From: a virus
DNA length: 64,000 nt
Virus record (IMG/VR): IMGVR_UViG_3300032046_000008
Coordinates: 1-64,000 of that record
Reading direction: 5' to 3' (one strand)
Part shown: positions 1-64,000 of the stretch, piece after piece
Numbering within the stretch: position 1 is the first letter of the stretch
Layout of the letters: the number at the start of each line of letters is the position of its first letter
Position numbers and translations under genes: made by a program
Notes under the pieces: generated by a model
Database searches by the model: none
Told to the model about the DNA's origin: nothing
What the model saw: the letters and a program-made list of their open reading frames with translations, nothing else

Positions 1-70
1 GGCCATGCGATGCTCCACCTTCGGGATAATTGACTTCAGTGATCTTTACCTTAACTGTTCGACAACTCAT
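1..70 (-). CDS. Partial small protein, cut by window edge
   Basis: An ATG at 70 opens a frame reading MSCRTVKVKITEVNYPEGG and running off the left end, so only about 23 codons are visible. AAGGA lies 8 nt upstream, a good ribosome-binding site. It overlaps the 3' end of the TSCPD gene by 20 nt in another frame, like many overlaps in this array. No function can be assigned. Confidence 0.5.
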   Translation of the reverse strand, partial: MSCRTVKVKITEVNYPEGGASHG

Positions 71-473
71 TTTTGGCATCCTTTTCCTTTGAGTCTTTTG
101 ATCCAAATTTCTGCTCCATCCACCTAAAGATATAATCTACAACAGAGGTGCACTTTGGAATATCTGGATCATTTGTCCTGCCAGATGGACCGAAGCAGAC
201 ACCTGCGAGTTTCTTGCTTAGGATATTAAGCGGGATGCCATATTGCAGCAAGAGACTTGTTTCGACTCCTATTGTATCTAGGAGTCCTCGCAGCGTGGAA
301 CCTGCCTTGCCCATTTTGAGAAAGAGTTCTCCTGGCCTGCCATCCTCGTAGAGTCCCACAATAATGTAGAAATCAAAGATGCCCTGCTCTGGGTCAATTA
401 TCTCAACTCTATGAGTTATTGCTGGACGAGTTGGATCAAGATGAATACGTGCTACCATCCTGCGCACTCTCAA
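51..473 (-). CDS. Stand-alone TSCPD domain of class II ribonucleotide reductase
   Basis: The 140-aa protein matches the C-terminal TSCPD domain of adenosylcobalamin-dependent (class II, NrdJ/NrdZ) ribonucleotide reductases: see GRPGELFLKMGKAGSTLRG, LLLQYGIPLNILSKKLAG, FGPSGRTNDPDIPKCTS and VVDYIFRWM. The catalytic barrel is absent here. In the family the domain sits at the C terminus of the reductase; some bacteria have split NrdJa/NrdJb, so this may be a split subunit or act with the host enzyme. Translation could begin at TTG 473, which overlaps the upstream stop (TTGA) with AGGTGA just upstream, or at ATG 458. Confidence is high for the domain and low for the role. Confidence 0.85.
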   Translation of the reverse strand: MRVRRMVARIHLDPTRPAITHRVEIIDPEQGIFDFYIIVGLYEDGRPGELFLKMGKAGSTLRGLLDTIGVETSLLLQYGIPLNILSKKLAGVCFGPSGRTNDPDIPKCTSVVDYIFRWMEQKFGSKDSKEKDAKNELSNS

Positions 474-787
474 TCTTCACCTTGCGCCTCCTTCGCGATG
501 CGGGCGGCACGGCGGAAGTCACCGAACGTGTACGTGGTACACTCCGCGCCCATTGGTGTCGTGAGAACGATCTTCTCATCATCGGCCCAGGCCCAATGCC
601 GTGAAAGTCGCCCTAATTTAGCAAATGGCTCCAGCGCCGCCCGCGCCTCCCTGAGCTCGGCGACGAGGGCGAGGGTTTGCTCGGCGCGACGCCGCTCTAT
701 CGTATCGCCCTCACTGTCAGCCACAACTATCCGGTGGTGTTCCTCCACCTCTATCCGCGCCAGATCGCGCTCGGTGATGTTGGTCAT
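470..787 (-). CDS. Hypothetical coiled-coil protein
   Basis: 105 aa, not recognised. The first 60 residues are charged and helical (repeated Arg/Glu, with AEQTLALVAELREARAAL as a coiled-coil segment), followed by a short strand-rich part (KIVLTTPMGAECTTYTFG). The ATG overlaps the upstream stop as ATGA. The phrase 'LREARAALE' resembles segments in other small proteins of this window (8886-9155, 2084-2446). Confidence 0.6.
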   Translation of the reverse strand: MTNITERDLARIEVEEHHRIVVADSEGDTIERRRAEQTLALVAELREARAALEPFAKLGRLSRHWAWADDEKIVLTTPMGAECTTYTFGDFRRAARIAKEAQGED

Positions 788-1539
788 GGCGTCACCTCAC
801 TTATTGTCACCTTACATGTCCCGTACCCACAGACCCGCTGGTGGGCCAACTCTGAGAGATCGATATCGATAACGTTGGCGCTACACCCTGGACAGACATC
901 CTGGACGATCACCCCCTGGCACCCCGCTGGTCCGCAGAGCATCAGGCGAACTCCACAGGGCCAGGGAGAATCTGGTCCGGTTGCGGCAATAGTAGGGTCC
1001 GACGAATCGTAAAGGTTATCCGCGTCGGCGTCGATTCGCAGCGCACATCCCAGCCATCCTCCGTTGTAGTCCACGGCGTCTCCCCAGGCGGCACCTCCTC
1101 CGTAGTGGGTCGCCCAGACGGTGGCGATTGCCGGCCAGCCTCCAGGGCTGCCACTTCCAAGATACGCATCCGTTCCTCCAGCCGATGCACTTGCTCCCAT
1201 ACTGGTCGGTGGATATGAAACGGCACCGTCAGCGGGCTCGATGCCGTCGCCGCGCCTGCCGAGGACGGCGTAGGGTTCAGTTCGCAGAAGGCTTTCTCCA
1301 GCCCAGTCTCGATGTCTACCAAGTCCCTGTGTAGCAGGTGTAAAGCATCCCTCAGCGCTGCATCCATCTACCGCTCCTTCGGCCGCCGTCGTATCGCCTC
1401 GTACTGCCAGCGTCGGTGTGCCCACTCCCTGCCCAAGAGGAACAGGTAGGTGCCGATCCCCATGCCGCCCAACACTGCCAACGCTACCCAGAGGATGATT
1501 TTGTCCATAAGGGCCTCCATTCGCAAAAGCTAGCCCCAA
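784..1539 (-). CDS. RlpA/expansin-like double-psi beta-barrel domain, copy 1 (start uncertain, possible -1 frameshift)
   Basis: The last ~120 codons encode a DPBB domain: WATHYGGG, DYNGGWLGC, DNLYDSSDPTIAATG, CGVRLMLCGPAGCQ, VQDVCPGC, IDLSELAH, VCGYGTC. DPBB proteins of the RlpA/barwin/expansin type bind or cleave wall glycans, so a virion entry or lysis role is plausible. Eight or more Cys suggest disulphides outside the cytoplasm. The frame is open to ~1539 but has no good start; its first part overprints two small genes in another frame. The adjoining helical frame (942-1367) probably feeds into this one near 1140 by a -1 shift. A hydrophobic stretch (LGVILTAISLGLAFA) sits at the far 5' end of this frame. 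About 75% identical to copy 2 at 2966 over the barrel. Confidence 0.7.
   Translation of the reverse strand: MGLAFANGGPYGQNHPLGSVGSVGRHGDRHLPVPLGQGVGTPTLAVRGDTTAAEGAVDGCSAEGCFTPATQGLGRHRDWAGESLLRTEPYAVLGRRGDGIEPADGAVSYPPTSMGASASAGGTDAYLGSGSPGGWPAIATVWATHYGGGAAWGDAVDYNGGWLGCALRIDADADNLYDSSDPTIAATGPDSPWPCGVRLMLCGPAGCQGVIVQDVCPGCSANVIDIDLSELAHQRVCGYGTCKVTISEVTP
942..1367 (-). CDS. Helical N-terminal module joined to DPBB copy 1, other frame
   Basis: ATG at 1367 follows directly on the TAG of the small membrane gene. Residues 1-30 are helical, then a PTPSS linker, then an amphipathic helix (VHRLEERMRILEV) ending in LEAG. At that point the -1 frame continues as GGWPAIATVWATHY, the start of the DPBB. 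This frame also stays open for about 63 more codons, so an unshifted product is possible. Copy 2 (3118-3576) has the same plan and junction although the helices differ in sequence, which argues that the upstream half is coding. Function unknown; probably a linker or oligomerisation module. Confidence 0.6.
   Translation of the reverse strand: MDAALRDALHLLHRDLVDIETGLEKAFCELNPTPSSAGAATASSPLTVPFHIHRPVWEQVHRLEERMRILEVAALEAGRQSPPSGRPTTEEVPPGETPWTTTEDGWDVRCESTPTRITFTIRRTLLLPQPDQILPGPVEFA
1368..1508 (-). CDS. Small single-span membrane protein (holin-like), copy 1
   Basis: 46 aa: a short Asp-Lys start, one hydrophobic span (IILWVALAVLGGMGIGTYL) and a strongly basic C-terminal tail (HRRWQYEAIRRRPKER), the layout of small type-I or type-III holins or spanin partners. 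GGAGG sits 6 nt upstream of the ATG. The stop TAG directly abuts the ATG of the helical/DPBB gene. The paralogous gene at 3577 keeps the same layout and an AIRRR tail, so it is very likely real despite its size. Confidence 0.65.
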   Translation of the reverse strand: MDKIILWVALAVLGGMGIGTYLFLLGREWAHRRWQYEAIRRRPKER

Positions 1540-1592
1540 ACTGATCGCCGTCAGGATTACGCCTAGCTGTGCCAGCCTGGGGATCGGGCACC

Positions 1593-1724
1593 TCAGCGCC
1601 CTTCCTTCTTGGGCTTCGTGTCCTCACGAAGCAAGCCCATCGTTTCGGCTACATCCTCGATTGTGCGGGTGACGGTTGCAGTCACCCTAGTTGCTAGTCT
1701 GTTGATCTCTTTGAGAACACCCAT
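1593..1724 (-). CDS. Hypothetical 43-aa protein
   Basis: ATG at 1724 overlaps the upstream stop (TGATG) and has AAGGAG two nt before it, a strong though close ribosome-binding site. The peptide is one long amphipathic helix (MGVLKEINRLATRVTATVTR, IEDVAETMGLLRED) ending in a Lys-rich tail. Not recognised; it resembles short helical proteins near phage lysis genes. Confidence 0.55.
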   Translation of the reverse strand: MGVLKEINRLATRVTATVTRTIEDVAETMGLLREDTKPKKEGR

Positions 1725-1996
1725 CACTCCTTCTCCTTCCCCGCTAGCGCGTCGAGGCGGGCGAGCATCGCCTGGACCTCACAACCTTCCATGTGCGGCT
1801 CAGGGTCTTTACACTCACAGGCGACACACTCTTTATCCGCCCCACGGAGGTCTGCGGCAGCCATCATCGCGGCGAGGACGGCATCATCGTCCGCATTTGA
1901 AGCCTGCCAGAACCGCTCGCTCGGTGCTCGGTCAGCAAGTTCTAGCAGGCGTTCCTTTGTCTCTTGGCGCCTCTTCCATGCCTTCTCAATCGTCAT
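1724..1996 (-). CDS. Hypothetical protein with C-terminal Cys motif
   Basis: 90 aa from ATG 1996 (MTIEKAWKRRQETKERLLEL), chosen because it overlaps the upstream stop as ATGA; a GTG 24 nt earlier is an alternative. The N-terminal half is a charged helix; the C-terminal half holds ECVACECKDPEPHMEGCE, a possible metal site. Not recognised. Confidence 0.6.
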   Translation of the reverse strand: MTIEKAWKRRQETKERLLELADRAPSERFWQASNADDDAVLAAMMAAADLRGADKECVACECKDPEPHMEGCEVQAMLARLDALAGKEKE

Positions 1997-2097
1997 GATT
2001 GGCCACCGTCCAGCCGCCACACATGCACCTTGTAACGAAGGATAGCAAGGGCGATCCGCAGTTCTGCTAGCGTCACTGCGGCTTCATACGAGATCAT
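1993..2097 (-). CDS. Very small hypothetical protein (34 aa)
   Basis: Reads MISYEAAVTLAELRIALAIL and ends with an ATGA overlap into the next gene; its start overlaps the upstream gene by 14 nt. One amphipathic helix and nothing recognisable. Supported only by the tight operon spacing. Confidence 0.4.
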   Translation of the reverse strand: MISYEAAVTLAELRIALAILRYKVHVWRLDGGQS

Positions 2098-2446
2098 GGC
2101 CGGCCTCCTGGTGGCTTCCACCACTCTCGATATGGACACCATCAGGCATCTTCCTGGCTACCTTCGGCGCAGGCTGCGTGAGCAGGGCGCGAGCCTCACG
2201 AATACCCCCCTGGGCATCCATGAGCCGATCACTCTCGAAGTCATCGGCCAGCGTACGCCCGATGTCGTAGTCAGCACCATCGAGGCGCTTGATAGCCTCA
2301 GCCTGTCGCTCCTTCAGCGCCCCCACCCGCTGCTCCGCCGCCGCGAGGTCGGCCCGCAGTTCCTCATGGCTGGCAGCGAGTTCCTGTAGGATCGGGTACT
2401 CTACCCAACGCTGTGCGATGTCCTTCACCTGGTCAGCCGTCAGCAT
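2084..2446 (-). CDS. Hypothetical coiled-coil protein
   Basis: 120 aa from ATG 2446 (MLTADQVKDIAQRWVEYP), with GGAGG five to ten nt upstream; a longer frame upstream lacks such a signal. The middle is a heptad-type coiled coil (ASHEELRADLAAAEQRVGAL), then GADYDIGRTLADDFESDRLM. Not recognised. Confidence 0.6.
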   Translation of the reverse strand: MLTADQVKDIAQRWVEYPILQELAASHEELRADLAAAEQRVGALKERQAEAIKRLDGADYDIGRTLADDFESDRLMDAQGGIREARALLTQPAPKVARKMPDGVHIESGGSHQEAGHDLV

Positions 2447-2723
2447 CACGCGCCTCCTTGAAGTGGGCGACGGCGGTGCTGAGGGCAACCACTACGGTGC
2501 GCTCTGTAAGGTCTAGGTTGCCGTATCTCAGGATAACCAGGGCGCCTTCTGCCGCCTCTACCAGTTCCCCCACCGCCTTCTCCATCTCGGCGGGGTCCTT
2601 GAAGCCGAGGCGGGCGCAGGCGTCAAGAACAGTTTGGGCCTTCCGATACCGTTGCACTTCTGGACATTCAGTATCCAGGTCGTGAACCGTATGGCACCGT
2701 GTACAAAAGCCTGTCGCGCTCAC
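2433..2723 (-). CDS. Hypothetical protein with N-terminal Cys knuckle
   Basis: 96 aa. It begins MSATGFCTRCHTVHDLDTEC, a CxxC...C pattern typical of small zinc-binding phage proteins, followed by a helical region (EMEKAVGELVEAAEGALVIL). ATG overlaps the previous stop as ATGA. No family recognised. Confidence 0.6.
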   Translation of the reverse strand: MSATGFCTRCHTVHDLDTECPEVQRYRKAQTVLDACARLGFKDPAEMEKAVGELVEAAEGALVILRYGNLDLTERTVVVALSTAVAHFKEARDADG

Positions 2724-2947
2724 TCCTCAACCTCCTCCACAAGAGAATACATGCGCCAATTCATATCCGCGTCTCCGATCGGTCCAGTAAATGATCTATG
2801 ATCTTGATAAGCATCAACTGACCAAATGTGCACAACCCCACAAATTGTGCAACGACCATGAAAATGAGGATATTCACTTTCCTCACAGCAGCATCCTACA
2901 GTCTCTATCTTCCAGCGATGCTTGCAAATTATTTCCAAAAGAGACAT
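2720..2947 (-). CDS. Cys/His-rich hypothetical protein
   Basis: 75 aa from ATG 2947 (MSLLEIICKHRWKIETVGCC); an in-frame TTG 18 nt earlier is also possible. CKHRW, GCCCEES, HFHGRCTICG supply many possible zinc ligands. Lies directly after the DPBB copy 2 gene and overlaps the next gene by 4 nt. Function unknown. Confidence 0.55.
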   Translation of the reverse strand: MSLLEIICKHRWKIETVGCCCEESEYPHFHGRCTICGVVHIWSVDAYQDHRSFTGPIGDADMNWRMYSLVEEVEE

Positions 2948-2965
2948 ATCTAACTTTCTATCCAA

Positions 2966-3787
2966 TTAATGTCTCAAGATCTCTGCAGTTATTTCACATG
3001 TCCCATAACCACAGACATTTTGATGCGCCTGCTCTGACAGATCGATAGTATAGATTCCACATCCTGGACAAGTGTCTTGAACGATCACTTCCTGGCACCC
3101 CGCTGGTCCGCAGAGCATCAAGTGGACTCCGCACCTCCAAGAAGATTCATATCCGGTGGCTGCGATGGTAGGATCGGACGAATCGTACAGATTATCGCCT
3201 CTTTGGTTCTCCGCACGTCCACATCCCAACCACCCGCCATTGTAATCCAATGTATCACCCCAGGCTGGGCCTCCTCCATAATGGGTTGCCCATATTCGGG
3301 TGGCGATTGCGGGCCAGCCTCCAGGTTGAGCACCTTCTGCTTCAGGATTATCATCTCCGTCTGTATCTGGTCTGCCCACTCCTGCCACTGCTCGGGGGAT
3401 AGGGGCGGGCTCGATTCCTGCGCCTCGTCGCCCGAGGACGGCGTAGGCGACCAATCGATTATCTGACCCTCTGGTCCCACTGCAAAACCAGCTTGCCAGA
3501 GTTTGTGTGCGGCCTTGAGACCCAGCATATAACCCCGAGTGCGAGCCGCATATACATCGTCCTCTGTTGGCATCATCTATCGCCTCCTTATGGCATTCCT
3601 CTCCATAGGCAAGCAGCCATTGTGTCTCCGCCTGTAAGTTCCATTGACAATCTGTGCACCGAAGAAGAGCAGCGCGAGCGTCAGGACTGCGCCCGTCAAC
3701 ATACCCGCAAAGAACAAGTTCATTAAGGCCTCCTTTCTGATATACAATACCGATGCTGGTTAATCCGACCAGGAGCAGGCCCAGCAC
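2966..3787 (-). CDS. RlpA/expansin-like double-psi beta-barrel domain, copy 2 (start uncertain, possible -1 frameshift)
   Basis: The final ~120 codons repeat the DPBB of copy 1: IWATHYGGGPAWGD, DYNGGWLGC, DNLYDSSDPTIAATG, CGVHLMLCGPAGCQ, VIVQDTCPGC, IDLSEQAH, VCGYGTC. The 5' part of the frame overprints the membrane-protein and helical genes and is not conserved with copy 1, except for a hydrophobic start (MLGLLLVGLTSIGIVY, from a GTG) that copy 1 also has. The most economical reading is translation of the helical gene at 3576 followed by a -1 shift near 3325 into this frame; a separately initiated, signal-peptide-bearing protein is the alternative. Probable cell-wall-acting protein. Confidence 0.7.
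   Translation of the reverse strand: MLGLLLVGLTSIGIVYQKGGLNELVLCGYVDGRSPDARAALLRCTDCQWNLQAETQWLLAYGEECHKEAIDDANRGRCICGSHSGLYAGSQGRTQTLASWFCSGTRGSDNRLVAYAVLGRRGAGIEPAPIPRAVAGVGRPDTDGDDNPEAEGAQPGGWPAIATRIWATHYGGGPAWGDTLDYNGGWLGCGRAENQRGDNLYDSSDPTIAATGYESSWRCGVHLMLCGPAGCQEVIVQDTCPGCGIYTIDLSEQAHQNVCGYGTCEITAEILRH
3118..3576 (-). CDS. Helical N-terminal module joined to DPBB copy 2, other frame
   Basis: ATG at 3576 follows directly on a TAG. It reads MMPTEDDVYAARTRGYMLGL, then a PTPSS linker, then an amphipathic helix (WADQIQTEMIILKQKVLNL) ending LEAG, exactly where copy 1 meets its DPBB frame. The shared nucleotide stretch at the junction is CCTGGAGGCTGGCC. The frame stays open another ~64 codons after the junction. 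Good ribosome-binding site (AGGAGG) before the ATG. Confidence 0.65.
   Translation of the reverse strand: MMPTEDDVYAARTRGYMLGLKAAHKLWQAGFAVGPEGQIIDWSPTPSSGDEAQESSPPLSPEQWQEWADQIQTEMIILKQKVLNLEAGPQSPPEYGQPIMEEAQPGVIHWITMAGGWDVDVRRTKEAIICTIRPILPSQPPDMNLLGGAEST
3577..3723 (-). CDS. Small single-span membrane protein (holin-like), copy 2
   Basis: 48 aa: one hydrophobic span (FFAGMLTGAVLTLALLFFG) and a basic tail (TYRRRHNGCLP, NAIRRR). GGAGG precedes the ATG. Same size, layout and position as the copy at 1368, abutting the helical/DPBB gene. Likely works with the DPBB protein in envelope penetration or lysis; this is inferred from position. Confidence 0.65.
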   Translation of the reverse strand: MNLFFAGMLTGAVLTLALLFFGAQIVNGTYRRRHNGCLPMERNAIRRR

Positions 3788-3801
3788 CGGCCTTAACCAT
3801 C

Positions 3802-3864
3802 TCAGAGCACCTTTTCTCCGCTATTACGGAACCTCATCGTGACCTCCCAATTCTGCCCCGCCAT
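3802..3864 (-). CDS. Possible 20-aa peptide
   Basis: ATG directly follows the TAA of the upstream gene and reads MAGQNWEVTMRFRNSGEKVL. The GQNW phrase also occurs in the proteins at 3865 and 5033, and QNW near the start of the one at 28106. No clear ribosome-binding site; it may be translated by reinitiation or be the 5' end of a longer product. Low confidence. Confidence 0.25.
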   Translation of the reverse strand: MAGQNWEVTMRFRNSGEKVL

Positions 3865-4056
3865 TTATTCTATCGTCCTCAACACAGTCTTTGGAGATAT
3901 TCTTATCATGCCAAGAACTAACCAATTCTGACCTCTGGAATCATGTTTATTCTGCCACTTTCTGGCGAAAATCCTAGCCTCGTCAGCATTAGGAGCCCTA
4001 AAGCCATGGAGAATGATCCCAGCCTCACTATCTATGATGAAGTATTGCTTTTCCAA
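3865..4056 (-). CDS. Hypothetical protein
   Basis: 63 aa from a TTG at 4056 (LEKQYFIIDSEAGIILHGF) with GGAG 8 nt upstream; it overlaps the nuclease gene by 25 nt. Central ADEARIFARKWQNKH looks like the helix of a small alpha/beta domain. Contains RGQNW. Not recognised. Confidence 0.5.
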   Translation of the reverse strand: MEKQYFIIDSEAGIILHGFRAPNADEARIFARKWQNKHDSRGQNWLVLGMIRISPKTVLRTIE

Positions 4057-4331
4057 TCGACCAACTCCAGAAACTTCTCCAACGGCAACACAACCAACCA
4101 TCGCGAGCGATCTGCTCGCAGCGCCAAAAGATCAGCCTTCCCTAATGCGGCATAGAGAGTCTTCCATCCATCCTTCTGTGATTTGACCTGCGCCTTCATG
4201 CCATTTGGCAAGACAACATCTTCGGAGAATTGTCCTCCCGCTGCGCCAGAGAGAGGAACACGCTGTCCCCCTGTCAGGTGCGCAAACTCATTCTCCCGTC
4301 TATATCCCTTGTCTCTTTGCATTCTTCCCAC
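4032..4331 (-). CDS. Hjc-like PD-(D/E)XK nuclease
   Basis: 99 aa from GTG 4331 (GGAGG five nt upstream). Layout fits the archaeal/phage Holliday-junction-resolvase-like PD-(D/E)XK fold: KGYRRENEFAHLTG (the N-terminal Glu), RVPLSGAAGG, EDVVLPNGMKAQVKSQKDG (acidic residue then Q-x-K in place of E-x-K), ADLLALRADRSRWLVVLP. Phage proteins of this type resolve branched DNA before packaging. It sits with RecA-like and Cas4-like genes, consistent with recombination. The Glu of the ExK motif appears to be Gln (QVK), as in some family members. Confidence 0.6.
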   Translation of the reverse strand: MGRMQRDKGYRRENEFAHLTGGQRVPLSGAAGGQFSEDVVLPNGMKAQVKSQKDGWKTLYAALGKADLLALRADRSRWLVVLPLEKFLELVDWKSNTSS

Positions 4332-4470
4332 GACACCCTCCAGAACATTCCGTCAAGGCGTAAAACACGTGGATCGCAAGGCCTGAAAAGAAAGGGCCTA
4401 CCGAAGCCTTAGCCGCTAATAGTTTCTTACCTGCTCCGAAGCTACGCAAGGGTGATTTTACGTGGATCAT
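4332..4470. promoter_or_regulatory. Gene-free gap with two copies of an ACGTGGATC motif and a hairpin
   Basis: No gene seen. On the plus strand GATTTTACGTGGATC (4454-4468) and ACGTGGATCGCAAGGCC (4367-4383) share a core that recurs on the opposite strand near 58833. AGGCC/GGCCT bracket a short loop around 4379-4399. No typical T-run follows, so this is not a clear terminator; it may be a promoter or protein-binding region. Confidence 0.45.
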
Positions 4471-4698
4471 TCAAATACCCAATTTGCTCTTACTTCGCAT
4501 TGCTGCAAGTTGTTGTTTCTGGGCCTCAGAGAGTGGTTTATGTGCGCGTACATAAGCATGCTCCACTGCCGACGTATATCCTGTCCAGCCACGGAGCAAC
4601 AACCTCCTAGCATAAAGATCAAAGTGTTCTGGTCCACATTCTTCATAAAGAGCCTTGCAAGCCTCACAATGATTTGGATCTAGTTTGTCCCGTTTCAT
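4471..4698 (-). CDS. Hypothetical protein
   Basis: 75 aa. MKRDKLDPNHCEACKALYEE carries CxxC, followed by HFDLYARRLLLRGWTGYTSA and a helical C terminus (LSEAQKQQLAAMRSK). Possibly a small zinc-dependent DNA-binding protein. ATG overlaps the stop of the homing endonuclease gene upstream by 4 nt. Confidence 0.55.
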   Translation of the reverse strand: MKRDKLDPNHCEACKALYEECGPEHFDLYARRLLLRGWTGYTSAVEHAYVRAHKPLSEAQKQQLAAMRSKSKLGI

Positions 4699-5033
4699 GG
4701 TGTCCTTCCTGTTGTTATCTGGGCCTCGAGAGCCCGCAGCGTAATTTGGCGTGACACAGTATCCTCAAATTGACCATAAATTGCCCACAATTCTTTTTCT
4801 TTGAACCTAACCACAGGTAATGTAAATCGTTCAAATAATTCTTTATCACGAACTGCGTCCTTCTCAGAATCATGCCAATATTCTCCATCAGCCTCAAAAG
4901 CCAAATGATGCGGTACCAACTTGTGAGTCTCGGACATTTTGCGTTTGGTCTCAATCGAATGTTTCCTGCCAAGCATTGCCTGACGCATTTTCTCGATCGA
5001 TTCTGGTTTGTGCCGAAAGCCAATTTTGGGCAT
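4695..5033 (-). CDS. Homing endonuclease: NUMOD3 motif plus Vsr/EDxHD-type nuclease
   Basis: 112 aa. The N terminus has a NUMOD3-type DNA-binding motif (GRKHSIETKRKMSETHK), seen in free-standing phage homing endonucleases. The middle (FEADGEYWHDSEKDAVRDKE, then LPVVRFKEKELW) matches the Vsr/DUF559 EDxHD nuclease core. Its last ~20 residues (DTVSRQITLRALEAQITTGR) nearly repeat the C terminus of the gene immediately upstream, and its ATG overlaps that gene's stop as TAATG. It therefore looks inserted at the 3' end of that gene, bringing a copy of the target's end. Confidence 0.75.
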   Translation of the reverse strand: MPKIGFRHKPESIEKMRQAMLGRKHSIETKRKMSETHKLVPHHLAFEADGEYWHDSEKDAVRDKELFERFTLPVVRFKEKELWAIYGQFEDTVSRQITLRALEAQITTGRTP

Positions 5034-5100
5034 TAGGGATGTCTCCCTGTAGTTATTTGGGCCTCTAAACTTTTTATAGTTATCATACGGCTAACGGTAT
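4698..5100 (-). repeat. Imperfect direct repeat flanking the homing endonuclease gene
   Basis: The 3' ends of the genes at 4695 and 5033 share about 29 nt with some six mismatches (plus strand TGTCCTTCCTGTTGTTATCT at ~4702 against TGTCTCCCTGTAGTTATTT at ~5040, both followed by GGGCCTC). The shared reading frame gives DTVSR-IT---LEAQITTGR. The spacing equals one endonuclease gene. Confidence 0.65.
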
Positions 5101-5656
5101 CCCAGGAAATTCTATAGGCATCCCGCAGCCCCTTGATAATACATAGTTTGGCATCTTCTTCTATGAAGAGACGCTTAGTCTGACGCAATGTCTCATTTAC
5201 TTGAAGAATTGTTGCCTCCTTAGTCTTCTCTGTGAGCTTGCTGCTATCTTGAAGTTTGGAAGTAGCTATCATCATTGCCACGTCGTAACCTTCCTTAAGA
5301 GTACTGCGGCGACTCGTTATCTGGCCCATCAGGGTCTCCAGATAAGTCAAGTAAGCTCCAAACTTTTGGAGCAATTCGCTTAATTCACCTGTTGTGATAT
5401 CATCTCTCTGAGGCAGAGTTTCAAGATTCGGCTCTGGCACTCCTAGATTCTGCACCCACTCAGTGCTATCCTGGAAGACAGTCCACCACCCCCAGCCGCG
5501 CCGTACCGCGATAATCGAAAGTGGCAAAACGATAGGATCAATCCCTTGCTCATGCATTGTCTTGACTTGTTCCCATAGAGGATCTCCCTCAAGACATTTC
5601 CAATTCTGTCCGTATTCGTCTCGAATGAGAATTTGGGTCTCCGTCTCCGCTATCAA
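5033..5656 (-). CDS. Hypothetical protein, probable target gene of a homing endonuclease
   Basis: 207 aa from TTG 5656 with GAGGAG six nt upstream. Residues ~10-75 contain EYGQNWKCLEGDPLWEQ and AVRRGWGWWTVFQDS; the C-terminal two thirds are long helices. It ends SWDTVSRMITIKSLEAQITT, the segment duplicated in the endonuclease downstream. Between Cas4-like and nuclease genes, so perhaps in recombination or replication; no family recognised. Confidence 0.6.
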   Translation of the reverse strand: MIAETETQILIRDEYGQNWKCLEGDPLWEQVKTMHEQGIDPIVLPLSIIAVRRGWGWWTVFQDSTEWVQNLGVPEPNLETLPQRDDITTGELSELLQKFGAYLTYLETLMGQITSRRSTLKEGYDVAMMIATSKLQDSSKLTEKTKEATILQVNETLRQTKRLFIEEDAKLCIIKGLRDAYRISWDTVSRMITIKSLEAQITTGRHP

Positions 5657-6409
5657 TTAGTTCTCCTCGGTATATTTGATTACACTAGCAACATGCTCTG
5701 GCGTTAGAACAAATCCAGAGCACAAAGGATAGAAAGAACACCCTGAATCACGCGCCAACGGCGTCCTCTCAACCATCATGCCACTCCGCGCCCGTTCCAG
5801 AATATTCTTTAAGCGTCTCTCTATCCCATCCCAGATAGCAGGATCTAGTTGGTATATAAAGGGTTTTAGGGATTGGTCATTTTTATCCTCATATAAGAAA
5901 TATGTTGGCCAACCATGATGATGACGCATGTAGGGATGCACTTGTATCTTGTGCGCAAGAGTTGGTTCTCTGAGAGCCTTGAATTGTTCATGGTGCATAG
6001 TCTTAAATTCAAAGACATAGCGCTCACCAGTTGTGCGATTCCTCACAAGATCGTCGCATTCGCCTCGGATGCACAATTCTGGCAATTCCACGAGCCGGTC
6101 AGAATCTTTCTGCACCAGCGAGATGCCAGCCTTGTGCAAATATTCTTTCCAGTATCTGTCTCGGCAATGACCATTGTCGAAAATACGCTGTGTCCTGGCC
6201 GTGTGCGTCGTTTGTTGTTTGAGCCCAAGAAGCTCAAAGAGCAAACAAGCATCGCATTGATGAGAGAGACTAGAAGGATGGAACCAACCTGAATCACTGC
6301 GAGCCTTTAGACTTTTCTCGTGCCAGTTCTCTACTTCATCAACAAGCCAAGTTCCAGTTCTGAGGCCTATCAGACGACGTAACGGAGTATCTAACTTTGG
6401 ATTAGGCAT
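5657..6409 (-). CDS. Cas4/RecB-like PD-(D/E)XK exonuclease with Fe-S-type cysteines
   Basis: 250 aa. PD-(D/E)XK core: LCIRGECDDLVRN (Asp) then YVFEFKTMHHEQF (E-x-K), followed by a helix with HKIQVHPYMRHHHGW, equivalent to the conserved Gln/Tyr region. Four Cys placed as in Cas4/AddB nucleases (HQCDACLLF at the N-terminal side, SGCSFYPLCSGF at the C-terminal side) could bind a 4Fe-4S cluster. Phage enzymes of this type resect DNA ends for recombination. Neighbours (RecA-like, Hjc-like) agree. No cas1/cas2 or CRISPR array is present. Confidence 0.8.
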   Translation of the reverse strand: MPNPKLDTPLRRLIGLRTGTWLVDEVENWHEKSLKARSDSGWFHPSSLSHQCDACLLFELLGLKQQTTHTARTQRIFDNGHCRDRYWKEYLHKAGISLVQKDSDRLVELPELCIRGECDDLVRNRTTGERYVFEFKTMHHEQFKALREPTLAHKIQVHPYMRHHHGWPTYFLYEDKNDQSLKPFIYQLDPAIWDGIERRLKNILERARSGMMVERTPLARDSGCSFYPLCSGFVLTPEHVASVIKYTEEN

Positions 6410-6749
6410 TGGTTCCTGCCCTCATTTGATGTTTCCTCGGTTCCGATGTGCTGGCCCACTTCTCTAAGAATGGTACGAGCCGTCTCTGAAAGTTGTCGCC
6501 ATTAAGACCTTCGGCCTTTATTCGCAATGTTGGAATAAAATATCGTTCTTCCAAGAAGGCATCTCGCTCTCTGTCGCTCTTTCTCGTGTGGCCTGGACCA
6601 TCAATCTCTACGCAGACATGGAATTCAGGGAGGTACAAGTCCAAAACCTTTGGAGTGAAATCTTGACATTCACTCAAGTAACTTATCTGGAGTTTATCCA
6701 GATATTTCTCCGCCTGCCGGTGCGGGCCTGTCCTTGTCGTTTCATCCAT
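6402..6749 (-). CDS. DUF559/Vsr-like endonuclease
   Basis: 115 aa. LDLYLPEFHVCVEIDGPGH followed by SDRERDAFLEERYFIPTLRI is the DUF559 (very-short-patch-repair-like) core, with acidic and His catalytic residues in D-L-Y and EIDGPGH. The N-terminal QAEKYLDKLQISYLSE fits the family's first helix. It may nick DNA in repair or be a homing-type nuclease. Overlaps the methyltransferase gene by 8 nt and the Cas4-like gene by 8 nt. Confidence 0.75.
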   Translation of the reverse strand: MDETTRTGPHRQAEKYLDKLQISYLSECQDFTPKVLDLYLPEFHVCVEIDGPGHTRKSDRERDAFLEERYFIPTLRIKAEGLNGDNFQRRLVPFLEKWASTSEPRKHQMRAGTNA

Positions 6750-7440
6750 TGCTAATTCTTTTCAAAGCAATTTCTACAGCCGTAGCATCGGAATCACATC
6801 CCAGGAATTTTCTAAATGTTTGCTGGCATGCCACAGCCATTGTCCCAGATCCCAACATCGGATCAACTACAAGATCCTCTGGCCTTGTGCTACCAAGAAG
6901 CAACCTCTTCATAAGCCTGATAGGTTTCTGCGTTAGGAACCCAACCTTTTCTTTTGAAAAGGAACACTGATCCACTGGCTCAATATCATCCCACCAGTCG
7001 CTATATACAAATCCTCCACCTCCTCCACCACCCCTACGCTCATAGTTCTCTGGCTTCGGCCTCTCAATTCTTCTCCATCTCCAATCCTTGCCAGCGAAGC
7101 CTGCAATTAACTGATATTGACGAGGCCAGAATCTAGTAGAACGGCTCTTGAATCCGCTAATCCAGCCATTGCGCCAAGCAATACATCCTCGCAGTGGAGG
7201 CAATTTACCTCCGAGCTCGAAGAACATTTGAGGATCACCATGCAAATAAACAATGCCCTTTAGACCAATAAGTTCATAGGACCTACAAACTATCTTGCAC
7301 AGATTCTCTAAATCAAAGCCACCGAAGGCTCCGTGCCCAAATGGCGGATCAATATAGACCATATTAGCAGAATCAATCTGCGACAAGAATTCTAAAGCGT
7401 CAGCTTGACAGATTTTGATGCTCGGTTTTGTCTGCTCCAC
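6742..7440 (-). CDS. DNA adenine/cytosine-N4 methyltransferase
   Basis: 232 aa from a GTG. Catalytic motif IV DPPF at residues 31-34 and the SAM-binding motif near residue 196 (VVDPMLGSGTMAVAC) in the order IV then I, the beta-class amino-methyltransferase layout. KVGFLTQKPIRLMKRLL is the usual motif X region. A Gly-rich loop (RRGGGGGGGF) lies in the middle. No cognate restriction enzyme is next to it, so it is probably a solitary phage methyltransferase for protection or packaging. Overlaps the RecA-like gene by 41 nt. Confidence 0.85.
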   Translation of the reverse strand: MEQTKPSIKICQADALEFLSQIDSANMVYIDPPFGHGAFGGFDLENLCKIVCRSYELIGLKGIVYLHGDPQMFFELGGKLPPLRGCIAWRNGWISGFKSRSTRFWPRQYQLIAGFAGKDWRWRRIERPKPENYERRGGGGGGGFVYSDWWDDIEPVDQCSFSKEKVGFLTQKPIRLMKRLLLGSTRPEDLVVDPMLGSGTMAVACQQTFRKFLGCDSDATAVEIALKRISNG

Positions 7441-8380
7441 AATGTCTAAGCTCCTGTTTCAATAATTCAAATGCCTCTGGCTGGTCGCAGAAATGTTGCC
7501 TTGCCGCCGCTCGCCCGAGCCATTTGAGAGACTGCCAGGAATAATACGGTGGCCGTGCCACAATAAGACCTCTGTTGATAGCCTCATCAATATAAGATTG
7601 CAACAAATCCAGTTGTCCTTGAAAGCGGAAAGGAATACTCGCCACGCCTTGTGGTGTCCCTGTCTTGTTCTTCTGGCAAGAGACCTCTAGTGTGAATCCC
7701 ACCCGCTGAGTCCCTTCTAGAAGCCATCCCTCTCTTCTTGTACGCAGAATTATATGACTGTAGTGTCGCTGCCCTCTGCCGCCAGGATAAACTTCTTCTG
7801 GGCCATAGCCTCCCATGCTAGAACGCAATTGATTAATGGCAATGAAAATTGCCTGTTTGTTCAAAGGCATTATGGTGTAGAAGAGCAGATTAACTAACTG
7901 GGCCAGCAAACCCATGGTCTTCTCTTCCGCAGATCTCTCCAAAATTGGCATTGGAGTCATTGAAGCAATACTGTCAAGAATGATGAGCCCTAATTCCTTG
8001 TCGCTTTCAATCATAGAACGCATAACATCGATGGCTTTTTCGCCAGTTGTCGGTTGACTAATGATCAATTCTTCAGTATTGACTCCGCTAGCCTGCCACC
8101 AAACTTCGTCATAAGAACGCTCAGTATCTACCAGGAGCACATGCGAGCGCCCTTCTTGCTCTTGTTGCGCCTTTGCAGCGTACTGGGCAATCAGAGTCTT
8201 GCCTGTGCTCTCTGGTCCCACCATGAGCGTTGTGCGCCCATAAGGAAAGCCACCGTTTAGTATCTCATCAAGGGAAGGAATACCTGTCGCGAGGCGGCGA
8301 ATGTGTAGACGTTCATCATTCCCCTTCATGAGCAGTCCATCTTTTATGAGTTTGTCTACGGAAGGCAGAGTCGTCGTCAT
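7400..8380 (-). CDS. RecA/UvsX-like recombinase
   Basis: 326 aa from ATG 8380 (ATGA overlap, GGAG six nt upstream). Walker A GPESTGKT at ~55-62 and Walker B LGLIILDSIASMTP, then a NQLRSSMGGYGPEEVYPGG loop as in RecA/RadA, placing it in the RecA superfamily. It lacks the long RecA C-terminal domain and resembles phage UvsX-like or Sak4-like recombinases in size. It would pair homologous strands together with the SSB at 20074 and the nucleases downstream. Confidence 0.85.
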   Translation of the reverse strand: MTTTLPSVDKLIKDGLLMKGNDERLHIRRLATGIPSLDEILNGGFPYGRTTLMVGPESTGKTLIAQYAAKAQQEQEGRSHVLLVDTERSYDEVWWQASGVNTEELIISQPTTGEKAIDVMRSMIESDKELGLIILDSIASMTPMPILERSAEEKTMGLLAQLVNLLFYTIMPLNKQAIFIAINQLRSSMGGYGPEEVYPGGRGQRHYSHIILRTRREGWLLEGTQRVGFTLEVSCQKNKTGTPQGVASIPFRFQGQLDLLQSYIDEAINRGLIVARPPYYSWQSLKWLGRAAARQHFCDQPEAFELLKQELRHCGADKTEHQNLSS

Positions 8381-8883
8381 GCAATTCTCCAAGCATCCGC
8401 CGCCGACCCAAATTCAAAGCCCAGTTCTTTCCAGGCAGGTATCAGAATCTGTTGTTCCAACAATACTATATTCCCACCAATCTTTGGGTAAGCAATGACA
8501 AGCCTCTTCAGGGAAAGAGAACTGGCTAGACCAATTCCATCAGAAAATCGTGAATGGCGTTGCCAGAATTTGCGGCTAGTCCCATTCGGCATTCCCGCGT
8601 ACTTATCATAAAGAGTCAACCGGCTGGCGAACAAATCTGGAGGCAATAGATTATCACGAGCATAACGCTCATAATAAATGCCAGGAACCAATTGCCCCCA
8701 GATTGGCGAACCATTGCGCGGCTTGGGATGGAGTTCTACATCTCGCTCAAGCCAATGACTATTGGAAAAGAAATCATAGAAGACTCTGAAGGCTCCATAA
8801 GGTAGAGATTCTGGCCTTTCCAAAATAGAATGGGCCTCTATTCCCAACAAATGCAAGAGTTGAAGAGCCAATATTTCATCCAT
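8377..8883 (-). CDS. Hypothetical protein
   Basis: 168 aa, not recognised. Aromatic-rich (GAFRVFYDFFSNSHWLERD, VPGIYYERYARDNLLPP, LYDKYAGMPNGTSRKFWQRH). It sits between a coiled-coil gene and the recombinase with a 4-nt overlap, so a recombination accessory role is possible but unproven. Confidence 0.6.
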   Translation of the reverse strand: MDEILALQLLHLLGIEAHSILERPESLPYGAFRVFYDFFSNSHWLERDVELHPKPRNGSPIWGQLVPGIYYERYARDNLLPPDLFASRLTLYDKYAGMPNGTSRKFWQRHSRFSDGIGLASSLSLKRLVIAYPKIGGNIVLLEQQILIPAWKELGFEFGSAADAWRIA

Positions 8884-8885
8884 GG

Positions 8886-9155
8886 TTAGTTTCCTTTAAG
8901 AACTTCGATCTGCCGCTGTAGATCAAGCAGGGCGCGGGCCTCTCGAATTTCTCGTCTCACATACTCGACACGCTGACGATCTGTAACGCTTAGACCGAGA
9001 TCATCTAGTAAACGATCCGCTGTGAATAGTGCCCGCTCTAATGGTTGGTCGGTCTTCGCCAGCATGTCCTTCAGAGCCACATTCTCAGCACGGAGGTCTA
9101 CGTTCTCGTTCTCCAGGACCGTCCAGCGTTCAGTTTCCTCATTCCCGAATGACAT
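8886..9155 (-). CDS. Hypothetical coiled-coil protein
   Basis: 89 aa, mostly heptads (VLENENVDLRAENVALKDML) and a second helical region ending REARALLDLQRQIEVLKGN. No catalytic signature. Probably an oligomerising accessory protein. Lies two nt upstream of the next gene. Confidence 0.6.
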   Translation of the reverse strand: MSFGNEETERWTVLENENVDLRAENVALKDMLAKTDQPLERALFTADRLLDDLGLSVTDRQRVEYVRREIREARALLDLQRQIEVLKGN

Positions 9156-9158
9156 CGC

Positions 9159-10088
9159 TCATCTCCCTATGGCCTTCATGAATGCTCTTCCTGCCATTAC
9201 CCAATCTGGATACATTTCGCAATGCCTAACCCAGTCTGGGCCAAGCGCAGAACTCTTGTATCCGCAGCGATACACTGCCAGAAAATCAGATGCAAACTCC
9301 AAGAACGGCATCTGACTTTGTACCATATAACCATCAAGTATTTGATTCAATTCTCCAATTAATACATCGTGCGGCAACAAGCCTTTGAAGAGCGGTCCAG
9401 GTTTCGGCAATCTCGGCAATGGGCTTTCATATTCATCCATCATGCGCCTGGTAATTCGATGTGCCGGACCATCCTTATACAAGTGTAGGCTATTGCTAAT
9501 GTGAGTCTGAATACCAATCTTCACGCCTAAACGAGCCGCAATATATTGGAGGAGAAAACTAAATTCTGCCTGATTAATGGCATAGAGGCCCCAATGAATA
9601 TCATTGCTGCGGCAATAGATGGTAAGATGCAGCCTGCCATTACGTAGTTTGAAGGTTAGGATGCTATTGCAAGGCGGATCATTTGAATCTGTAGTCAAGT
9701 CTTCAATTCGCCAGATAAGAAGTTGTGCTCGTCTGTCGTTAGGGTCGGCTTGCAGTCTCTGGATGACATTCTCTATCTGATCTGCTATGCGCTCGCCATA
9801 GGCCCCAGACATCTTGACTCCGTCGTCAGAAAACTGAAGAATGTTCTTGTTGTACGGCGTTAGGGCTGCCACATCATCTCGTCCTGCCAACACCCAGAGA
9901 GATTCGCTCAGGGCCAGAAAGGGGTTCCATCTTCTTCCAGGAACAATATGCACCATGCGCTCGGGATATCGAAAGACAGTTGCTACATTGAGAAATTCAA
10001 GTGTATCCTTAATTGTGCCTCTATTTCTAACGGACACATATTGACCTAGCAATAGCAAAGTTGAGAGTTGTCTACGATAAAGATGCAT
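9159..10088 (-). CDS. Thymidylate-synthase-like enzyme, probable dUMP hydroxymethylase
   Basis: 309 aa from ATG 10088; a TTG 27 nt earlier is an alternative. ThyA-fold signatures: catalytic Cys140 in NDPPCNSILTF, RSND (160-163) matching the phosphate-binding RS-D, GLYAINQ with Asn172 at the position that selects dUMP over dCMP, and HISNSLHLYKDG. In phages with hypermodified thymine a member of this family makes 5-hydroxymethyl-dUMP for incorporation. The island upstream needs that substrate, so hydroxymethylation is inferred; ordinary thymidylate synthesis cannot be excluded by eye. Confidence 0.8.
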   Translation of the reverse strand: MHLYRRQLSTLLLLGQYVSVRNRGTIKDTLEFLNVATVFRYPERMVHIVPGRRWNPFLALSESLWVLAGRDDVAALTPYNKNILQFSDDGVKMSGAYGERIADQIENVIQRLQADPNDRRAQLLIWRIEDLTTDSNDPPCNSILTFKLRNGRLHLTIYCRSNDIHWGLYAINQAEFSFLLQYIAARLGVKIGIQTHISNSLHLYKDGPAHRITRRMMDEYESPLPRLPKPGPLFKGLLPHDVLIGELNQILDGYMVQSQMPFLEFASDFLAVYRCGYKSSALGPDWVRHCEMYPDWVMAGRAFMKAIGR

Positions 10089-10111
10089 CGGACAACAACT
10101 TCTGAAAACTA

Positions 10112-11014
10112 TCAAGACGCCATAACCTTATCGTAGTGTTGCTCGAGCCATCCAGATTCCTTCGGCAAGAAATAGCGCTTGCGGCCCTTGCCATTCTGGA
10201 GCTTTTTGTATTTCATCCACTCGCAGCATGAATGTTCTATATTGCGCAGATTAAGAACCTTGTTTTGCCAGAACGGCATCTCCATACCATCAAAGCACTC
10301 TGGCTGTGCATGTCGCAGTTCCAGAAGTTTCTCATATTGGATCTTGTAATTTCTACTCCCTGTTAGAAAATAAAGACCGAGTCTTGCTCCTGGTCCAAGG
10401 TTGGCCCAATCATCAATACTCCAGGGCAACAGACCATCGACCAGAAGAAGATCACATACGACCTCGTAGGCCGTAAACATAGCCACTCCATTTAGTTGTG
10501 TTAATTCTTCGGCAAATCCCTTCAGATCCATGCACGGAGGAATTTCTCCGACACTAGGAACTTGTTCCCAAGCCTCGTCCATAAACTCTATGAAGTTTGT
10601 TATGCGATCCGATACACGAGGTAATTGCAAGGTTATGTATGCCTTGGAGTAGATCGAGCCAATCTTCTGAAGCCCGCGCAGCTTGTCTTCAATATCTTTC
10701 CTAGACCATTCCCAATCTCGCAATTCAGGAAACTTGCCAATAGCGGACCATGTATCAACGCTATTCACTAATCTGTAGGCTAAGGTTTGCCAGATAGCAT
10801 CACCCAGATTGCCCTTGAAACAAGACGCTATATTCTCTAGATACCAGACCGTGCCTCTATCTAATTCTCTGTAAACATTTGTAAAGTGATATTGCGCCAA
10901 AACAAGATCCTCTGTCCATGGTGGAGACTGTTTGAGAAAAAAACGACGATGCCAGATCTTATGCCTCTCCGCGACAAATCTAAAGAAGTCTTCATCCCTG
11001 CTCGGCGGTTGCAA
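10112..11014 (-). CDS. 5-hmdU DNA kinase helical-domain / aGPT-PPlase family protein
   Basis: 300 aa. The start has the typical pattern of the HMUDK-helical/alpha-glutamyl-putrescinyl-thymine pyrophosphorylase superfamily: FFRFVAERHKIWHRRFF, PPWTEDLVLAQYHFTNVYRE, LDRGTVWYLENIA. Family members have a helix-hairpin-helix glycosylase-like fold and act on modified thymines in DNA, either as the helical part of the 5-hmU kinase or in replacing the pyrophosphate by an amine. The P-loop kinase is a separate gene at 19293. KNGKGRKRYFLPKESGWL-like basic C terminus may bind DNA. Confidence 0.75.
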   Translation of the reverse strand: MQPPSRDEDFFRFVAERHKIWHRRFFLKQSPPWTEDLVLAQYHFTNVYRELDRGTVWYLENIASCFKGNLGDAIWQTLAYRLVNSVDTWSAIGKFPELRDWEWSRKDIEDKLRGLQKIGSIYSKAYITLQLPRVSDRITNFIEFMDEAWEQVPSVGEIPPCMDLKGFAEELTQLNGVAMFTAYEVVCDLLLVDGLLPWSIDDWANLGPGARLGLYFLTGSRNYKIQYEKLLELRHAQPECFDGMEMPFWQNKVLNLRNIEHSCCEWMKYKKLQNGKGRKRYFLPKESGWLEQHYDKVMAS

Positions 11015-11390
11015 AATGTTCCTCTTTCACAAGTTGCAATTCCTGCCAGGCAGAGACCAGGCTGCCGAGAATTCCCCCTCCGCCAATGTCCTCGCCATAG
11101 CGAAAGATGAGAGCTAGCACATTAAAAACTGTGTCTACTATCTCTTCTTCTATCAACCGAACATTATCTGATTGCATGACCTTGTTAATTCGACGATCAC
11201 CGATTTTGTCATCCAAAAGATATTCTTCGCCATGCTGCTCATACCGACTTATGACTTGAAGCACAAGATCAAATGGTAGAAAAGCCAGAAAATCTTCAAG
11301 AAGATCCGTAGAATCAGGATACCATTCCTTAGTTTTATTCAACCACAACCGCGAAGGACTCTGCGAGGAATACTGGCTCGCGGGATCCAT
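10992..11390 (-). CDS. Hypothetical protein, possibly MazG-like helical
   Basis: About 132 aa from ATG 11390; the start is uncertain because it overlaps the polymerase 3' end. The C-terminal half contains RLIEEEIVDTVFNVLALIF, an EE..D pattern on one helix that recalls all-alpha NTP pyrophosphatases, but the second acidic motif is not obvious. Alternative start near the TTG around 11341. Confidence 0.5.
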   Translation of the reverse strand: MDPASQYSSQSPSRLWLNKTKEWYPDSTDLLEDFLAFLPFDLVLQVISRYEQHGEEYLLDDKIGDRRINKVMQSDNVRLIEEEIVDTVFNVLALIFRYGEDIGGGGILGSLVSAWQELQLVKEEHFATAEQG

Positions 11391-14175
11391 CTGTGGAGTT
11401 TCGACCTCTGATCTCGAGCGCTGGTCCACCATGCACCTCCTTACAGAACTGGCTCCAAAGATCTGGGAACATGATTGCTCGGAAGGTTCCCTTTGTGTTC
11501 CCTAGCGTCACATATCCCATATATCGTCCTTTGTTGTACCCTGGTTTCACAATCTCTCGCTGACTCATGTCGATCAACCAACCGGAGATGCTTGATTTGC
11601 GTACATCGTTGGCTTTCTCGACAAATTCCTGCGAAAGAAGATTCGTGTTGAAATCATAAAGCTCATCCATGATCTTTTTGTCGCCATTGATACCAATAGA
11701 AGTCAAGACTCCTGCTTGTTGGAGCATCATGCGCTGCTTCTCACTAAGAGCTCGTGAGCCCTCTTGTTTCGCCGCCAGATCATCTAAACTCTTAGTTGGC
11801 CTCCTCGCCATAATGGCCATCACAGTTGCCGGCCCCAAACCTCGTATTTTGCCAAGCCCTATACAAACTTCCCCATTGCGAAGAGATGTCTTATATTCAC
11901 TGAAGTTTACATCTGCTGCCCGCCAATGAACTCCATAATGATAACTCTCTAGCAACAAACGAGGAACATCGGTGCATTCATCAAAAACTGCTGCATAGAA
12001 GATTTGTGGATAATATCGTTTATACCATGCCATCTTGTAGGCCAAAGCGGCATAGGTCACAGCGTGAGCGCGATTGAATGCGTACCCTGCGAAGCCCTTT
12101 ATGGCCTGCCATATAAGATTATGATCTCTTGGACATCCTCGTTGAAATCGTTCTTCCATCTTCTTGAAGACTTCAGGATGGACATATTTGATGGCTTCTT
12201 TGATATCATCCTGAGCTGCGTCATCAAAACCTCCTAGAACCCGACATATCTCCATAACCTGTTCTTGGTAGAGAACAATTCCTCGTGTCGAGGCAAGTAT
12301 TGGTTCTATTTCTGGATAAAAATCTGTGAGTTCTGTTGTTCCCTCGCGATATAGATCAACAAAGCCAGCAGCGCCTGGCAACTTCAAGGCATTAACTGCC
12401 ACAATGTCCTCAAAGTTACTCACAGGCAGTCTCTCAAGTACTCGTCTGGCTGCCCAACCATCAATTTGGAAGATCTCTGATGTATCTTTCCTTCGGAATA
12501 CATCGTATACCTTAGGATCGTCATACTCTTCTGGAGCCTGTGCGCCAGATGCTCTTGCCATTTGCTCCAACTGATCCAATGTATTTAGACCAAGTATGTC
12601 GAGTTTGAAGAAACCAAGTTCCTTCAGTGCATACATATCATACTGAGTTGCCATCTGTTGGCTCGAAGCGACCCAGACCAATGGCACTTCTCGCTCCAGA
12701 GGGCGATTCTCATCTGCCAGAACAATACCTGCTGGATGTACAGAGAGATTGAAGTAGAGTCCCTTCATCCCCTCGACAACCTTCCGGACATCCTCCGCCA
12801 AGATACTAAGATCTGTGAATCCCCATTCCCCCACCATGCCTCTGCAAACATCATCCATTCTTGGATTTGGCCAACCAAGAGCTCGCAATACAGAGCGAGT
12901 AGCCCCTCTTGGACCATAATGCCCATATGTTACTATAGGAGCACTATGCGCATACTTCTTCTGGAGGTAATCTAGAACCTCGCCTCTACGACGACTACTG
13001 ACATCAATATCGAAATCTGGAATTGTTGGACGAGCCGGCGAGACTGCTCGCTCGAACAGAAGTCGATGACGTACTGGATCCTCTGTCGTTATGCCAAGAA
13101 TGTGACTTATAAGACTTCCAGCCATGCTGCCTCGCCCAGACACCATAATACCCTGCTTGTGGCACCAGGCGACAAGATCATATGCTACCAAATAGGATTG
13201 CGCTATAAGCGGAGCCTTCTCTAGTACTCTTAGTTCGCGCTCATAGCGCTCCTGATATTCCTTCGGGCGATCCACTTGGAAATATATCTCGCAGAGTTGC
13301 TTCAATCGGGCGATAGGAGCAGATATCTTGGGAACATGCCAAGTACGCTTCTCTAACTCGGGGATTCTGAATTCTCGACAAAGATTTGCTACTTCAATAG
13401 TATTACTAGCAGCTTCTGGCGCACCAATCTTCTCTGCAATTTGATGCATAACATTGGATGGTTTAAGGTAGAATCCCTGCGCATCAAAGACAATACCCTT
13501 GCTCGCAACTTGCCTCGAGCGCAAGAATTGCTGATGAATCTGCTCTCGCTCCTTAGAGATATAATGGCAATCATTCGTCAGAACACAAGGGATACTGAGG
13601 TCGCGGCTAAGTTCCTTCAAGCCTCTGATAAGCAATTTCTGTTGCTCTGCCCATTCTTCATTGCCCGAGTGCCACATCAATTCTAAATAAAAAGCTCCTG
13701 CATGTTTCGCGAGAAGTTCGGCTGCCTGTTTTGCTCGACCATCGCCAGCAACGACCCAGCGCGAGATGATACTCGTGAAGCATCCACTCAGCACAACCCA
13801 ACGCTTCATCAATTCTTCATCTATAAGTTGACGCATAGATATACGAGGCCGGTAGTAGAATTGTCTCTGGGCAATATTGTTAGCGCGGATGAGATCCCGA
13901 TAGCCCTGCTCGTCCATCACCAGAACAGTCAAGTGCTGAGGATAATCGGCTACCTCTTTAGGATCAACAAATAACTCGCAACCAACAATAAATTGCAATC
14001 CTGCCTCGCGGCAAGCCTTGTAACCTTCTACAATACCGCCTAGACTACCATGGTCTGTAAGAGCAAAGGCTGGCTGACCATCTGCCTTCGCTGCTGCAAC
14101 ATAGCCGATAACAGTTGCTTGCCCATCAAGAACAGAGTATTGAGAATGATTGTGAAGATGACAGAAATCAGCCAT
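11335..14175 (-). CDS. dnaE: DNA polymerase III alpha subunit (DnaE-like)
   Basis: 946 aa from ATG 14175 (TGATG overlap). N-terminal PHP domain (CHLHNHSQYSVLDG, LTDHGSLGGIVEGYKAC), palm with catalytic aspartates in PDFDIDVSSRRRGEVLDYL, GRGSMAGSL before it, fingers and helix-hairpin-helix (GLGPATVMAI), then an OB-type end (KGTFRAIMFPDLW). It is about 200 residues shorter than cellular DnaE, trimmed mainly at the C terminus where the clamp and tau contacts lie. The phage thus carries its own C-family replicase. It lies inside the hypermodification island, between the modifier genes and the HMUDK-like gene. Confidence 0.92.
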   Translation of the reverse strand: MADFCHLHNHSQYSVLDGQATVIGYVAAAKADGQPAFALTDHGSLGGIVEGYKACREAGLQFIVGCELFVDPKEVADYPQHLTVLVMDEQGYRDLIRANNIAQRQFYYRPRISMRQLIDEELMKRWVVLSGCFTSIISRWVVAGDGRAKQAAELLAKHAGAFYLELMWHSGNEEWAEQQKLLIRGLKELSRDLSIPCVLTNDCHYISKEREQIHQQFLRSRQVASKGIVFDAQGFYLKPSNVMHQIAEKIGAPEAASNTIEVANLCREFRIPELEKRTWHVPKISAPIARLKQLCEIYFQVDRPKEYQERYERELRVLEKAPLIAQSYLVAYDLVAWCHKQGIMVSGRGSMAGSLISHILGITTEDPVRHRLLFERAVSPARPTIPDFDIDVSSRRRGEVLDYLQKKYAHSAPIVTYGHYGPRGATRSVLRALGWPNPRMDDVCRGMVGEWGFTDLSILAEDVRKVVEGMKGLYFNLSVHPAGIVLADENRPLEREVPLVWVASSQQMATQYDMYALKELGFFKLDILGLNTLDQLEQMARASGAQAPEEYDDPKVYDVFRRKDTSEIFQIDGWAARRVLERLPVSNFEDIVAVNALKLPGAAGFVDLYREGTTELTDFYPEIEPILASTRGIVLYQEQVMEICRVLGGFDDAAQDDIKEAIKYVHPEVFKKMEERFQRGCPRDHNLIWQAIKGFAGYAFNRAHAVTYAALAYKMAWYKRYYPQIFYAAVFDECTDVPRLLLESYHYGVHWRAADVNFSEYKTSLRNGEVCIGLGKIRGLGPATVMAIMARRPTKSLDDLAAKQEGSRALSEKQRMMLQQAGVLTSIGINGDKKIMDELYDFNTNLLSQEFVEKANDVRKSSISGWLIDMSQREIVKPGYNKGRYMGYVTLGNTKGTFRAIMFPDLWSQFCKEVHGGPALEIRGRNSTDGSREPVFLAESFAVVVE

Positions 14176-15002
14176 CAACTACCTATGTTCCAGAATACCA
14201 CTGGTGGTGTTAAATCATGAATATGGGCACACAACCAATTCCATGCTTTTAAGTCATAATAAGGATTGCAAGGAAAAGGGCTAGTGCATTCAGCTCTATC
14301 TCTATAGGAATAACCCTCATCTATGATAATTGTTCCCTCCCCCAATCGCTTTCTCAGCAATTTCTGACTGTGACTGTAGCCCATATGAGCCACTAATTGC
14401 GCTCGCCCAGACAAACCCGCCGCCACGCCCTTTGCTATTGTGCCTGTACTGACTGAGACAATCCATGTGCCCCCAAACAAGCTGTCAGGAGTGTATTGCT
14501 CCACTTCTTTCTTGGTAGCTTCCGCACTTTCTGCAAGTTGAAGTCCATTGGGCAACATATGCCCTCTGCCACCTGTCAATTCCAACAACTGCCGCTTGGC
14601 TTGATGGAAAAGAATAGCAGAACGCCCTGCCTTTAGTGGTATAAGTTTCGCCCCTAACATGCAAGCTCTGATCTGACCTTCACGCATTTCAATGTCGTGT
14701 CGGTAAAAAGGATAGAAATTATAGCATTGATGACCTAGTGCCTTGCAAACATAAGCCGCTCCCCATCCAGCTTTAGAATGATACGTATCCAGGACCCCGA
14801 TTATAGAATCTGCTGGGTAATTATTCAAGTACTTCGCTAATCCTCTGATCTTGGAAAATTGTGGTCCTTCAGGGCAACACAAATCTTCGCGCTTGACCCA
14901 GACAGTCTTATCCCCCACCTTGTGCAATTCCCAAGGTGTGTCTTCTAAAACAATCCTGGTCTGCGCATTAATCGACAAAGACGAATCCGCGTTTGCGATC
15001 AT
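14175..15002 (-). CDS. Fold-type II PLP-dependent enzyme (ACC-deaminase/threonine-synthase-like)
   Basis: 275 aa from ATG 15002; earlier in-frame starts exist but overlap the upstream gene more. VWVKREDLCCPEGPQFSKIRG matches the beta-family PLP pattern, the Lys of SKIRG being the likely Schiff-base residue. VLDTYHSKAGWGAAYVCKALG and VSTGTIAKGVAAGL (Gly-rich phosphate loop) complete it. In hypermodification systems PLP enzymes tailor an amino acid already attached to thymine, e.g. the decarboxylation in phage M6. Whether this fold type II protein decarboxylates, deaminates or eliminates is open. Confidence 0.75.
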   Translation of the reverse strand: MIANADSSLSINAQTRIVLEDTPWELHKVGDKTVWVKREDLCCPEGPQFSKIRGLAKYLNNYPADSIIGVLDTYHSKAGWGAAYVCKALGHQCYNFYPFYRHDIEMREGQIRACMLGAKLIPLKAGRSAILFHQAKRQLLELTGGRGHMLPNGLQLAESAEATKKEVEQYTPDSLFGGTWIVSVSTGTIAKGVAAGLSGRAQLVAHMGYSHSQKLLRKRLGEGTIIIDEGYSYRDRAECTSPFPCNPYYDLKAWNWLCAHIHDLTPPVVFWNIGS

Positions 15003-15702
15003 GTATCCACATTTCCTCTGCCTGATGTTGGCCAGGTTTAGCCAAGAAGTTTGCTTCGCCTGCATGATAAGCGGCACGAGAAATAGTGTAGCCAAACATA
15101 TCAAAGAGATATGACGAAACCAGAGCTGTGTAATCCTCTATCCTAACAATAGGAACACCAAAATGCTTTGTATAAAGTTTACAATTGTGTCCCAGGTGGG
15201 TTATTGCCGTATCTGTCCACAGAACTGCTTGTGGATCTTTAGCAAATAATCTAGAAAAAGGTTCCGACCAATCACTACCTTTGATGTGCTGATACAATGT
15301 CCAACTATTGAAATCCGCTATGAAAACATCGCCGTCTGCGACCCCCATAACCTGCCGCGAATCTGCCTTAATAATTGACATATGAGAACAAGCACCAAAC
15401 ACCCTTTGCAGATGATCAATGCAATTTTGATCTAATTCAAACACTGTATGAGATAAAGGCACAAGTACTTCTTCCGCTATCAAAGCACTTCTGCCTACCC
15501 CGCCAAAAAATTCCACAACTCTCAAACTCTTGGGAAGAGAAGAAAGTAACCATTCTATCGCCAAGGCTCCGCCTGCAACATCTGCTAGTCTTCTTTTCAA
15601 CTGGACAAAGAAAGGAGCAAATTGGACAGCAGTTGGGTAATCTTTTGCCAGATCTGATTCTGAGATAGGAAGCAACCATTTTTCGCAAATCAAGGCTTTC
15701 AT
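14968..15702 (-). CDS. SAM-methyltransferase-like Rossmann protein
   Basis: 244 aa. SLRVVEFFGGVGRSALIAEE is motif I of class I methyltransferases, HTVFELDQNCIDHLQ the acidic motif II, and MSIIKADSRQVM the next strand. The motif IV region reads VFIADFNSWTLYQHIKG, with no DPPY or NPPY, so it is not a standard amino-methyltransferase. Located between PLP and GNAT genes, so it may methylate or otherwise alter the modified thymine side chain; inferred from position only. Confidence 0.65.
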   Translation of the reverse strand: MKALICEKWLLPISESDLAKDYPTAVQFAPFFVQLKRRLADVAGGALAIEWLLSSLPKSLRVVEFFGGVGRSALIAEEVLVPLSHTVFELDQNCIDHLQRVFGACSHMSIIKADSRQVMGVADGDVFIADFNSWTLYQHIKGSDWSEPFSRLFAKDPQAVLWTDTAITHLGHNCKLYTKHFGVPIVRIEDYTALVSSYLFDMFGYTISRAAYHAGEANFLAKPGQHQAEEMWIHDRKRGFVFVD

Positions 15703-15703
15703 C

Positions 15704-16549
15704 CTAGGCCTCCATCAAAGAATAATGCGGTATCCTATATGCCATTCGTCTTTGCATGCCCATACCTTCTTTCAAGTTATCTGCTGTATCTCCACAACAA
15801 CACACAGATATACCAAGATCGTCATGAACAAAACTCATCCAAAATGCCCATATCGCTTTAGAGAGAAACTGACTAGAATAATCATGCTTGGCTTGTGTAA
15901 TAACTGCCACTCCAGAATAAACATAGCCGCCAACCAGACCCGAAATGATTCCGTTTCCATTTAGGGCAAAAAACATTCTCGAATTGGCAAAATGACAATG
16001 GGCTCTTATCATCGCTCTGTAATGCCCTCGCACAACCATAAAGTGGCGCTCCTTGGCCTTTTCATACCATCGTTCCAGAATATCAAACATTTGCTGTTGG
16101 CCAATTTCGTCCCTGGAGACTTCGACAAACCTGTATCTTCTTAAGGCAGAGCGTATTTGCCACCGTTTGTTGGCACTCAATTCAGAATTTTGCCAAGAAG
16201 AAAAAGAATACCACACAGATGCTTTCACCAACCTGATATAATCTAGACACTCCGGCAATAGGAGAGAGTTGAATCTGGTAATTCCCAAATTCTTAAGGCA
16301 TAACGTTGCCATGTGGTAGAACTTCTCAGTCTTTTCTCCCTCCCAATGAATCAAAGTAGCCTGTGTCTTCTCTTTCCGAAGATACCAAACAGCCTCCATC
16401 ATATTTAGGCGCAAAAGACAAGATCCTGGTTTGGAATAGGCAAATGTGGAAATAACCTCTGGAAAACTATAGTAGCTTTCACTTGGCAAAACCTCTATTC
16501 CTTCCAAGGTATATTGTGGAATTATTGCCAAAGATGCACTATGCGTCAT
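15704..16549 (-). CDS. GNAT/FemX-like acyltransferase
   Basis: 281 aa from ATG 16549 (an ATG 18 nt earlier is possible). LRRYRFVEVSRDEIGQQQMF, then YEKAKERHFMVVRGHYRAMI, then ALNGNGIISGLVGGYVYSGV and KAIWAFWMSFVHDDLG are the usual strand-helix pattern of GNAT-fold (FemABX/phosphatidylglycerol-lysyltransferase-like) proteins. Acyltransferases occur in phage thymidine hypermodification clusters, where some acetylate aminomethyl-dU. The substrate here is inferred from neighbours. Confidence 0.6.
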   Translation of the reverse strand: MTHSASLAIIPQYTLEGIEVLPSESYYSFPEVISTFAYSKPGSCLLRLNMMEAVWYLRKEKTQATLIHWEGEKTEKFYHMATLCLKNLGITRFNSLLLPECLDYIRLVKASVWYSFSSWQNSELSANKRWQIRSALRRYRFVEVSRDEIGQQQMFDILERWYEKAKERHFMVVRGHYRAMIRAHCHFANSRMFFALNGNGIISGLVGGYVYSGVAVITQAKHDYSSQFLSKAIWAFWMSFVHDDLGISVCCCGDTADNLKEGMGMQRRMAYRIPHYSLMEA

Positions 16550-16556
16550 TATTTTC

Positions 16557-17996
16557 TCAGACCACATTCATTCTTGCCATCAGTACTTCGTCAAGCGAAG
16601 GTAATCCCCATAATTCTGCATCTGTTGCCAAATTAGGATTACGACCTCGCTCTTTGGCACATTCCGGCAAAGGCGAGGAATCAAGCAATTGCCAATCCTC
16701 TTCCCGTCCCTCTAGTCTTACAGAACAATAATCTTTGTACTGCAAAGCCTTGGCAGATAACAGAACTACGTTGCGGCAAGCCTTTGTTCCATATTCCTCA
16801 CAATACAAACAACCCTTGCGATAGCATCCTGGCAATGGTTCAAACCTAGCATCTGGTGCTGACCGATAATGAATGGGCACGGCTGGACCATGACATTGAT
16901 CGGCAGTGGTGAACCAAGGCGCTAAGTTCGCGCCTCCTTTGCCATTGTTATAATATTCGTAGCACAAGCTCATGGTGATGTTGTGTTGTCGTGTCCAAGG
17001 CAACAATTCTTGCAACCAAGCCACTCGCGTATCTTGACGAATCGTGCGAACACCACCGATGATTTGTGTCATAAGGGATTCAAACTCCTCCACCCCTTCT
17101 AGATGACCTCGCCGGAGTCTGTCCAACAATTCTTTGTAAGAACCCAGATTAGATTCGCAGAACTTAAAAATAACATGATTTGCTCCTGCCTGGGCCAAGC
17201 AGCGCACCAACTCCTTCATATCATCCAAGGTGACAATCCCAGGCAGCACAGGATTGACCTGGATACTAATGTAAATGCCCAAATCCGCGTATTCCCGTAT
17301 AATCTCATACAATTGATACAAATGGAACGATCCTGGGGATAATCTCCTGAAGACCGCCTCATCTGCCACATTCACACTCCACTCCATATAAGAGTATGGA
17401 CTTTGCAACAAAATATCTTTGGCCCAATCGGGCGGAAGCTTCCGACTTAAGTAAAAAAGAGGAATACCTTCATCCACAAACACCTTGGACAATCGCTCTA
17501 CAACATGATAGCGAGTCTCTAGATTCTGGAAAGGCTCTGTGAAACTTGATATGTAAGCTGGACCCACGACCATCATTTTGCTAAGGCGATTACGAATAAA
17601 ATCTGGGTAGTCTGGGTTTACCGCCGGCAAACCTGTTGCATGATAACCCCTGCTCCCAAAATCTATATAACAGAATTTGCAGCCTATCTCGCAATATCCA
17701 GTGTACGGTATAGTCAATATTGCTTCGGAATAACAAGGTCGAGGCCTTACCTTATCAGAGACATGCTTGTCTTTGTACCATCCTCGGGGATTAGGACTAC
17801 TAGAAATTAATAGATGTTTAACTGGCTCGGTGTACACTTTTGCAGGTTTCGTTTTGCCACCCAGCACCATGCTTATTGGTATAGATTGATATGGACCTTG
17901 ATCATCCACGCCCTCTTCTATTGGAGCAGCCAAGCGAAACCGTCGTTGCCGATATTCCTCATCCGATTCCGATTGTGGCTTCCCAACCTCGTTCAT
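16557..17996 (-). CDS. Radical SAM enzyme, probable modified-thymine isomerase
   Basis: 479 aa. Radical SAM CxxxCxxC at C102, C106, C109 (GYCEIGCKFCYIDFG), preceded by KVRPRPCYSEAILTIPYTG as in spore-photoproduct-lyase-like members. A second Cys group near residues 400-418 (GCYRKGCLYCEEYGTKAC) may bind an auxiliary cluster. Phages with amino-acid-modified thymine (e.g. M6) use a radical SAM protein to rearrange the amino acid on the base before PLP-dependent decarboxylation; the adjacent PLP gene fits that order. Sure of the superfamily, fairly sure of the pathway, unsure of the substrate. Confidence 0.8.
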   Translation of the reverse strand: MNEVGKPQSESDEEYRQRRFRLAAPIEEGVDDQGPYQSIPISMVLGGKTKPAKVYTEPVKHLLISSSPNPRGWYKDKHVSDKVRPRPCYSEAILTIPYTGYCEIGCKFCYIDFGSRGYHATGLPAVNPDYPDFIRNRLSKMMVVGPAYISSFTEPFQNLETRYHVVERLSKVFVDEGIPLFYLSRKLPPDWAKDILLQSPYSYMEWSVNVADEAVFRRLSPGSFHLYQLYEIIREYADLGIYISIQVNPVLPGIVTLDDMKELVRCLAQAGANHVIFKFCESNLGSYKELLDRLRRGHLEGVEEFESLMTQIIGGVRTIRQDTRVAWLQELLPWTRQHNITMSLCYEYYNNGKGGANLAPWFTTADQCHGPAVPIHYRSAPDARFEPLPGCYRKGCLYCEEYGTKACRNVVLLSAKALQYKDYCSVRLEGREEDWQLLDSSPLPECAKERGRNPNLATDAELWGLPSLDEVLMARMNVV

Positions 17997-18046
17997 CCAG
18001 ACGCCTCCAATCTCGTATTTTCAAAGTTATCACCATCGATCAAGAA

Positions 18047-19084
18047 TCAGATGGGAACATCCTGGCGATTACCAATTCCCTCAGGCCATTCGTCCCAAGT
18101 CGCAAGGACATCTTGCGCCTGTATGTCACCAGCGCGTGCACGGCGAATCAATTCCTCGGAGACTGGAATTCCCTCGTGTCCCTCGGTTGTCTCGAGAAGT
18201 TCACCAAGTCGTGCCGTGCTAATCTGGCACAAATCCCGATCAGCAAGATCCTTGTCTTCCTCAATACCAATGTCAATGTCATCACCAGGAATTGGCACAT
18301 ACTCTGCTAAGGTATTCGCCAGAGAACCCCAGCCAATCAAAGCCTCTTTTATATCACGGCAGTCCTTGCCCACATAGTAATGGCCTGTTTGCGTGGCTTT
18401 GTATTTGCACAATATAGTTTCTATTTCCTGCACATTTATGGGCCGCTCGCTACGAGGAGGAGCCACCCAATCCGAAAACTGTTCCTTTAATGCCGATACA
18501 ACATAATCAAGTTCCTGGTCGTTCAGCGGAGCCTTCAGATCACCCTTCAATATTACCGCCGCTCCTTTGCGCACTTCCGCATATATGCAAAGGGAAGAAC
18601 CAGGAAACTCTATTTTGGCCAATCCCAGTCGTTCCAACATATCTGCAAGTTTCCATGTTATCCATGGACCAAACATTGGAACTGGCGCGCATGCATCTTG
18701 CACCTGATTGAATGTGACACACCTGCATAATTTCTCAAAGAAAGCCTCAATAGCCTCTTCACACGGAAAGTATATAAGAGTCCGTTGCGCCTGCTTGCCA
18801 CGGAAATGTCTACGCTCCATGCCCCTCGGGAGAGTTCGCAACGTTTCCTGAAGCCAATTCTGCCAATCATCGTGATCTGTTGCATAACTCGCAACGCCTG
18901 CGTGGTAGAACAACCAATAAACCCAAAGCCAACGACAAAGAGAACCGCGATTTAGTAAATTATTGTCTATCCCTCGCTGGAGCATTATATATATAGGATC
19001 AAGATCGCCAGTTGTAAGCAGGCTCTCCCCGAATTCTACGCAAGCCTGCCAATGAACAGGATTAACCTTGGTTGGAACATCCAT
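18047..19084 (-). CDS. Amino acid:DNA transferase-like protein (aGPT-PPlase/ADDT clade)
   Basis: 345 aa. The N-terminal two thirds match the all-helical superfamily that installs amines or amino acids on 5-phosphoryl-hmU in DNA: WLFYHAGVASYATDHDDW, then LPRGMERRHFRGKQAQ, then MFGPWITWKLADMLERLGL. The family replaces the (pyro)phosphate on 5-hmU by glutamate, glycine or putrescine in known phages. The C-terminal ~130 residues include GHYYVGKDCRDIKEAL and a long acidic helical tail not obviously part of the domain. It lies upstream of the radical SAM gene and downstream of the kinase, matching pathway order. Confidence 0.75.
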   Translation of the reverse strand: MDVPTKVNPVHWQACVEFGESLLTTGDLDPIYIMLQRGIDNNLLNRGSLCRWLWVYWLFYHAGVASYATDHDDWQNWLQETLRTLPRGMERRHFRGKQAQRTLIYFPCEEAIEAFFEKLCRCVTFNQVQDACAPVPMFGPWITWKLADMLERLGLAKIEFPGSSLCIYAEVRKGAAVILKGDLKAPLNDQELDYVVSALKEQFSDWVAPPRSERPINVQEIETILCKYKATQTGHYYVGKDCRDIKEALIGWGSLANTLAEYVPIPGDDIDIGIEEDKDLADRDLCQISTARLGELLETTEGHEGIPVSEELIRRARAGDIQAQDVLATWDEWPEGIGNRQDVPI

Positions 19085-19091
19085 TCTTGTA

Positions 19092-19292
19092 CTATCTCCT
19101 TAAATTTCTAGCATAGACGAATGTCAAGATCACCACTCCTGGCAGAAGACCTGTAGCTCTGTTCAGAGCATAGACAAACCATAAGCTCTGTCCAGCAAGC
19201 CCAAACACCCAAGCCCAGTAACTTTTATTTCCGGCCAGCCACATATTGACAAGCGTCATGACACTCAACATCCAGGGTATGTAATCCAGCAT
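19092..19292 (-). CDS. Small integral membrane protein
   Basis: 66 aa with two hydrophobic spans (IPWMLSVMTLVNMWLAG, SYWAWVFGLAGQSLWFVYAL) and a third short one (LLPGVVILTFVYARNLRR). The MWLAGN...GL-GQ-LWF pattern recurs in many small phage membrane proteins of unknown role. Between two hypermodification genes but unlikely to act on DNA. Confidence 0.7.
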   Translation of the reverse strand: MLDYIPWMLSVMTLVNMWLAGNKSYWAWVFGLAGQSLWFVYALNRATGLLPGVVILTFVYARNLRR

Positions 19293-19856
19293 CTAACCAT
19301 ATACCTTCGGCAGAGCAATCCCCTCCAGAGCGAACACATCCAGCAACTGACGGTATGCTCTCTCATGATTAAGAATCCGTACTATTTCGCCCGCTTGCAG
19401 AGCTTTGTTAAGAATGCTTCGAACTCTCTCAAATTTGTCAAAAATATTGTTCGGATTGATGGTCCTGCCATTGTTACGGATATAGACTCGGCTGAGGCAA
19501 ACTTCCTTCGGTGTATCCAGAAATACCCAAGTAAATTGTCCTGGACCAAGTTCTTGAGAAAGATTATGCCATCGTCCCCAGATTGCGCCTACGATCATAC
19601 CCTCAAATAGCACATTGCCCCGTTCGGCATATTCTCGCACCATAGGTTCTATACGGTCAAAGGGTTTGATAGAATCACATCCGCCAGTCTTCATTGTATA
19701 AGGGCCAAGAACAAACGTGTTGAATTCTGGGATATGAAAGACCTCTGCGGTTCCTCTGGCATCAAAGCCAACAGCCTGATGATCATGCTCAATTAAGAAT
19801 CGTCTCACCAGTGTTGTCTTGCCACTGCCAAAGGTGCCGCAAATTAGAAATATCAC
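19293..19856 (-). CDS. P-loop kinase, probable 5-hmdU DNA kinase
   Basis: 187 aa. Walker A GTFGSGKT at residues 7-14, Walker B-like FTWVFLDTPKEVCLSRVY and a lid with RNNGRTINPNNIFDKFERV, the pattern of the P-loop kinases that phosphorylate 5-hydroxymethyluracil in phage DNA. GNVLFEGMIVGAIWGRW is a substrate-binding-type strand. Its neighbours (ADDT-like, radical SAM) and the separate helical protein at 10112 support a DNA-base kinase over a mononucleotide kinase. First gene of the island in transcription order. Confidence 0.75.
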   Translation of the reverse strand: MIFLICGTFGSGKTTLVRRFLIEHDHQAVGFDARGTAEVFHIPEFNTFVLGPYTMKTGGCDSIKPFDRIEPMVREYAERGNVLFEGMIVGAIWGRWHNLSQELGPGQFTWVFLDTPKEVCLSRVYIRNNGRTINPNNIFDKFERVRSILNKALQAGEIVRILNHERAYRQLLDVFALEGIALPKVYG

Positions 19857-20074
19857 TGCAACCTTCTACCAAGTTCCTGCTCTATTTTGGCTTCTAGCTC
19901 CTGCTCGACAAGCGTCACTGTTTCTCGGAGAGATTGCTTGGCATCTGCCAATTGCTTCTCTAGGGGCTGTTCTGTGTCAATCTCATCTACGCGCACCATG
20001 AAGCGCATATATTCATTATGACCAGGATCGCCGATATGCATCGTTACGCTGCACTCACACCCCACTTTTGGCAT
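19853..20074 (-). CDS. Hypothetical protein
   Basis: 73 aa. N-terminal strand region (KVGCECSVTMHIGDPGH, MRFMVRVDEID) and C-terminal helix (TLVEQELEAKIEQELGRRL). Overlaps both neighbours by 1-4 nt. Not recognised. Confidence 0.55.
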   Translation of the reverse strand: MPKVGCECSVTMHIGDPGHNEYMRFMVRVDEIDTEQPLEKQLADAKQSLRETVTLVEQELEAKIEQELGRRLQ

Positions 20075-20949
20075 TAGAACAACTCCTCTGGAGGTACATC
20101 TTCATCTGGAGGAGGAACAATTGCTTCTGCCACAGCCGCCACTGCTTCTTCCACCATTGCCGCAGGAGCCTTTGCTGCAGCCGCTGGTGTCGGCTTATAG
20201 GTGCTGGCCGGAGCAGGTGATGTTACTGGAGCTCCTGGTGTATAAGCCTTCACAGTCCCAGGCGTAGATATCTCTGCTACAGGTGCAGGTCTGCGCACTG
20301 TCTCTATGCCTAACAATTGTTCTCGCAGAATATCAATCACAGGCTTGGCTTCTTGCTTAGCCTGCGCAACTATCTCATCAGGCAGTGCCCCAGTATTCGG
20401 CACAACATGAATCTTGTATCGACGATCCAGACCTCCTCCTGTGGACACAAGATTCATCTGGCTGGCTCGCAGATTGCCAAGTTGCTCGCCGAGGAAGATG
20501 ATGTCTGCCAGAGGAGATTCGCGCCAAGCACTTGTATCCCAGAGGCGAAGACCATTGACAGGTTGCTTAAAATAGTTGCGACCAGAATAGAAAACTGTCT
20601 CCAATTGCTCCCCCTGCTTCAATTGTGTGCGCAAAATATCATCTATCCAGAACCAGATCATCATTCGGTCCTTCTTCTTGATATCCTGATCACACAGAGG
20701 ACAGGGGAGGTCAGAAGTTGCCACCAAAGACTTCGGGCAGAACTTTACATCACCAAAGCCTCCCTCTCTCTGGGCAGGCAACTCATGACCTTCAAATACT
20801 TCCATGTAGGGATCATCATCTTCGCCGCTGGACAGAAAATGGAAGAAGACTAGGTCTCCTTCGCGCGGATAATACCATTGTCCTCCTCCCTTGGGACGCT
20901 CTGCCTCGATCTGCTGTTGCCGTTCCCTGAGATCCTTGATGCCAGCCAT
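20074..20949 (-). CDS. Single-stranded DNA-binding protein (gp32-like)
   Basis: 291 aa. The core has FFHFLSSGEDDDPYMEVFEG, a Cys group (KFCPKSLVATSDLPCPLCD) and a strand-rich region (RMMIWFWIDDILR), as in gp32/T7-gp2.5-like phage SSBs with structural zinc. A Pro/Ala-rich linker (residues ~225-275) leads to an acidic C-terminal tail (PPPDEDVPPEELF), the hallmark by which SSBs recruit replication partners. It sits between primase and hypermodification genes. Assignment rests on architecture, not a close match. Confidence 0.7.
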   Translation of the reverse strand: MAGIKDLRERQQQIEAERPKGGGQWYYPREGDLVFFHFLSSGEDDDPYMEVFEGHELPAQREGGFGDVKFCPKSLVATSDLPCPLCDQDIKKKDRMMIWFWIDDILRTQLKQGEQLETVFYSGRNYFKQPVNGLRLWDTSAWRESPLADIIFLGEQLGNLRASQMNLVSTGGGLDRRYKIHVVPNTGALPDEIVAQAKQEAKPVIDILREQLLGIETVRRPAPVAEISTPGTVKAYTPGAPVTSPAPASTYKPTPAAAAKAPAAMVEEAVAAVAEAIVPPPDEDVPPEELF

Positions 20950-20971
20950 TAGTTCCTCCTTCTTCAGTTCT

Positions 20972-21484
20972 TCAATCAGGACAACCTATAAGCGGATCAG
21001 CGATAGGTGTTAGATCTCCAGGCCCGACTCTGAACTGTCCTACAAATACGTTGTCCTTCAACGCCTGTACATTGAACAGAGTCCGGTTGTACCACTCAGT
21101 ACGATCCCTCAGTTGCTGAACGAGATCGGTGAACCGCCCTGCCTGCTGCTGATATGTCAGGTCGAGGGTAGCAGGCTCACCTGCACCTATGATAACAACG
21201 GCCTCCGCCTGCTGGATGGCATTGACATAGACGCAGCGCGTCTCAGCGAAACCTCGGAGGGCCTGGACAGTGCCTAGGCTAGCGAAATACAGAGAAGGCC
21301 ATACAATCGCAAAGGTGATGGCCGCGAGGAGCCCAGGCCACATTAATAGATGCCCTGGTAGAAAGAGCCAGACTCGCTCGTCTTTGCCTTTGTCACGGAA
21401 ATCGCCGGAGTCATCACCATGTCCCAGGATGATGAGTATAGCGCCAAGAATTATCGCACCCACAGCTCCAAAGAACGGTAACAT
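20972..21484 (-). CDS. Membrane protein with two N-terminal spans
   Basis: 170 aa. Two hydrophobic spans (FFGAVGAIILGAILIILG and WPGLLAAITFAIVWPSLYF), then a helical soluble part (CVYVNAIQQAEAVVIIG, TEWYNRTLFNVQAL) with some resemblance to LemA-type proteins. A membrane-anchored phage protein of unknown role located in the replication block. Confidence 0.6.
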   Translation of the reverse strand: MLPFFGAVGAIILGAILIILGHGDDSGDFRDKGKDERVWLFLPGHLLMWPGLLAAITFAIVWPSLYFASLGTVQALRGFAETRCVYVNAIQQAEAVVIIGAGEPATLDLTYQQQAGRFTDLVQQLRDRTEWYNRTLFNVQALKDNVFVGQFRVGPGDLTPIADPLIGCPD

Positions 21485-21495
21485 TATGACCTCCT

Positions 21496-22401
21496 TTAAA
21501 TTTCTACAAGATTATGCGCCTGTTCTATACCGAGGCGCACTTCCTCAAATGTGCACTCCTGAGGATCCTTTCGGTATGCCGGAGCATTGGCCCTAAAGAG
21601 TTGTCCCCAAGTGAAGTACCGCTCCAGAATACGACGAGATTGCTCCTCGACCTTGTGTCCCGCCTCATCTGCGTCGAACCATAACACAATCCTCCCCGCA
21701 CCATGCTGCAATAGAACTGAGGCCTGCTTGATGCTCAGCATCGCCCCCAGAATTGCCTTGGCACAATATCCTGCCTCGCAGACCCAGATAGCATCCAAAG
21801 GCCCTTCCACTAATACTATCGTGCTCTGCCAATCCTTTGGCAGCCCGTAGAGGAATGCACTCTTATGCATCCCTAGGCTGTTCATATACTTCGGTTGGAC
21901 AGAATCTGAATTGCGAACAATGGTGCCAAGGAATTCGCCATCATCTCCATAAGCTGGTATCACAAGCTGTGAATAGAGTTGATCATAACGCAAGCCCCAA
22001 TGTTCCACCATGCTCCAAGTAAAGCCTCGATTGAATAACCATTTTGGCATCTCCGTAGCATTTAAACTCTCATAATGTTGTTGCCAATTTGATATCGGTT
22101 CTTCTGCGATAATCGCTGGAGCCGGCTCCACCAATTGTTTCTGCAATATTTCGATGCCGCCAGATTCATGTTGCGCTATCCATGCCAGAGCTTCTCTGAG
22201 ACTACAATCCATAATCTGCCGTACAAGGTTAACAAAGTCACCAGACCAACAGCCAGCGAAACAGATGCCTCTTCCAGTCTTGAGATTCAAAGAAAATGAT
22301 GGATGAAGATCACTATGGAATGGACAATGAGCATGCAATTCGTTGCCGCTTATCTGGCCATCAATTCCCAAGGCTGCTATGAGTTCAGTATAATCTTTCA
22401 T
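21496..22401 (-). CDS. DNA primase (CHC2 zinc finger + Toprim)
   Basis: 301 aa from ATG 22401 (ATGA overlap with the small gene upstream). CHC2 finger at residues 26-51 (HCPFHSDLHPSFS, ICFAGC), then a linker, then Toprim: IVLVEGPLDAIWV (catalytic Glu), AILGAMLS, RIVLWFDADEAGHK (DxD). Shorter than cellular DnaG, as in phage primases that lack the helicase-binding domain. It would prime lagging strands for the DnaE-like polymerase with the helicase at 22968. Confidence 0.85.
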   Translation of the reverse strand: MKDYTELIAALGIDGQISGNELHAHCPFHSDLHPSFSLNLKTGRGICFAGCWSGDFVNLVRQIMDCSLREALAWIAQHESGGIEILQKQLVEPAPAIIAEEPISNWQQHYESLNATEMPKWLFNRGFTWSMVEHWGLRYDQLYSQLVIPAYGDDGEFLGTIVRNSDSVQPKYMNSLGMHKSAFLYGLPKDWQSTIVLVEGPLDAIWVCEAGYCAKAILGAMLSIKQASVLLQHGAGRIVLWFDADEAGHKVEEQSRRILERYFTWGQLFRANAPAYRKDPQECTFEEVRLGIEQAHNLVEI

Positions 22402-22577
22402 GGTTTTATCGGCCCTGGCGAGGTCATCTCCCCTTGCCACGGCAACCCCGCCAGAGCCTCACGACAGACAAGGACCGCCATTTTGTCTCCCGCTCTGGAA
22501 ACTGGTCGGCCCACCCGCTCATAAGGCGGGGAAGAAAGCAATAGCGAGCCATAACCAGTTTCCAAAGCGACAGACAA
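22398..22577 (-). CDS. Small hypothetical protein
   Basis: About 59 aa from a TTG right after the MazG stop (MSVALETGYGSLLLSSPPYE reading TTG as Met); a longer form starting at TTG 22616 is possible. Ends in an ATGA overlap with the primase start. Contains RAGDKMAVLVCREAL. Not recognised. Confidence 0.45.
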   Translation of the reverse strand: MSVALETGYGSLLLSSPPYERVGRPVSRAGDKMAVLVCREALAGLPWQGEMTSPGPIKP

Positions 22578-22578
22578 A

Positions 22579-22968
22579 TCATATAGATATACCAAGAGCT
22601 CTGAATACCTTCGCAATATCCGGAGGATCCCATTTGTCGCTCTTCAGTATCTTGCCATCCTTCCTACGGAGTGGCAGGCCATCCTCGCCCAGTTTTGTCA
22701 TGTTACTGCGATGCACTTCCTCGAAGACTGCATCAATAGGAATACCATGAGCAATTGCTGTCCCATAAACAACATAAAGTAAATCTGCAAGAGCGTCTGC
22801 GATCTCAATTATGTCTCCAGAAGCGACCGCTACACAATATTCTGTCAACTCTTCAAACATCAGTTCATAACGTAACTTTCCCTCTGGAATCTTTGCGCTT
22901 GCCTCTTCTCGCGCAGGAAGGCCAAAAGCAAGATGAAATTGTCGCACCATATCGGCATTCGTCTTCAT
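22579..22968 (-). CDS. MazG-like NTP pyrophosphohydrolase
   Basis: 129 aa. RYELMFEELTEYCVAVASGD followed by EIADALADLLYVVYGTAIAHG gives the EExxE...ExxD metal-binding helices of the MazG/phosphoribosyl-ATP pyrophosphohydrolase family; EVHRSNMTKLGEDGLPLRR is the usual C-terminal signature. Such phage enzymes clean up unwanted (d)NTPs; here they might remove nucleotides competing with modified dNTPs, an inference. One-base overlap with the helicase gene. Confidence 0.85.
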   Translation of the reverse strand: MKTNADMVRQFHLAFGLPAREEASAKIPEGKLRYELMFEELTEYCVAVASGDIIEIADALADLLYVVYGTAIAHGIPIDAVFEEVHRSNMTKLGEDGLPLRRKDGKILKSDKWDPPDIAKVFRALGISI

Positions 22969-24311
22969 CAGTTTATCTCAATCCCCAATTGTGCCATCTC
23001 TTGCAGAATCAATTGCTCATTTTGACCATGATGAGACATATCGAAAATGTGTCCAGAATCTACATCCCAAGCTAGTGCCCATCGAGGAGCCCACTCTGTA
23101 TCTCTATCACGCGTCTTCCTAAGACTATACCAGAGAAGTTTCCGATAGTTGCGATCTGGAGCCATGGTTATAATTGTATTTGCCGCCTGCACAAAGGAAT
23201 CTCCAAATGCTGCATCATTCAGCGATGGCATTAGAAAATCCTCACCTCGTCCCAGTGCGACATCTGTATCTGTGCGCCGTCCTCGCCTGCTGTTGACTGC
23301 TTGGTGAGTAACGATAATAGGAACTCGTATGGCCGTGGCCAGTTGCTTCAGTCGATAGGACAAAGATCGAATCTTTTCCCAGGTCTGTTGGCCTTTATCT
23401 TCGTCCTTGAGCAAACTTAAGCCATCAATAAGTATGAGCGTTGGCTTGTACTCCTTATGCAGCATCCTAATGTCGCCGACGCTGACAGCCTCGCCCTTGA
23501 TACTATCTACTGTAAACCAACGTTCGCTTACCTTGACCTTGTCACGGTAGGCTGCATACACTTCTATCATACTAGAATCACCTGCCACTATTGCTTTATG
23601 ACTGAGAGGAATTCCTAATTCTGCTGCAATCAAGACATCTATGCGCAAGGCCATCTGTGATTCTGGCATCTCTGGGCTGATGAGAAGAATTCTATTCTTG
23701 GTCTGCATCCACGCAATCGCACCCAATTTGTTTATGAACCAGGTCTTGCCAACAGAAGGTCTGGCATAGATACCGATTAATTCTCCTGGCATCCAGCCCT
23801 GATGACTACCATCGATGGGTTTCAGACCTGTTGGAATGCCCCAAAGTTGATATCCCTTCTTGCGCATCTCTGTCCTCTTGAGATAGCGTGTGTATCTCAA
23901 ATCTGCTCCAATATCTGTTGCAGCCATATGTCCATTTGTAGAGATATGTATCGTCTCCAGACGGTCTAGCATAGCAGCGCCAGCTTTGTCGGGATCTTCC
24001 TCAAGGAGTTCCAGATTATCACGCCAGATCTGTTGTATTTGCCGTATCTTGACATAATGCTGCAATTGCTGGAGCCAATAGCGAAAGTCACCTTCTGGTG
24101 GTTGCCAGTCTGTATAGGACGCTCTTATCTGATCGTGTGTTGGAAGGATCTGGTACTGCTGTTGATAGTTACTAATCCAGGCGAATAGATCGCCCCATAC
24201 TACAAAGTCCTGTTGACGAATACCTGCTTGCCAAATCTCTAGGAGCTGCTCTGGGCTTGCTATGGCACCGATGAGTCCTGCCTCCACAGCAGCCTGCGGT
24301 GGTCTTGCCAA
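22968..24311 (-). CDS. Replicative DNA helicase (DnaB-like)
   Basis: 447 aa from TTG 24311, with GGAGG six nt upstream. N-terminal helical domain, then RecA-type ATPase: GELIGIYARPSVGKTWFINK (Walker A), ILLISPEMPESQMALRID, PTLILIDGLSLLKDED (Walker B), PIIVTHQAVNSRRGRR. Gene order with primase and MazG is typical for phage replication. It would unwind DNA as a hexamer for the DnaE-like polymerase. Confidence 0.88.
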   Translation of the reverse strand: MARPPQAAVEAGLIGAIASPEQLLEIWQAGIRQQDFVVWGDLFAWISNYQQQYQILPTHDQIRASYTDWQPPEGDFRYWLQQLQHYVKIRQIQQIWRDNLELLEEDPDKAGAAMLDRLETIHISTNGHMAATDIGADLRYTRYLKRTEMRKKGYQLWGIPTGLKPIDGSHQGWMPGELIGIYARPSVGKTWFINKLGAIAWMQTKNRILLISPEMPESQMALRIDVLIAAELGIPLSHKAIVAGDSSMIEVYAAYRDKVKVSERWFTVDSIKGEAVSVGDIRMLHKEYKPTLILIDGLSLLKDEDKGQQTWEKIRSLSYRLKQLATAIRVPIIVTHQAVNSRRGRRTDTDVALGRGEDFLMPSLNDAAFGDSFVQAANTIITMAPDRNYRKLLWYSLRKTRDRDTEWAPRWALAWDVDSGHIFDMSHHGQNEQLILQEMAQLGIEIN

Positions 24312-24335
24312 CAGAAGCCTCCAATCACTACATCG

Positions 24336-24791
24336 TCAATTTCCACGACTTTGGAAGGCTCCTCTTCCTACCTGCGCCTGCACTCCTGCAAGTTGATTCT
24401 TTACCCATTCTGTTAACTCTTCTCTAACTCGTGGCAGAGCCGACGTTGCCCTGGCATCTAGCCAATTCTCTGGCAGCAGATCTCGATATGTCCAATAACA
24501 ATTCGGCAACTTCACGGCATTCATTACAGAGCAAAGCAGTGCCTCTGCGATAAGTTGATCTCTCTCGATCCAATCCTCAAATGCATGTAGAAACACTGAA
24601 GGATTAGACCATGACTTTTCCTTCTGGAGATAGAAACCAAGCAGCACCTGGCTCGGCTCGATACCCTCTTCATCCATGAACTTCCTAAACAGCCTAGCAT
24701 CTCTGCCAAGAACAACATTACCTCCACAGATGGACTTAAAGAGAGGGACAAGGTCAACTGCTGTTAATTCTGAAATGTTCTTTTTAGGCAT
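24336..24791 (-). CDS. Hypothetical protein in replication block
   Basis: 151 aa from ATG 24791 (MPKKNISELTAVDLVPLFKS). Mostly helical: LFRKFMDEEGIEPSQVLLGF, HAFEDWIERDQLIAEALL, and a basic tail. Directly upstream of the helicase, so a helicase loader or accessory is conceivable, but no AAA+ or other motif is present. Confidence 0.55.
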   Translation of the reverse strand: MPKKNISELTAVDLVPLFKSICGGNVVLGRDARLFRKFMDEEGIEPSQVLLGFYLQKEKSWSNPSVFLHAFEDWIERDQLIAEALLCSVMNAVKLPNCYWTYRDLLPENWLDARATSALPRVREELTEWVKNQLAGVQAQVGRGAFQSRGN

Positions 24792-24988
24792 TAGAGAGAC
24801 CCTGGCAAGGAACCCAAATTCTGCGCTGGGTTGCACATTGGACGGGGAACACACGAGATTTCACCCAGACTCTCCCGCCTCGCCAGGATCATACACGGTG
24901 AATAAGCCATCTGGCCTGCACATCGTCTTACGAGGCAATCTAGCCAACAATTGAATTCCTCGCAGTCTTCGCTTGGCGACTCATCCAC
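24791..24988 (-). CDS. Possible Cys-rich small protein
   Basis: 65 aa from GTG 24988 (reading MDESPSEDCEEFNCWLDCLV), with seven Cys, ending in a TAATG overlap with the next gene. The region is also full of RNA hairpins, so this frame may be chance. Low confidence. Confidence 0.3.
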   Translation of the reverse strand: MDESPSEDCEEFNCWLDCLVRRCAGQMAYSPCMILARRESLGEISCVPRPMCNPAQNLGSLPGSL

Positions 24989-25110
24989 CGCCTGGGAGAC
25001 TGAATTCGTCTACCGGCTTGCTCAAGATTCTCTCGTTCCACTGAGGCCATCGTCTCATTCAGTCCCCCAGGCGAGGGGCGAACCCTTCGCCTCCTGCATC
25101 CCTGCAGGCA
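24855..25110 (-). ncRNA. Candidate structured RNA (unassigned)
   Basis: The 345-nt stretch between the small basic protein gene and the gene at 24336 has strong minus-strand folding potential. A 17-bp stem pairs 25057-25073 with 24989-25005; its one imperfect pair is a G-U on the minus strand and a mismatch on the plus strand, pointing to a minus-strand RNA. Just 5' of it are two perfect 6-bp hairpins (25077-25091, 25093-25108). A further pairing, TGCGAGG with CCTCGTA, lies near 24930-24965. It does not match tRNA, tmRNA or RNase P as far as I can see. Could be a cis-regulator, a replication origin or a new RNA. Confidence 0.45.
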
Positions 25111-25136
25111 ACTAGCTAAAGGCAGATCGCGTGGTA

Positions 25137-25307
25137 TCAATCTACCTTCATCCCCCAAAGTTTTCTCCAGATTCCTGCTCTCGCAAGAACTCTACCAATA
25201 ATCTTGTTCTTGCCTCGTCGCACCATGCGACGAGGACTTCCGCTCGTTAAAGCTTTAACATCAGCCGAGAGTCGTGCACTTCTAAATAGCAGACTTGTTA
25301 GATTCAT
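25137..25307 (-). CDS. Small basic phage protein
   Basis: 56 aa: MNLTSLLFRSARLSADVKAL, then SGSPRRMVRRGKNKIIGRVL and a C-terminal ARAGIWRKLWG. It matches a family of very small, Arg/Lys-rich proteins common in phages and plasmids of high-GC bacteria (pattern RSAR...D..A...G.P....R...K..GR). Function unknown; likely nucleic-acid-binding by charge. No strong ribosome-binding site, so it may be coupled to the gene upstream. Confidence 0.6.
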   Translation of the reverse strand: MNLTSLLFRSARLSADVKALTSGSPRRMVRRGKNKIIGRVLARAGIWRKLWGMKVD

Positions 25308-25322
25308 TGCTCTGGCTCGATC

Positions 25323-25847
25323 TTAAATGTTTTCAACTGCTTGTTCTTCCAAAATCTGGAGTATCTGGCATACTACCGCTGCTTGCCCTGCCAATTTCCT
25401 TAATTCTTCTCGCACATATTCCTCATCACGGTACATACCCTTCTGGGAAATTCCACTTATCCCTGGAACCAGATCCCAAGCATGAGCACAATCAAACCCG
25501 AACCACCATATATCCTGCCCTGTCTTGGTCGGATATTCGCTGTCTTCGCCTGCATGTTCCTGCTCATGTACCAACAGCCTGCGTGGGAAGTCTGAAATAG
25601 GAGGACCCATCTTCGCGTACTCTTCTATCTTGACTTCCAGCATCGCTATCTCAGCCGGATGGCCCCAGTTCTGATGATGCGAGAATGTCAGGCCACCATG
25701 GACTTCTGCACTAATATCATCATAGCGCTTCCCATACCAAGGATGCGAGGATGGCACACCAATATAGCCGCATAAGGAGCCGAGTTTATCATGCTTCGTT
25801 ATAGCAAAAGGGAAATCACCCTCGATCCAATAATTAATCAGAACCAT
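25323..25847 (-). CDS. Conserved phage hypothetical protein
   Basis: 174 aa. GYIGVPSSHPWYGKRYDDIS, EVHGGLTFSHHQNWG and WWFGFDCAHAWDLVPGIS form a set of motifs I recall from a conserved phage/plasmid protein of unknown function, with a C-terminal YRDEEYVREELRKLA helix. The HGGLT and FDCAH motifs look like metal-binding or catalytic residues. Overlaps the SNF2 gene by 14 nt. Confidence 0.65.
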   Translation of the reverse strand: MVLINYWIEGDFPFAITKHDKLGSLCGYIGVPSSHPWYGKRYDDISAEVHGGLTFSHHQNWGHPAEIAMLEVKIEEYAKMGPPISDFPRRLLVHEQEHAGEDSEYPTKTGQDIWWFGFDCAHAWDLVPGISGISQKGMYRDEEYVREELRKLAGQAAVVCQILQILEEQAVENI

Positions 25848-27546
25848 CTACCAATCTCCGCAACTGTGCTTCTGACCATCGTGCTCGCTCTTCTGTCGCT
25901 GCGCGATTTATCACATCGTCAAATAACATCTCTCGCTTTGCGAGTATCTTATTCATACCGACATCGATAGTGCCCTTGCACAATAATTTCACTACGTTGA
26001 CTGGCCGTTCTTGACCAATCCTGTGCAATCTGTCCTCACGTTGCACCATGCGAGAAGGATTCCAAAGCATATCTAGGTGGCAGATCATATCTGCACCTGT
26101 AATGTTCAGGCCGAAAGCTCCAGCATCCGTGCTGGCAAGTACCTTGCCTAATTCTCCTCTGTTGAATGCTTCTATCCTCGGCACTCTCTCCTCTGCCGGT
26201 ACATATCCTGCGATGATGGCTTCCTCCGGTAGCTCGAGTTCTTTCACGAGCAATTCTGCCATCTTAGCAAAGCGTGTGAAGACAACTGCTCGCCCTTCCC
26301 ATTCTGCCAACAATTCCCTCAGAGCTTCCAGCTTGGAGCCGTGGAAATTGTTATCCTTCTGGCTAATGAACCCCACAGGCCCACCCGAGAAAACCGTCTG
26401 ATCGCTCCCTTCGGGCGTTGCCAAAAGAGCCGGCGAGCTAGTAAATTGTTGCAGACGAAGTAATTGTGTGAGGACATTGGCTTCTGATGCAGATCGGCCA
26501 TGCTCTGCGAGCCAGAGGAGGAAAGCCCGCTTGATCTTCTCATACTCCTCTCGCTCCTCTGGCGAGAGATCGATCCATATCTCGTTATAGAGTTTTGGAG
26601 GCAGATAGGATGCAACCTCAGCCTTAGTGCGCCGGAGTAGCCATGGCGCTATTCTCTCTCGCAGCAATTCATGATTCTTGGAGCCTATTACGTTGCCCCA
26701 GAAGTCTAGTATCAAGTGCTGATCCCGAAAACGACTAAAACTGCCAAGAATCGTTGGTCGAAGCAAACTCATAATACCCCAGAGTTCTTCTAGGCGCATT
26801 TCCAGAGGAGTGCCTGTCAGAGCCCAGACATTATCAGAAGTCTGCACAATCCGTTGTACCCGTCTCCAGGTCTTGGTCTGTGTATTCTTACATTTCGTAA
26901 CTTCATCCAATACAAGAACATCCCATTTTCGATCAAAAGGCCAGTCCTGAAGAATAGTCTTCTCATAATTGGCAAGAACTATGCGACCACATTCGCCATG
27001 AGCATCAAAGTCTTGCCACATATCCTTGCGTTTGTTGTCGGGTACAATAAAGGGAACCCAACAATCCAAATATCCCCATTTTTCGATCTCGGCCAGCCAA
27101 TTCCAGAGCAAAGTTTTTGGAGCCAATATTAGAATATCAGCAGCCTTGATTACAAAGGCTGCATCTAATGCCTCCTTAGATTTTCCAAGGCCCATAGAAT
27201 CTCCCAAAATTCCTTTGCCTTGGAGCGCCAGAACCTCACTGCCTACCTTCTGGAAGCCATATTGTGCACCATTCAGATTCTGATATTTGACTTCCAGGAT
27301 CTTGTGTAGCTGCTGGCGAAATTGAGCTTCTCGCTCTCGCGCCGCAGGAGTAGATTGATAGATAAAATGATAACGCTCGAGGTCTAGCACAACTTCTGGT
27401 CCTGTGGCCAACCATGCACGAGAGGACTTGTCCCAGAAGAATCCTGGGCATTGTTTGACTGCCTTGACCGTAGCCTCGCTGTAAGGGAAGGTTAGACAGA
27501 AGCCTTGTTCGCCATGAACGTCGAGGAGGAGTTGCGAATTCATCAT
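25834..27546 (-). CDS. SNF2-family DNA helicase/translocase
   Basis: 570 aa. N-terminal HARP-like strand region (CPGFFWDKSSRAWLATGP), then helicase core: QKVGSEVLALQGKGILGDSM (Q region) followed by GLGKS Walker A, LILAPKTLLWNW (Ia), VLVLDEVTKCKN (DExx box as DEVT), ALTGTPLEMRLEELWG (III), RAVVFTRFAKMAELL (IV), TDAGAFGLNITGADMICHLD (V), REDRLHRIGQERPVNVVKL (VI). Phage SNF2 proteins remodel forks or act in recombination. DEVT replaces the usual DEAH/DEGH. Confidence 0.9.
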   Translation of the reverse strand: MMNSQLLLDVHGEQGFCLTFPYSEATVKAVKQCPGFFWDKSSRAWLATGPEVVLDLERYHFIYQSTPAAREREAQFRQQLHKILEVKYQNLNGAQYGFQKVGSEVLALQGKGILGDSMGLGKSKEALDAAFVIKAADILILAPKTLLWNWLAEIEKWGYLDCWVPFIVPDNKRKDMWQDFDAHGECGRIVLANYEKTILQDWPFDRKWDVLVLDEVTKCKNTQTKTWRRVQRIVQTSDNVWALTGTPLEMRLEELWGIMSLLRPTILGSFSRFRDQHLILDFWGNVIGSKNHELLRERIAPWLLRRTKAEVASYLPPKLYNEIWIDLSPEEREEYEKIKRAFLLWLAEHGRSASEANVLTQLLRLQQFTSSPALLATPEGSDQTVFSGGPVGFISQKDNNFHGSKLEALRELLAEWEGRAVVFTRFAKMAELLVKELELPEEAIIAGYVPAEERVPRIEAFNRGELGKVLASTDAGAFGLNITGADMICHLDMLWNPSRMVQREDRLHRIGQERPVNVVKLLCKGTIDVGMNKILAKREMLFDDVINRAATEERARWSEAQLRRLVDGSD

Positions 27547-27556
27547 CCCAAAAACT

Positions 27557-27757
27557 TCAGACTCTTTGCTTCGCCTTTTTGATTGCGCACTCGGATTCTG
27601 CTAAAGCTTCTGAAAGTTTGTTAATCAATGTGCCCAATTGTCTACCTCGCTCATAATTGGCAGGACCGATCATAAGCGCATCTACTTCAACAATATACTC
27701 GAGCACAGATTGGCAAAGATCCTCTAATGCCTCCAAAACCTCGGGTTGCGCGTTCAT
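27557..27757 (-). CDS. Hypothetical helical protein
   Basis: 66 aa, helical (VLEALEDLCQSVLEYIVEVD, LGTLINKLSEALAESECAIK). Overlaps the upstream stop by 4 nt. Not recognised. Confidence 0.5.
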   Translation of the reverse strand: MNAQPEVLEALEDLCQSVLEYIVEVDALMIGPANYERGRQLGTLINKLSEALAESECAIKKAKQRV

Positions 27758-28026
27758 CTAATCTCTGCGTCGCGCATACGCCCACAATCCGGGCAAGGCC
27801 GGCTACCCAGCAAACCTTCGATCCTATCATCTGGGTATGACATACCACAGAGAGGACAAAACCATGCTTTACAGTTCTGCCCGTTGGTTAGGACCATGTG
27901 ACATGGCCCCTGGTGAAAGTAGCCCATATCCTCTCGTAGAGCTTTGCCCTCACGCACACAACACACAGGATGATTTCTAATCCTTGCATCATAAAGATAG
28001 TTTCTAACCCTCTTGCTTAACATCAT
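27754..28026 (-). CDS. Zinc-ribbon hypothetical protein
   Basis: 90 aa. C-terminal Cys pairs NCKAWFCPLCGMSYPDD and GSRPCPDCGRMRDAE make a zinc-ribbon-like module; the N-terminal part holds HPVCCVREGKALRED and HQGPCHMVLT. Probably a small nucleic-acid-binding or regulatory protein. Immediately downstream of two very small genes. Confidence 0.6.
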   Translation of the reverse strand: MMLSKRVRNYLYDARIRNHPVCCVREGKALREDMGYFHQGPCHMVLTNGQNCKAWFCPLCGMSYPDDRIEGLLGSRPCPDCGRMRDAEIR

Positions 28027-28028
28027 CT

Positions 28029-28106
28029 CTAATCCCTGTGTACAAAGACTTCGTAATAACGAATACTGGCCCGAATCTCGCCGACAGAAAGTAATTCAGG
28101 CTTCAT
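28029..28106 (-). CDS. Very small protein (25 aa)
   Basis: Reads MKPELLSVGEIRASIRYYEV, ends two nt before the next start and overlaps the upstream stop as TAATG. Only spacing supports it. Confidence 0.35.
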   Translation of the reverse strand: MKPELLSVGEIRASIRYYEVFVHRD

Positions 28107-28261
28107 TATCTATGCCGCCATAGAAGTAATTTCTCCCAAAGTGTTCTTCTTCGCTTCTCCTCTAGCAAATCTAATCCTTTCTGTACCAATGTCTGGTTCT
28201 TCGGTATATAAGAACCATCGACAGAATGACCTGGATCAATTCCTTTCCAATTCTGGGACAT
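28106..28261 (-). CDS. Small hypothetical protein (51 aa)
   Basis: MSQNWKGIDPGHSVDGSYIP followed by a basic helix (LDLLEEKRRRTLWEKLLLWR). The QNW near the start recalls the GQNW phrase of the proteins at 3802 and 5033. Operon spacing supports it; function unknown. Confidence 0.5.
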   Translation of the reverse strand: MSQNWKGIDPGHSVDGSYIPKNQTLVQKGLDLLEEKRRRTLWEKLLLWRHR

Positions 28262-28288
28262 AATTGATCTTCTTGTTTCCTCCACCTA

Positions 28289-28558
28289 TTACATCGTTGG
28301 AGCAAGTTCCTTTGGAGAGCTCAAAACTTTGAGATATTTCTCATGCAGAGAGACAAGTGCATAACCACCACGGAGTTCTGGACGAGAAACTTCTATAGTC
28401 CATATTCCTGGTTCTGGAGATTCCTCTCCTTGCCATCGTTTGCCAATTCTTCCACCTTCTCTAGTCTGATGGCAGATAATTCCTTCTTTCCCTCTGGCCC
28501 ATTTGGGAATTGCTTTAGAAGATTTGATTTTGACTTTCGTTCCACGTTCAATGTTCAT
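28289..28558 (-). CDS. KOW/SH3-like small protein
   Basis: 89 aa from ATG 28558, overlapping the HNH stop as ATGA. MNIERGTKVKIKSSKAIPKW and KEGIICHQTRE resemble the start of a KOW/SH3-type barrel, with IWTIEVSRPELRGGYALVSL as later strands. Possibly nucleic-acid or protein binding. Confidence 0.5.
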   Translation of the reverse strand: MNIERGTKVKIKSSKAIPKWARGKEGIICHQTREGGRIGKRWQGEESPEPGIWTIEVSRPELRGGYALVSLHEKYLKVLSSPKELAPTM

Positions 28559-29157
28559 CCCAATTGGCGAAGAACTTTCTTTATCGATCTTATCTGCGCG
28601 TATTCGCAACCAGATCGCTCCATGTCTTTTATTTGTTCCTCAATAAGTTGTCTTAGTCCTTTACCATTGCGTGATGGAGGATTGCTTGGGCCTTGCTGTA
28701 AAAACCCTGCGAGTTCAGGACGTTCGACCAAAAGAGTTTTTAGATAGGGTTGAATACTATTCTTGTTGCGCATGGAAGATTTCTTAATTCGTAGACGCAA
28801 TTGCCCGCGTCTTCTTCCTAATTTCAACCCAGGATGATTGAACTTGGGTTTGTTGCAATCTTGGCAGCATGAAACAAGATTCTGAGGGACAGTCTTGCCT
28901 TTAGGCCATGGAACAACATGATCAATATTGGCATTTTCATAAGTGACTTCACGTTTGCAATATTGACAACGATATCTGTCTCTCTTTAGGACGAACATTC
29001 TTAATTTAGCAGGAGCATAATGATTATTTTTGAAGGCTTCCTGCAAGAAGAGAGTTTCTTTTCTACATTCTGGACTGCACCAACGAGATTTCTTTTCAAG
29101 TCGACTTTGACAACCTCTGCAATAATAAGGTTTTAGAATTCTTTGTTTATTTTTCAT
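28555..29157 (-). CDS. HNH endonuclease
   Basis: 200 aa. An N-terminal zinc finger (YYCRGCQSRLEKKSRWCSPE) precedes the HNH core: RMFVLKRDRYRCQYCKREV, ANIDHVVPWPKGKTVPQNLV, SCCQDCNKPKFN, with two CxxC pairs around the catalytic His. The basic C-terminal half (LGRRRGQLRLRIKKSS) could bind DNA. Probably a free-standing homing-type nuclease. It is preceded by a gene-free, hairpin-rich leader (29158-29345). Confidence 0.85.
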   Translation of the reverse strand: MKNKQRILKPYYCRGCQSRLEKKSRWCSPECRKETLFLQEAFKNNHYAPAKLRMFVLKRDRYRCQYCKREVTYENANIDHVVPWPKGKTVPQNLVSCCQDCNKPKFNHPGLKLGRRRGQLRLRIKKSSMRNKNSIQPYLKTLLVERPELAGFLQQGPSNPPSRNGKGLRQLIEEQIKDMERSGCEYAQIRSIKKVLRQLG

Positions 29158-29345
29158 TCTTCAAATTTGTACTCTTAGAAGGGTTAGACCTGCCCCCTTC
29201 CCCAGAGTGGGGATCAGGGTCTCTTAGTGAGGGTTGAGCCTGCCCACGCAGTCATTGCAGCCTGTCCAGTCACGGCGTGGGTCACTGGGTCAAAGACTAG
29301 GGAGCAATGACGACTGTCTCCCTAACAGGCAAAAATGGTCAGAAC
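29158..29345 (-). promoter_or_regulatory. Structured leader with direct repeat, upstream of HNH gene
   Basis: No gene seen in these 188 nt. Stem-loops: CCCACGC/GCGTGGG (29243-29249 with 29275-29281), AGGGAG/CTCCCT (29299-29304 with 29318-29323) and TCCCCACTCTGGGGA near 29198-29212. A ~24-nt near-repeat with core CTCTTAG..GGGTT..CCTGCCC occurs at ~29172 and ~29221. This may be a 5' regulatory RNA for the HNH gene or an old insertion boundary. Confidence 0.4.
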
Positions 29346-29639
29346 CTAAGCCCTGGCCAATTTGGATACAACAAAAGATCGCTGGTAGCGGTCTCTCATT
29401 CTCTTGACGAGTTCTCTGGTGCTAACAGAAATGGCTCCAAACCGAATTGCTTGTTGCCGTTTGCTAGGAGCCAGATCATAATGTGGGAATATTTCATCAT
29501 CTTGGAACCATGAGTATCGCAATCCGAGTTGGTGGGCAAAGGAATGCAATTCTTCTTCGTTCTCATCACTGACCATATGGCACCATGCTAAGTATCGCGT
29601 ACGGCTTTTGCAGTGGCGAAGTTTATCTATCAGAATCAT
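29346..29639 (-). CDS. DUF4031 family protein
   Basis: 97 aa. RYLAWCHMVSDENEEELHSF, LGLRYSWFQDDEIFPHYDL and SKRQQAIRFGAISVSTRELV match the small DUF4031 family found in phages and bacteria. Function unknown. Overlaps the next gene upstream by 4 nt. Confidence 0.75.
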   Translation of the reverse strand: MILIDKLRHCKSRTRYLAWCHMVSDENEEELHSFAHQLGLRYSWFQDDEIFPHYDLAPSKRQQAIRFGAISVSTRELVKRMRDRYQRSFVVSKLARA

Positions 29640-29842
29640 CGTGATTCGTCAATGCAACAGCATTCTTGAATCTGGACTTCTACCCATTGGACAGGCCCAT
29701 CCGGTCCGTGATATTCTGGCGACATCTTGCCGATGGCAATTCTGGCTTTGTCTAAAGTCTTGGTCGTCGCTAGCGTTCTTGGGGATGTGCTCCGACCCCA
29801 TTTGTCCGCTGGCAAGAAACCGAGTACATGAAAATGGGTCAT
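29636..29842 (-). CDS. Small paralogous protein, copy A
   Basis: 68 aa: MTHFHVLGFLPADKWGRSTS, LATTKTLDKARIAIGK and a Cys-rich end (IQECCCIDESR). It is clearly paralogous to the gene at 38798 (THFHVLGFLP-DKWGRSTSPR shared). An N-terminal strand and helix suggest a small alpha/beta domain; function unknown. Confidence 0.65.
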   Translation of the reverse strand: MTHFHVLGFLPADKWGRSTSPRTLATTKTLDKARIAIGKMSPEYHGPDGPVQWVEVQIQECCCIDESR

Positions 29843-29985
29843 TCGGAATCATCCCATTTTGGACATAAATAAGACCGCTCCTGGTGAAGACAGGCTGGGC
29901 ACCCGAAGTCCAGGAGCGGTCTAAATGGCTCGCCGTCCGGCGGGGCGGCGGAAAGCCCAATTGTAAATTGCCCAGTTGTCTTCAT
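29839..29985 (-). CDS. Small zinc-binding-type protein with internal hairpin
   Basis: 48 aa, ATGA overlap with the next gene, AGGT upstream of ATG. The C-terminal half has CPACLHQERSYLCPKWDD, a CxxC...C pattern. The coding sequence contains a perfect 13-bp inverted repeat (29872-29884 with 29910-29922, loop 25 nt). In protein the arms encode RPLL and QERS. Confidence 0.55.
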   Translation of the reverse strand: MKTTGQFTIGLSAAPPDGEPFRPLLDFGCPACLHQERSYLCPKWDDSE

Positions 29986-29997
29986 GGTAACCTAATT

Positions 29998-30669
29998 TTA
30001 ACCCTTTTGATGAGAAAAGGAAAGTCCCCTCTCATCAAAGCTATTAGAACCTCTACTTTTCCATTTCCAAGTTGCTCCTGATTTGTGCCGTTTAGTATGT
30101 TCCGCTTGACTCGCAAAAAGTTCCAGATTATCTGGGCAGTCATCATCGATAATTCCATTGATATGGTGTATGACTTCCCCTGATAGGAGCGGTCTTCTAA
30201 TCATTTGTTCCATCGCCACATGTGCGCGAAAGCGCCAACCAGTTTTCGTCTTGATACACATACGACCCTGGACATGATGTGTACTGCCGATTGGCACCCC
30301 TTTACCTTCTCGCCCAATGCCTGGACCTTGTCCATAGATCTTCCACCAATCTCTTAAAGTCTTTGCAAATCTAACTTTTAGCATGGAACTTCTACGAGTC
30401 GCCCAACGAGCACGAAAATCAGAATTCTGCCAAAGGCGCTCCCTGATGACGCTAAGTTTCTCCCTTGTTTCTGCTGATTTCATTGCTGCGTTGATTTTTG
30501 CTCTATGTTCCGGAGAAAATATCTTATGCTTGCCCATAGCACTTGCACTCATCTTAGCACGAATCTCCGGAGACCAAGATCCACTTTTCCGGTTATGCCC
30601 TTGCGCAAAGCGGTTATTACATCTAGCCCCACATCCACATTCGCAAAGTTTCTCTGTCGTACTCGGCAT
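29998..30669 (-). CDS. HNH homing endonuclease with NUMOD-like repeats
   Basis: 223 aa from ATG 30669. Cys motif at the start (KLCECGCGARCNNRFAQGHN), then NUMOD3-like helices (WSPEIRAKMSASAMGKHKIF, PEHRAKINAAMKSAETREKL), then an HNH_3 core: AMEQMIRRPLLSGEVIHHIN, GIIDDDCPDNLELFASQAEH. A typical phage-borne homing endonuclease. No intron or split gene is evident beside it. Confidence 0.8.
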   Translation of the reverse strand: MPSTTEKLCECGCGARCNNRFAQGHNRKSGSWSPEIRAKMSASAMGKHKIFSPEHRAKINAAMKSAETREKLSVIRERLWQNSDFRARWATRRSSMLKVRFAKTLRDWWKIYGQGPGIGREGKGVPIGSTHHVQGRMCIKTKTGWRFRAHVAMEQMIRRPLLSGEVIHHINGIIDDDCPDNLELFASQAEHTKRHKSGATWKWKSRGSNSFDERGLSFSHQKG

Positions 30670-30680
30670 GATTAAGTCTA

Positions 30681-30839
30681 TCAATCGGGATTATCAGGCT
30701 TCTTCAGGATTGCGCAAGGCAGCGCAACGATGAAGAGCGCCGAACCAAAGATCCACCATAAGAGAAAGTTGCCACCCTTACCATGCGCGATCGCCGCAGG
30801 TAAGATGCCGATTATAATTGCCAATATTAGGAGAGTCAT
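30681..30839 (-). CDS. Small two-span membrane protein (superinfection-immunity-like)
   Basis: 52 aa: MTLLILAIIIGILPAAIAHG, then KGGNFLLWWIFGSALFIVAL and a polar tail. The IPA.IA..KG.NF..WW.FG..LFIVALP pattern is widespread in small bacterial and phage membrane proteins, some annotated as superinfection immunity proteins. It may affect host envelope or secondary infection; inferred. Confidence 0.6.
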   Translation of the reverse strand: MTLLILAIIIGILPAAIAHGKGGNFLLWWIFGSALFIVALPCAILKKPDNPD

Positions 30840-30891
30840 GCTCGTGTTTTATCCTTCACTTTATACATCGTTGCGAGGCTTTCCTTTGGAT

Positions 30892-31377
30892 TTACAGGAG
30901 TCCAAGAGCATGGTAAACCTTCTGCCGCGCCTCCTGTCGAATCTTGCCCTGCTCTGGGCCATTGATGCGCAAAGTATGATTTATCTCTGTCGCATTATAT
31001 CCAGAGGCTGGAGCCAGGAGTACTACTCTCTCCACCATGGAGAACGTTTGTACGACGAGCAAGATTTGATGGCTGACAATATTGACTTCAGCCATATGCT
31101 CTGGCTCCTGAGGAGCAGGTAGTTCATTATCTCCAAGCAGGTCGTATGGCACTTTCATCGAGCGCCGCATCCAATCGATGAGTAGATAACGAGTCTTCAG
31201 CCAGAGCCATGCCTCTAGATTTACGCCTCTCGTTGAATCAAAGATTCTGGCTGCTTCTGTGATGGCGACTAGACCTTCTGAGTAGGCCTCATCTCGTAGA
31301 TAACTCGGCACTGCGAGTTGATTGATGAGAGTTTCTACTATTGGCAAATGATCAGGCAATCCCTCTCGCCATGACAT
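30892..31377 (-). CDS. Sigma-70-like factor
   Basis: 161 aa from ATG 31377 (MSWREGLPDHLPIVETLI). Region 2 is clear: RDEAYSEGLVAITEAARIFD, STRGVNLEAWLWLKTRYLLI, DWMRRS, the core- and -10-binding helices. The C-terminal part (QTFSMVERVVLLAPASGYNA, INHTLRINGPEQGKIRQEAR) resembles region 4 with a helix-turn-helix. Likely directs middle or late transcription of this phage. Confidence 0.75.
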   Translation of the reverse strand: MSWREGLPDHLPIVETLINQLAVPSYLRDEAYSEGLVAITEAARIFDSTRGVNLEAWLWLKTRYLLIDWMRRSMKVPYDLLGDNELPAPQEPEHMAEVNIVSHQILLVVQTFSMVERVVLLAPASGYNATEINHTLRINGPEQGKIRQEARQKVYHALGLL

Positions 31378-31378
31378 T

Positions 31379-31678
31379 TTAGTTCTCTTCTCTATGGATA
31401 ATCTTCCTTCCGTCTCGATAACCAAAAGGCCTCTCGGCGGCATGGAGATAGGCTAATACTGTGCGCGCATCCTCCTTTTCCAGAAGATTGTACAGATATG
31501 CCTCACTGAAGAATGGTGCTTCGTCGTCTCCTTCCTCATAATACTCCGAATTCTTGTCAAGATGTCCTGGAAGTTTGAATTCCCACAATTCCCTTAGAGC
31601 TTTCTCGAACTGGAAGATTTGCTCTTCAAGTTGCTCTATATGTTTCTCAAGAATTTCAAGAGTCCGTTCTTGTGCCAC
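31379..31678 (-). CDS. Hypothetical coiled-coil protein next to sigma factor
   Basis: 99 aa: N-terminal coiled coil (TLEILEKHIEQLEEQIFQFE), then YEEGDDEAPFFSEAYLYNLL. One nt upstream of the sigma gene start, so it may be a regulator of it. Not recognised. Confidence 0.55.
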   Translation of the reverse strand: MAQERTLEILEKHIEQLEEQIFQFEKALRELWEFKLPGHLDKNSEYYEEGDDEAPFFSEAYLYNLLEKEDARTVLAYLHAAERPFGYRDGRKIIHREEN

Positions 31679-31961
31679 TTGCGATCTCCTTCATTGCCTC
31701 GATGGCGGTACGCTTCTTGCAAGGATTGACTACTTCTGCTAACTCATAGGCGATTACCCGATGCTCACATTGGTCGCAGATATCATCGTGAGCGGCCAGT
31801 GCCAAATCCATAGCAACGACCATGTCCTGCTCGCAGGTATGAGGCACTCCCGCTTTAGCGGCCATCTCTGCAACAATACCTTCCATCCGTCCAGAGCCGC
31901 ACCGAGGACAATGGGATTGTGCGACCCGCTTGACTTCTGCTATACCTTCCTCAACCTTCAA
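31656..31961 (-). CDS. Cys-rich hypothetical protein
   Basis: 101 aa. Two Cys pairs (QSHCPRCGSGRMEG and DDICDQCEHRV) plus NPCKKRT suggest a bound zinc ion. Helical elsewhere. Overlaps the next gene downstream by 23 nt. Confidence 0.55.
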   Translation of the reverse strand: MKVEEGIAEVKRVAQSHCPRCGSGRMEGIVAEMAAKAGVPHTCEQDMVVAMDLALAAHDDICDQCEHRVIAYELAEVVNPCKKRTAIEAMKEIASGTRTDS

Positions 31962-32463
31962 CTTTCACCTCCTCCTTCGCAGTGCTAGCATAGACACCAA
32001 CTTCCATCAATTCTTGGTCTTGCTTTGTGGCACGTCGCCGTACTCTATGCGGAACAGGCTTCACTTCCTGCACACTTGATTCCACTACGGAGACTGCAAT
32101 CCGCTCGTTCTCCACTGCCCTTGCGAGTTTGGCCTGGTCTACCTTGCGCTCGATGACTGTGATATCATTCCACAACCGCTGCGCCTTTGCCTTTGGCAGA
32201 AACTCGAAAATGGCCTTCTTCAGTTTCTCTTCATCCAACTTAGAAGATGAGCGATGTATTTCTCGGGAGAGCACCCAACCATCATCGCAGATAAAGCGAC
32301 CCGTCTCTTCCAGACCAACTTGCTCCACAAAGATGGCAAAAATGCGCTTCCAGACTTCATCATGCTCGCCTTGATAGCGGGCAATCATGTCCAGAATCTC
32401 AGCAAGTTGATTCTCGCACAGATTGAGTTCTGTATCTCTTGTAGGGGTAACTTGAGAAATCAT
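31951..32463 (-). CDS. Hypothetical protein
   Basis: 170 aa, mainly helical (NLCENQLAEILDMIARYQGE, LEETGRFICDDGWVLSREIH) with a basic patch near the C terminus (PHRVRRRATKQDQEL). No family recognised. Confidence 0.55.
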   Translation of the reverse strand: MISQVTPTRDTELNLCENQLAEILDMIARYQGEHDEVWKRIFAIFVEQVGLEETGRFICDDGWVLSREIHRSSSKLDEEKLKKAIFEFLPKAKAQRLWNDITVIERKVDQAKLARAVENERIAVSVVESSVQEVKPVPHRVRRRATKQDQELMEVGVYASTAKEEVKVEG

Positions 32464-32468
32464 GATTG

Positions 32469-32621
32469 TTATCCTTTCTCAGTTCTTGTAATAGGCTTCC
32501 AATTAGGATTCTCCGGTCCAAAGACCTTCCTCCAGAGTTCCATGAAATCGGAGTCAGTTTCTTTATGTGCCGTTCCATGCTTATGAGGCTCAATGCCTGG
32601 TCCTTGATGTTTACGTATCAT
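32469..32621 (-). CDS. Small hypothetical protein (50 aa)
   Basis: MIRKHQGPGIEPHKHGTAHK followed by DFMELWRKVFGPENPNWKPI. Five nt before the next gene. The FGPENPNWKPITR end looks like a short recognition peptide, but nothing is recognised. Confidence 0.5.
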   Translation of the reverse strand: MIRKHQGPGIEPHKHGTAHKETDSDFMELWRKVFGPENPNWKPITRTEKG

Positions 32622-32628
32622 GGCACAA

Positions 32629-33003
32629 CTAGAGCACCGCTCTCCGCATCTCTCGTAGATCTTCTAGGAACGACGGGACAGAGCGGCAGATAATATCTGC
32701 AATTGTCATTGCATCCTGAATATCGCGATTGTTAGGAATGATACACACTGTCTCATTGTTAGCATCTAAGATTGTGATCTGTGCCCAACTGTAATGTGGA
32801 TCCTCCTTATGCGCAATCCGCCAAGGCAAGATAATAGGCGGAAGGTTGTTTGCTTCTTTTCTCGGAGCCCATTGTGTCCCACAATTAGTGCAAGTCGCTA
32901 TAATTGGTTCCATAACGACAAAGCCTTGATGATTGCACCCAGGAGCCAACCATTGATCTGCGGGAGTTATCATTATCCAATCAACAGGGATTCTTTGCGG
33001 CAT
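32629..33003 (-). CDS. Hypothetical protein with zinc-type motif
   Basis: 124 aa from ATG 33003 (TAATG overlap). IIATCTNCGTQWAPRKEAN has a CxxC; APGCNHQGFVVMEP adds Cys/His; the rest is strand-rich (WAQITILDANNETVCIIPNN). Possibly a small zinc-stabilised domain. Not recognised. Confidence 0.55.
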   Translation of the reverse strand: MPQRIPVDWIMITPADQWLAPGCNHQGFVVMEPIIATCTNCGTQWAPRKEANNLPPIILPWRIAHKEDPHYSWAQITILDANNETVCIIPNNRDIQDAMTIADIICRSVPSFLEDLREMRRAVL

Positions 33004-33341
33004 TATAATCCTCTTCTCTGCTTTGCAGCTTCTACAATTTTGCGCCGTTCCTGCAGCTCGCCGCTGGGTTGCCATCGTTGTTCGTGGTATCGGCGCAACC
33101 ATTCTATGGTCCGACCATCTGCTTCTGCTCGAGTTATTCTGATCACGAGTCCCGCATGTTGACCGGTCACTTCCTCCTGGGGATACAATCGACGATTCAT
33201 TTTGTGCACTCGAATAAAATCTCCGGGGTCTGTGTATTGTTCCTCGGCCAGTTGATAGAGTTGACCATTGTCACCGACTGCGAGATCACCAGGATTCAGC
33301 AGTTGCTGTCTGGTGCCATCAGGTTTAGGCCAATGTTTCAA
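33003..33341 (-). CDS. Hypothetical protein
   Basis: 112 aa, with a strand-rich start (NPGDLAVGDNGQLYQLAEEQ) and a basic C-terminal helix (RKIVEAAKQRRGL). Not recognised; overlaps both neighbours by 1-4 nt. Confidence 0.5.
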   Translation of the reverse strand: MKHWPKPDGTRQQLLNPGDLAVGDNGQLYQLAEEQYTDPGDFIRVHKMNRRLYPQEEVTGQHAGLVIRITRAEADGRTIEWLRRYHEQRWQPSGELQERRKIVEAAKQRRGL

Positions 33342-33802
33342 TGTCCTTCTGCCTCTCTAATTGTTCTGCGCAGAAATTCGCCTTCATTATCATCATCGTC
33401 CAACAGATGTGGAACTATTGATGGACCATGCTTGGTAAGTAAACACATGACTGCTTTTGCATGCGCCAGCAATTTGGGGGCAGAAGCAATAAGGTGCGCA
33501 TTTGGCATGACTTCCTCTGGTGGCATATTAGGTGAGCCGCGAATGAAGGCGATCACTCGACCTTCCTGCCGGACACTCTCTGCGCATTCTATCACAATGC
33601 GTCCACGATCAACTTCGCATCCTGGCCATTCGGTTATCTGCCACGGCCCTGGTGTTGGCCCAGAAATAACTGTGCAGTCATGCTCATTCCAACAGGCGTT
33701 GCACATCACTTCCTGGCATAGATCACACCGCATCGTATTGTTTGGGGCGAAGACATCCTCGCATCCGTAACAAATCTCCACTTGTGGTTCACCTGGCATC
33801 AC
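33338..33802 (-). CDS. RING/B-box-like zinc protein with phage ASAPKLL motif
   Basis: 154 aa. N-terminal Cys cluster (CYGCEDVFAPNNTMRCDLCQ, VMCNACWNEHDC) looks like a treble-clef or B-box-like zinc site. The rest matches a common phage domain: PTPGPWQITEW, GRVIAFIRGS, then NAHLIASAPKLLAHAKAVM. Function unknown; the zinc part may give protein-protein contacts. Confidence 0.65.
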   Translation of the reverse strand: MMPGEPQVEICYGCEDVFAPNNTMRCDLCQEVMCNACWNEHDCTVISGPTPGPWQITEWPGCEVDRGRIVIECAESVRQEGRVIAFIRGSPNMPPEEVMPNAHLIASAPKLLAHAKAVMCLLTKHGPSIVPHLLDDDDNEGEFLRRTIREAEGH

Positions 33803-33972
33803 AGTTTCCCTCTTGCCTGCTTATGTGCTATGTGTCGATTGACCTGCACTTCTCGATGCAGGCTAGCAGCCCGTCGCCTTCGCCCCTGGTGCGTCAACAT
33901 ACCAGCAGGCTTTGGTTGCTTGGGCTTGGGCACCAGTTCCCTATGGACTTTCACGTACTTATGCTTTCCCAT
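33799..33972 (-). CDS. Small basic protein
   Basis: 57 aa from ATG 33972: GKHKYVKVHRELVPKPKQPK, then RRRRAASLHREVQVNRHIAH. Strongly positive. May bind nucleic acid. Overlaps the gene upstream by 14 nt. Confidence 0.45.
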   Translation of the reverse strand: MGKHKYVKVHRELVPKPKQPKPAGMLTHQGRRRRAASLHREVQVNRHIAHKQARGKL

Positions 33973-34159
33973 CCTCTTCCTGCACTTTCTCAAACTGCGC
34001 CAACGAGCTGGCCACAATGCGCAGATTCTCCAATGTCTCTGGCCATCGATTCTGCCAGCGCAGAACCTTCTCTACCTCCTCGCCATGACCAGAACGAATG
34101 GCTGCGGCTGCATGCCGAAGACCCCAGAAGAAGTTGTTACTGATAGAATTGATGCTCAT
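33959..34159 (-). CDS. Hypothetical helical protein
   Basis: 66 aa from ATG 34159 (ATGA overlap with the zinc-ribbon gene). MSINSISNNFFWGLRHAAAA, then SSLAQFEKVQEED. Not recognised. Confidence 0.5.
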   Translation of the reverse strand: MSINSISNNFFWGLRHAAAAIRSGHGEEVEKVLRWQNRWPETLENLRIVASSLAQFEKVQEEDGKA

Positions 34160-34326
34160 CTCTGCTCCTCTCTTGCCATTCCAATACATTTCTTGCAAGC
34201 ATATCCATTGCCAACCTTGGCTGCCTGCTTCGAGACTGGCCTGTTGCAAAACTGACATCGCAGAAGCTGTTGCTTGCGCGGTGCAGATTTGTAGATGAAC
34301 TTTGCCTGAGCATAACCGAGATTCAT
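34156..34326 (-). CDS. Zinc-ribbon small protein
   Basis: 56 aa. KQQLLRCQFCNRPVSKQAAK and GYACKKCIGMAREEQ give CxxC...CxxC, a classical zinc ribbon, after a basic N terminus. ATGA overlaps at both ends. Likely nucleic-acid-binding. Confidence 0.6.
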   Translation of the reverse strand: MNLGYAQAKFIYKSAPRKQQLLRCQFCNRPVSKQAAKVGNGYACKKCIGMAREEQR

Positions 34327-34547
34327 CTGACTTGCCTTGCCGCTTGCTTGTCCATGCGCGCTTGGATAGCGAAGAGTTGATTCCTCGCTCTCTTCAAACC
34401 ATGACGTATTCTCGTGGCGCTCCTACAAAAACTGCAATAATCATCGCGCTCGTGATAATCAGTGCATAGTTGGCGAAGATCTTCTTGAGCATCTCCAGCG
34501 GCAAGCAGCACCGACCATATCCAACCTGTTGGCAATGATTTAGTCAT
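34323..34547 (-). CDS. Hypothetical protein
   Basis: 74 aa from ATG 34547. YCSFCRS (CxxC) and a basic helix (RHGLKRARNQLFAIQARMD). Not recognised. Confidence 0.45.
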   Translation of the reverse strand: MTKSLPTGWIWSVLLAAGDAQEDLRQLCTDYHERDDYCSFCRSATRIRHGLKRARNQLFAIQARMDKQAARQVR

Positions 34548-34557
34548 ATTGTTTCTT

Positions 34558-34773
34558 CTAACTTGCCCTCTCTTCTGGCCGAAGAAATTCCAGCACCTGT
34601 GCTCTTTGCCGAAGTTCCACCATTCTTGCATCGAAGAGCTTCTGCCAGAGGCGAGGCTTACTGCGCCGATTTACATAGCGAGAGGCATGCAATGCTGCCC
34701 GCATCTCCAGACTCTTAGGCCGACCTCGTAGGGTTGCCGAACGTCTTAGGTTAGCTTCTGTTGGAAAACGCAT
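34558..34773 (-). CDS. Basic hypothetical protein
   Basis: 71 aa from ATG 34773 (MRFPTEANLRRSATLRGRPK), Arg-rich throughout. May bind nucleic acid. A longer frame upstream overlaps a better-supported membrane gene. Confidence 0.45.
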   Translation of the reverse strand: MRFPTEANLRRSATLRGRPKSLEMRAALHASRYVNRRSKPRLWQKLFDARMVELRQRAQVLEFLRPEERAS

Positions 34774-34790
34774 ATTGTTTCTCCGAGGTC

Positions 34791-34934
34791 TTATAGGATT
34801 ACAAATCCTACAAGGAATCCTATACCGTAGCCTATTGCGCATCCAAGGCCTGCGTAGATCCCGTAAGTTATGCGCCTTATTTCTAGCCTAGGTGCTTTGC
34901 ACGAGGGACAGAAATCCGGCAATTCCTTTTGCAT
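34791..34934 (-). CDS. CxxC plus single-span membrane protein
   Basis: 47 aa: MQKELPDFCPSCKAPRLEIR followed by a Gly-rich membrane span (GLGCAIGYGIGFLVGFVIL). A zinc-type knuckle on a membrane anchor. Overlaps the coiled-coil gene upstream by 52 nt in another frame, yet has a good start. Confidence 0.5.
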   Translation of the reverse strand: MQKELPDFCPSCKAPRLEIRRITYGIYAGLGCAIGYGIGFLVGFVIL

Positions 34935-35224
34935 CTTTGTCTTTCTTCCTTCTCCGCCCTCTCGATAGCGGCGCGGGCCTCAGCCGCCCGAATCCGTAGC
35001 CACAAAGCCTCTACAGGCTGGAACTCCTGGGCCTCCCAGTTGAAGTGCTGGTCGCAGGCTTCGGCTGCTGTCGCTAGCAGGCCAAGCGCCGCCAGGAGGT
35101 CGGCGTTGGTGGCCTCAAGCTTCTCAACCGCCTTAATCACCGGGTCTGTTGCCATCTCCCCTTCGCGGAGAGTCCGACTAAGGGGTGTAACTGGCTGCCC
35201 CAACTCAAACTTGGTCTCGTTCAT
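34883..35224 (-). CDS. Hypothetical coiled-coil protein
   Basis: 113 aa. VIKAVEKLEATNADLLAALG and RIRAAEARAAIERAEKEERQ are coiled-coil stretches like others in small phage proteins. Function unknown. Overlaps the next gene by 4 nt. Confidence 0.55.
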   Translation of the reverse strand: MNETKFELGQPVTPLSRTLREGEMATDPVIKAVEKLEATNADLLAALGLLATAAEACDQHFNWEAQEFQPVEALWLRIRAAEARAAIERAEKEERQRCKRNCRISVPRAKHLG

Positions 35225-35760
35225 GATTCCCTCTCCGTCTCCTCTATGGCCTCGCGGGCATGAATGGCGGCTGGCACACGGTCAAGGCCCTTGTGTGACA
35301 GTTGCTCTAGACACTCTTTCAGCGCGGCCAGGAGCTTGGCCTGGCTGTTGGCGGCCTTAGCAGCGGCATACCTATCTGCTCGGCTGACTGCCAACGTGCG
35401 ATGATGGCAGGTCCATGCTCCCTCGTTTGGGTCAAGGCAGTCGATCAAGGATTGTCTTGCGCCCGCCTCTATGACGGCAAGTCGCTCTGCACATGATTCC
35501 TCCATCTTTTCAATGGCCGCTGCAGGCCAAGGACCATAGACTTCCTCACCAATACGAATCGAGTATCGCCTTGCTCCTAAGCGATGCCCTCGCTCGCGGC
35601 GATATGGAGAATTTGTCATCGCACTATGGTTGATCTTTTCAATGTAACCAATTTGGCCAAGTAGATATTGCCAAGGCAATTTGAACCAAGGAGACCAATG
35701 TGGATCTCTAATGCAAACCTTATCGCCGACTTCTGCAATCGCGCCCTTAGGGTCTCTCAT
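35221..35760 (-). CDS. Hypothetical protein
   Basis: 179 aa. The N-terminal half is strand-rich (GDKVCIRDPHWSPWFKLPWQ, RYSIRIGEEVYGPWPAAAIE), perhaps an SH3-like barrel; the C-terminal half is helical (AAAKAANSQAKLLAALKECL). Not recognised. Confidence 0.55.
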   Translation of the reverse strand: MRDPKGAIAEVGDKVCIRDPHWSPWFKLPWQYLLGQIGYIEKINHSAMTNSPYRRERGHRLGARRYSIRIGEEVYGPWPAAAIEKMEESCAERLAVIEAGARQSLIDCLDPNEGAWTCHHRTLAVSRADRYAAAKAANSQAKLLAALKECLEQLSHKGLDRVPAAIHAREAIEETERES

Positions 35761-35846
35761 GACTTCGAATCCTTCCTCTCGCTATTCGAGATGCGCGAGA
35801 GAGGCCGAAAACAATTGGGCCTATGGCTTGGGTTAGGTCTGCTCAT
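35757..35846 (-). CDS. Very small protein (29 aa)
   Basis: MSRPNPSHRPNCFRPLSRIS, with ATGA overlap to the next gene and its start directly after a stop. Only spacing supports it. Confidence 0.3.
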   Translation of the reverse strand: MSRPNPSHRPNCFRPLSRISNSERKDSKS

Positions 35847-36029
35847 TTAATCAACTTCTCCGCGCTTCTCATGCGCTGCCTTCACTGCCTCCCAAATGAG
35901 CCGATCAGCATCGCGCAATTCCTTCTCCACAACATTCAGCAAATCTTCATCCAGTATTGCGCGCGGCACCTGTCGCAGTCGCAGGATTCCATCTAGGATA
36001 TTGTCTAAGAATTCACTTGGTTTACTCAT
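35847..36029 (-). CDS. Hypothetical helical protein
   Basis: 60 aa, helical: FLDNILDGILRLRQVPRAIL, EDLLNVVEKELRDADRLIWE. Not recognised. Confidence 0.5.
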   Translation of the reverse strand: MSKPSEFLDNILDGILRLRQVPRAILDEDLLNVVEKELRDADRLIWEAVKAAHEKRGEVD

Positions 36030-36091
36030 GAACCTCTGGCTCCTTGAAGTTCTCGCATGCCCTTAAGATCTACTTCAAATCTGTTGCTCAT
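36026..36091 (-). CDS. Very small peptide (21 aa)
   Basis: MSNRFEVDLKGMRELQGARG, with ATGA overlaps on both sides. Too short to judge; kept because the overlaps continue the operon pattern. Confidence 0.3.
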   Translation of the reverse strand: MSNRFEVDLKGMRELQGARGS

Positions 36092-36282
36092 GATTCCTCC
36101 ACAAGCCGATAACCCCGCTTGCCGAGAGGTCGTAATCGAGACATCAGGATTGTCGTCACTCTACCTATAACTAGATTCTGACACTCCACTACTGCGGGTG
36201 CTGGAAGTCGAATAATCTTGAATCGACGTCCACCATCGCGTGGATCTGTGCTTTCCCAAATTTGGCCCACTCGCACGTTCAT
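36088..36282 (-). CDS. Conserved small phage protein
   Basis: 64 aa: VRVGQIWESTDPRDGGRRFK, then ATTILMSRLRPLGKRGYRLV-like end. The GQIW..DPRD.GR.F...RLRP..GY pattern is shared with many phage and actinobacterial small proteins of unknown function. Confidence 0.6.
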   Translation of the reverse strand: MNVRVGQIWESTDPRDGGRRFKIIRLPAPAVVECQNLVIGRVTTILMSRLRPLGKRGYRLVEES

Positions 36283-36296
36283 GATTGATTCTCTCC

Positions 36297-36704
36297 CTAG
36301 TACATCCCTGGGAATTCTGTGCCCTCGAGTTCATCGAGCGCACTCTCTACTTCACTCTGCGCCTCTTCCATCTCTGACTCGAGCTCGCGCAGTTCCTCCT
36401 CTTCCTCGTCTGTTGGCTCCTTGCCAATCTCGGTCTCCCTGTCCTTCCAGGCCAAGAATTTCTCATTGTAGCTCGAGACAGCACTGCCGAGACTATCCAG
36501 ACCAGAGTCCAGATTCTCACAGGCAGCCTCAAGATCCTCGTACTTCGAGGAACTCTCGAGGTTGGTACCCTGCATACCATCGCGCCAGTTCTCCATCTCC
36601 TCCTTGAGGCCCTCGATCTCTCCGTAATCCTCGGAGACCTCTTCCTCGCCGAGAACTGAGCGAATCTCATCACAGGCTTTGCTCAGTCGTCTGGCCCTGC
36701 TCAT
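36297..36704 (-). CDS. Acidic coiled-coil protein
   Basis: 135 aa from ATG 36704 (MSRARRLSKACDEIRSVLGE). Long acidic heptads (EEELRELESEMEEAQSEVES), pI very low. The frame is open further upstream and encodes RDLFLAEKGKRCGECINREG, which looks like the second half of the zinc finger begun in the other frame at 36843. The true product may therefore start at 36843 and shift frame. Confidence 0.55.
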   Translation of the reverse strand: MSRARRLSKACDEIRSVLGEEEVSEDYGEIEGLKEEMENWRDGMQGTNLESSSKYEDLEAACENLDSGLDSLGSAVSSYNEKFLAWKDRETEIGKEPTDEEEEELRELESEMEEAQSEVESALDELEGTEFPGMY

Positions 36705-36735
36705 GTAGACAGGTGCGCCAGTCTTCTTGAGACCT

Positions 36736-36843
36736 TCACGATTGATGCACTCGCCACATCGCTTGCCCTTCTCGGCGAGGAAGAGGTCTCTTCTGTTGTT
36801 TCCCGCAACCGCCACAGGTCTGCATTCGATATGTCTTAGGCAT
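36736..36843 (-). CDS. N-terminal zinc-finger half, apparently frameshifted
   Basis: MPKTYRMQTCGGCGKQQKRP then stops after 35 aa. Its CxxC is the natural partner of the CGEC in the frame that continues into 36297-36704. The two frames meet near 36805 at TGCGGGAAACAAC. A +1 (or -2) shift would give one zinc-finger/coiled-coil protein; a one-base error or mutation is equally possible. Confidence 0.4.
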   Translation of the reverse strand: MPKTYRMQTCGGCGKQQKRPLPRREGQAMWRVHQS

Positions 36844-37039
36844 CGGGATTCTCCTTGCACCAAGCTTTAAATTGGCGAAGAGCTTCTGAGTAGACTTGGT
36901 CTTCTTCTTGCCAACCTTTTGCATCGCCGATGGCAGACATCGCAGTCAGTACAGCACGATTGGCCTTGAAAGCTCTACGATCTGCCTTTTCGCGAGTAAT
37001 CATCAGATTGCGAATCTGTCTTGCTGTTGGAATACCCAT
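36836..37039 (-). CDS. Hypothetical protein
   Basis: 67 aa from ATG 37039 (TAATG overlap): MGIPTARQIRNLMITREKAD, then AFKANRAVLTAMSAIGDAKG and EALRQFKAWCKENPDA. Helical; not recognised. Confidence 0.5.
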   Translation of the reverse strand: MGIPTARQIRNLMITREKADRRAFKANRAVLTAMSAIGDAKGWQEEDQVYSEALRQFKAWCKENPDA

Positions 37040-37182
37040 TATCCTATCCTTCCTCGGACTGCGTACCAAAAACACAATCCTGCTATCAGGGCTAAACTCC
37101 AGATGAGTGCAATGATCTTGAGAGTTTCGAAAATGTGCATCAGTGAGAACATATCTCGCACTGCCAACCCATGCGCGTCCAT
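37039..37182 (-). CDS. Small single-span membrane protein
   Basis: 47 aa from ATG 37182, or 37 aa from ATG 37152. One span (LKIIALIWSLALIAGLCFWY) and a basic end (AVRGRIG). Not recognised. Confidence 0.45.
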   Translation of the reverse strand: MDAHGLAVRDMFSLMHIFETLKIIALIWSLALIAGLCFWYAVRGRIG

Positions 37183-37228
37183 CGATGCGGTCTGACAATC
37201 TTACAAATCCAGCAATATATCAGTAGTG

Positions 37229-37696
37229 TCATGCCTGAACTTCCATATCTGCCCAATCGGGCTCTGGATCATCCAGCGGCACGACAGCCCGAATTGTCCA
37301 ATCTTCGCCGATTCGTTTCAGCACATTCATCGCGCCAATTTCCTCATCGAACACGTATGCCCACTCCATGCCCATGTCATCAGTCTCAGTAACAGATGAT
37401 TCTTCTTCATGCCGATCATCGTGACAATAGCACTCTGCTGGCCGCTCACCATCAAGGAAGTTCACCTTGTCACCAAGTTCTCTGAATCCTGGTGACAGGT
37501 CAAGGTTAGCGCCGTTGATTGTAGACCAACCGGCTGGATGCTCGTCGATGAGCAGACGCAACAGATCGGGCAATGGACGCTCATGGGCGGCTGCCCATAA
37601 TGTCTTGCCCAGGCCAGTCGGATAGCCATCCCAATGATGATAGACACCCAGGAATCCATCCCCGTGCTTTCTAGCTATACAGGCTCTTGTGGACAT
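37229..37696 (-). CDS. Conserved phage/plasmid hypothetical protein
   Basis: 155 aa. The start STRACIARKHGDGFLGVYHH then WDGYPTGLGKTLW is characteristic of a widespread family on phages and mobile elements, function unknown. AECYCHDD and WAYVFDEE follow as conserved-looking acidic/Cys motifs. Gap of 46 nt to the next small gene. Confidence 0.7.
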   Translation of the reverse strand: MSTRACIARKHGDGFLGVYHHWDGYPTGLGKTLWAAAHERPLPDLLRLLIDEHPAGWSTINGANLDLSPGFRELGDKVNFLDGERPAECYCHDDRHEEESSVTETDDMGMEWAYVFDEEIGAMNVLKRIGEDWTIRAVVPLDDPEPDWADMEVQA

Positions 37697-37742
37697 GCTC
37701 TTCTCCTTCTGCCCTTTGCATCAGCCGTTAATTTTCAACGGT

Positions 37743-37952
37743 TCATGAGGGGACAGAAGTCCCCCTCTTTCTGCGCTGCCAAACAGCCCTGATCCGTTCC
37801 TCTCTTTTGATCTCGCGTTCTGCCTTAGCCGCCACCGTGTGATAGCGGCAGACAGGTTTGCCATCCTCAATGATTACGGCGTTCCGGCCACATGGGTGCC
37901 TGCTCCATCTACTGAGACCACTGAAGACCTGTTCCAAACATTGCTCGCTCAT
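37743..37952 (-). CDS. Small Cys/His protein
   Basis: 69 aa from ATG 37952 with GGAGG 7 nt upstream. WSRHPCGRNAVIIEDGKPVC then RYH resembles a simple zinc site seen in small phage proteins, with a charged helix after it (KAEREIKREERIRAVWQRRK). Confidence 0.55.
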   Translation of the reverse strand: MSEQCLEQVFSGLSRWSRHPCGRNAVIIEDGKPVCRYHTVAAKAEREIKREERIRAVWQRRKRGTSVPS

Positions 37953-37954
37953 TC

Positions 37955-38110
37955 TCACGCCTCCACTAGTTCACATGCCTTGCAGTTGGCGCTGCCCATG
38001 CAGTTCTCACATACCAGCTGCTTGCATTTGGGACATCGCTGCATACAATCCAGAGACCTCACCTGCGAGTATACCTCACAACTGTTCTGGATGTCTGAGA
38101 GTTTTACCAT
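37955..38110 (-). CDS. B-box/RING-like zinc protein
   Basis: 51 aa. MVKLSDIQNSCEVYSQVRSL, then CMQRCPKCKQLVCENCMGSA and NCKACELVEA: a run of CxxC pairs (RCPKCK, CENC, CKAC) typical of treble-clef/B-box-like zinc binders. Two nt separate it from the next gene. Probably a protein- or RNA-contact factor. Confidence 0.6.
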   Translation of the reverse strand: MVKLSDIQNSCEVYSQVRSLDCMQRCPKCKQLVCENCMGSANCKACELVEA

Positions 38111-38267
38111 ATTGTTCCTTCCCCAGAGCTACCGGCCCTGGCCCCTGAGTCTAGGGTTAGGCGCTGGACTGACTGGCAGGTACGCTATAGCGGCTGAAAA
38201 GCCTTCTCCCTGCACTTACTGCCACCGCTGTCACCCGCAGGCCCAGGGGCGAACGCCAGAGCGCCCG
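38111..38267. other. Gene-free stretch with palindromes
   Basis: No convincing gene. Contains CGCTATAGCG (38183-38192, perfect palindrome), GGCTGAAAAGCC (hairpin with a GAAA loop on the plus strand) and GGGCG/CGCCC arms near 38246. May be a regulatory or terminator-like region between two small genes. Confidence 0.35.
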
Positions 38268-38480
38268 CTAACTGACAGTGTTACGGTCTAAGTATCGCTC
38301 TAGGTTGTGACGTTCTTTTCCCTCTGGTTCTATTAGACTCCCAAGGTAGGTTGGCATGCGACCTATAGGCCGGAGTACACCTGCCAGTCCATCGGTGACT
38401 AGCCTCTGCGCCTCTGCTAAATTGTCGGCCTCTACATCGCGGTCGAAGATCGCCACTGCTGCCACATGATACCGTACCAT
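38268..38480 (-). CDS. Hypothetical protein
   Basis: 70 aa with a near-perfect GGAGG five nt before ATG. MVRYHVAAVAIFDRDVEADN, AEAQRLVTDGLAGVL, then PEGKERHNLERYLDR. Small alpha/beta protein, not recognised. Confidence 0.55.
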   Translation of the reverse strand: MVRYHVAAVAIFDRDVEADNLAEAQRLVTDGLAGVLRPIGRMPTYLGSLIEPEGKERHNLERYLDRNTVS

Positions 38481-38556
38481 CGTACCCTCCTGCCTCTAAC
38501 TCTGCGCCCTCACACGGCGCACAGGTGGCGGCAGGAAGCCGCCTATTTGTCATCTT

Positions 38557-38808
38557 TTATGCTCCTCTCAGTGCCACAGACCGTATCTCATCTGTGAGGT
38601 GGAACTGGAGCGCCAACCTTACAGCCATGTCTCCTGGGAGTCGCCCTGATCGCACAGCCTCCAGTAGTTTCTTGGCGGCCAGTCGTCGGTCCCCATCCCT
38701 TTGTAGCACACCGAGCACCATCTCATGGCCCCAGCGCCACATACTCTGCTCTTCGGCTCGCTCGACGGCCTCTAAAGGCTCTGACCGAACTTCCCATTTA
38801 GCTCCCAC
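38557..38808 (-). CDS. Hypothetical helical protein
   Basis: 83 aa from GTG 38808, with AAGG five nt upstream; an open frame extends to 38901 within the upstream gene. EPLEAVERAEEQSMWRWGHE, then DGDRRLAAKKLLEAVRSGRL. Not recognised. Confidence 0.5.
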   Translation of the reverse strand: MGAKWEVRSEPLEAVERAEEQSMWRWGHEMVLGVLQRDGDRRLAAKKLLEAVRSGRLPGDMAVRLALQFHLTDEIRSVALRGA

Positions 38809-39031
38809 TTGAGCCTTCTTCTCTGCAGCAGCATTCGATGATTCGAATCTCGACCCACGCCTGGGGATGTCCAAGCCCGTGGTACATGGGAGGTGCAGCA
38901 ACCTTCTTAACCTCGGCCTCCTCGTGGGTCTTGGTCGTTGCTAGTATCCTAGGGGATGTGCTTCTACCCCACTTGTCTTCTGGCAGGAATCCTAACACAT
39001 GGAAGTGTGTCTTGTTAACTCCCGCTGGCAT
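38798..39031 (-). CDS. Small paralogous protein, copy B
   Basis: 77 aa, paralogous to the gene at 29636: THFHVLGFLPEDKWGRSTSP then LATTKTHEEAEVKK and IECCCREEG. The N-terminal ~30 residues are nearly identical and the CCC end is kept. It is the first gene after the intergenic control region at 39032. Confidence 0.65.
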   Translation of the reverse strand: MPAGVNKTHFHVLGFLPEDKWGRSTSPRILATTKTHEEAEVKKVAAPPMYHGLGHPQAWVEIRIIECCCREEGSSGS

Positions 39032-39307
39032 GATCTCGGCTCTCCTTCACGCCTTTATTATCGCTTATTAGGTGAAAGAAGGAAAGCTTGTAGAGAAGCA
39101 TCTACAGGAGTTCTCGAGGATTGAGAGACTACTAGGAGGAATTAGAAAGCGCGTTCACACGAGGACAAGAGAGTTCGCCGTTTTTCACACGAATTCGGGG
39201 ACCATTAAACATTACTGGGTTTGAAGAAGCTTCTTCGATTGCTCTTTCTGAGTTAAAAGACGAGCCAATACCGTGAGAGCTTTCTTCTCTTTCTTTAATT
39301 TTTGATG
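39032..39307. promoter_or_regulatory. Intergenic control region with direct repeats and palindromes
   Basis: About 276 nt without a minus-strand gene. TTCACACGA occurs twice exactly 30 nt apart (39154, 39184), as expected for operators on one face of DNA. GAAGAAGCTTCTTC (39223-39236) is a perfect 14-bp palindrome; TGTAGA/TCTACA (39089-39106) is a hairpin. It separates CsrA/HNH/lysis genes from the long small-gene block, so it probably holds the promoter(s) for the latter. A GATAAT just upstream of 39060 on the minus strand could be a -10 element. Confidence 0.5.
39072..39224 (+). CDS. Possible plus-strand small protein
   Basis: The only plausible forward-strand gene: 50 codons from GTG reading MKEGKLVEKHLQEFSRIERL-like (V for M), then GGIRKRVHTRTREFAVFHTN and IKHYWV. 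Composition looks protein-like and basic. No good ribosome-binding site, and the stretch contains repeats and palindromes, so it may be chance. Confidence 0.25.
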   Translation: MKEGKLVEKHLQEFSRIERLLGGIRKRVHTRTREFAVFHTNSGTIKHYWV

Positions 39308-39604
39308 CTACGCCGAATGCGCCCCTTTGTTTGCGAAGAGTTGCAAATTGGAAGGATCATCATCCCGAGTATGACCATTAATATGATGTACTATTTCACC
39401 GTGAGCAATGGACCGACCGATCTTCTGTTCCATTACGGCATGCGATCTGGATTGCCAGCCCATCTCTGTTTTAATATTTATATATTTGGCGCTGAGTCGG
39501 CCTCGACTCATTTTGAACGCGACGTCAGGTCTACACACTCCGCAATAAGGATGGGCCTTGCCGCAGGATTTGACTTTGTACATCTTGCCTTTGCTTTTAT
39601 ACAT
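39308..39604 (-). CDS. HNH endonuclease (HNH_3)
   Basis: 98 aa. Cys pair YCGVC at the start, then KYINIKTEMGWQSRSHAVME, IGRSIAHGEIVHHINGHTRD, DDPSNLQLFANKGAH: the HNH_3 core with HH-N. Related in plan to the one at 29998 but shorter. Likely a homing-type nuclease in the control region. Confidence 0.75.
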   Translation of the reverse strand: MYKSKGKMYKVKSCGKAHPYCGVCRPDVAFKMSRGRLSAKYINIKTEMGWQSRSHAVMEQKIGRSIAHGEIVHHINGHTRDDDPSNLQLFANKGAHSA

Positions 39605-39634
39605 CGGGTCGCGTGGATGCTTTGTGGATCGCCA

Positions 39635-39859
39635 TTAGCACGACTGAGGGTCTAATATTTTCTTTTCTTCTTCCAGCTCCTTCTGACCCGTTGGAGCTTC
39701 TGGCGCTATCTCATCTCGCCATATATCAATCTCGCGAGGAGCCTTGATACCGAGGGAAACCTTATTGCGCTGCACTCCTAAGACAACGATATGGATCTCT
39801 AGACCATCTTTTCCTTGGAGAATCAGACCTTCATTCTCATGGCGCGTCAGTACTAGCAT
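39635..39859 (-). CDS. csrA: CsrA-family translational regulator
   Basis: 74 aa. Starts MLVLTRHENEGLILQGKDGL, EIHIVVLGVQRNKVSLGIKA and PREIDIWRDEIAPEA, the full CsrA/RsmA fold with the conserved start MLVLTR, GI.AP and R.E. CsrA dimers bind GGA motifs in mRNA leaders and repress or stabilise host and phage messages. The C-terminal ~20 residues are a phage-specific acidic extension. It lies between HNH and lysis genes. Confidence 0.88.
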   Translation of the reverse strand: MLVLTRHENEGLILQGKDGLEIHIVVLGVQRNKVSLGIKAPREIDIWRDEIAPEAPTGQKELEEEKKILDPQSC

Positions 39860-39887
39860 GTCTTCCTCCCTGAAGACTGCCCCGCCA

Positions 39888-40088
39888 TTATTCCATCTCT
39901 CTTGTTAAGTGTAGACTTTGTCTGACCTGCAGCATCTCCCAAGCAGCCCAGACACTGAATGCCATAAATACTGTCAAGACTCCAAGCAGTGAACGCTCGC
40001 GCTTAGTTTCTGCGATTTCTTCTAGCATCTCAGAGGCAACTGCCAATGCAACTTGTGCAGCGAGGAATGAAGCCAAAGCATTAAGCAT
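39888..40088 (-). CDS. Small membrane protein
   Basis: 66 aa from ATG 40088 (TGATG overlap): an N-terminal helical region (LNALASFLAAQVALAVASEM) and a second span (SLLGVLTVFMAFSVWAAWEM). Adjacent to the hydrolase-like gene; may be an accessory lysis membrane protein. Confidence 0.5.
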   Translation of the reverse strand: MLNALASFLAAQVALAVASEMLEEIAETKRERSLLGVLTVFMAFSVWAAWEMLQVRQSLHLTREME

Positions 40089-40957
40089 CACGCACCTAAA
40101 GCCTGCCTAGTAGCATCTCCTGCTGCCTTGGAGACCATCATTGCCACTTTGTCTATATTTACTGCAGGTCTACCTGGCTGAAGTGCTAAATCCACGATTT
40201 CCCAGGCATCCCGAGCTCCCCATTTGGCTCTGTCATTGCAATCATGAGCGGCATAGAGAGATGTGCCATGAATCTTCTGCCCCAAGACTGTCGTCCATCG
40301 CCAGGCGAGGATAATTTGCCCTATAATCTCCTCATAATCCATGCGGCCATAAGTCTGGATGGCCGGCAATATGGGGGCGCTACGACCAGGTTCTGGAAGG
40401 GTTGGGCCTAGTTTTTGCCATCGCCAATACGCATCATCAAAGGCCATCTGTAGATCACCAAACGGTGTGTTTGGATAGAATGCTTTCGGGTAGATCATTA
40501 CTAGCCAACCGGCTACATACTTTGCCAGTTCTTTGTGGTAGGGCAAACTCAGCCGATTGCCTCGGAAGTCTGTGCTGGCATAAATGGGAGCAAGACCACC
40601 AAATCTCTCTATTAATTGTTTTACATTGTTACCATTTGGCTCGGCCTCATATGGCCCTTCCATATTCAGCGCAACAGAGGCTGCGCCATGTTCCTGGACA
40701 GCCCAGCGCAGAGCATCAGCTTCAGCCAGAGCACAACTCGGCATACAATAAATCTCTGCGGCCAGAAACAACCCAGCCTGCCGTATCTTATGGGCGCTGA
40801 CTGGAAAATCTGCCCTTCTCACGAGATTATTAGAATAGATGGGTTCCTGATAAGCTGCCTTCAAAATGATGGTATTGCCCCCAATATCCTTAGTTAACGC
40901 AATCACCTTGTCAATATTGAAGGCTTGCTCATTCCAATGCCAAATTCCACGCAGAAT
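40088..40957 (-). CDS. TIM-barrel glycoside-hydrolase-like endolysin candidate, ATT start
   Basis: 289 aa if translation starts at ATT 40957. The first strand ILRGIWHWNEQAFNIDKVIA reads as a complete TIM-barrel start, as in GH25-like or DUF1906-like lysozymes; a GTG at 40906 would remove it. GGAGG lies 9 nt before the ATT and no ATG, GTG or TTG precedes 40906 in frame. Later strands: GNTIILKAAYQEP, GLFLAAEIYCMPSC, ASVALNMEGPYEA, WLVMIYPKAFYP. Two holin-like genes follow upstream. Wall hydrolysis is inferred. Confidence 0.55.
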   Translation of the reverse strand: MLRGIWHWNEQAFNIDKVIALTKDIGGNTIILKAAYQEPIYSNNLVRRADFPVSAHKIRQAGLFLAAEIYCMPSCALAEADALRWAVQEHGAASVALNMEGPYEAEPNGNNVKQLIERFGGLAPIYASTDFRGNRLSLPYHKELAKYVAGWLVMIYPKAFYPNTPFGDLQMAFDDAYWRWQKLGPTLPEPGRSAPILPAIQTYGRMDYEEIIGQIILAWRWTTVLGQKIHGTSLYAAHDCNDRAKWGARDAWEIVDLALQPGRPAVNIDKVAMMVSKAAGDATRQALGA

Positions 40958-40975
40958 TGTTACTGCCCTCCTTCC

Positions 40976-41242
40976 TTATGGCACCTTTGTCTTGACCCAA
41001 TCGATGATTCCCTGAATAGTTACACCACCGCCTGCTAGACCAATGATTGAAACGATGGTCAAGTTGAACTGCTGCTCTGTCAGACCTCCTTGGAATGCCT
41101 GAATTGCTACTACTCCTATGATGCCACTGATCCCTGCAATAACAGCGACCAATTTGCGACTATTAAGTTGTGCCACTTCCAACCTCCGTATGATGTTATC
41201 CCATTCGACTCCAGGACTACGCCTTGGAAGCCATATACTCAT
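40976..41242 (-). CDS. Holin-like protein, two membrane spans
   Basis: 88 aa from ATG 41242 (ATGA overlap). After a polar N terminus come two spans (LVAVIAGISGIIGVVAIQAF and IVSIIGLAGGGVTIQGII) and a short basic tail. Size and position next to the hydrolase-like gene fit a class II phage holin. Confidence 0.65.
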   Translation of the reverse strand: MSIWLPRRSPGVEWDNIIRRLEVAQLNSRKLVAVIAGISGIIGVVAIQAFQGGLTEQQFNLTIVSIIGLAGGGVTIQGIIDWVKTKVP

Positions 41243-41505
41243 TTCTCTAATAACCGCATCACTACTGCGGTTAATGGTCCTGCGCCAACAGCTACTAAAG
41301 CCCAGAGAGCTTTGCCTCCTCCAGCAGCACCTTCCAGCTTCGCCTTCCAAAGTTTCAATGTTCCTACTTCGCCATTGATTCGTTTCATTTCTTTCTTGAT
41401 CTCTTCATGAGCCAAATCATTACGCTCTGCCATTCCCTTGAACTCTCGGTCGCGGAAGTCAGCTAGTTCGCTCCGAAGAGCTGCAAGTTCTGTTGCTTGA
41501 TCCAT
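41239..41505 (-). CDS. XhlA-like coiled coil with C-terminal membrane span
   Basis: 88 aa. Coiled coil (ELAALRSELADFRDREFKGM, INGEVGTLKLWKAKLEG) then GKALWALVAVGAGPLTAVVM. This is the XhlA/hemolysin-like arrangement often paired with a holin. Its stop overlaps the holin start by 4 nt. Confidence 0.6.
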   Translation of the reverse strand: MDQATELAALRSELADFRDREFKGMAERNDLAHEEIKKEMKRINGEVGTLKLWKAKLEGAAGGGKALWALVAVGAGPLTAVVMRLLEK

Positions 41506-41517
41506 ATTATTTTCCTC

Positions 41518-42696
41518 TCAGAGTACATATCCCTGATTATGCACGTAGCCAGCTGCTGGCGTGTAGTCCGTGGCACAATGAGCCACCTGAAAGCCCATAG
41601 CAGAGACGTTAGCGGAGCCCCCGCTACCCGAAGTGGTCCGCATCCCGCCCAGAGTGTTGTCAAGATTAGCCTGCGTCCAGGCCGCGCCTTCCGTGTCTAT
41701 ATCACGACCATAACCCGACCACGCTGGAACCGCCCATGCGGTTGTAAGAGTGCGGGCCGTCTCCGCAATCGTCGTCGTCCGCTTCATAAGACCCGCAGCA
41801 TCATACGAATTTATGTCAGCAGTCTTAGCCCTACAGACAACCTTCACGGCCCAGATGTAGTCGCCACCAGGAATGCCAATGGTGGCGCAACTCTGCATTC
41901 CATAGAGATCGTCCAGTAGATTGCTGGTATAAACATAGTCCGTGTCACTAGAGGGCGCTTCATCAACGCAGGCATAGTTAGTGCCCGCTGAGGGAGTCCA
42001 GGCCACGGCGCTATTGCTTATCGGCCTCGATGACCGTATCGCCATGATGCCGCTCTTCGGCGGTGCTATATCTGTACCAGCAACATAAGATGCAACGTAG
42101 AGGTCGTCGGTATAGACTGTCAGCCCAGGATTCATCTTTGCGCTGGTAGCGCCCCGCAGGAACTCTACATAGTCAAGCGCCAACAAATTGCTGGTGGTGT
42201 AGGTCACGGCCAGAGTCCCGCCCACATAGACGTTCATGACGTGGGTTGCCATTATGTACTCAACACACAGCTCATTCCAGGAACCCAGAGCAATAACGTT
42301 GGGTGCTGAGGTTGCGTATATGGTCGCGCCGTCTTCACTGCTGATCTGGAGGCATGGACTCCCGCTGCTGACCGCCCAAAGCAAAGCGAAGGTCGTGCCA
42401 CTCCAGTACCCAAGCCACATTAGGAGCCCTGCTATGCCCGACCCCGTGATAGCATCCGCCGAGTAGAAACCGAATGTGGACCGAAAGGGATTGTTGACGT
42501 TCCAATCTATCCCCACACCAGAAGGCTTAATGTAGGGCTGCTGACCTGCAACGGTGCAATCATGCTTGAACGATGCTAGCCCTGTCCGCTTCTGGGCGGT
42601 GCTTCGCTCACAGCCAGTACCAACGGCGGCCTCAGTGCAGTTCCCTGCCGCGCCGTCATACTCGGCCCCAGCCATGAAGAGGGTCTGACGTGCCAC
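41518..42696 (-). CDS. Tail-associated structural protein, lectin-like
   Basis: 392 aa, rich in Gly/Ser/Thr and strands. GTTFALLWAVSSGSPCLQIS, GSWNELCVEYIMATHVMNVY and VTYTTSNLLALDYVEFLRG resemble a concanavalin/LamG-type jelly roll common in phage tail proteins; the last ~100 residues look like a separate domain. Probably a virion surface (receptor) protein. Overlaps the next gene by one base. Confidence 0.55.
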   Translation of the reverse strand: MARQTLFMAGAEYDGAAGNCTEAAVGTGCERSTAQKRTGLASFKHDCTVAGQQPYIKPSGVGIDWNVNNPFRSTFGFYSADAITGSGIAGLLMWLGYWSGTTFALLWAVSSGSPCLQISSEDGATIYATSAPNVIALGSWNELCVEYIMATHVMNVYVGGTLAVTYTTSNLLALDYVEFLRGATSAKMNPGLTVYTDDLYVASYVAGTDIAPPKSGIMAIRSSRPISNSAVAWTPSAGTNYACVDEAPSSDTDYVYTSNLLDDLYGMQSCATIGIPGGDYIWAVKVVCRAKTADINSYDAAGLMKRTTTIAETARTLTTAWAVPAWSGYGRDIDTEGAAWTQANLDNTLGGMRTTSGSGGSANVSAMGFQVAHCATDYTPAAGYVHNQGYVL

Positions 42697-43199
42697 TAGA
42701 GTTTACCTACAGTCTTCGCCATGTGAGCCGAGTAGAGCCGAAGAGCCCCGAACTGGTTGACGTAATCGGCCTGTTGAAATGGCCCGCCGTCCAACCAAGT
42801 CCGCAGCGGGACAGCAACGGTGCGATATATCCAGCCGAAGGCATATTCCTCCTGCTTCGCAGCAATCCTAGTCTGGAACCAGAAGCGGAAAAGTTCGCGT
42901 ACAGTGGTCGTGGTAGGTGCCCACAGGGCAAGTTGGGAGGCCCAGATGCGTTCCAGGGGGTGTGGAGCAGCAAGTGGCTTGGAGCCTGGTGGTGCTTCCA
43001 GCACAGCAGGCCGTACCACAAATAGGCTTTGATTGTCGTCCGAGATATAAACCTGGCCGACCTTACGTTCCGCCGCAACTCGATCCGGCGTCCAGAGGTC
43101 AACAGGTTCGGAACAAGAAGCTGCCGTTATAGGAACTTGGGCGTTCCAAATGGAAGCCGCTAGTGCATCATCGACGGCGGTTGTTACTATTCTGGCCAT
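42696..43199 (-). CDS. Tail-region hypothetical protein
   Basis: 167 aa. DALAASIWNAQVPITAASC, RKVGQVYISDDNQSLFVVRP, LWAPTTTTVRELFRFWFQTR. Mixed alpha/beta; not recognised. Placed among tail fibre genes, so probably structural. Confidence 0.5.
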   Translation of the reverse strand: MARIVTTAVDDALAASIWNAQVPITAASCSEPVDLWTPDRVAAERKVGQVYISDDNQSLFVVRPAVLEAPPGSKPLAAPHPLERIWASQLALWAPTTTTVRELFRFWFQTRIAAKQEEYAFGWIYRTVAVPLRTWLDGGPFQQADYVNQFGALRLYSAHMAKTVGKL

Positions 43200-43231
43200 C
43201 TATATCTCCACCCAGTCCCGGTATGCGGTCA

Positions 43232-44821
43232 TCACCCCTTCAATGCCTTCTCGTAATACTCCATGTTGACCTTCAGCCGCTCGCTATCTGGGCGGGCAGC
43301 CAGAGCAATACCACCATACTTCAGGGCTTCTTTGTTGCGTCCTGCCTTGTGACAGGCTAAGGCTAGCTCGTCCCAGCGATACCAGTCATAGATGGTCTGG
43401 TCTACAAAGTAGGTGCTAGGGCTGAATGCTGTAGATGCTAGTAACCAACCGATAGCCTCCTCGTACCGCTTCTGGGCGCGAGCTGTCTTTCCCAGCCAGA
43501 AATAAGGCTCTGCCCAGCCAGCGAACTCAGCCAGAGACTTCAATGCTGCCTGCCATGCAGACTTTTCATCTCCTAGTGCTCGCCAACAATCGGCAGCCAT
43601 GAGACAAGCACGAGAGCGTTGAATAGGCCATCCCGGAGGAATCTGAAGTAGAAGGGCCACAAGCCCCAGACATTCATGCCAGTGCTTCTTGTAAAAATGC
43701 TGACGAGCCAGGTAAAACAATGTCCGCTCAGTTAGAGTTTCTTTCTCGAGGTCAGAGCGCAGAGCATCAAACATATCGGCATGATTTGGTCGGTCCCCAC
43801 TGGGTCGTGACAGATGTTCTACGACAATGTCTTTGTGCTCTATCCGCCCTGTTCCATTAAGCCAGTTATGGGCTGCACCATGCCAACTCCACTCCTTGGT
43901 ATTCTTGTGCAGCAGTTCTTGGCGAGCATATGTGGTAGCAGGATTCCCATTCTTGTCACGGCTGAAGATCATGAATGGCGCTATACCATCCTGTTTGCCC
44001 TCGCTAACTATCTGTCTGATGGCCTCATGGCCCTCTAGCAGAATCTCGTCAGCATCCTGCCAGTAGAGATATTCGCCGAAACATAGACCTTCAGCATAGT
44101 TCCGAGCCGCAGCGAAGTCGTCACACCAGGGAAAATGACCCATACGAGCACCATAGGACTTAGCAATCTCTATGGTCTTGTCAGAGGAGCCGGTGTCTAC
44201 GATGACCAACTCGTCCCATAGACCTTTTAGAGAATCAAGGCACGTGGGAAGAAGTTCCTCTTCATTCTTAACAATCAGTACAATTGACAATTTGGGTTGC
44301 TTGCGATGGGCAGTGGCCACAAGATATTGATCAGAATATGGATGAGTCAAAATAGGCCCAATAGCGCCAAGAGCCTTCGGCAATACACCATCTGTAAACT
44401 CACGCACATGAGCAGGATCTGGTACAGCAGCCCCATTAGGAACAGTTACCACAAGATGCCCATTAGGAGCGAGGGACTGTCTGATCTTCTTTAGCAAGAG
44501 GGCTTCTGTCTTATTATCTAAGTGCTCTAACAACTCCCCCAGGACGATGGTGTGCCAAGAACCTCGGGGCATAGGCTCCTTGATAAAATCATGCACCTTG
44601 AACTTCTTGCCAGGATTACGATGAGCAGCTAAATCAATGGCTGCCTGGGAGAAGTCGAGACCAAGGTAATGGCCGTCGCAGAACTGCGCCAGTCTACCAT
44701 CACCACAGCCCACATCTAGTACCTTGCCAGAGCATAGAGAGGCTGTGTAGCGCACCCTGTTCTCGTCCACGTGGTAGCGCCCGTTGTAGATCTTGTCATA
44801 ATAAGATGAATCCTTCATCAT
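43232..44821 (-). CDS. Methyltransferase-GT2 glycosyltransferase-TPR fusion
   Basis: 529 aa from ATG 44821 (ATGA overlap with the collagen gene). Residues ~1-150 are a class I SAM methyltransferase ([30 protein letters not shown]). Residues ~175-300 are a GT2 glycosyltransferase ([59 protein letters not shown], the DAD metal motif). The C-terminal half is TPR-like helical repeats. Overlap with the collagen-like fibre gene suggests it glycosylates or methylates that fibre, a coupling also seen in other viruses with collagen-like proteins; inferred. Confidence 0.75.
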
Positions 44822-47145
44822 GCTGGCCTCAAACTTACTAAACACCTAGTAATCGTGCTACATGAATCCACGTTGTACCTCAGCACATCACCGACACTAA
44901 ATGCTTTTGTCCAGCCGGTCAAGGTCACATCCTGGTCCTTCACGCCGCTAGCAATTGTAGGCTCGTTTGCTGCCGTGATAGTATCTGCATTAGTAGGGGG
45001 ATAGTTCGCGTACGTATCCTTCCAGATATCAATCTTAATACTGCCCGTAACATTAGCGAAGAGACGAGCACTGGCGATGGTCACAGCAGCAGGAACTTCC
45101 AGATCACCTTTGGGACCAGTTGTGATGACAGCGCCACCACCATCAATAACAAACTCCAGAGCCTTGACAGCAGGACCAGTGGGGCCGGTTTCCCCAGTCT
45201 CGCCTGTAGTTCCTGTCGCTCCCTTTGCACCGGCTGTCCCTGTATGCCCAGTTGCGCCAGTATGGCCAGGAGTTGTTGCCCCTGTAACTCCTGTTGCGCC
45301 TTTAGCCCCTGCAGTTCCCGTATGTCCTGTTGCTCCCTTAGCTCCGGCAGTTCCAGTATGCCCCGTAGCACCTTTAGCACCAGCGGTCCCTGTATGCCCT
45401 GTCGCTCCCTTGGCCCCCGCTGTTCCGGTATGGCCGGTCGCGCCTTTAGCACCAGCAGTGCCTGTGTGTCCAGTAGCCCCTTTAGCTCCGGCTGTCCCAG
45501 TATGTCCTGTGGAGCCCTTTGCCCCTGCCGTGCCCGTATGTCCGGTGGCCCCCTTAGCGCCTGCCGTGCCGGTATGACCAGTAGCGCCTTTGGTCCCCGC
45601 TGTACCAGTATGTCCCGTAGCTCCAGTCACTCCCTTGGCACCTTGTGTGCCCGTATGTCCTGTTGAGCCAGTGTGTCCCGTCGCACCTGTTTTTCCAGTG
45701 GCACCTTTGGCCCCTGCAGTGCCAGTATGACCAGTAACTCCGGTTGCTCCTTTAACTCCAGCAGTACCAGTGTGTCCTGTCGCGCCTGTTACGCCTTTTG
45801 CTCCAGCAGTTCCCGTATGACCAGTCGGACCAGCAATTCCTTGCGTTCCAGTATGTCCTGTGGAGCCTGTATGACCAGTAGGGCCTGTGCTACCTTTAGC
45901 TCCGGCAGTTCCTGTATGACCTGTTGAACCAGTTTTGCCAGTAGCTCCTTTCGCTCCTTGAGTACCAGTATGGCCTGTCGGTCCCTGCGCACCAGCAGTT
46001 CCTGTATGGCCAGTAGCGCCTGTCGCTCCTTTGATTCCCTGAGTACCTGTGTGACCTGTTGCCCCTGTAGTCCCTTTTACTCCTTGCGTTCCTGTATGCC
46101 CAGTTGCGCCTTTCGCTCCTTGTGTACCTGTATGTCCTGTAACTCCGGTGGCTCCTTTAGCGCCTTGAGTGCCAGTATGACCGGTCGGCCCTGGTACAGT
46201 AGAATCGGCACCAGTATGACCGATCGGTCCTTGAGTTCCTGTATGACCAGTATGCCCTGTGTGACCGATTGGCCCTTGAGTCCCTGTATGGCCCGTCGTT
46301 CCTTTAGCACCCTGTGTTCCAGTATGACCAGTTGGACCTGTTGTTCCAATTGTTCCTTGGGATCCCGTAGTTCCTGTAGCGCCAGTTTTGCCAGTCGAAC
46401 CTGTCGGACCTGGAACTGTCGAGTCCGCTCCAGTTGGTCCAGTGCTACCAGTCGCTCCTGTTGGGCCAGTAGGACAAGTTGGGCATTTTCCTGTGGGGCC
46501 AGTATGCCCTGTGATTCCAGTTGGGCCTGTACTTCCAGTTGGTCCCGTAGGTCCAGCTTGTGTCGGTCCAGTTGGCCCTGTGGAACCCGTCGGACCCGTA
46601 GGGCCTGTGCCGCCTCCTCCTCCACCTCCCGCTCCAGTTGGACCTGTAGGACCCCTTGATCCTCTACCTCCGCCACCGCCTCCTGGCAGGCCACGAGGAC
46701 CAGTTGGACCAGAAGGCCCAGTTGGTCCTGTTGCCCCTGTATCACCTTTATCGCCCTTCTTTCCAGTGGAACCAGTTTTCCCAGACTTTCCTGGTGTCCC
46801 AGGAGAGCCTGAAATGCCTTGAGAACCTGTTGCTCCCGCTGGGCCAGAAATACCTTGCGGACCAGTCGGCCCCATTGGGCCAGTTGCACCCGTTAAGCCT
46901 ATTGATCCAGGCAAACCAACCCCAGAAGGACCAATTGCGCCTGTTGGTCCGGTTGGACCTGTCAGGCCCTGATAACTTACAATACCAAGCTCTTGACGAG
47001 AGACGACTTCTAGCTGTCCGGACTGTGGAGGAGAATGAGGTTTGACTTCGGCAACAGTCTCTTGTATCTCTAGCTTTCCAAATTCGCCAAAGAGATCTCT
47101 TCGGTCAGAACTCACAGAAACATCAAGAAAAATTCTGTCTGTCAT
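44818..47145 (-). CDS. Collagen-like tail fibre
   Basis: 775 aa. After ~60 N-terminal residues, about 580 residues are Gly-X-Y triplets, mostly GPTGPTG, then GHTG and [12 protein letters not shown] repeats. The last ~115 residues are a globular C-terminal domain ([59 protein letters not shown]) known from phage fibres. Identical peptide repeats are written with many different codons. It should form a trimeric triple helix on the tail. Its stop overlaps the methyltransferase-glycosyltransferase gene. Confidence 0.9.
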
Positions 47146-47471
47146 CCTGCAATAACTTCGGCTGGTCCTTCAATCAAAGTCAGCGACTCGCCATCTTCCG
47201 GTTCAATCACCAATCTCCAGACCCCGTTTTCCCAGGTCATCTTTTCGGTTTCTTTAATAAGAATCCTAATAGTGCCAGCAGAACCTCCAAGTTCAATACC
47301 ATTGCCATCTTCCCAATAACCAAGAATAGCACCATCAGGAGATTGCTTTATCTGTAATTTCGCACGGCAGCCAGACAGATCTACAAGATCGCCATCCTTG
47401 TCTCTCCATGTTATGGTAATATCTAGAGGATTTCCTTGATAAATTGTTAGTGGATATCTGCCTGGCTTCAT
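47142..47471 (-). CDS. Small baseplate/tail structural protein
   Basis: 109 aa: [79 protein letters not shown]. Immunoglobulin-like strand pattern found in BppU-type and other phage tail proteins. Probably an adaptor of a fibre. Confidence 0.6.
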
Positions 47472-47480
47472 GACAATCTC

Positions 47481-48632
47481 CTAGACCTTCAGCATAAACC
47501 GAGGAGCCGATCCGGTCATCAATGCTCCTCCGCCTGTAAAAGGATCAGGCAAGGCTCCATAAGCCTGTGCAACACTCCAACCTGGGTGTGATGTCACATC
47601 CTCGTTTGTTGTAAGCCCCAGCCCTTCATGAACCTGCGTTGTCGCTTTTGCTCGTACGTAAGGAGTATGACTGAATACCCCTCCCAGCCAGTACCATCCA
47701 GGGGTCAGAACTTGGTTAATTGCAATCGCAGAATAAGCGACGGCAGCCGTCCCTACGGCACCAGCATCGAGGACCAGCGAGCCAGGGACACCAGCACCCA
47801 TGTTGTAAATACCCAATCGCACATTGCTTAATGCCACCAATGTAGTTACTTCGATACCAATTTCAGTAAAGGTAGTAGATGCTCCCACATAAAATGGCAC
47901 CGCATAGAGTATATCTTTTGTAACATATAGAGTTGAGGTGATAGTCGAAGAGAGAGCCAGAGGAGATTCGTAATAGCGCCCGCTGACAAAAGAATAGGGA
48001 ATATCAAGCACAGGCGAGTAACGAGCAACCTGCCACCGAGACAAATCAGCATCAAATTCCCCATATGCATACTGGGAACGAGAAATCCAGAGACAAACTA
48101 TGGGCACTTGCTGGACCAGAGCACCACCTCCAGTGAATGGATCTGGAAGAGCCCCATAAGCCTGTGCTACACTCCATCCAGCTTTCTTAGCAGTATCGGT
48201 GCCAGAAAGCCACCCTAACATTCCAGGCCCCGCAAATGTCGTTGTCTGTGCCCGCATCGTGGGAGTAGCATCGAAGATACAGACTGCCCAATACATACCA
48301 GGCTGTAAAGTTCTGACCATGGCCTGCCATTTCGCCCCAGTTGTGCCAGTTGCAACGACACCTACATCTTGGATTAGTATCCCAGGAATTCCTGCATTAT
48401 CGGCATAAAGACCGACTCGGCAATTGCCAGCGGAGAGAGTAGACACTTGTACTCCGATTGCTTGCACATCGGTAACATGGAGTAATTTAATTGGAATCGC
48501 GTAGAGAGTATTAACTGCAACCACAAAGGTAGATTGAGTGAGAATGTGCAAGGCATCTAGAGCTACACCACCTCTTATAGGAGGCAATTGCTGCGTCCAG
48601 CGCCGATCTAGAGGTCTAACTGCCCATCCCAT
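47481..48632 (-). CDS. Tail protein with two internal repeats
   Basis: 383 aa made of two similar ~180-aa units. Both units end in GWSVAQAYGALPDPFTGGGA, identical in protein and near-identical in DNA. Each unit has strands CRVGLYADNAGIPGILI-like and LQPGMYWAVCIFDATPT-like. Related in fold to the next protein upstream. Probably a receptor-binding or fibre protein. Confidence 0.65.
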   Translation of the reverse strand: MGWAVRPLDRRWTQQLPPIRGGVALDALHILTQSTFVVAVNTLYAIPIKLLHVTDVQAIGVQVSTLSAGNCRVGLYADNAGIPGILIQDVGVVATGTTGAKWQAMVRTLQPGMYWAVCIFDATPTMRAQTTTFAGPGMLGWLSGTDTAKKAGWSVAQAYGALPDPFTGGGALVQQVPIVCLWISRSQYAYGEFDADLSRWQVARYSPVLDIPYSFVSGRYYESPLALSSTITSTLYVTKDILYAVPFYVGASTTFTEIGIEVTTLVALSNVRLGIYNMGAGVPGSLVLDAGAVGTAAVAYSAIAINQVLTPGWYWLGGVFSHTPYVRAKATTQVHEGLGLTTNEDVTSHPGWSVAQAYGALPDPFTGGGALMTGSAPRFMLKV

Positions 48633-49240
48633 TATGCCGCCCTCAACATCAATCGGGGATAAGTACCTTGCAATGCTATATAATAATTAGGATAAATATC
48701 TGATGGCTGGAAAAAGCGAGCAGGCCAACCATCATCTGGAGTAATGAGCCCACGATCCGATACTTCAAGCCCCCAACCTGCATAATTCTGACCAAGAGAA
48801 GAAGGATCTGCAGAACGCCAACGCTGAACTGGCCCCGCAATAGAGGCTCGATAGGATACATCGCCAGTATTTGTCACAACTAACCAATAAATACCTGGCT
48901 GAAGTGTTACTGCAATAGCATGCTCTTTTCCTCCAACAGAATCAGCAGCTAAAGCACCGTTACCATCAAGTACAAGTTTGTCTGGCCAAACTCCATCCCA
49001 TTGAGAGTCATAGATTGCCATCCTCAACAGAGATCCGGCTGCGCCAGCGCTGGAAATTTCACATGCCAAACGATCAAAACTTGTACGTGATGGAACCCAG
49101 ATCTGCCCTCCATGAATAAATCCTGCAAAGACATAACAAGTAGTAACAGAATAACCAGCGATTGGGTAATAGCGCCCGCTGGCGAAAGGCGGCTGAAGAT
49201 AGCAGGGCGGCCAGGCATTCCTTTTGATCGTCCAGGTCAT
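48632..49240 (-). CDS. Tail protein, single unit of the repeat fold
   Basis: 202 aa. LRMAIYDSQWDGVWPDKLVL and LQPGIYWLVVTNTGDVSYRA correspond to one unit of the 47481 protein, so the two genes are relatives. Starts MTWTIKRNAWPPCYLQPPFA. Probably a virion surface protein. Confidence 0.55.
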   Translation of the reverse strand: MTWTIKRNAWPPCYLQPPFASGRYYPIAGYSVTTCYVFAGFIHGGQIWVPSRTSFDRLACEISSAGAAGSLLRMAIYDSQWDGVWPDKLVLDGNGALAADSVGGKEHAIAVTLQPGIYWLVVTNTGDVSYRASIAGPVQRWRSADPSSLGQNYAGWGLEVSDRGLITPDDGWPARFFQPSDIYPNYYIALQGTYPRLMLRAA

Positions 49241-49570
49241 TTATATATTCTCCAAGACACAACCTGTTGCATCGACACCAACTGCTGAGGCGATGGCCTT
49301 AATTGTCTCGCTGGCAGCATCCAAAACTTGAATTCCTCTCCAACTTGCAGTTCCCTTCGCTGGTACAACTAAATCGTCGGCAAAATACTTAGCATTAGCA
49401 CCACCATCATCTAACCAGTAAACATCCACTGTGATATCCGATGTAGTTGTGTTTGTCAGATCAAGAGAAACCATCATCGCCCGCGTTGCACCGCCAGCAA
49501 CGAATGCTGTGTAGAGAGTTGTTGCTGCGATTCCAATTGCTGCTTGTATTGGTTGTGGTGTTGTGGCCAT
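49241..49570 (-). CDS. Small tail-region protein
   Basis: 109 aa, strand-rich: TTLYTAFVAGGATRAMMVSL, SDITVDVYWLDDGGANAKYF, VVPAKGTASWRGIQVLDAAS. Matches the pattern of small decoration-like phage proteins; exact role unknown. Confidence 0.5.
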   Translation of the reverse strand: MATTPQPIQAAIGIAATTLYTAFVAGGATRAMMVSLDLTNTTTSDITVDVYWLDDGGANAKYFADDLVVPAKGTASWRGIQVLDAASETIKAIASAVGVDATGCVLENI

Positions 49571-49579
49571 GATGATCCT

Positions 49580-50350
49580 CTACAATGCTACTGCAAATCC
49601 AAGAGCAAGTATTTCATCTCCTGCTCCTGTTGCTCCCGTGCCTCCTACACCTGTAGGTCCAGTCGGACCAGTTGCTCCGGTTGGGCCAGTCGCTCCAGTT
49701 GGTCCTGGTTCAGTAGGACCAGTAGCCCCTGTTAACCCAGTACTTCCCGTTGGGCCACTTGGACCAGTAGGACCAGAGGCCCCACTTGGACCAGTTGGTC
49801 CACTATTTGCATGTAGTCCTGTGTCTAGATAAGCTGCTATATCGCTATTGCCTGGTCCAGCCCAAGCTTCGAGTGCGATAGCAAAAGCGCCAGGAGTAGG
49901 ATCTACTCCCGCATCCTCTGCCATGGTTGCCGTTGCGCTTGGTCGCAGGTAGTGTCCAGCCACCACTGCTCCCGCAACCAAGATTTTGGATTGATAACCC
50001 ATGTGGCGTACTCGGCCATCAATACCAACAGCAATGTTGTTATCATCCAGAACGCCGATAACCATATCATCATCTACGACATTGGTGACACCGAATGTCC
50101 TATCGCCGTTCTGGATAACCACAACACCCTGGCTGCGAACACCACCGCTGGCATTCTTCCACATGGTGACCGCACCGAGGATAGAGCCAACAACTCCAGT
50201 ACCGCCTGAGCTTGGAGAGACTACACCGCCAACTGCCGTAGCGCGTATTGCATCGCCAGCAGCAACAGCATCCTTCCATGCCTTGAGACGACGGATCTCG
50301 CGGTCATGAAGGACAAGGAGAGCTTCTAGTTTCTCGATTTCTCGACTCAC
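49580..50350 (-). CDS. Coiled coil plus collagen-like fibre protein
   Basis: 256 aa. N-terminal heptads ([20 protein letters not shown]), a strand-rich middle ([40 protein letters not shown]) and a C-terminal collagen-like segment ([13 protein letters not shown]...). Likely a trimeric fibre connecting hub and larger fibres. Confidence 0.7.
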
Positions 50351-53300
50351 GGTATCTCCGCCCTCGCCGCCAACCCCTGTAGACTAACACGACCATTAGT
50401 CAAATCATCAGCATCATAAGTAATGTCAACCCAATCTGGCGGCGAGACTGCCCAAGGATCGCCACGTCGCCAGATAAGCAGATCAGTGTTCAGAACCGCA
50501 TTAAAGGCGATACATAACGCACCATTATTATCAATGGCGGCAGCCCACATGTCCTCGGTATCAAGAGAAGCATCGATCTCGCTCCCATGGACGTATTCTG
50601 CCCAGGCCTGCCCATTGTCCTCAGAGATACGAATGCTTCCACCATTGTTACCAGACTGAGAGATGCCATAGATAAGGCGACTGAGACTCTGTCTTATGAT
50701 CCAACGCGAGGCTGTGCCAGCAGGATTATCCTTCGTGACCCAGGCAACGCCGTAGTCATCTGTTACCTGAATAAGCGTGCCGCCGCCAGCCACAATGATG
50801 CGGTTCCCGTCGCCGAAAACTACCCACAATCCCTCTGTTTCGTTGCCAGTTACCCCCATTGTGTGGTCTTCCCAGGCGCTTGTCGTGAAATTAAGTTTGG
50901 TCAGAGTAGCACCATTCGTATCATGGATACTAGTGATGACGACGATGTCCTTGTCCGAGGGATGCACTGCGATATCAACAGGATAGAGACAAGTGGCACC
51001 AGTACCAGCGTCTACGTAAACCGCAACACCCCAGGTCACTCCATCATCTAACGACTGATAAACCTTGAGACTCTCGCCATCATCTGTATGCGAGCCCCAA
51101 AGTGCCCAAAGTATTCCACCTGGCACAGTTGGTGGCACACCTGGCCCGATGGTCACGGCTACCACTCCGCGATTATTAGGAGCATCCTTTGCCAGCACAA
51201 CAGTCCATGTCGCCCCGCCATCATCACTCCGTTCCAGATCACCAGGGCCACCAATATTACCCCAGGTCATCGCATTGGCGATTCTGTAGAGATTGCCATT
51301 CAGATTTCGTAAATGCCAGTTCTGATTACCGGCATCCGTCGATTCTTCCGTCCAGGCGTTGCCCAACAAGCTAAGGAGTGCCTTATCATCAGCCTCTATC
51401 TGTGCCCATGGCTCGCCCACGTAATTCGGGTTAGGACTACCCTGCCCTTCAAATGCTACCATATAACCCCTCGCGCCAGGAGCGGCAGCGAAGTCAGGAA
51501 AGCCCACAGCAGGTCGCAGAAGTTCTACGTTCTCAAAGCGATCCCAGGTCTTGTAGAGGAAACCATCAACAATACCAGCGCCATCAAGAGCGGCCACGAT
51601 GTAGCACCCTGCCATGCCGCCGATGAGAGCACCTATCCAGACACCATGCTCCGCCTCGTACCCCGCCCCTAGTTGACCAGGGGCAGGGGCAACCGTGGCC
51701 GTCATCACTCCAGTCGCGGGGTCCACATCCCCTCGATAGTTGATGTTGTCATCGAAGGCGAAGCAGAACTTGCCGAACTCTAGATCCGGTGCAATCCAGC
51801 GGCCATGAGGCTTAGCAGGACAGAGAAGACAACGGGACCACTCGGCTCCTGCTCCCAGGATATCCCAGGTGTAATAGACCGCCGGAACATGACTAACAGA
51901 ATCAAGAATAATAGCAAGCTCGCCTGCCTCGCGAGAAGCAGCTTCACGGACATAGATGTCTACAGGAGCTGGAGCGCCGCCCGCACCAGGACCCCAAATA
52001 GTGCGCATTGGAGGATCTGGATTTTCCCCAGCTGGAGTAATTTCATCTCGTGAATCGAAACAAACAGATACCCATCCAACAGCTACAGTCCATTTCTCTA
52101 CATTATTACAAGGGGAGGATGCCCATACGCGTCTCTCGGCATATAAGGCTTGTTCGGCTGGATGCCAATAAAGACCCCAATACTGAGTAGCCACAGGCCC
52201 AATCTGACGCCAATCGCCATCCCAGGTGGTCCCGTTATCAGTAGACCGTGCAATCCGGCCCCAAGTCTGGGTCACATCAAACCATGCACAGTAGAATTCT
52301 GATCTGGTAGGTCCAACTATGAGTTGAGCCTGGAAATTGTCAATCCCAGTATTCCACTCGGCAGGAGAAGGAAGTGTCCAGTTGTCTCCTAGATCATCTG
52401 TATAAGCTATTAGACTATTAGTCCAGGAACTACCAGCAAAAATAAGACGGTCACCAGACCCCCACACCAAATCACTCCAAAGAGGGCCGCGATATTGTAC
52501 AGTCCGAGTGTATGGGATTTTAGCCCATTTGGTTGTCCATGTGCTACCACCATTTGTAGTGTAATGAAGTATATCGTAGAAGCCCATATATATTCCGGAA
52601 CCTGCTACGTTATAGCCTATAATAGCAATCTTATCGGGATCCGTTGGATGGCAAGCTAATGATTCTAGGACTGTCTCAGAAGAAGTAAGGTGTAAGATGT
52701 GGTCAAAAACCCAGGTCGCTCCATCGGTATTTGATTTATAAACTTCGCTCTGATTATTATCATTATCAAAGTAACACATCCAAAGAGTGCCATCTGCAGC
52801 TCGATCCAAACTACAAACGCCACTGAAATCCGTACTGCCACCTCCATCATCATAAGCAAAAACTTCTGTCCATACCTGCCCACCATCTACTGAGCGGTCT
52901 AAACTCCCCACGCCGTGATAAGTATCTCCAAAGCCCTGCGCTGAACGGATACGGAATAGAATATCATTCAGGTTCTTTATATTCCGTGCTGAACCTACTG
53001 GGACGGCAGCCTCCTCCATGAGCATTGACCAGTCGGCTACCCCATATTCGATGATCCTATGGTGGTAGTTCCCGCCGCCAGCATCCCAGCGCGGGCCATG
53101 GATACGCACAGCGTCATTAAACTGTGGAGCAGAACCACCCAAATCTACTGTCAATTCTCCACCCAAAGCAGCCTTCGCCCAGGTATGTGTGCGTGTGGGA
53201 TCAAAAGCTATCAGCGGACCAGGAACCACACCCTCTCCGCCGAAGACCCATACACCATCAGGCGCAGGCGTACCAATGCGACTTAGGCGAAGATTAGGCA

Positions 53301-55104
53301 GATTGAAAACGAGTTTCAGATCGTCATAGAGTGTCCAAGTGTCGCCATCGTCCTGGGAACGATAGAGTCTGCCATCCCGTGTGACAGCCCAAGCATCAGG
53401 CGGCCAGTTCATATCAGGCCAGATGTGCTCAATGGGCGAGCCTACAGCAGCCATGACCGAAGTTGGTGCAGTGGCACAATAGTCAGTTGTCTTCCAAATC
53501 TCGCCCGCCGATGTCCCAAACCAGGCCACCCCAAAGGTGAGACCATCGGTAACGATCTTGGCTCCGACGCTTATCACTACGGGCGGGACACCGCCAAAGT
53601 CCGCCCAATCATTCCAGGTCACACCACCATCAGGAGAGCCCGAGAACCACTGATCAAAGGCAGCGAAGAGAGCAGGAACATACATATCTTCGGAGCCAGG
53701 AGTGATAGGAATGGTCAATGTGATGCTATCCGCGCAGCCATCGGGATCTGTGACAGTAAGTGTGACTTCCCAGGTTCCGATTATACCAGGATCAATCCGC
53801 ACGGTAGCAATTGGACCTGTAAATGTGGCAATTTCTGGTACTGTAACCTGGTTATCGCTCCAAGCGTAGGTGAGAGCACCACCATCAGGGTCCATACTAC
53901 CGCTTGCATCAAAAGTCACTACAGCCCATAACTGGGTACCAATAACTTCCAGATCGCCAGTATGATTGAAAAGTGCAAAGGGACAGACAGTAACATGGCT
54001 ACCAGCCTCAGCGCCACCACGTAGATCAAGCGTCGTACTGAAATCTTTCTCATCAATTGAAGTTTGGTAGGATTCTGTGAACCAATGCCCCGTCTGTCGA
54101 GAATAGCCAGGATCCTCGATCCCAACCGTTCCTCGTAGGAACACTTGTGGGTCACCATCTACTGCCACGCCAATCTTCGTAAGGAGACGATTTAGTACCC
54201 CTACAAGACGCACTGCTACACTAGCAGCCTTAGCAGGAGTATCAATTAACTCATTACTGAACAGAATGTCATTGTAGGCTTGCCCACCAGAGGGTGTACG
54301 AATCCAGGGACTGGGAGCCAGGGCTCTACCCTCAACATCAATGCTGTCCTCTGTACCATCAGCATTCGTTTGCGTGTAAGTGCAGCCCCTCACCACAGCC
54401 TCATTCTTTGCTTCTCGTATTTCCTGGTCAACCTTGACACTGCGCAGTCGTGGGCGAGCCGGAGCTACTATGCCAGCAGGATAGCCCTCCACCAGTCCTG
54501 TCAATTGCATGCCAAAGTATTCTCGCCAGGAGTTCAACGCCGGTATCTGGTCACAGACCTCGACATGCACTGTGCCGTCAGGAATCTCGTACCAGCGACC
54601 ACCATCGACTTCTGCCACCTTGTCTATAGCCTCGCCATAGGTCTGGAATGTTAAGGTCTGTTCGCAGACCGTGCCAATAGTCCAAGCAGGCAGATTGACA
54701 GCAAAGTTGATGATACCTGCCTGCGTAAGGAGAGCAGTGACAGCAACTTGAGCAGTCACACTGGAGAAAGTGTAGATGACCTCGTGCCAATGGAAGTCTA
54801 GCGGCCAGGACTTGCCGACGCATTCAATATTGCAACCCTGCTCATCTGGATTAACATGCATCACCTTGCCGGTGAACACGCGCTGGACGACATTGTTGAA
54901 GCCTGCTTCTATATAGACATCAGCGAAGAACTTGATAGAAGCCGAAGGGGGATTCTTTATGCGGATAGAGGCTGAAGGAACCTGGCCGATGGCAAAGGAC
55001 CAAGAGGCAGATTGGACGCGAGAGACTTGAGCGCCAGCAATAACGACCTTGAGGGTTGCCTGTTTGGCATCTACTTCTTCATAGTATTCAGTTAGAGTTG
55101 GCAT
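50347..55104 (-). CDS. Tail hub/tip protein with PKD and Asp-box propellers
   Basis: 1585 aa. Residues ~1-410 match the tail-hub type (gp27/D-like): [54 protein letters not shown]. Then a PKD-like domain ([30 protein letters not shown]). The remaining ~1050 residues have at least ten Asp-box motifs (e.g. [41 protein letters not shown]), i.e. sialidase/VPS10-type beta-propellers that may bind glycans. A huge receptor-binding tip is plausible. Confidence 0.8.
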
Positions 55105-55105
55105 C

Positions 55106-55486
55106 TCACTGGCTTACCAATTCTATCCTGGCCCGAATCTTCCGTTCGGTGCTGCCATCGCTACAGAGAGCAGCCACCCAAGCAAGTTGTGTCACCTTCG
55201 CCAGATAGGCAGAACGACTATCGGGTATCGGGCGTGACCAATCGGTGAAGGAATTTGTCGTGTTGACCAATGCCTCCAGCGCAGCATAGCGGCTAGGACT
55301 CAGATGACATTCAAATGATCGCTCTGCTGAACCTATTGCCAGAGCCACAATGTCATCAGTAGCCGATCCAAGGGGTCTGCTACGATTAATACTGGGACTA
55401 CGATTCCAGCCAGTATCTGTATCTGGGAGAGGCCATTCCTCTCGCTGGAAGAGAAAAGCGCCGAAACCTGCCCATGGATATGCCAT
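55106..55486 (-). CDS. Distal tail-type protein
   Basis: 126 aa. MAYPWAGFGAFLFQREEWPL, GSAERSFECHLSPSRYAALE, NSFTDWSRPIPDSRSAYLAK. Lies between tape measure and hub, where siphophages carry the distal tail (Dit) protein; overlaps the tape measure stop by one base. Assignment from position and size. Confidence 0.55.
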   Translation of the reverse strand: MAYPWAGFGAFLFQREEWPLPDTDTGWNRSPSINRSRPLGSATDDIVALAIGSAERSFECHLSPSRYAALEALVNTTNSFTDWSRPIPDSRSAYLAKVTQLAWVAALCSDGSTERKIRARIELVSQ

Positions 55487-58400
55487 TAGCCTATCCCCGA
55501 ACTAAGAGCTGCACCGCTCTTGAAACTCTGAGTCCTTGCGCGATCAAGAGCATTATCAACTTCAGAATGGACTGCGCTCTTAATCGCTATCCAGTCCATA
55601 CCCTGGATAGCAACTGAGATGGGAAGCGACCATTGATTGGACGGGACAATGCGTTCTCCACCATGAACCATTGCCATAACTGGTCGCCCAACAGGACCAG
55701 GAACAACACCTCCAAATTGGTACCCAGGCGTGTAGATCCATTGACCATTAACAAATGACCAACCAGATCCTGTAGGACCAGTTGGTGCTGCGCTAGCAGG
55801 AACATTCGTAGCAGGTGCCGCTACTCCTGGCAGGCCTATGATAGCCTGAACTTGTTGGATATTACCAAGAGCAATTATCATCTGGGCATACTGCGCAATG
55901 ATATTCTGATTAACTCCGAACCATGCAAGAGCCCCGCTGATAATATCACTCTGTTGGGTTGTGAGCCCAGGTAATGCTTGAATGATACGATTGACAGTGT
56001 CTTCAACTTGTAGATCAGTCAGAAGATTCTGATTAGCTAGAGTGGCCTCTGCGCGCCTGATGTCGTTTAGGAGCCGTCGTTGCTCCCCTTGCCGCTGTAA
56101 CACATCTAATTGTGCATTGATTGCGTCAAGTTCTCGTTCTGCCGGACCCTTGCCCTTCTCTTCGCCTGTTATTTGCTTCTTTAGCTTTTCCTCGAGCAGA
56201 GTGTTGCCCTTGCCTTGAATCTGATTCAGACGATCTTGTAGGTCTGATATCCGCTTCTCGCGTGCTAGTTTCTCTTCTTCTGCCTGTGCTTCCAGATCTA
56301 GCGCTCTCAATTTGAGTCTGGCCATCTCCAGATCTTCTTGCGCACTCTCAACAGTAGGAAGGCCCAGAAGTCTGTCGAGAGCTGAGGTATAGACATCAAC
56401 AGAACTGGCAAGGTTAGTGAATAGATCGTTCAAGGCTTGCAGAGGCTCGGCAACAGCTTCTGTTGCCTCGGCAGCACTTCCTGCCGCATCCGATGCTTGA
56501 CTACCAAAGTTAACATACTGCCGAGTCAGTTTGTCTACATCGATACCTGCCTTTGCGGTCTCTAACGAGATCTGGCCAACCGCTTGTGCTATCTTCTCGA
56601 ATATCGGCCCGAAGAATGGAAGCTTTAAGAATTCTGGTGGCAGATTAAGTTTGGTGATCCCTAATGCGATGGGAATAGCGATGTGCAATCTCATCACATA
56701 ATCAACAAAAGTCAAAACTTTCTGGACAGAAAGCGCATCGAGTTGAGGCAAGATCTCAACGACCGTTTCTTCGGGCAGCAGTTTGAATAACTCTAATACC
56801 TTCTGAAATTCAGTTTGTGCCGTTGGGCCGAATGCTTGCAAAAATCGTGCACCAAGAATCTGGAGTTCGAGCTGAACATCTTCAGCCCGCGCAGCTATGA
56901 AACCCAAGCGGGCATTGTATTCATCTAATTCCCTCTGACGTTCTGGAGGAAGAACACCGCCAAATGAATCTGCCAAAGCTTCAAGATCATTCACCTTGCG
57001 CTTTAGTTCGAGTTCTTCTAGACTATTCTGGAAATTCGGAAGGACAAGATCACTAAGTTGTTTGACAACATCATCAACGCCGACTATTTGTTCCGCTACC
57101 TCTTTCGCAGATTTACCAACTTCCGCCAAGCCTTCGGCTGTTATCTCAAGTGGACGTATCAGTTTGACAAAGTCCGTTCTCAATGCTTCCACATCAGGAT
57201 GTAGTGCTCTTAATCTCTTCTCTTCTTCCTCTAACACAGCATTAAGAGCTTTGGCTGCTTGTGGATATTTCTTTGTAATGTCGTATAATTCCCAAAATGA
57301 AGCTGGAGGACCCAATTTAGAATATTGTTCAATCAGTTTTTCAAGCTCATCTCGATGCTGCCCAGCAGCACTTGTGCCTTGAACATAAAGCCAGATTGCT
57401 TCTCGGAGTCCAGTCTTCTCTTTTTCTTGCGCTACCATCAATGCAAGAAGAGCCTCAGTAGTTCTTTGTATTCCAAGCCTACGCGCTTCCTGATCCGACA
57501 TACCTTCTGCTATAGCCTGATTCACAAACTCTAATGCATCACCGTATTCTCTCTGTATCTTCGCTGCAATCTGTGCTTCTCTTGCTGCGCCCGTGAGCCA
57601 GGCAATAAGCCCACTGCCTGTTAGTTTTGAGACTACTTGGTCTGCTAGGATAATGGTTCCTGTGAAAAGAATCAATTGACCTTGGAGCGTCCCGAAAGCA
57701 ATCCCTAGCAAAGTGGTACTTGTGGCAAGAAGACCTTCAGAAGCAACTGCTGCGCCCAACCAAGTCACAAGATTCATGAGCATCCCAATGAATGCTGCAA
57801 TTTGAACGGCTACAATAGCTGCTCCTATCGCCAAAAAGCCAAGCGCAACCGCAGGCAAAGAGCCAGCAAGCGGAGTGACAATTCCAGCAGCCTTAGATGC
57901 CAAACTGAGAAAGAGACCAAAGGCACCCGCCATTTTCGCACCCGCTGCAACGACAGTTGCCTGATTCTTGTCTATCGCCTCAATGACCGCACCCAGACCT
58001 GCCTTGTATTTCGAGACAAAGGGCATTGCAAGGGCTGCTAGCATTAAATTGAAATTGTCACCTAAGGTAGATTGCAGGCCGCCAATAGTCGTGGATTGTT
58101 TCACCATCAAGCCACTAAAGCGTCCTAGCTCTGTAGATAATGCAGCGAACACCTCATCCGCACTGGCTCCTTCCTTCGCCATTTCCTCCATTTGATTTCT
58201 GGCAGTTCCAGACATAAGACCCAATTCCTGGAGACGCATGGCCGACTCTCCAAAAGGTCTGCCAGACTGGATGGCGCTGTACGCACGGCCAACCCAGAAA
58301 GCAATCTCCTCGATGCCAACACTTACGCCTGCCGCTGCATCACCGACCATCGTTAGGTTCTTCATCGAATACAAACCAAAGGTCTCAAGAAGACGAGCAG

Positions 58401-58737
58401 CCTTTGAAATGCCTGGAAGTGTGAATGGTGTTTCGGCAGCAAATTTCGCCAGTTCGGCGATGCGTGCCTGGGCCTTGTCAGCAGAGCCGAGCAGAGTCTC
58501 GAAACCCAGTTTCATCTGTTCCATCTGATCGGCTGTACGGAGACCCTGCATACCAAACTTCATCGCAGATGCACCAACAGCAGCAATACTAACAGCAGCC
58601 GCTGCTCCAGCAACCTTGAGTTTGGTGCTAAGGCCTGTAGCCACCTGCGAAGTGGCCTGATTCATCTGGTCCATGCCACGCATGTATTGAGGCAATCCCT
58701 CGATGGTGGCAGCTACTCCGATCTTCTCATACGCCAT
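55486..58737 (-). CDS. Tape measure protein
   Basis: 1083 aa. VAATIEGLPQYMRGMDQMNQ, a hydrophobic N-terminal stretch (AGAAAAVSIAAVGASAMKFG), and FETLLGSADKAQARIAELAK with ETPFTLPGISKAARLLETFG are typical of phage tape measures. Hydrophobic spans lie near residues 290-360, long coiled coils near 800-960, and GGVVPGPVGRPVMAMVHGGE at the C terminus. At the usual ~0.15 nm per residue it predicts a tail of about 160 nm. It is the scaffold that sets tail length and enters the host membrane. Confidence 0.9.
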   Translation of the reverse strand: MAYEKIGVAATIEGLPQYMRGMDQMNQATSQVATGLSTKLKVAGAAAAVSIAAVGASAMKFGMQGLRTADQMEQMKLGFETLLGSADKAQARIAELAKFAAETPFTLPGISKAARLLETFGLYSMKNLTMVGDAAAGVSVGIEEIAFWVGRAYSAIQSGRPFGESAMRLQELGLMSGTARNQMEEMAKEGASADEVFAALSTELGRFSGLMVKQSTTIGGLQSTLGDNFNLMLAALAMPFVSKYKAGLGAVIEAIDKNQATVVAAGAKMAGAFGLFLSLASKAAGIVTPLAGSLPAVALGFLAIGAAIVAVQIAAFIGMLMNLVTWLGAAVASEGLLATSTTLLGIAFGTLQGQLILFTGTIILADQVVSKLTGSGLIAWLTGAAREAQIAAKIQREYGDALEFVNQAIAEGMSDQEARRLGIQRTTEALLALMVAQEKEKTGLREAIWLYVQGTSAAGQHRDELEKLIEQYSKLGPPASFWELYDITKKYPQAAKALNAVLEEEEKRLRALHPDVEALRTDFVKLIRPLEITAEGLAEVGKSAKEVAEQIVGVDDVVKQLSDLVLPNFQNSLEELELKRKVNDLEALADSFGGVLPPERQRELDEYNARLGFIAARAEDVQLELQILGARFLQAFGPTAQTEFQKVLELFKLLPEETVVEILPQLDALSVQKVLTFVDYVMRLHIAIPIALGITKLNLPPEFLKLPFFGPIFEKIAQAVGQISLETAKAGIDVDKLTRQYVNFGSQASDAAGSAAEATEAVAEPLQALNDLFTNLASSVDVYTSALDRLLGLPTVESAQEDLEMARLKLRALDLEAQAEEEKLAREKRISDLQDRLNQIQGKGNTLLEEKLKKQITGEEKGKGPAERELDAINAQLDVLQRQGEQRRLLNDIRRAEATLANQNLLTDLQVEDTVNRIIQALPGLTTQQSDIISGALAWFGVNQNIIAQYAQMIIALGNIQQVQAIIGLPGVAAPATNVPASAAPTGPTGSGWSFVNGQWIYTPGYQFGGVVPGPVGRPVMAMVHGGERIVPSNQWSLPISVAIQGMDWIAIKSAVHSEVDNALDRARTQSFKSGAALSSGIG

Positions 58738-58888
58738 TATTTTGTACCTTGCGGAAGGTGATTTTCGTCATTTGAGGCAGACAAACTAGTCGGGGCTAAT
58801 GAATCGGGCGGGCCTTTTATTTTAGGCCCTGCGATCCACGTAAAATCGGGCGAGACAGCCGTTCTGAAGCCGTTCCCGCGCGACATTT
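58738..58888. promoter_or_regulatory. Gap with perfect hairpin and GATCCACGTAAAATC motif
   Basis: No gene seen. GGGCCT/AGGCCC (58810-58815 with 58824-58829) is a perfect 6-bp stem with an A/T loop; just 3' on the plus strand, GCGATCCACGTAAAATC (58831-58847) shares a 15-nt identity with 4454-4468 on the opposite strand. ATCGGGCG also occurs twice. Located between chaperones and tape measure. Could be a promoter or attenuator; not a clear terminator. Confidence 0.45.
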
Positions 58889-59182
58889 TTAGTTCCTCTT
58901 GGCCTTAGGCATTTTGCTATCTATATGCTTCTGGATCGCATCTTCCTGATGTAATTCAACAAGGCGATGTACACGATGATGAGCTATTCCAAATATCCTA
59001 TCTTGCTTCGGCAACTGCTGCCATTGTGTCCAGTTATAGTTATTGAACCTTGCGGCCTCTCTTTCTTCGTATAGGGGGATTAGCCCTAGGTACGATGGCC
59101 CCAGCGTCAGGCCGGTTTGAATCGCTTTGCTTAGATAGGCGCTTGTTATCGGCTCGCCGTTCCGCTCTATTCCGAAAGGCAT
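58889..59182 (-). CDS. Tail assembly chaperone, C-terminal extension frame (GT-type)
   Basis: This frame overlaps the end of the chaperone gene at 59040 and continues 151 nt beyond it, just before the tape measure gene, where phages place their G/GT chaperones. After the overlap it reads EREAARFNNYNWTQWQQLPK, FGIAHHRVHRLVELHQEDAI, typical of the extension. Probably translated only as a fusion to the gene at 59040 by a +1 (or -2) shift, not from its own ATG at 59182. Confidence 0.7.
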   Translation of the reverse strand: MPFGIERNGEPITSAYLSKAIQTGLTLGPSYLGLIPLYEEREAARFNNYNWTQWQQLPKQDRIFGIAHHRVHRLVELHQEDAIQKHIDSKMPKAKRN

Positions 59183-59705
59183 CCACCGCGAGGGCCACCT
59201 CTTCCTCAGTCGCGCCAGAACGTCGCAAAGAACTGAAGACCAGTGTCTGATCTGTCATGGATCGCATGGCATAGCACCAGATCCACTTCAGATAACGAGC
59301 TCTAGGATTCTCAGTGTCGAATTCAATGCCGAGGAAGTTTAGATCCTCGACCCAACCATCATCCTCTGGTCGTTGAAGATCCTCCGGAACATCCACTAAC
59401 TGCGTGCCCAGGAGAAGCATCACATTGATGGCTGCGAGTGCAGTCGCCTTTGTGTACTCCTCTAGGGCGCGCAGATAATTTGGATCGTTTGGGTTCTCTT
59501 CCTCTCGTCCTTTCTCTTCTATAAGGATACGAGGAGGACTAGGTTGCTCGATCCGCGCTATAGCTTGCTCGATAGCTCCTGGTGGCGCACCGAGCAACCT
59601 TAATCTTATACCAGAGGAGAGAGTGACAATCTCTTCTAGCACATCTTCCTTGGCCGCTGCATCGAACGCTTGCCTTTCGGTGCGCTCTGATGTTTCCTCC
59701 ATCAT
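59040..59705 (-). CDS. Tail assembly chaperone (G-type)
   Basis: 221 aa. EEIVTLSSGIRLRLLGAPPG near the N terminus, then AITLLG-like VMLLLGTQLVDVPEDLQRPE, then RARYLKWIWCYAMRSMTDQT. Size, acidic character and position before the tape measure gene fit the gpG-type chaperone. Its end overlaps the GT frame, which it likely joins by frameshift at 59073. Starts at ATG 59705 or 59702. Confidence 0.7.
   Translation of the reverse strand: MMEETSERTERQAFDAAAKEDVLEEIVTLSSGIRLRLLGAPPGAIEQAIARIEQPSPPRILIEEKGREEENPNDPNYLRALEEYTKATALAAINVMLLLGTQLVDVPEDLQRPEDDGWVEDLNFLGIEFDTENPRARYLKWIWCYAMRSMTDQTLVFSSLRRSGATEEEVALAVDAFRNRAERRADNKRLSKQSDSNRPDAGAIVPRANPPIRRKRGRKVQ
59073..59080 (-). other. Candidate +1/-2 programmed frameshift site (CCCCC)
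   Basis: In the minus-strand message AAT-CCC-CCT-ATA the run of five C lets a tRNA-Pro on CCC slip forward one base to read CCC then CTA TAC, entering the extension frame. The fusion reads ...RANP|LYEEREAARF.... Position fits the G/GT arrangement; the slip is predicted, not shown. Confidence 0.5.
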
Positions 59706-59722
59706 TTAAGCCCCTCCTAGCT

Positions 59723-61189
59723 TTAAGCAGCCTTTACCAAGAACCCATCAATTGCACCAACCGCAAGACCACCACCGAGGATAAAGTTAGGATCCTCGCC
59801 ACAAGTCGCCAGACTATTGATCTTGTTATTGGCGGGGAAACTTACAGGATCTTCTGGCAACACGTACCACGAGTTACCGCCATCAATGGTGCGCAGAATG
59901 ACAGCATTGTGCGCCATGTAACCGACAGTTGGTGTAGAGAAAGAGATATCGTGCACTTCGCTTGTGCCAGAACTAGTGAATGTCTTTTCTACCCAGGTCA
60001 CTCCTGCATCACGAGTATAATAGAGTCTGCCATTGGCAGTTCCCACGAACCATTCATTCTCGCCCTTCATCCAGCAACAATTGAGAGCGATACCAACATT
60101 AGCAGGGGGACCTGTTATCCCCTGCCAAGTGCTACCTCCATTGCGCGTGTAGATTACAACGTTAGCGGCACCTACAGCCAACAAGTTTAGTTCATCGTAG
60201 CCATGAATGTCATTTAGGTTCGTGACAACTCCAGAACTCTGCGCAACAGGCGCAGCAGTAATGTCATCTGTGAAATAGACAACGCCGCCATCCCCAACAA
60301 TCCAAGTGAAAGCCGAGCCCAGACTAAATATCGCATTAGGAGCCCCTACGATCACGATTTCAATCCAGGTCTCTGAATCATCTAGAATGTCGGCAATGGG
60401 GGCATAATGTATTGACTTATCAGCATTCGAGATAACCACCAGATAGGTACCAACGCAAGTCATGTCGCTAGGATTTACGTTTACAGGAAGAGAGCCGATG
60501 GTGCTTATCCCGATTGTCGCGCCCTGGTCTGGACTATAGACTATTTTTGCAGGAAGCCCAGGAGAACCTGGGTACACCAGAGTTACAGCAAATATTTTCT
60601 GACAGCCATCGGATGGCAAACCGCATTCACCACACTGCCTGCTATCACAGATAGAGACGGCAATTACTTCACCAACAACTTCTGTACCTGCAAATTCCGC
60701 CACTAGCAATCTCTTCAATTCATAGGCATCGCGTCCTGTGAAGGGAACATCCTCATTAATCACGGCATCCTCGCCCGAGTCAAGAGCGCCGAGTTCAGAG
60801 ACGCCATAATCAGTAGGATATGCTCCCTCTATTACCAAGATCTTGTCCCAGCCATGATTGAAGTCTCTGGGATCCTGACATTTGCCCATATGAATCTGGA
60901 GGTCCAGAGGGCACCGCTTGCGTACCAAGCGCAGCAAATCAGACATATCTCGCGAGTAACGAGTCTGTATTGGTAGGCTAGGCAAACCCTGAGCTCCTCG
61001 GACTTCATCGATGACTAAGAACTGACCATACTGATCAGGATCGGGAATTCTAATGGGCGTGATGTCACCCTGCGGCCAGGCAAATGCCATCGCTCTGGAA
61101 AGCCCCATATAGAGTGGCGCATTGGCTGGTCCTGCACGGTCTTCAATTACAAAGACTCGGCTATAAGGAGTACGCTGTGGACTAGGCAT
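59723..61189 (-). CDS. Probable major tail protein with Ycf48-like propeller
   Basis: 488 aa. It occupies the slot of the major tail (tube) protein just upstream of the chaperones. Residues ~1-230 (RVFVIEDRAGPANAPLYMGL, KILVIEGAYPTDYGVSELGA) look like the tube domain. The C-terminal half contains Asp-box repeats (SPDQGATIG, TRNGGSTWQG, TRDAGVTWVE, TIDGGNSWYV), a beta-propeller of the Ycf48/BNR type, which would decorate the tube exterior. CDSRQCGECGLPSDGCQ adds a Cys cluster between the parts. The assignment is positional. Confidence 0.6.
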   Translation of the reverse strand: MPSPQRTPYSRVFVIEDRAGPANAPLYMGLSRAMAFAWPQGDITPIRIPDPDQYGQFLVIDEVRGAQGLPSLPIQTRYSRDMSDLLRLVRKRCPLDLQIHMGKCQDPRDFNHGWDKILVIEGAYPTDYGVSELGALDSGEDAVINEDVPFTGRDAYELKRLLVAEFAGTEVVGEVIAVSICDSRQCGECGLPSDGCQKIFAVTLVYPGSPGLPAKIVYSPDQGATIGISTIGSLPVNVNPSDMTCVGTYLVVISNADKSIHYAPIADILDDSETWIEIVIVGAPNAIFSLGSAFTWIVGDGGVVYFTDDITAAPVAQSSGVVTNLNDIHGYDELNLLAVGAANVVIYTRNGGSTWQGITGPPANVGIALNCCWMKGENEWFVGTANGRLYYTRDAGVTWVEKTFTSSGTSEVHDISFSTPTVGYMAHNAVILRTIDGGNSWYVLPEDPVSFPANNKINSLATCGEDPNFILGGGLAVGAIDGFLVKAA

Positions 61190-61484
61190 GGATTACCTCC
61201 CTTTCTGGGTACAAATCGACTATCTTCTGGACATCTAGTCGCAGTACAGCCTGTATTGCTGTAACTATATCATGTCTTCTTTGTTTCACATCTCTCGACC
61301 TCCACAATTTCCGTGCATAAAGTTCATTATGCAATTTGACTTCTAATTCTAGTGGCAAACCTAACGATTCTAGAGAAGGTGGCCCAATAGGAATACCCAT
61401 GGCGGCATCTTTATCGGATGCTTCATCTGGTAGCCAAACCTGAAATTTACGTCCTTTCTTGTCTGTGTAAGTAGCCTCGCGCAT
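61182..61484 (-). CDS. Tail-completion-region protein
   Basis: 100 aa from ATG 61484 (TAATG overlap). MREATYTDKKGRKFQVWLPD, LPLELEVKLHNELYARKLWR, AIQAVLRLDVQKIVDLYPER. Small mixed alpha/beta; likely head-tail joining or tail terminator by position, not by sequence. Confidence 0.45.
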   Translation of the reverse strand: MREATYTDKKGRKFQVWLPDEASDKDAAMGIPIGPPSLESLGLPLELEVKLHNELYARKLWRSRDVKQRRHDIVTAIQAVLRLDVQKIVDLYPEREVIHA

Positions 61485-62719
61485 TAGACCGAATCTCCTA
61501 GAGCTTCTCTCTGAACTTGCTTCCATGCCTGTATTGCTCCCCTTCTTGTGCCAAAAGGATTACTAAGATCCTCAGAACTTAAACTATAACTGGCCAACTC
61601 TTCAGCGCCAGAAGAGAATGCTAGATCTTGTCTCCATCGCTCAACACGATCATGCGCTGTTTCACAATCGCAGGTAGGCCGTGCTAATTTTGAAGCAGCA
61701 AAAGCTGCCACCGTCTGTTTCCACGAGAGAGACATATCTCTTTCTGAGCAGATCAAATCCTTGTCACGCAGACCAGCCAGATAATAAAGTCGAACAAGGT
61801 CTGGTTGCCGTTCGACTGCCCACCCTACAGAATCGAAGTCCAATGTCGCAGAGTTCCATTCAGCTGGTTGATAAACTACCAGAGAATTCCTTGGATTGCC
61901 TCGCATCATCAGGCAACCGCTCTGAATAGCATAACTACAAGAAGCGCAGCCTGCACCATCGCAGATACTGCATCCTGTCGGCTCCCATAAGAAGGAAACC
62001 TGGGCCTGAGGGTCATTGTAACGACGGTAAACATCAACTGTGGTCAAGAAATTAGCATCATCGGTTCCTTCCACTCCCTGGGCGCTTAGGGACTCAAGAA
62101 GAGCTTCCAAGACACATAATTCGCGCCGGAATGTAATGGTTGCGATACCTCCGGCAATCGTCACGTTGGTTGGCCGTATTTCCCATTCGTCTGCGCCCGC
62201 CTTCCCTGGATAGTAGATAGCAATCTCACAGGGGTCTATCACGGTTGTCGCATGATCCACAGTCCCTGTTTCCTTATAACCAACTGCATCCGGCGCGGAC
62301 CAGGTTATCGCATGAGCGGCAATAATGAGATTCTTGGCCTTCATGCCACCTGTGATGAAATGACCCCAGTTGGCCCTCGCAACTTGCCCATAACCCCTCA
62401 GATCAGTAACAGATAGATTTATAAGTTCAGGACGATAGGGCCGAATTGTGGGTTGCCATTCATCCTTCTCCCAGGAAGGACAGAGACGATAACCAAGCAT
62501 ACCTTCTATCTGGGCCTCGGCCTCAGCAATAGCCATCGCAACTTCTTCCCGACTTACACGGTCTGCTGATTGCCAACTATATTGAAGCCAAGGAGTCTGG
62601 CAAGTAGCAGTAGGAACAATACCTTGGATAAATACACTCTCAAATAAAAGTGGATGAATCCCCATAATTCGAGCCCATTCAGTTAGAGAAAGTTTTGTTA
62701 CATCAGTTGCACGAGCCAT
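61484..62719 (-). CDS. Structural protein, possibly head-tail adaptor
   Basis: 411 aa from ATG 62719. EVAMAIAEAEAQIEGMLGYR is the helix seen at the start of phage connector or adaptor proteins; then strand-rich parts (ELINLSVTDLRGYGQVARA, VTIAGGIATITFRRELCVLE), a Cys-rich loop (GCSICDGAGCASCSYAIQSG) that may bind zinc, and a helical end (QTVAAFAASKLARPTCDCET). Overlaps neighbours by 1 nt. Confidence 0.5.
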   Translation of the reverse strand: MARATDVTKLSLTEWARIMGIHPLLFESVFIQGIVPTATCQTPWLQYSWQSADRVSREEVAMAIAEAEAQIEGMLGYRLCPSWEKDEWQPTIRPYRPELINLSVTDLRGYGQVARANWGHFITGGMKAKNLIIAAHAITWSAPDAVGYKETGTVDHATTVIDPCEIAIYYPGKAGADEWEIRPTNVTIAGGIATITFRRELCVLEALLESLSAQGVEGTDDANFLTTVDVYRRYNDPQAQVSFLWEPTGCSICDGAGCASCSYAIQSGCLMMRGNPRNSLVVYQPAEWNSATLDFDSVGWAVERQPDLVRLYYLAGLRDKDLICSERDMSLSWKQTVAAFAASKLARPTCDCETAHDRVERWRQDLAFSSGAEELASYSLSSEDLSNPFGTRRGAIQAWKQVQREALGDSV

Positions 62720-64000
62720 TAGTACATCCCCCACAAATTCTTATCGCCTGGTTTCCTCTTGTGGCCGGAAGGCATAGGTACGGGTTTAGGTATGGCGATA
62801 AATCCAGATGACTTCCGCGTTGAGGGCCGTGCCATAAATCCAGATGGCTTTAATGCTGAAGGCCATGTCGCAGGATTTAATAGTTCGAACACCGAGACAT
62901 GGCCTCTCAAGATTAACTTAGGCAGAGCCAGAACAGCCATTGGGCGAGAAACTACAACTGGCAAAAGTATTATCTCAACCTTGGCCTGGGCGATAATGAT
63001 TGGCATTGGAAGTACCAGAAAAACGGACACAGAAGAAAGCATTATTTCTGTGATGCCGAGTTCAATAGTCAGGGATGATAAGACCAGCGGCACCGTGAGG
63101 GTTAATGGATTGATCCCGGCAATTCCTATCGCGTTAACAGTCGATATGGGAAGAGCCAATGATAACGCCACAGGCGCGAATGTCATTTCTATAAGACCCA
63201 AGATCAAGAGTTCGATTGTGGGCTCAGGCAAGACAAAGAGAATTATTATTGAAGATGGTATTACCTCGACCAGTCCTACACCGCTGGCTGAAGGGGCGAG
63301 GATCACCAGATCCAAGGCCGTGGGTGAAGGTATAACCTCGACTATACCCAGACCAATCACAGAAGACACTGGTGTTGCCAGGGGCACAATAATAGGATCA
63401 GGAATTACCTCTATAATGCCAAGTATTCCAAGCACAAGCGGCAGAAGTTCCAAATTCGTCTCTATAGGTGTAGGGATAATCTCAGCAATGCCTGGTAAAC
63501 TAAGAGCAGAAGGTAAGGCCGAGATCCGCACAATTACAGACGAAGGTACGATTTCAAACATGCCCATGCCATTGGTAGCAAGAGTCGGCGTGACAAGAAA
63601 CATCGCTATAGGATCGAATGCGGGCGCGCAAACGCCGATGCCACCGATATTGGGCGCGGGAATGGTAAACGGAATAATCGCAGGTGAAGATGTGATCTCA
63701 GCAAGGCCCATAGCCGCAATAACTGGCGATGGCATTGCTATAGGTATCGCCACAGGAGAGGGACTTATACTCGTTGTACCAAGACTGCCGACCGCAGGTA
63801 CGGCGGCAATGAGAGGCATAGTCACAGAAGATAGAATGGTTTCGATTGGACCTATCGGAGCATCCTCCATAGTGATTGGAGGATTGGGATCGTGATAAGT
63901 GAGGATAGGCTGCCACTGCCAACGCGGGGTATTGTTGCCTATAGCAAGGCCCTGCCTGCAGAGTGTACCAAAGTGCCGAAGAGTATTTAGTCTCACAGCG
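62719..64000 (-). CDS. Hydrophobic repeat protein, 5' end outside window
   Basis: At least 425 aa; the frame is open to the window edge. The first visible residues read AVRLNTLRHFGTLCRQGLAI, and this RHFGT...PRWQWQPILTYH start resembles phage structural proteins, with the start codon probably just beyond 64000. Residues ~60-345 are about a dozen repeats of ~24 aa with core (V/I)EVIPSP..., LxL.APS..GIGL; e.g. GLGIVEVIPSPTALDLVILA. The periodic IPSP turns suggest a beta-solenoid or fibre. The antisense strand is also open but is judged a by-product of this repeat. Confidence 0.6.
   Translation of the reverse strand, partial: AVRLNTLRHFGTLCRQGLAIGNNTPRWQWQPILTYHDPNPPITMEDAPIGPIETILSSVTMPLIAAVPAVGSLGTTSISPSPVAIPIAMPSPVIAAMGLAEITSSPAIIPFTIPAPNIGGIGVCAPAFDPIAMFLVTPTLATNGMGMFEIVPSSVIVRISALPSALSLPGIAEIIPTPIETNLELLPLVLGILGIIEVIPDPIIVPLATPVSSVIGLGIVEVIPSPTALDLVILAPSASGVGLVEVIPSSIIILFVLPEPTIELLILGLIEMTFAPVALSLALPISTVNAIGIAGINPLTLTVPLVLSSLTIELGITEIMLSSVSVFLVLPMPIIIAQAKVEIILLPVVVSRPMAVLALPKLILRGHVSVFELLNPATWPSALKPSGFMARPSTRKSSGFIAIPKPVPMPSGHKRKPGDKNLWGMY

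Follow-up and report, generated by a model that had tools for sequence, protein, structure and literature searches.

A candidate thymine-hypermodification operon with two accessory enzyme genes in an uncultured phage

Hypermodification of thymidine shields phage DNA from restriction. To our knowledge, few thymidine end products have been described, although the genes responsible occur in many combinations. The locus examined here, a packed, operon-like array of minus-strand genes in an uncultured phage (positions 9159-19856 of the 64,000-nucleotide stretch of DNA that we analyzed, hereafter the window), raises the question of whether one such combination leads to a new base. An earlier note on this DNA had proposed a complete thymine-hypermodification pathway with a possibly undescribed product, and all the genes that it named were found in the array (Table 1).

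Table 1. Features of the array and the phage's separate DNA methyltransferase gene
Feature	Position	Strand	Length (aa)	Basis
DNA methyltransferase of phage	6742-7440			
dUMP hydroxymethylase-type thymidylate synthase (TS)	9159..10115	-	318	phrog_5131 2.2e-63; PF00303 1.3e-22; homologue of M6 gp58
5-hmdU DNA kinase, helical part (HMUDK_hel)	10112..11014	-	300	PF18723 1.6e-46; homologue of M6 gp55
146-aa protein	10992..11432	-	146	no Pfam/PHROG assignment
C-family DNA polymerase (PolIII alpha-type, PHP domain)	11335..14178	-		phrog_405 6.8e-185; PF07733 5.3e-53
PLP enzyme (fold type II/PALP)	14175..15002	-	275 (from internal ATG)	homologue of M6 gp52; conserved FSKxRG lysine
Class I SAM methyltransferase-fold protein (MT), new phage family	14968..15702	-	244	AlphaFold2 pLDDT 84.6; Foldseek
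Tandem-GNAT protein, new phage family, HFMVxxGHY motif	15704..16567	-	287	AlphaFold2 pLDDT 74.6; Foldseek
Radical SAM enzyme, CEIGCKFC	16557..17996	-	479	39% identity to M6 gp53 over 86%, 5e-80
Amino acid:DNA transferase (ADDT)	18047..19084	-	345	PF18724 1.1e-15; homologue of M6 gp51 and PaMx11 gp46
5-hmdU DNA kinase, P-loop part (GTFGSGKT)	19293..19856	-	187	PF18748 HMUDK_HMUD1 1.6e-17; tblastn to M6 gp54 5.7e-19

The core enzymes of the array

The DNA of Pseudomonas phage M6 contains 5-NedU, or 5-(2-aminoethyl)-dU (PMC6449724), and its cassette encodes a hydroxymethylase, a kinase, a radical SAM enzyme, a PLP enzyme and aGPT-PPlases (PMC9476957). Because all six core proteins of the array (the TS-like protein, both kinase proteins, ADDT, the radical SAM enzyme and the PLP enzyme) have homologues in M6, the core represents a known kind of system. 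The proposal of a thymine-hypermodification pathway was thus upheld, with every core enzyme matching either a family of the 5-hmdU pathway or an M6 homologue. The genes overlap or abut (4-nucleotide overlaps at PLP/PolIII and at helical kinase/TS, an 11-nucleotide overlap at radical SAM/GNAT, and a 1-nucleotide gap at GNAT/MT), an arrangement like that of a single operon.

The TS-like protein, which falls in PF00303, carries the dUMP-selecting asparagine that had been read from its sequence: this dUMP-contacting residue, N181, was kept together with Arg-Ser-Asn-Asp in all six aligned homologues, and the CMP hydroxymethylase MilA lacks an Asn at the matching position. Identity to the homologues of M6, PaMx11, Bordetella and Rhizobium phages was 29-33%, with PCN, RSND and the Asn conserved, PCN and N181 being shared with M6 gp58 in particular. 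Profile searches placed the P-loop protein in PF18748, the helical protein in PF18723 and ADDT in PF18724, both kinase proteins scoring above the cut-offs of their families. The earlier label of the helical protein, HMUDK-helical-like, stood as a family assignment and needed correction as to function, in that the protein is half of a kinase: the P-loop and helical proteins are the two parts of a single kinase step, as gp54 and gp55 are in M6. We rejected the split kinase as an unusual trait, as the same two genes are found in M6, Bordetella FP1, PaMx11 and others.

ADDT scored 58.5 bits against PF18724 (cut-off 26.2), and its nearest solved relatives were PDB 25qc (3.9e-39) and 8z2m, a 'Glycinyltransferase' (4.6e-36); it shares 32-35% identity with known enzymes and carries a C-terminal extension. 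The CX3CX2C of the radical SAM enzyme was invariant in our alignment A1. In a tree of this family the window protein and that of locus L013 formed a divergent clade on a long branch, so the chemistry of the enzyme could have shifted. The PLP enzyme is 43% identical to M6 gp52 (43-45% by tblastn across homologues from M6, Bordetella and Stenotrophomonas phages). Residues conserved among the M6 relatives were largely kept in ADDT, the radical SAM enzyme and the PLP enzyme of the window.

A C-family DNA polymerase, missing from the genes listed in the earlier note, also sits inside the array, and a search for relatives of the 146-aa protein found none.

Two families between the radical SAM and PLP genes

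What is new in the array is the pair of genes between radical SAM and PLP, encoding MT and the tandem GNAT. Neither protein had a match in Pfam, PHROG or a named phage, and tblastn of both against 50,697 phage records returned nothing at E<=0.1. Scans of viral contigs with a single MT, GNAT or radical SAM protein likewise gave no match, alignments that included named-phage homologues being required (alignment A10 was too divergent for use in scanning), and PA-SR01, our guess for the source of a Pseudanabaena phage match, contained no homologue. With Pfam giving no support, we used structure prediction and Foldseek for both folds.

The MT model had 1410 PDB matches at E<=1e-3, with methyltransferases at the top and nicotianamine synthase 3fpj among the matches. 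Its Rossmann fold, with a GxG motif I, predicts a methyltransferase, and the earlier description of the protein as SAM-methyltransferase-like was confirmed by this class I fold even though Pfam had no match. An ordinary DNA amino-methyltransferase was considered and rejected, the protein having neither a DPPY motif nor a Pfam match, and the MT profile did not detect the true DNA methyltransferase of the phage. The window protein was recovered by its own family profile in a leave-one-out search at 2.9e-29, as was the window GNAT at 4e-27. Of 90 radical-SAM modules, 13 contained the MT family and the other 77 did not; 13 of the 16 MT copies adjoin the PLP gene, with overlapping reading frames in several, and the GNAT family occurs in three other complete modules and adjoins the PLP gene in L040, L096, L112, L131/L132 and L133, these linkage counts being biased because most loci were located through radical SAM or PLP. 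Independent of that way of finding loci were the A7 scan and a scan for the MT motif TDSAxxK[LF]HLN, which occurred in five stretches among 2.9 million viral contigs, all inside such modules; three matches to the motif in bacterial genomes were rejected as relatives, not being homologous. The distribution of MT was scattered (its 13 carriers require 12 changes, which is not below the number for shuffled labels), showing that MT is dispensable. MT and GNAT occurred together only in the window. When 84,980 bacterial and archaeal genomes were scanned with GNAT, no relatives emerged. MT and GNAT are both real, recurrent families in uncultured viruses rather than peculiarities of this phage.

The tandem-GNAT model, of medium confidence, matched tandem GNATs at 5e-9, with the CoA-dependent 2wpw and 6wqb leading by E-value. 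The highest TM-scores were to 2hqy, L-PGS, FemX and Sba18, the best for FemX, MprF and Sba18 being 0.58-0.60 versus 0.47-0.51 for CoA-dependent tandem GNATs. The pyrophosphate-binding loop R/QxxGxG/A was absent at beta4-alpha3 from both halves of the window protein and from the other six members; the sole match to this pattern in the family, at residue 195 of the L137 protein, lies away from that site. Searches against FemAB, DUF2156 and Acetyltransf_6 gave no Pfam match, and there was no PDB profile match. The predicted fold is closer to the FemX/MprF aminoacyl-tRNA transferases than to CoA-dependent GNATs. The earlier reading of the protein as GNAT-like therefore survives for the fold, which is a tandem one, but not for membership among known acetyltransferases, given the missing CoA loop and the lack of relationship to PaMx11 gp48.

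Candidate products

Our analysis suggests that the operon probably builds an M6-type (5-NedU) hypermodified thymine, which it goes on to tailor. The TS-like enzyme would produce 5-hydroxymethyl-dUMP, to be incorporated in DNA as 5-hmdU, and the two-part kinase would phosphorylate its hydroxymethyl group. Through ADDT an amino acid, probably glycine, would take the place of the phosphate; the radical SAM enzyme would turn the N-linkage of this amino acid into a C-linkage, and loss of its carboxylate in the PLP step would yield a 2-aminoethyl group. MT and the tandem GNAT would then N-methylate and/or N-(amino)acylate the amine from the PLP step. Lee et al. (2018 and 2022) reportedly worked out the chemistry of the core steps in M6 and PaMx11, and their order; our own analysis contributes the homologies, the gene content and packing of the operon, the folds, and the repeated linkage of MT and GNAT to the PLP gene. 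From sequence, predicted folds and gene linkage, we infer that the base, specifically the PLP product, is the substrate of both extra enzymes, that the tandem GNAT is an N-(amino)acyltransferase, and that the end product is most likely a relative of 5-NedU bearing an N-methyl and/or N-(amino)acyl group. Because the two accessory families are genuinely extra, an end product not described so far is plausible.

The array could instead, as in M6, yield plain 5-NedU (or Calpha-glycinyl-T), with MT and GNAT acting elsewhere (on protein or host RNA) or regulating the pathway. In M6 the core is enough to make 5-NedU, and many related modules do without both genes (77 of 90 lack MT), but we judge this outcome unlikely, as MT and GNAT lie inside the operon with overlapping frames, reappear next to the PLP gene in viruses that are only distantly related, and have motifs found rarely or never outside such modules. 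It is also improbable that this deep lineage uses an amino acid other than glycine, with different radical SAM and PLP chemistry; the divergent clade with L013 and the low identity and C-terminal extension of ADDT would fit such a change, against which stand the largely retained M6-type residues and the closeness of ADDT to 25qc and the glycinyltransferase 8z2m.

Somewhat less unlikely is a conventional acetyltransferase making N-acetyl-5-NedU, in the manner of PaMx11 gp48. Acetylation has precedent as the final step of thymine hypermodification, and the GNAT fold and leading E-values of the CoA-dependent structures agree with it, but the CoA loop is missing throughout the family, similarity to gp48 is undetectable, and TM-scores favor FemX, MprF and Sba18. 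For MT, it is doubtful that the reaction is carboxylate methylation of a glycinyl base (giving a methyl ester) or aminocarboxypropyl transfer from SAM instead of N-methylation of the PLP product. The match to nicotianamine synthase is in keeping with such chemistry, as is locus L023, in which MT accompanies radical SAM and ADDT and no PLP gene was detected; L023 is only a partial locus, however, and most MT copies adjoin PLP.

Within the favored reading, tailoring of the PLP product, one tentative version, which we hold to be rather unlikely as stated, is that the tandem GNAT is an aminoacyl-tRNA:DNA-base transferase that loads the aminoethyl group of the thymine with an amino acid drawn from charged tRNA while MT methylates the same side chain, giving a peptide-like, methylated base. 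If the GNAT does use charged tRNA, this would be the first link, as far as we know, of aminoacyl-tRNA to DNA base modification, and the phage genome would carry a base made by translation-derived chemistry. Two accessory families almost confined to such modules and tied to the PLP step are in any event concrete candidates for new base chemistries.

Comparison with known systems

Among the phages to which the array had been likened, M6 was the apt choice, its 5-NedU gene set being the core found here, whereas phiW-14, ViI and SP10 are poorer comparisons. The M6 cassette (gp51-gp58) shares with the window, in one array, homologues of ADDT (gp51), PLP (gp52), radical SAM (gp53), kinase (gp54), helical protein (gp55) and TS-like protein (gp58), at 27-43% identity. 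The window differs in gene order, in its two extra enzymes between radical SAM and PLP, and in having a PolIII-alpha-type polymerase within the operon, whereas the polymerase gene of M6 is unrelated and lies downstream. The 101.9-kb phage record contained no match to gp56 of M6, and PaMx11 likewise has no gene annotated as its homologue; by our own assignment gp56 is probably the Nmad5 gene of M6, an accessory and not a known pathway step.

MT shares a Rossmann fold, GxG at motif I and an Asp at motif IV with class I SAM-dependent methyltransferases (3mgg, CysG(N-16) and DnrK), at 11-17% identity in structural alignments, and its motif IV is DFNxxT, as against D/NPPY in DNA amino-methyltransferases. 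FemX, MprF-LPG synthase and Sba18 resemble the window GNAT in having two GNAT folds fused together and a conserved Lys near the end, and in lacking the CoA loop; they differ in having no sequence match to it and in their acceptors, which are peptidoglycan precursors, lipid or streptothrisamine rather than DNA. Acetyltransferases are known in thymine hypermodification, PaMx11 gp48 being thought to acetylate 5-aminomethyl-dU, but gp48, a single-domain GNAT of 140 aa, has a GxG loop and shows no detectable similarity to the tandem protein. PaMx11 also has the FAD enzyme gp47, on a route to Nalpha-GlyT/5-NmdU, in place of the radical SAM and PLP enzymes of the window. Its front end (ADDT gp46, kinase gp49/50 and TS gp51) nevertheless comprises the same hydroxymethylase, kinase and glycinyl-transfer steps as that of the window, and a GNAT-fold enzyme comes late in its pathway, as the tandem GNAT would in that of the window.

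Operon layout and the M6-type core

The gene-like frames at 9159-19856 all lie on the minus strand, and most of them overlap or abut. The full virus record is 101,905 bases long, with the window as its first 64,000, and megablast of the window against 50,697 phage records returned no match, which indicates a remote lineage.

Genes of the modification operon, in order of transcription
Order	Feature	Coordinates	Strand
1	P-loop kinase	19293-19856	minus
2	Membrane-like protein, 66 aa	19092-19292	minus
3	ADDT (amino acid:DNA transferase)	18047-19084	minus
4	Radical SAM enzyme	16557-17996	minus
5	GNAT-like protein	15704-16567	minus
6	Methyltransferase-like protein (MT)	14968-15702	minus
7	PLP enzyme	14175-15002	minus
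8	PolIII-alpha-type polymerase	11335-14178	minus
9	146-aa protein	10992-11432	minus
10	HMUDK_hel (helical part of the 5-hmdU DNA kinase)	10112-11014	minus
11	TS-like protein	9159-10115	minus

The core of this operon is the already known M6 set. The Pfam profile search that the earlier note had asked for upheld its HMUDK and ADDT assignments, with the P-loop kinase, HMUDK_hel and ADDT matching PF18748, PF18723 and PF18724, respectively, all of them curated 5-hmdU families. For the radical SAM and PLP enzymes, the matches are M6 gp53 (39%) and gp52 (43%) together with ~65 related phage records, mostly from M6-kind Pseudomonas and Bordetella phages, and homologues of all six core proteins are present in M6, Bordetella FP1 and Stenotrophomonas Bhz59. 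The ADDT aligns to two PDB entries, 25qc and 8z2m, the latter a solved glycinyltransferase. M6 DNA contains 5-(2-aminoethyl)-dU (PMC6449724), and the M6-like cassette (hydroxymethylase, kinase, radical SAM, PLP enzyme and aGPT-PPlases) lies upstream of the polymerase gene (PMC9476957).

The polymerase (C family, with a PHP domain) sits inside the modification operon and overlaps the PLP gene by 4 nt; among the other fetched loci its only homologue is in L125, where a PLP-family gene is present too. Elsewhere in the phage, a separate DNA methyltransferase with a phrog_67 match and a DPPF motif is encoded at 6742-7440, downstream of the operon, paralogues at 784-1539 and 2966-3787 have in common a C-terminal domain resembling an RlpA-type double-psi beta-barrel (GGWPAIATxWATHYGGGxAWGD), and homing-endonuclease- or HNH-like frames (NUMOD-like repeat, HNH motif) are dispersed in the early region (4695-5033, 28555-29157 and 29998-30684). 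A 537-aa protein (43232-44845), with an N-terminal tRNA-methyltransferase-like part (phrog_4752) and a beta-1,4-glycosyltransferase-like part (phrog_13126), is encoded beside the gene for a collagen-like tail fibre and possibly has a role in tail fibre glycosylation. Taken with an 898-aa protein (L004:1939-4635) that has multiple glycosyltransferase matches, it means that the phage may glycosylate something, possibly even a base.

Two accessory families and their linkage to the PLP gene

As far as the tools can tell, the novelty lies in two accessory families, in the way they recur and in their joint presence here. Neither MT nor GNAT had a match in Pfam, PHROG, NCBIfam or named phages. We fetched viral contigs with radical SAM (80 loci) and PLP (45 loci) alignments and ran an iterated profile search over their 12,119 reading frames, which yielded 16 MT copies in other loci (15 distinct) and three other GNAT modules. 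Leave-one-out profiles, with the tested sequence kept out of the model, recovered the window's MT at E = 2.9e-29 and its GNAT at 4e-27, so both families are genuine rather than artefacts of iteration. Combinatorial gene permutations in viral metagenomes were reportedly already described in the 2022 paper of Lee et al., and some MT or GNAT clusters may therefore already be drawn there.

Among 90 distinct radical-SAM loci, MT occurs in 13, GNAT in 4 and the PLP gene in 66, and MT directly adjoins the PLP gene in 13 of 16 copies (window included; several overlap it), linkage counts that arise partly by construction because the loci were selected for radical SAM or PLP. Of these 90 loci, only the window has both extra genes together. 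Two scans were free of that selection: the MT motif TDSAxxK[LF]HLN, searched as a DNA pattern, occurred in five stretches in 2.9 million viral contigs, all within contigs known for these modules, and the GNAT alignment found seven loci, with a PLP gene adjacent in all except L137. The GNAT motif had no relative among bacterial and archaeal genomes, where three stretches matched the MT motif but were rejected as unrelated.

In two of the 13 adjoining copies, those of L119 and L123, the PLP gene is followed by a radical SAM protein of a different type, so the MT-PLP-radical SAM trio survives a switch of radical SAM type; these trios span L119:1605-6034 and L123:8201-13027, with unassigned neighbours of 349-363 and 278 aa. 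GNAT directly adjoins the PLP gene in L040, L096, L112, L131/L132 and L133. The GNAT and PLP genes of L131 (3104-9925) and L132 are surrounded by a DNA methyltransferase-like gene and two further radical SAM-like ones, with neither kinase nor ADDT detected in these two loci. In L137 (7511-12404) GNAT instead adjoins an apparent class III aminotransferase, with genes for an SDR and a P-loop kinase-like protein alongside; no ADDT or M6-type radical SAM was detected in that phage, and the neighbourhood is possibly another modification route.

Mapped onto the 90-protein radical SAM tree, MT presence requires 12 changes for 13 carriers, and shuffled labels need no more; MT is freely gained and lost, in the manner of a tailoring gene that can be exchanged. 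The radical SAM of the window clusters with that of L013, the nearest relative, which also has MT between the radical SAM and PLP genes; the pair is distant from the M6 branch, on long branches. In L013 a DUF2284 predicted metal-binding protein (14805-15560) directly follows the kinase gene.

Predicted folds and proposed action

AlphaFold2 models bore out the SAM-methyltransferase-like and GNAT-like calls of the earlier note. The MT model (14-member alignment, pLDDT 84.6) is a confident methyltransferase model: of the 1410 PDB chains that Foldseek matched with E<=0.001, almost all of those listed are class I SAM methyltransferases, and a profile search of the PDB agrees. The GNAT model (seven sequences, pLDDT 74.6) is a tandem GNAT.

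The M6 route reportedly proceeds, according to Lee et al. 2022, from glycine transfer through an N-to-C isomerisation step (radical SAM enzyme) to decarboxylation by the PLP enzyme, whose product exposes a free primary amine. Both extra genes are linked to the PLP gene, and the most straightforward interpretation is that MT and GNAT would act on this amine. Alternatively, the glycinyl carboxylate might be esterified prior to decarboxylation, as could be suggested by L023, a partial locus with MT, radical SAM and ADDT in which no PLP gene was detected, or the two enzymes might act on some other substrate.

The medium-confidence GNAT model has us leaning towards an aminoacyl-type donor over acetyl-CoA, because the CoA pyrophosphate loop is absent from both halves, an invariant Lys lies close to the C-terminus, and the TM-scores point the same way: although the first Foldseek matches by E-value are clavulanate CBG and VipF, the model is closer by TM-score to 2hqy, lysyl-PG synthases, FemX and Sba18 (0.58-0.60 versus 0.47-0.51).
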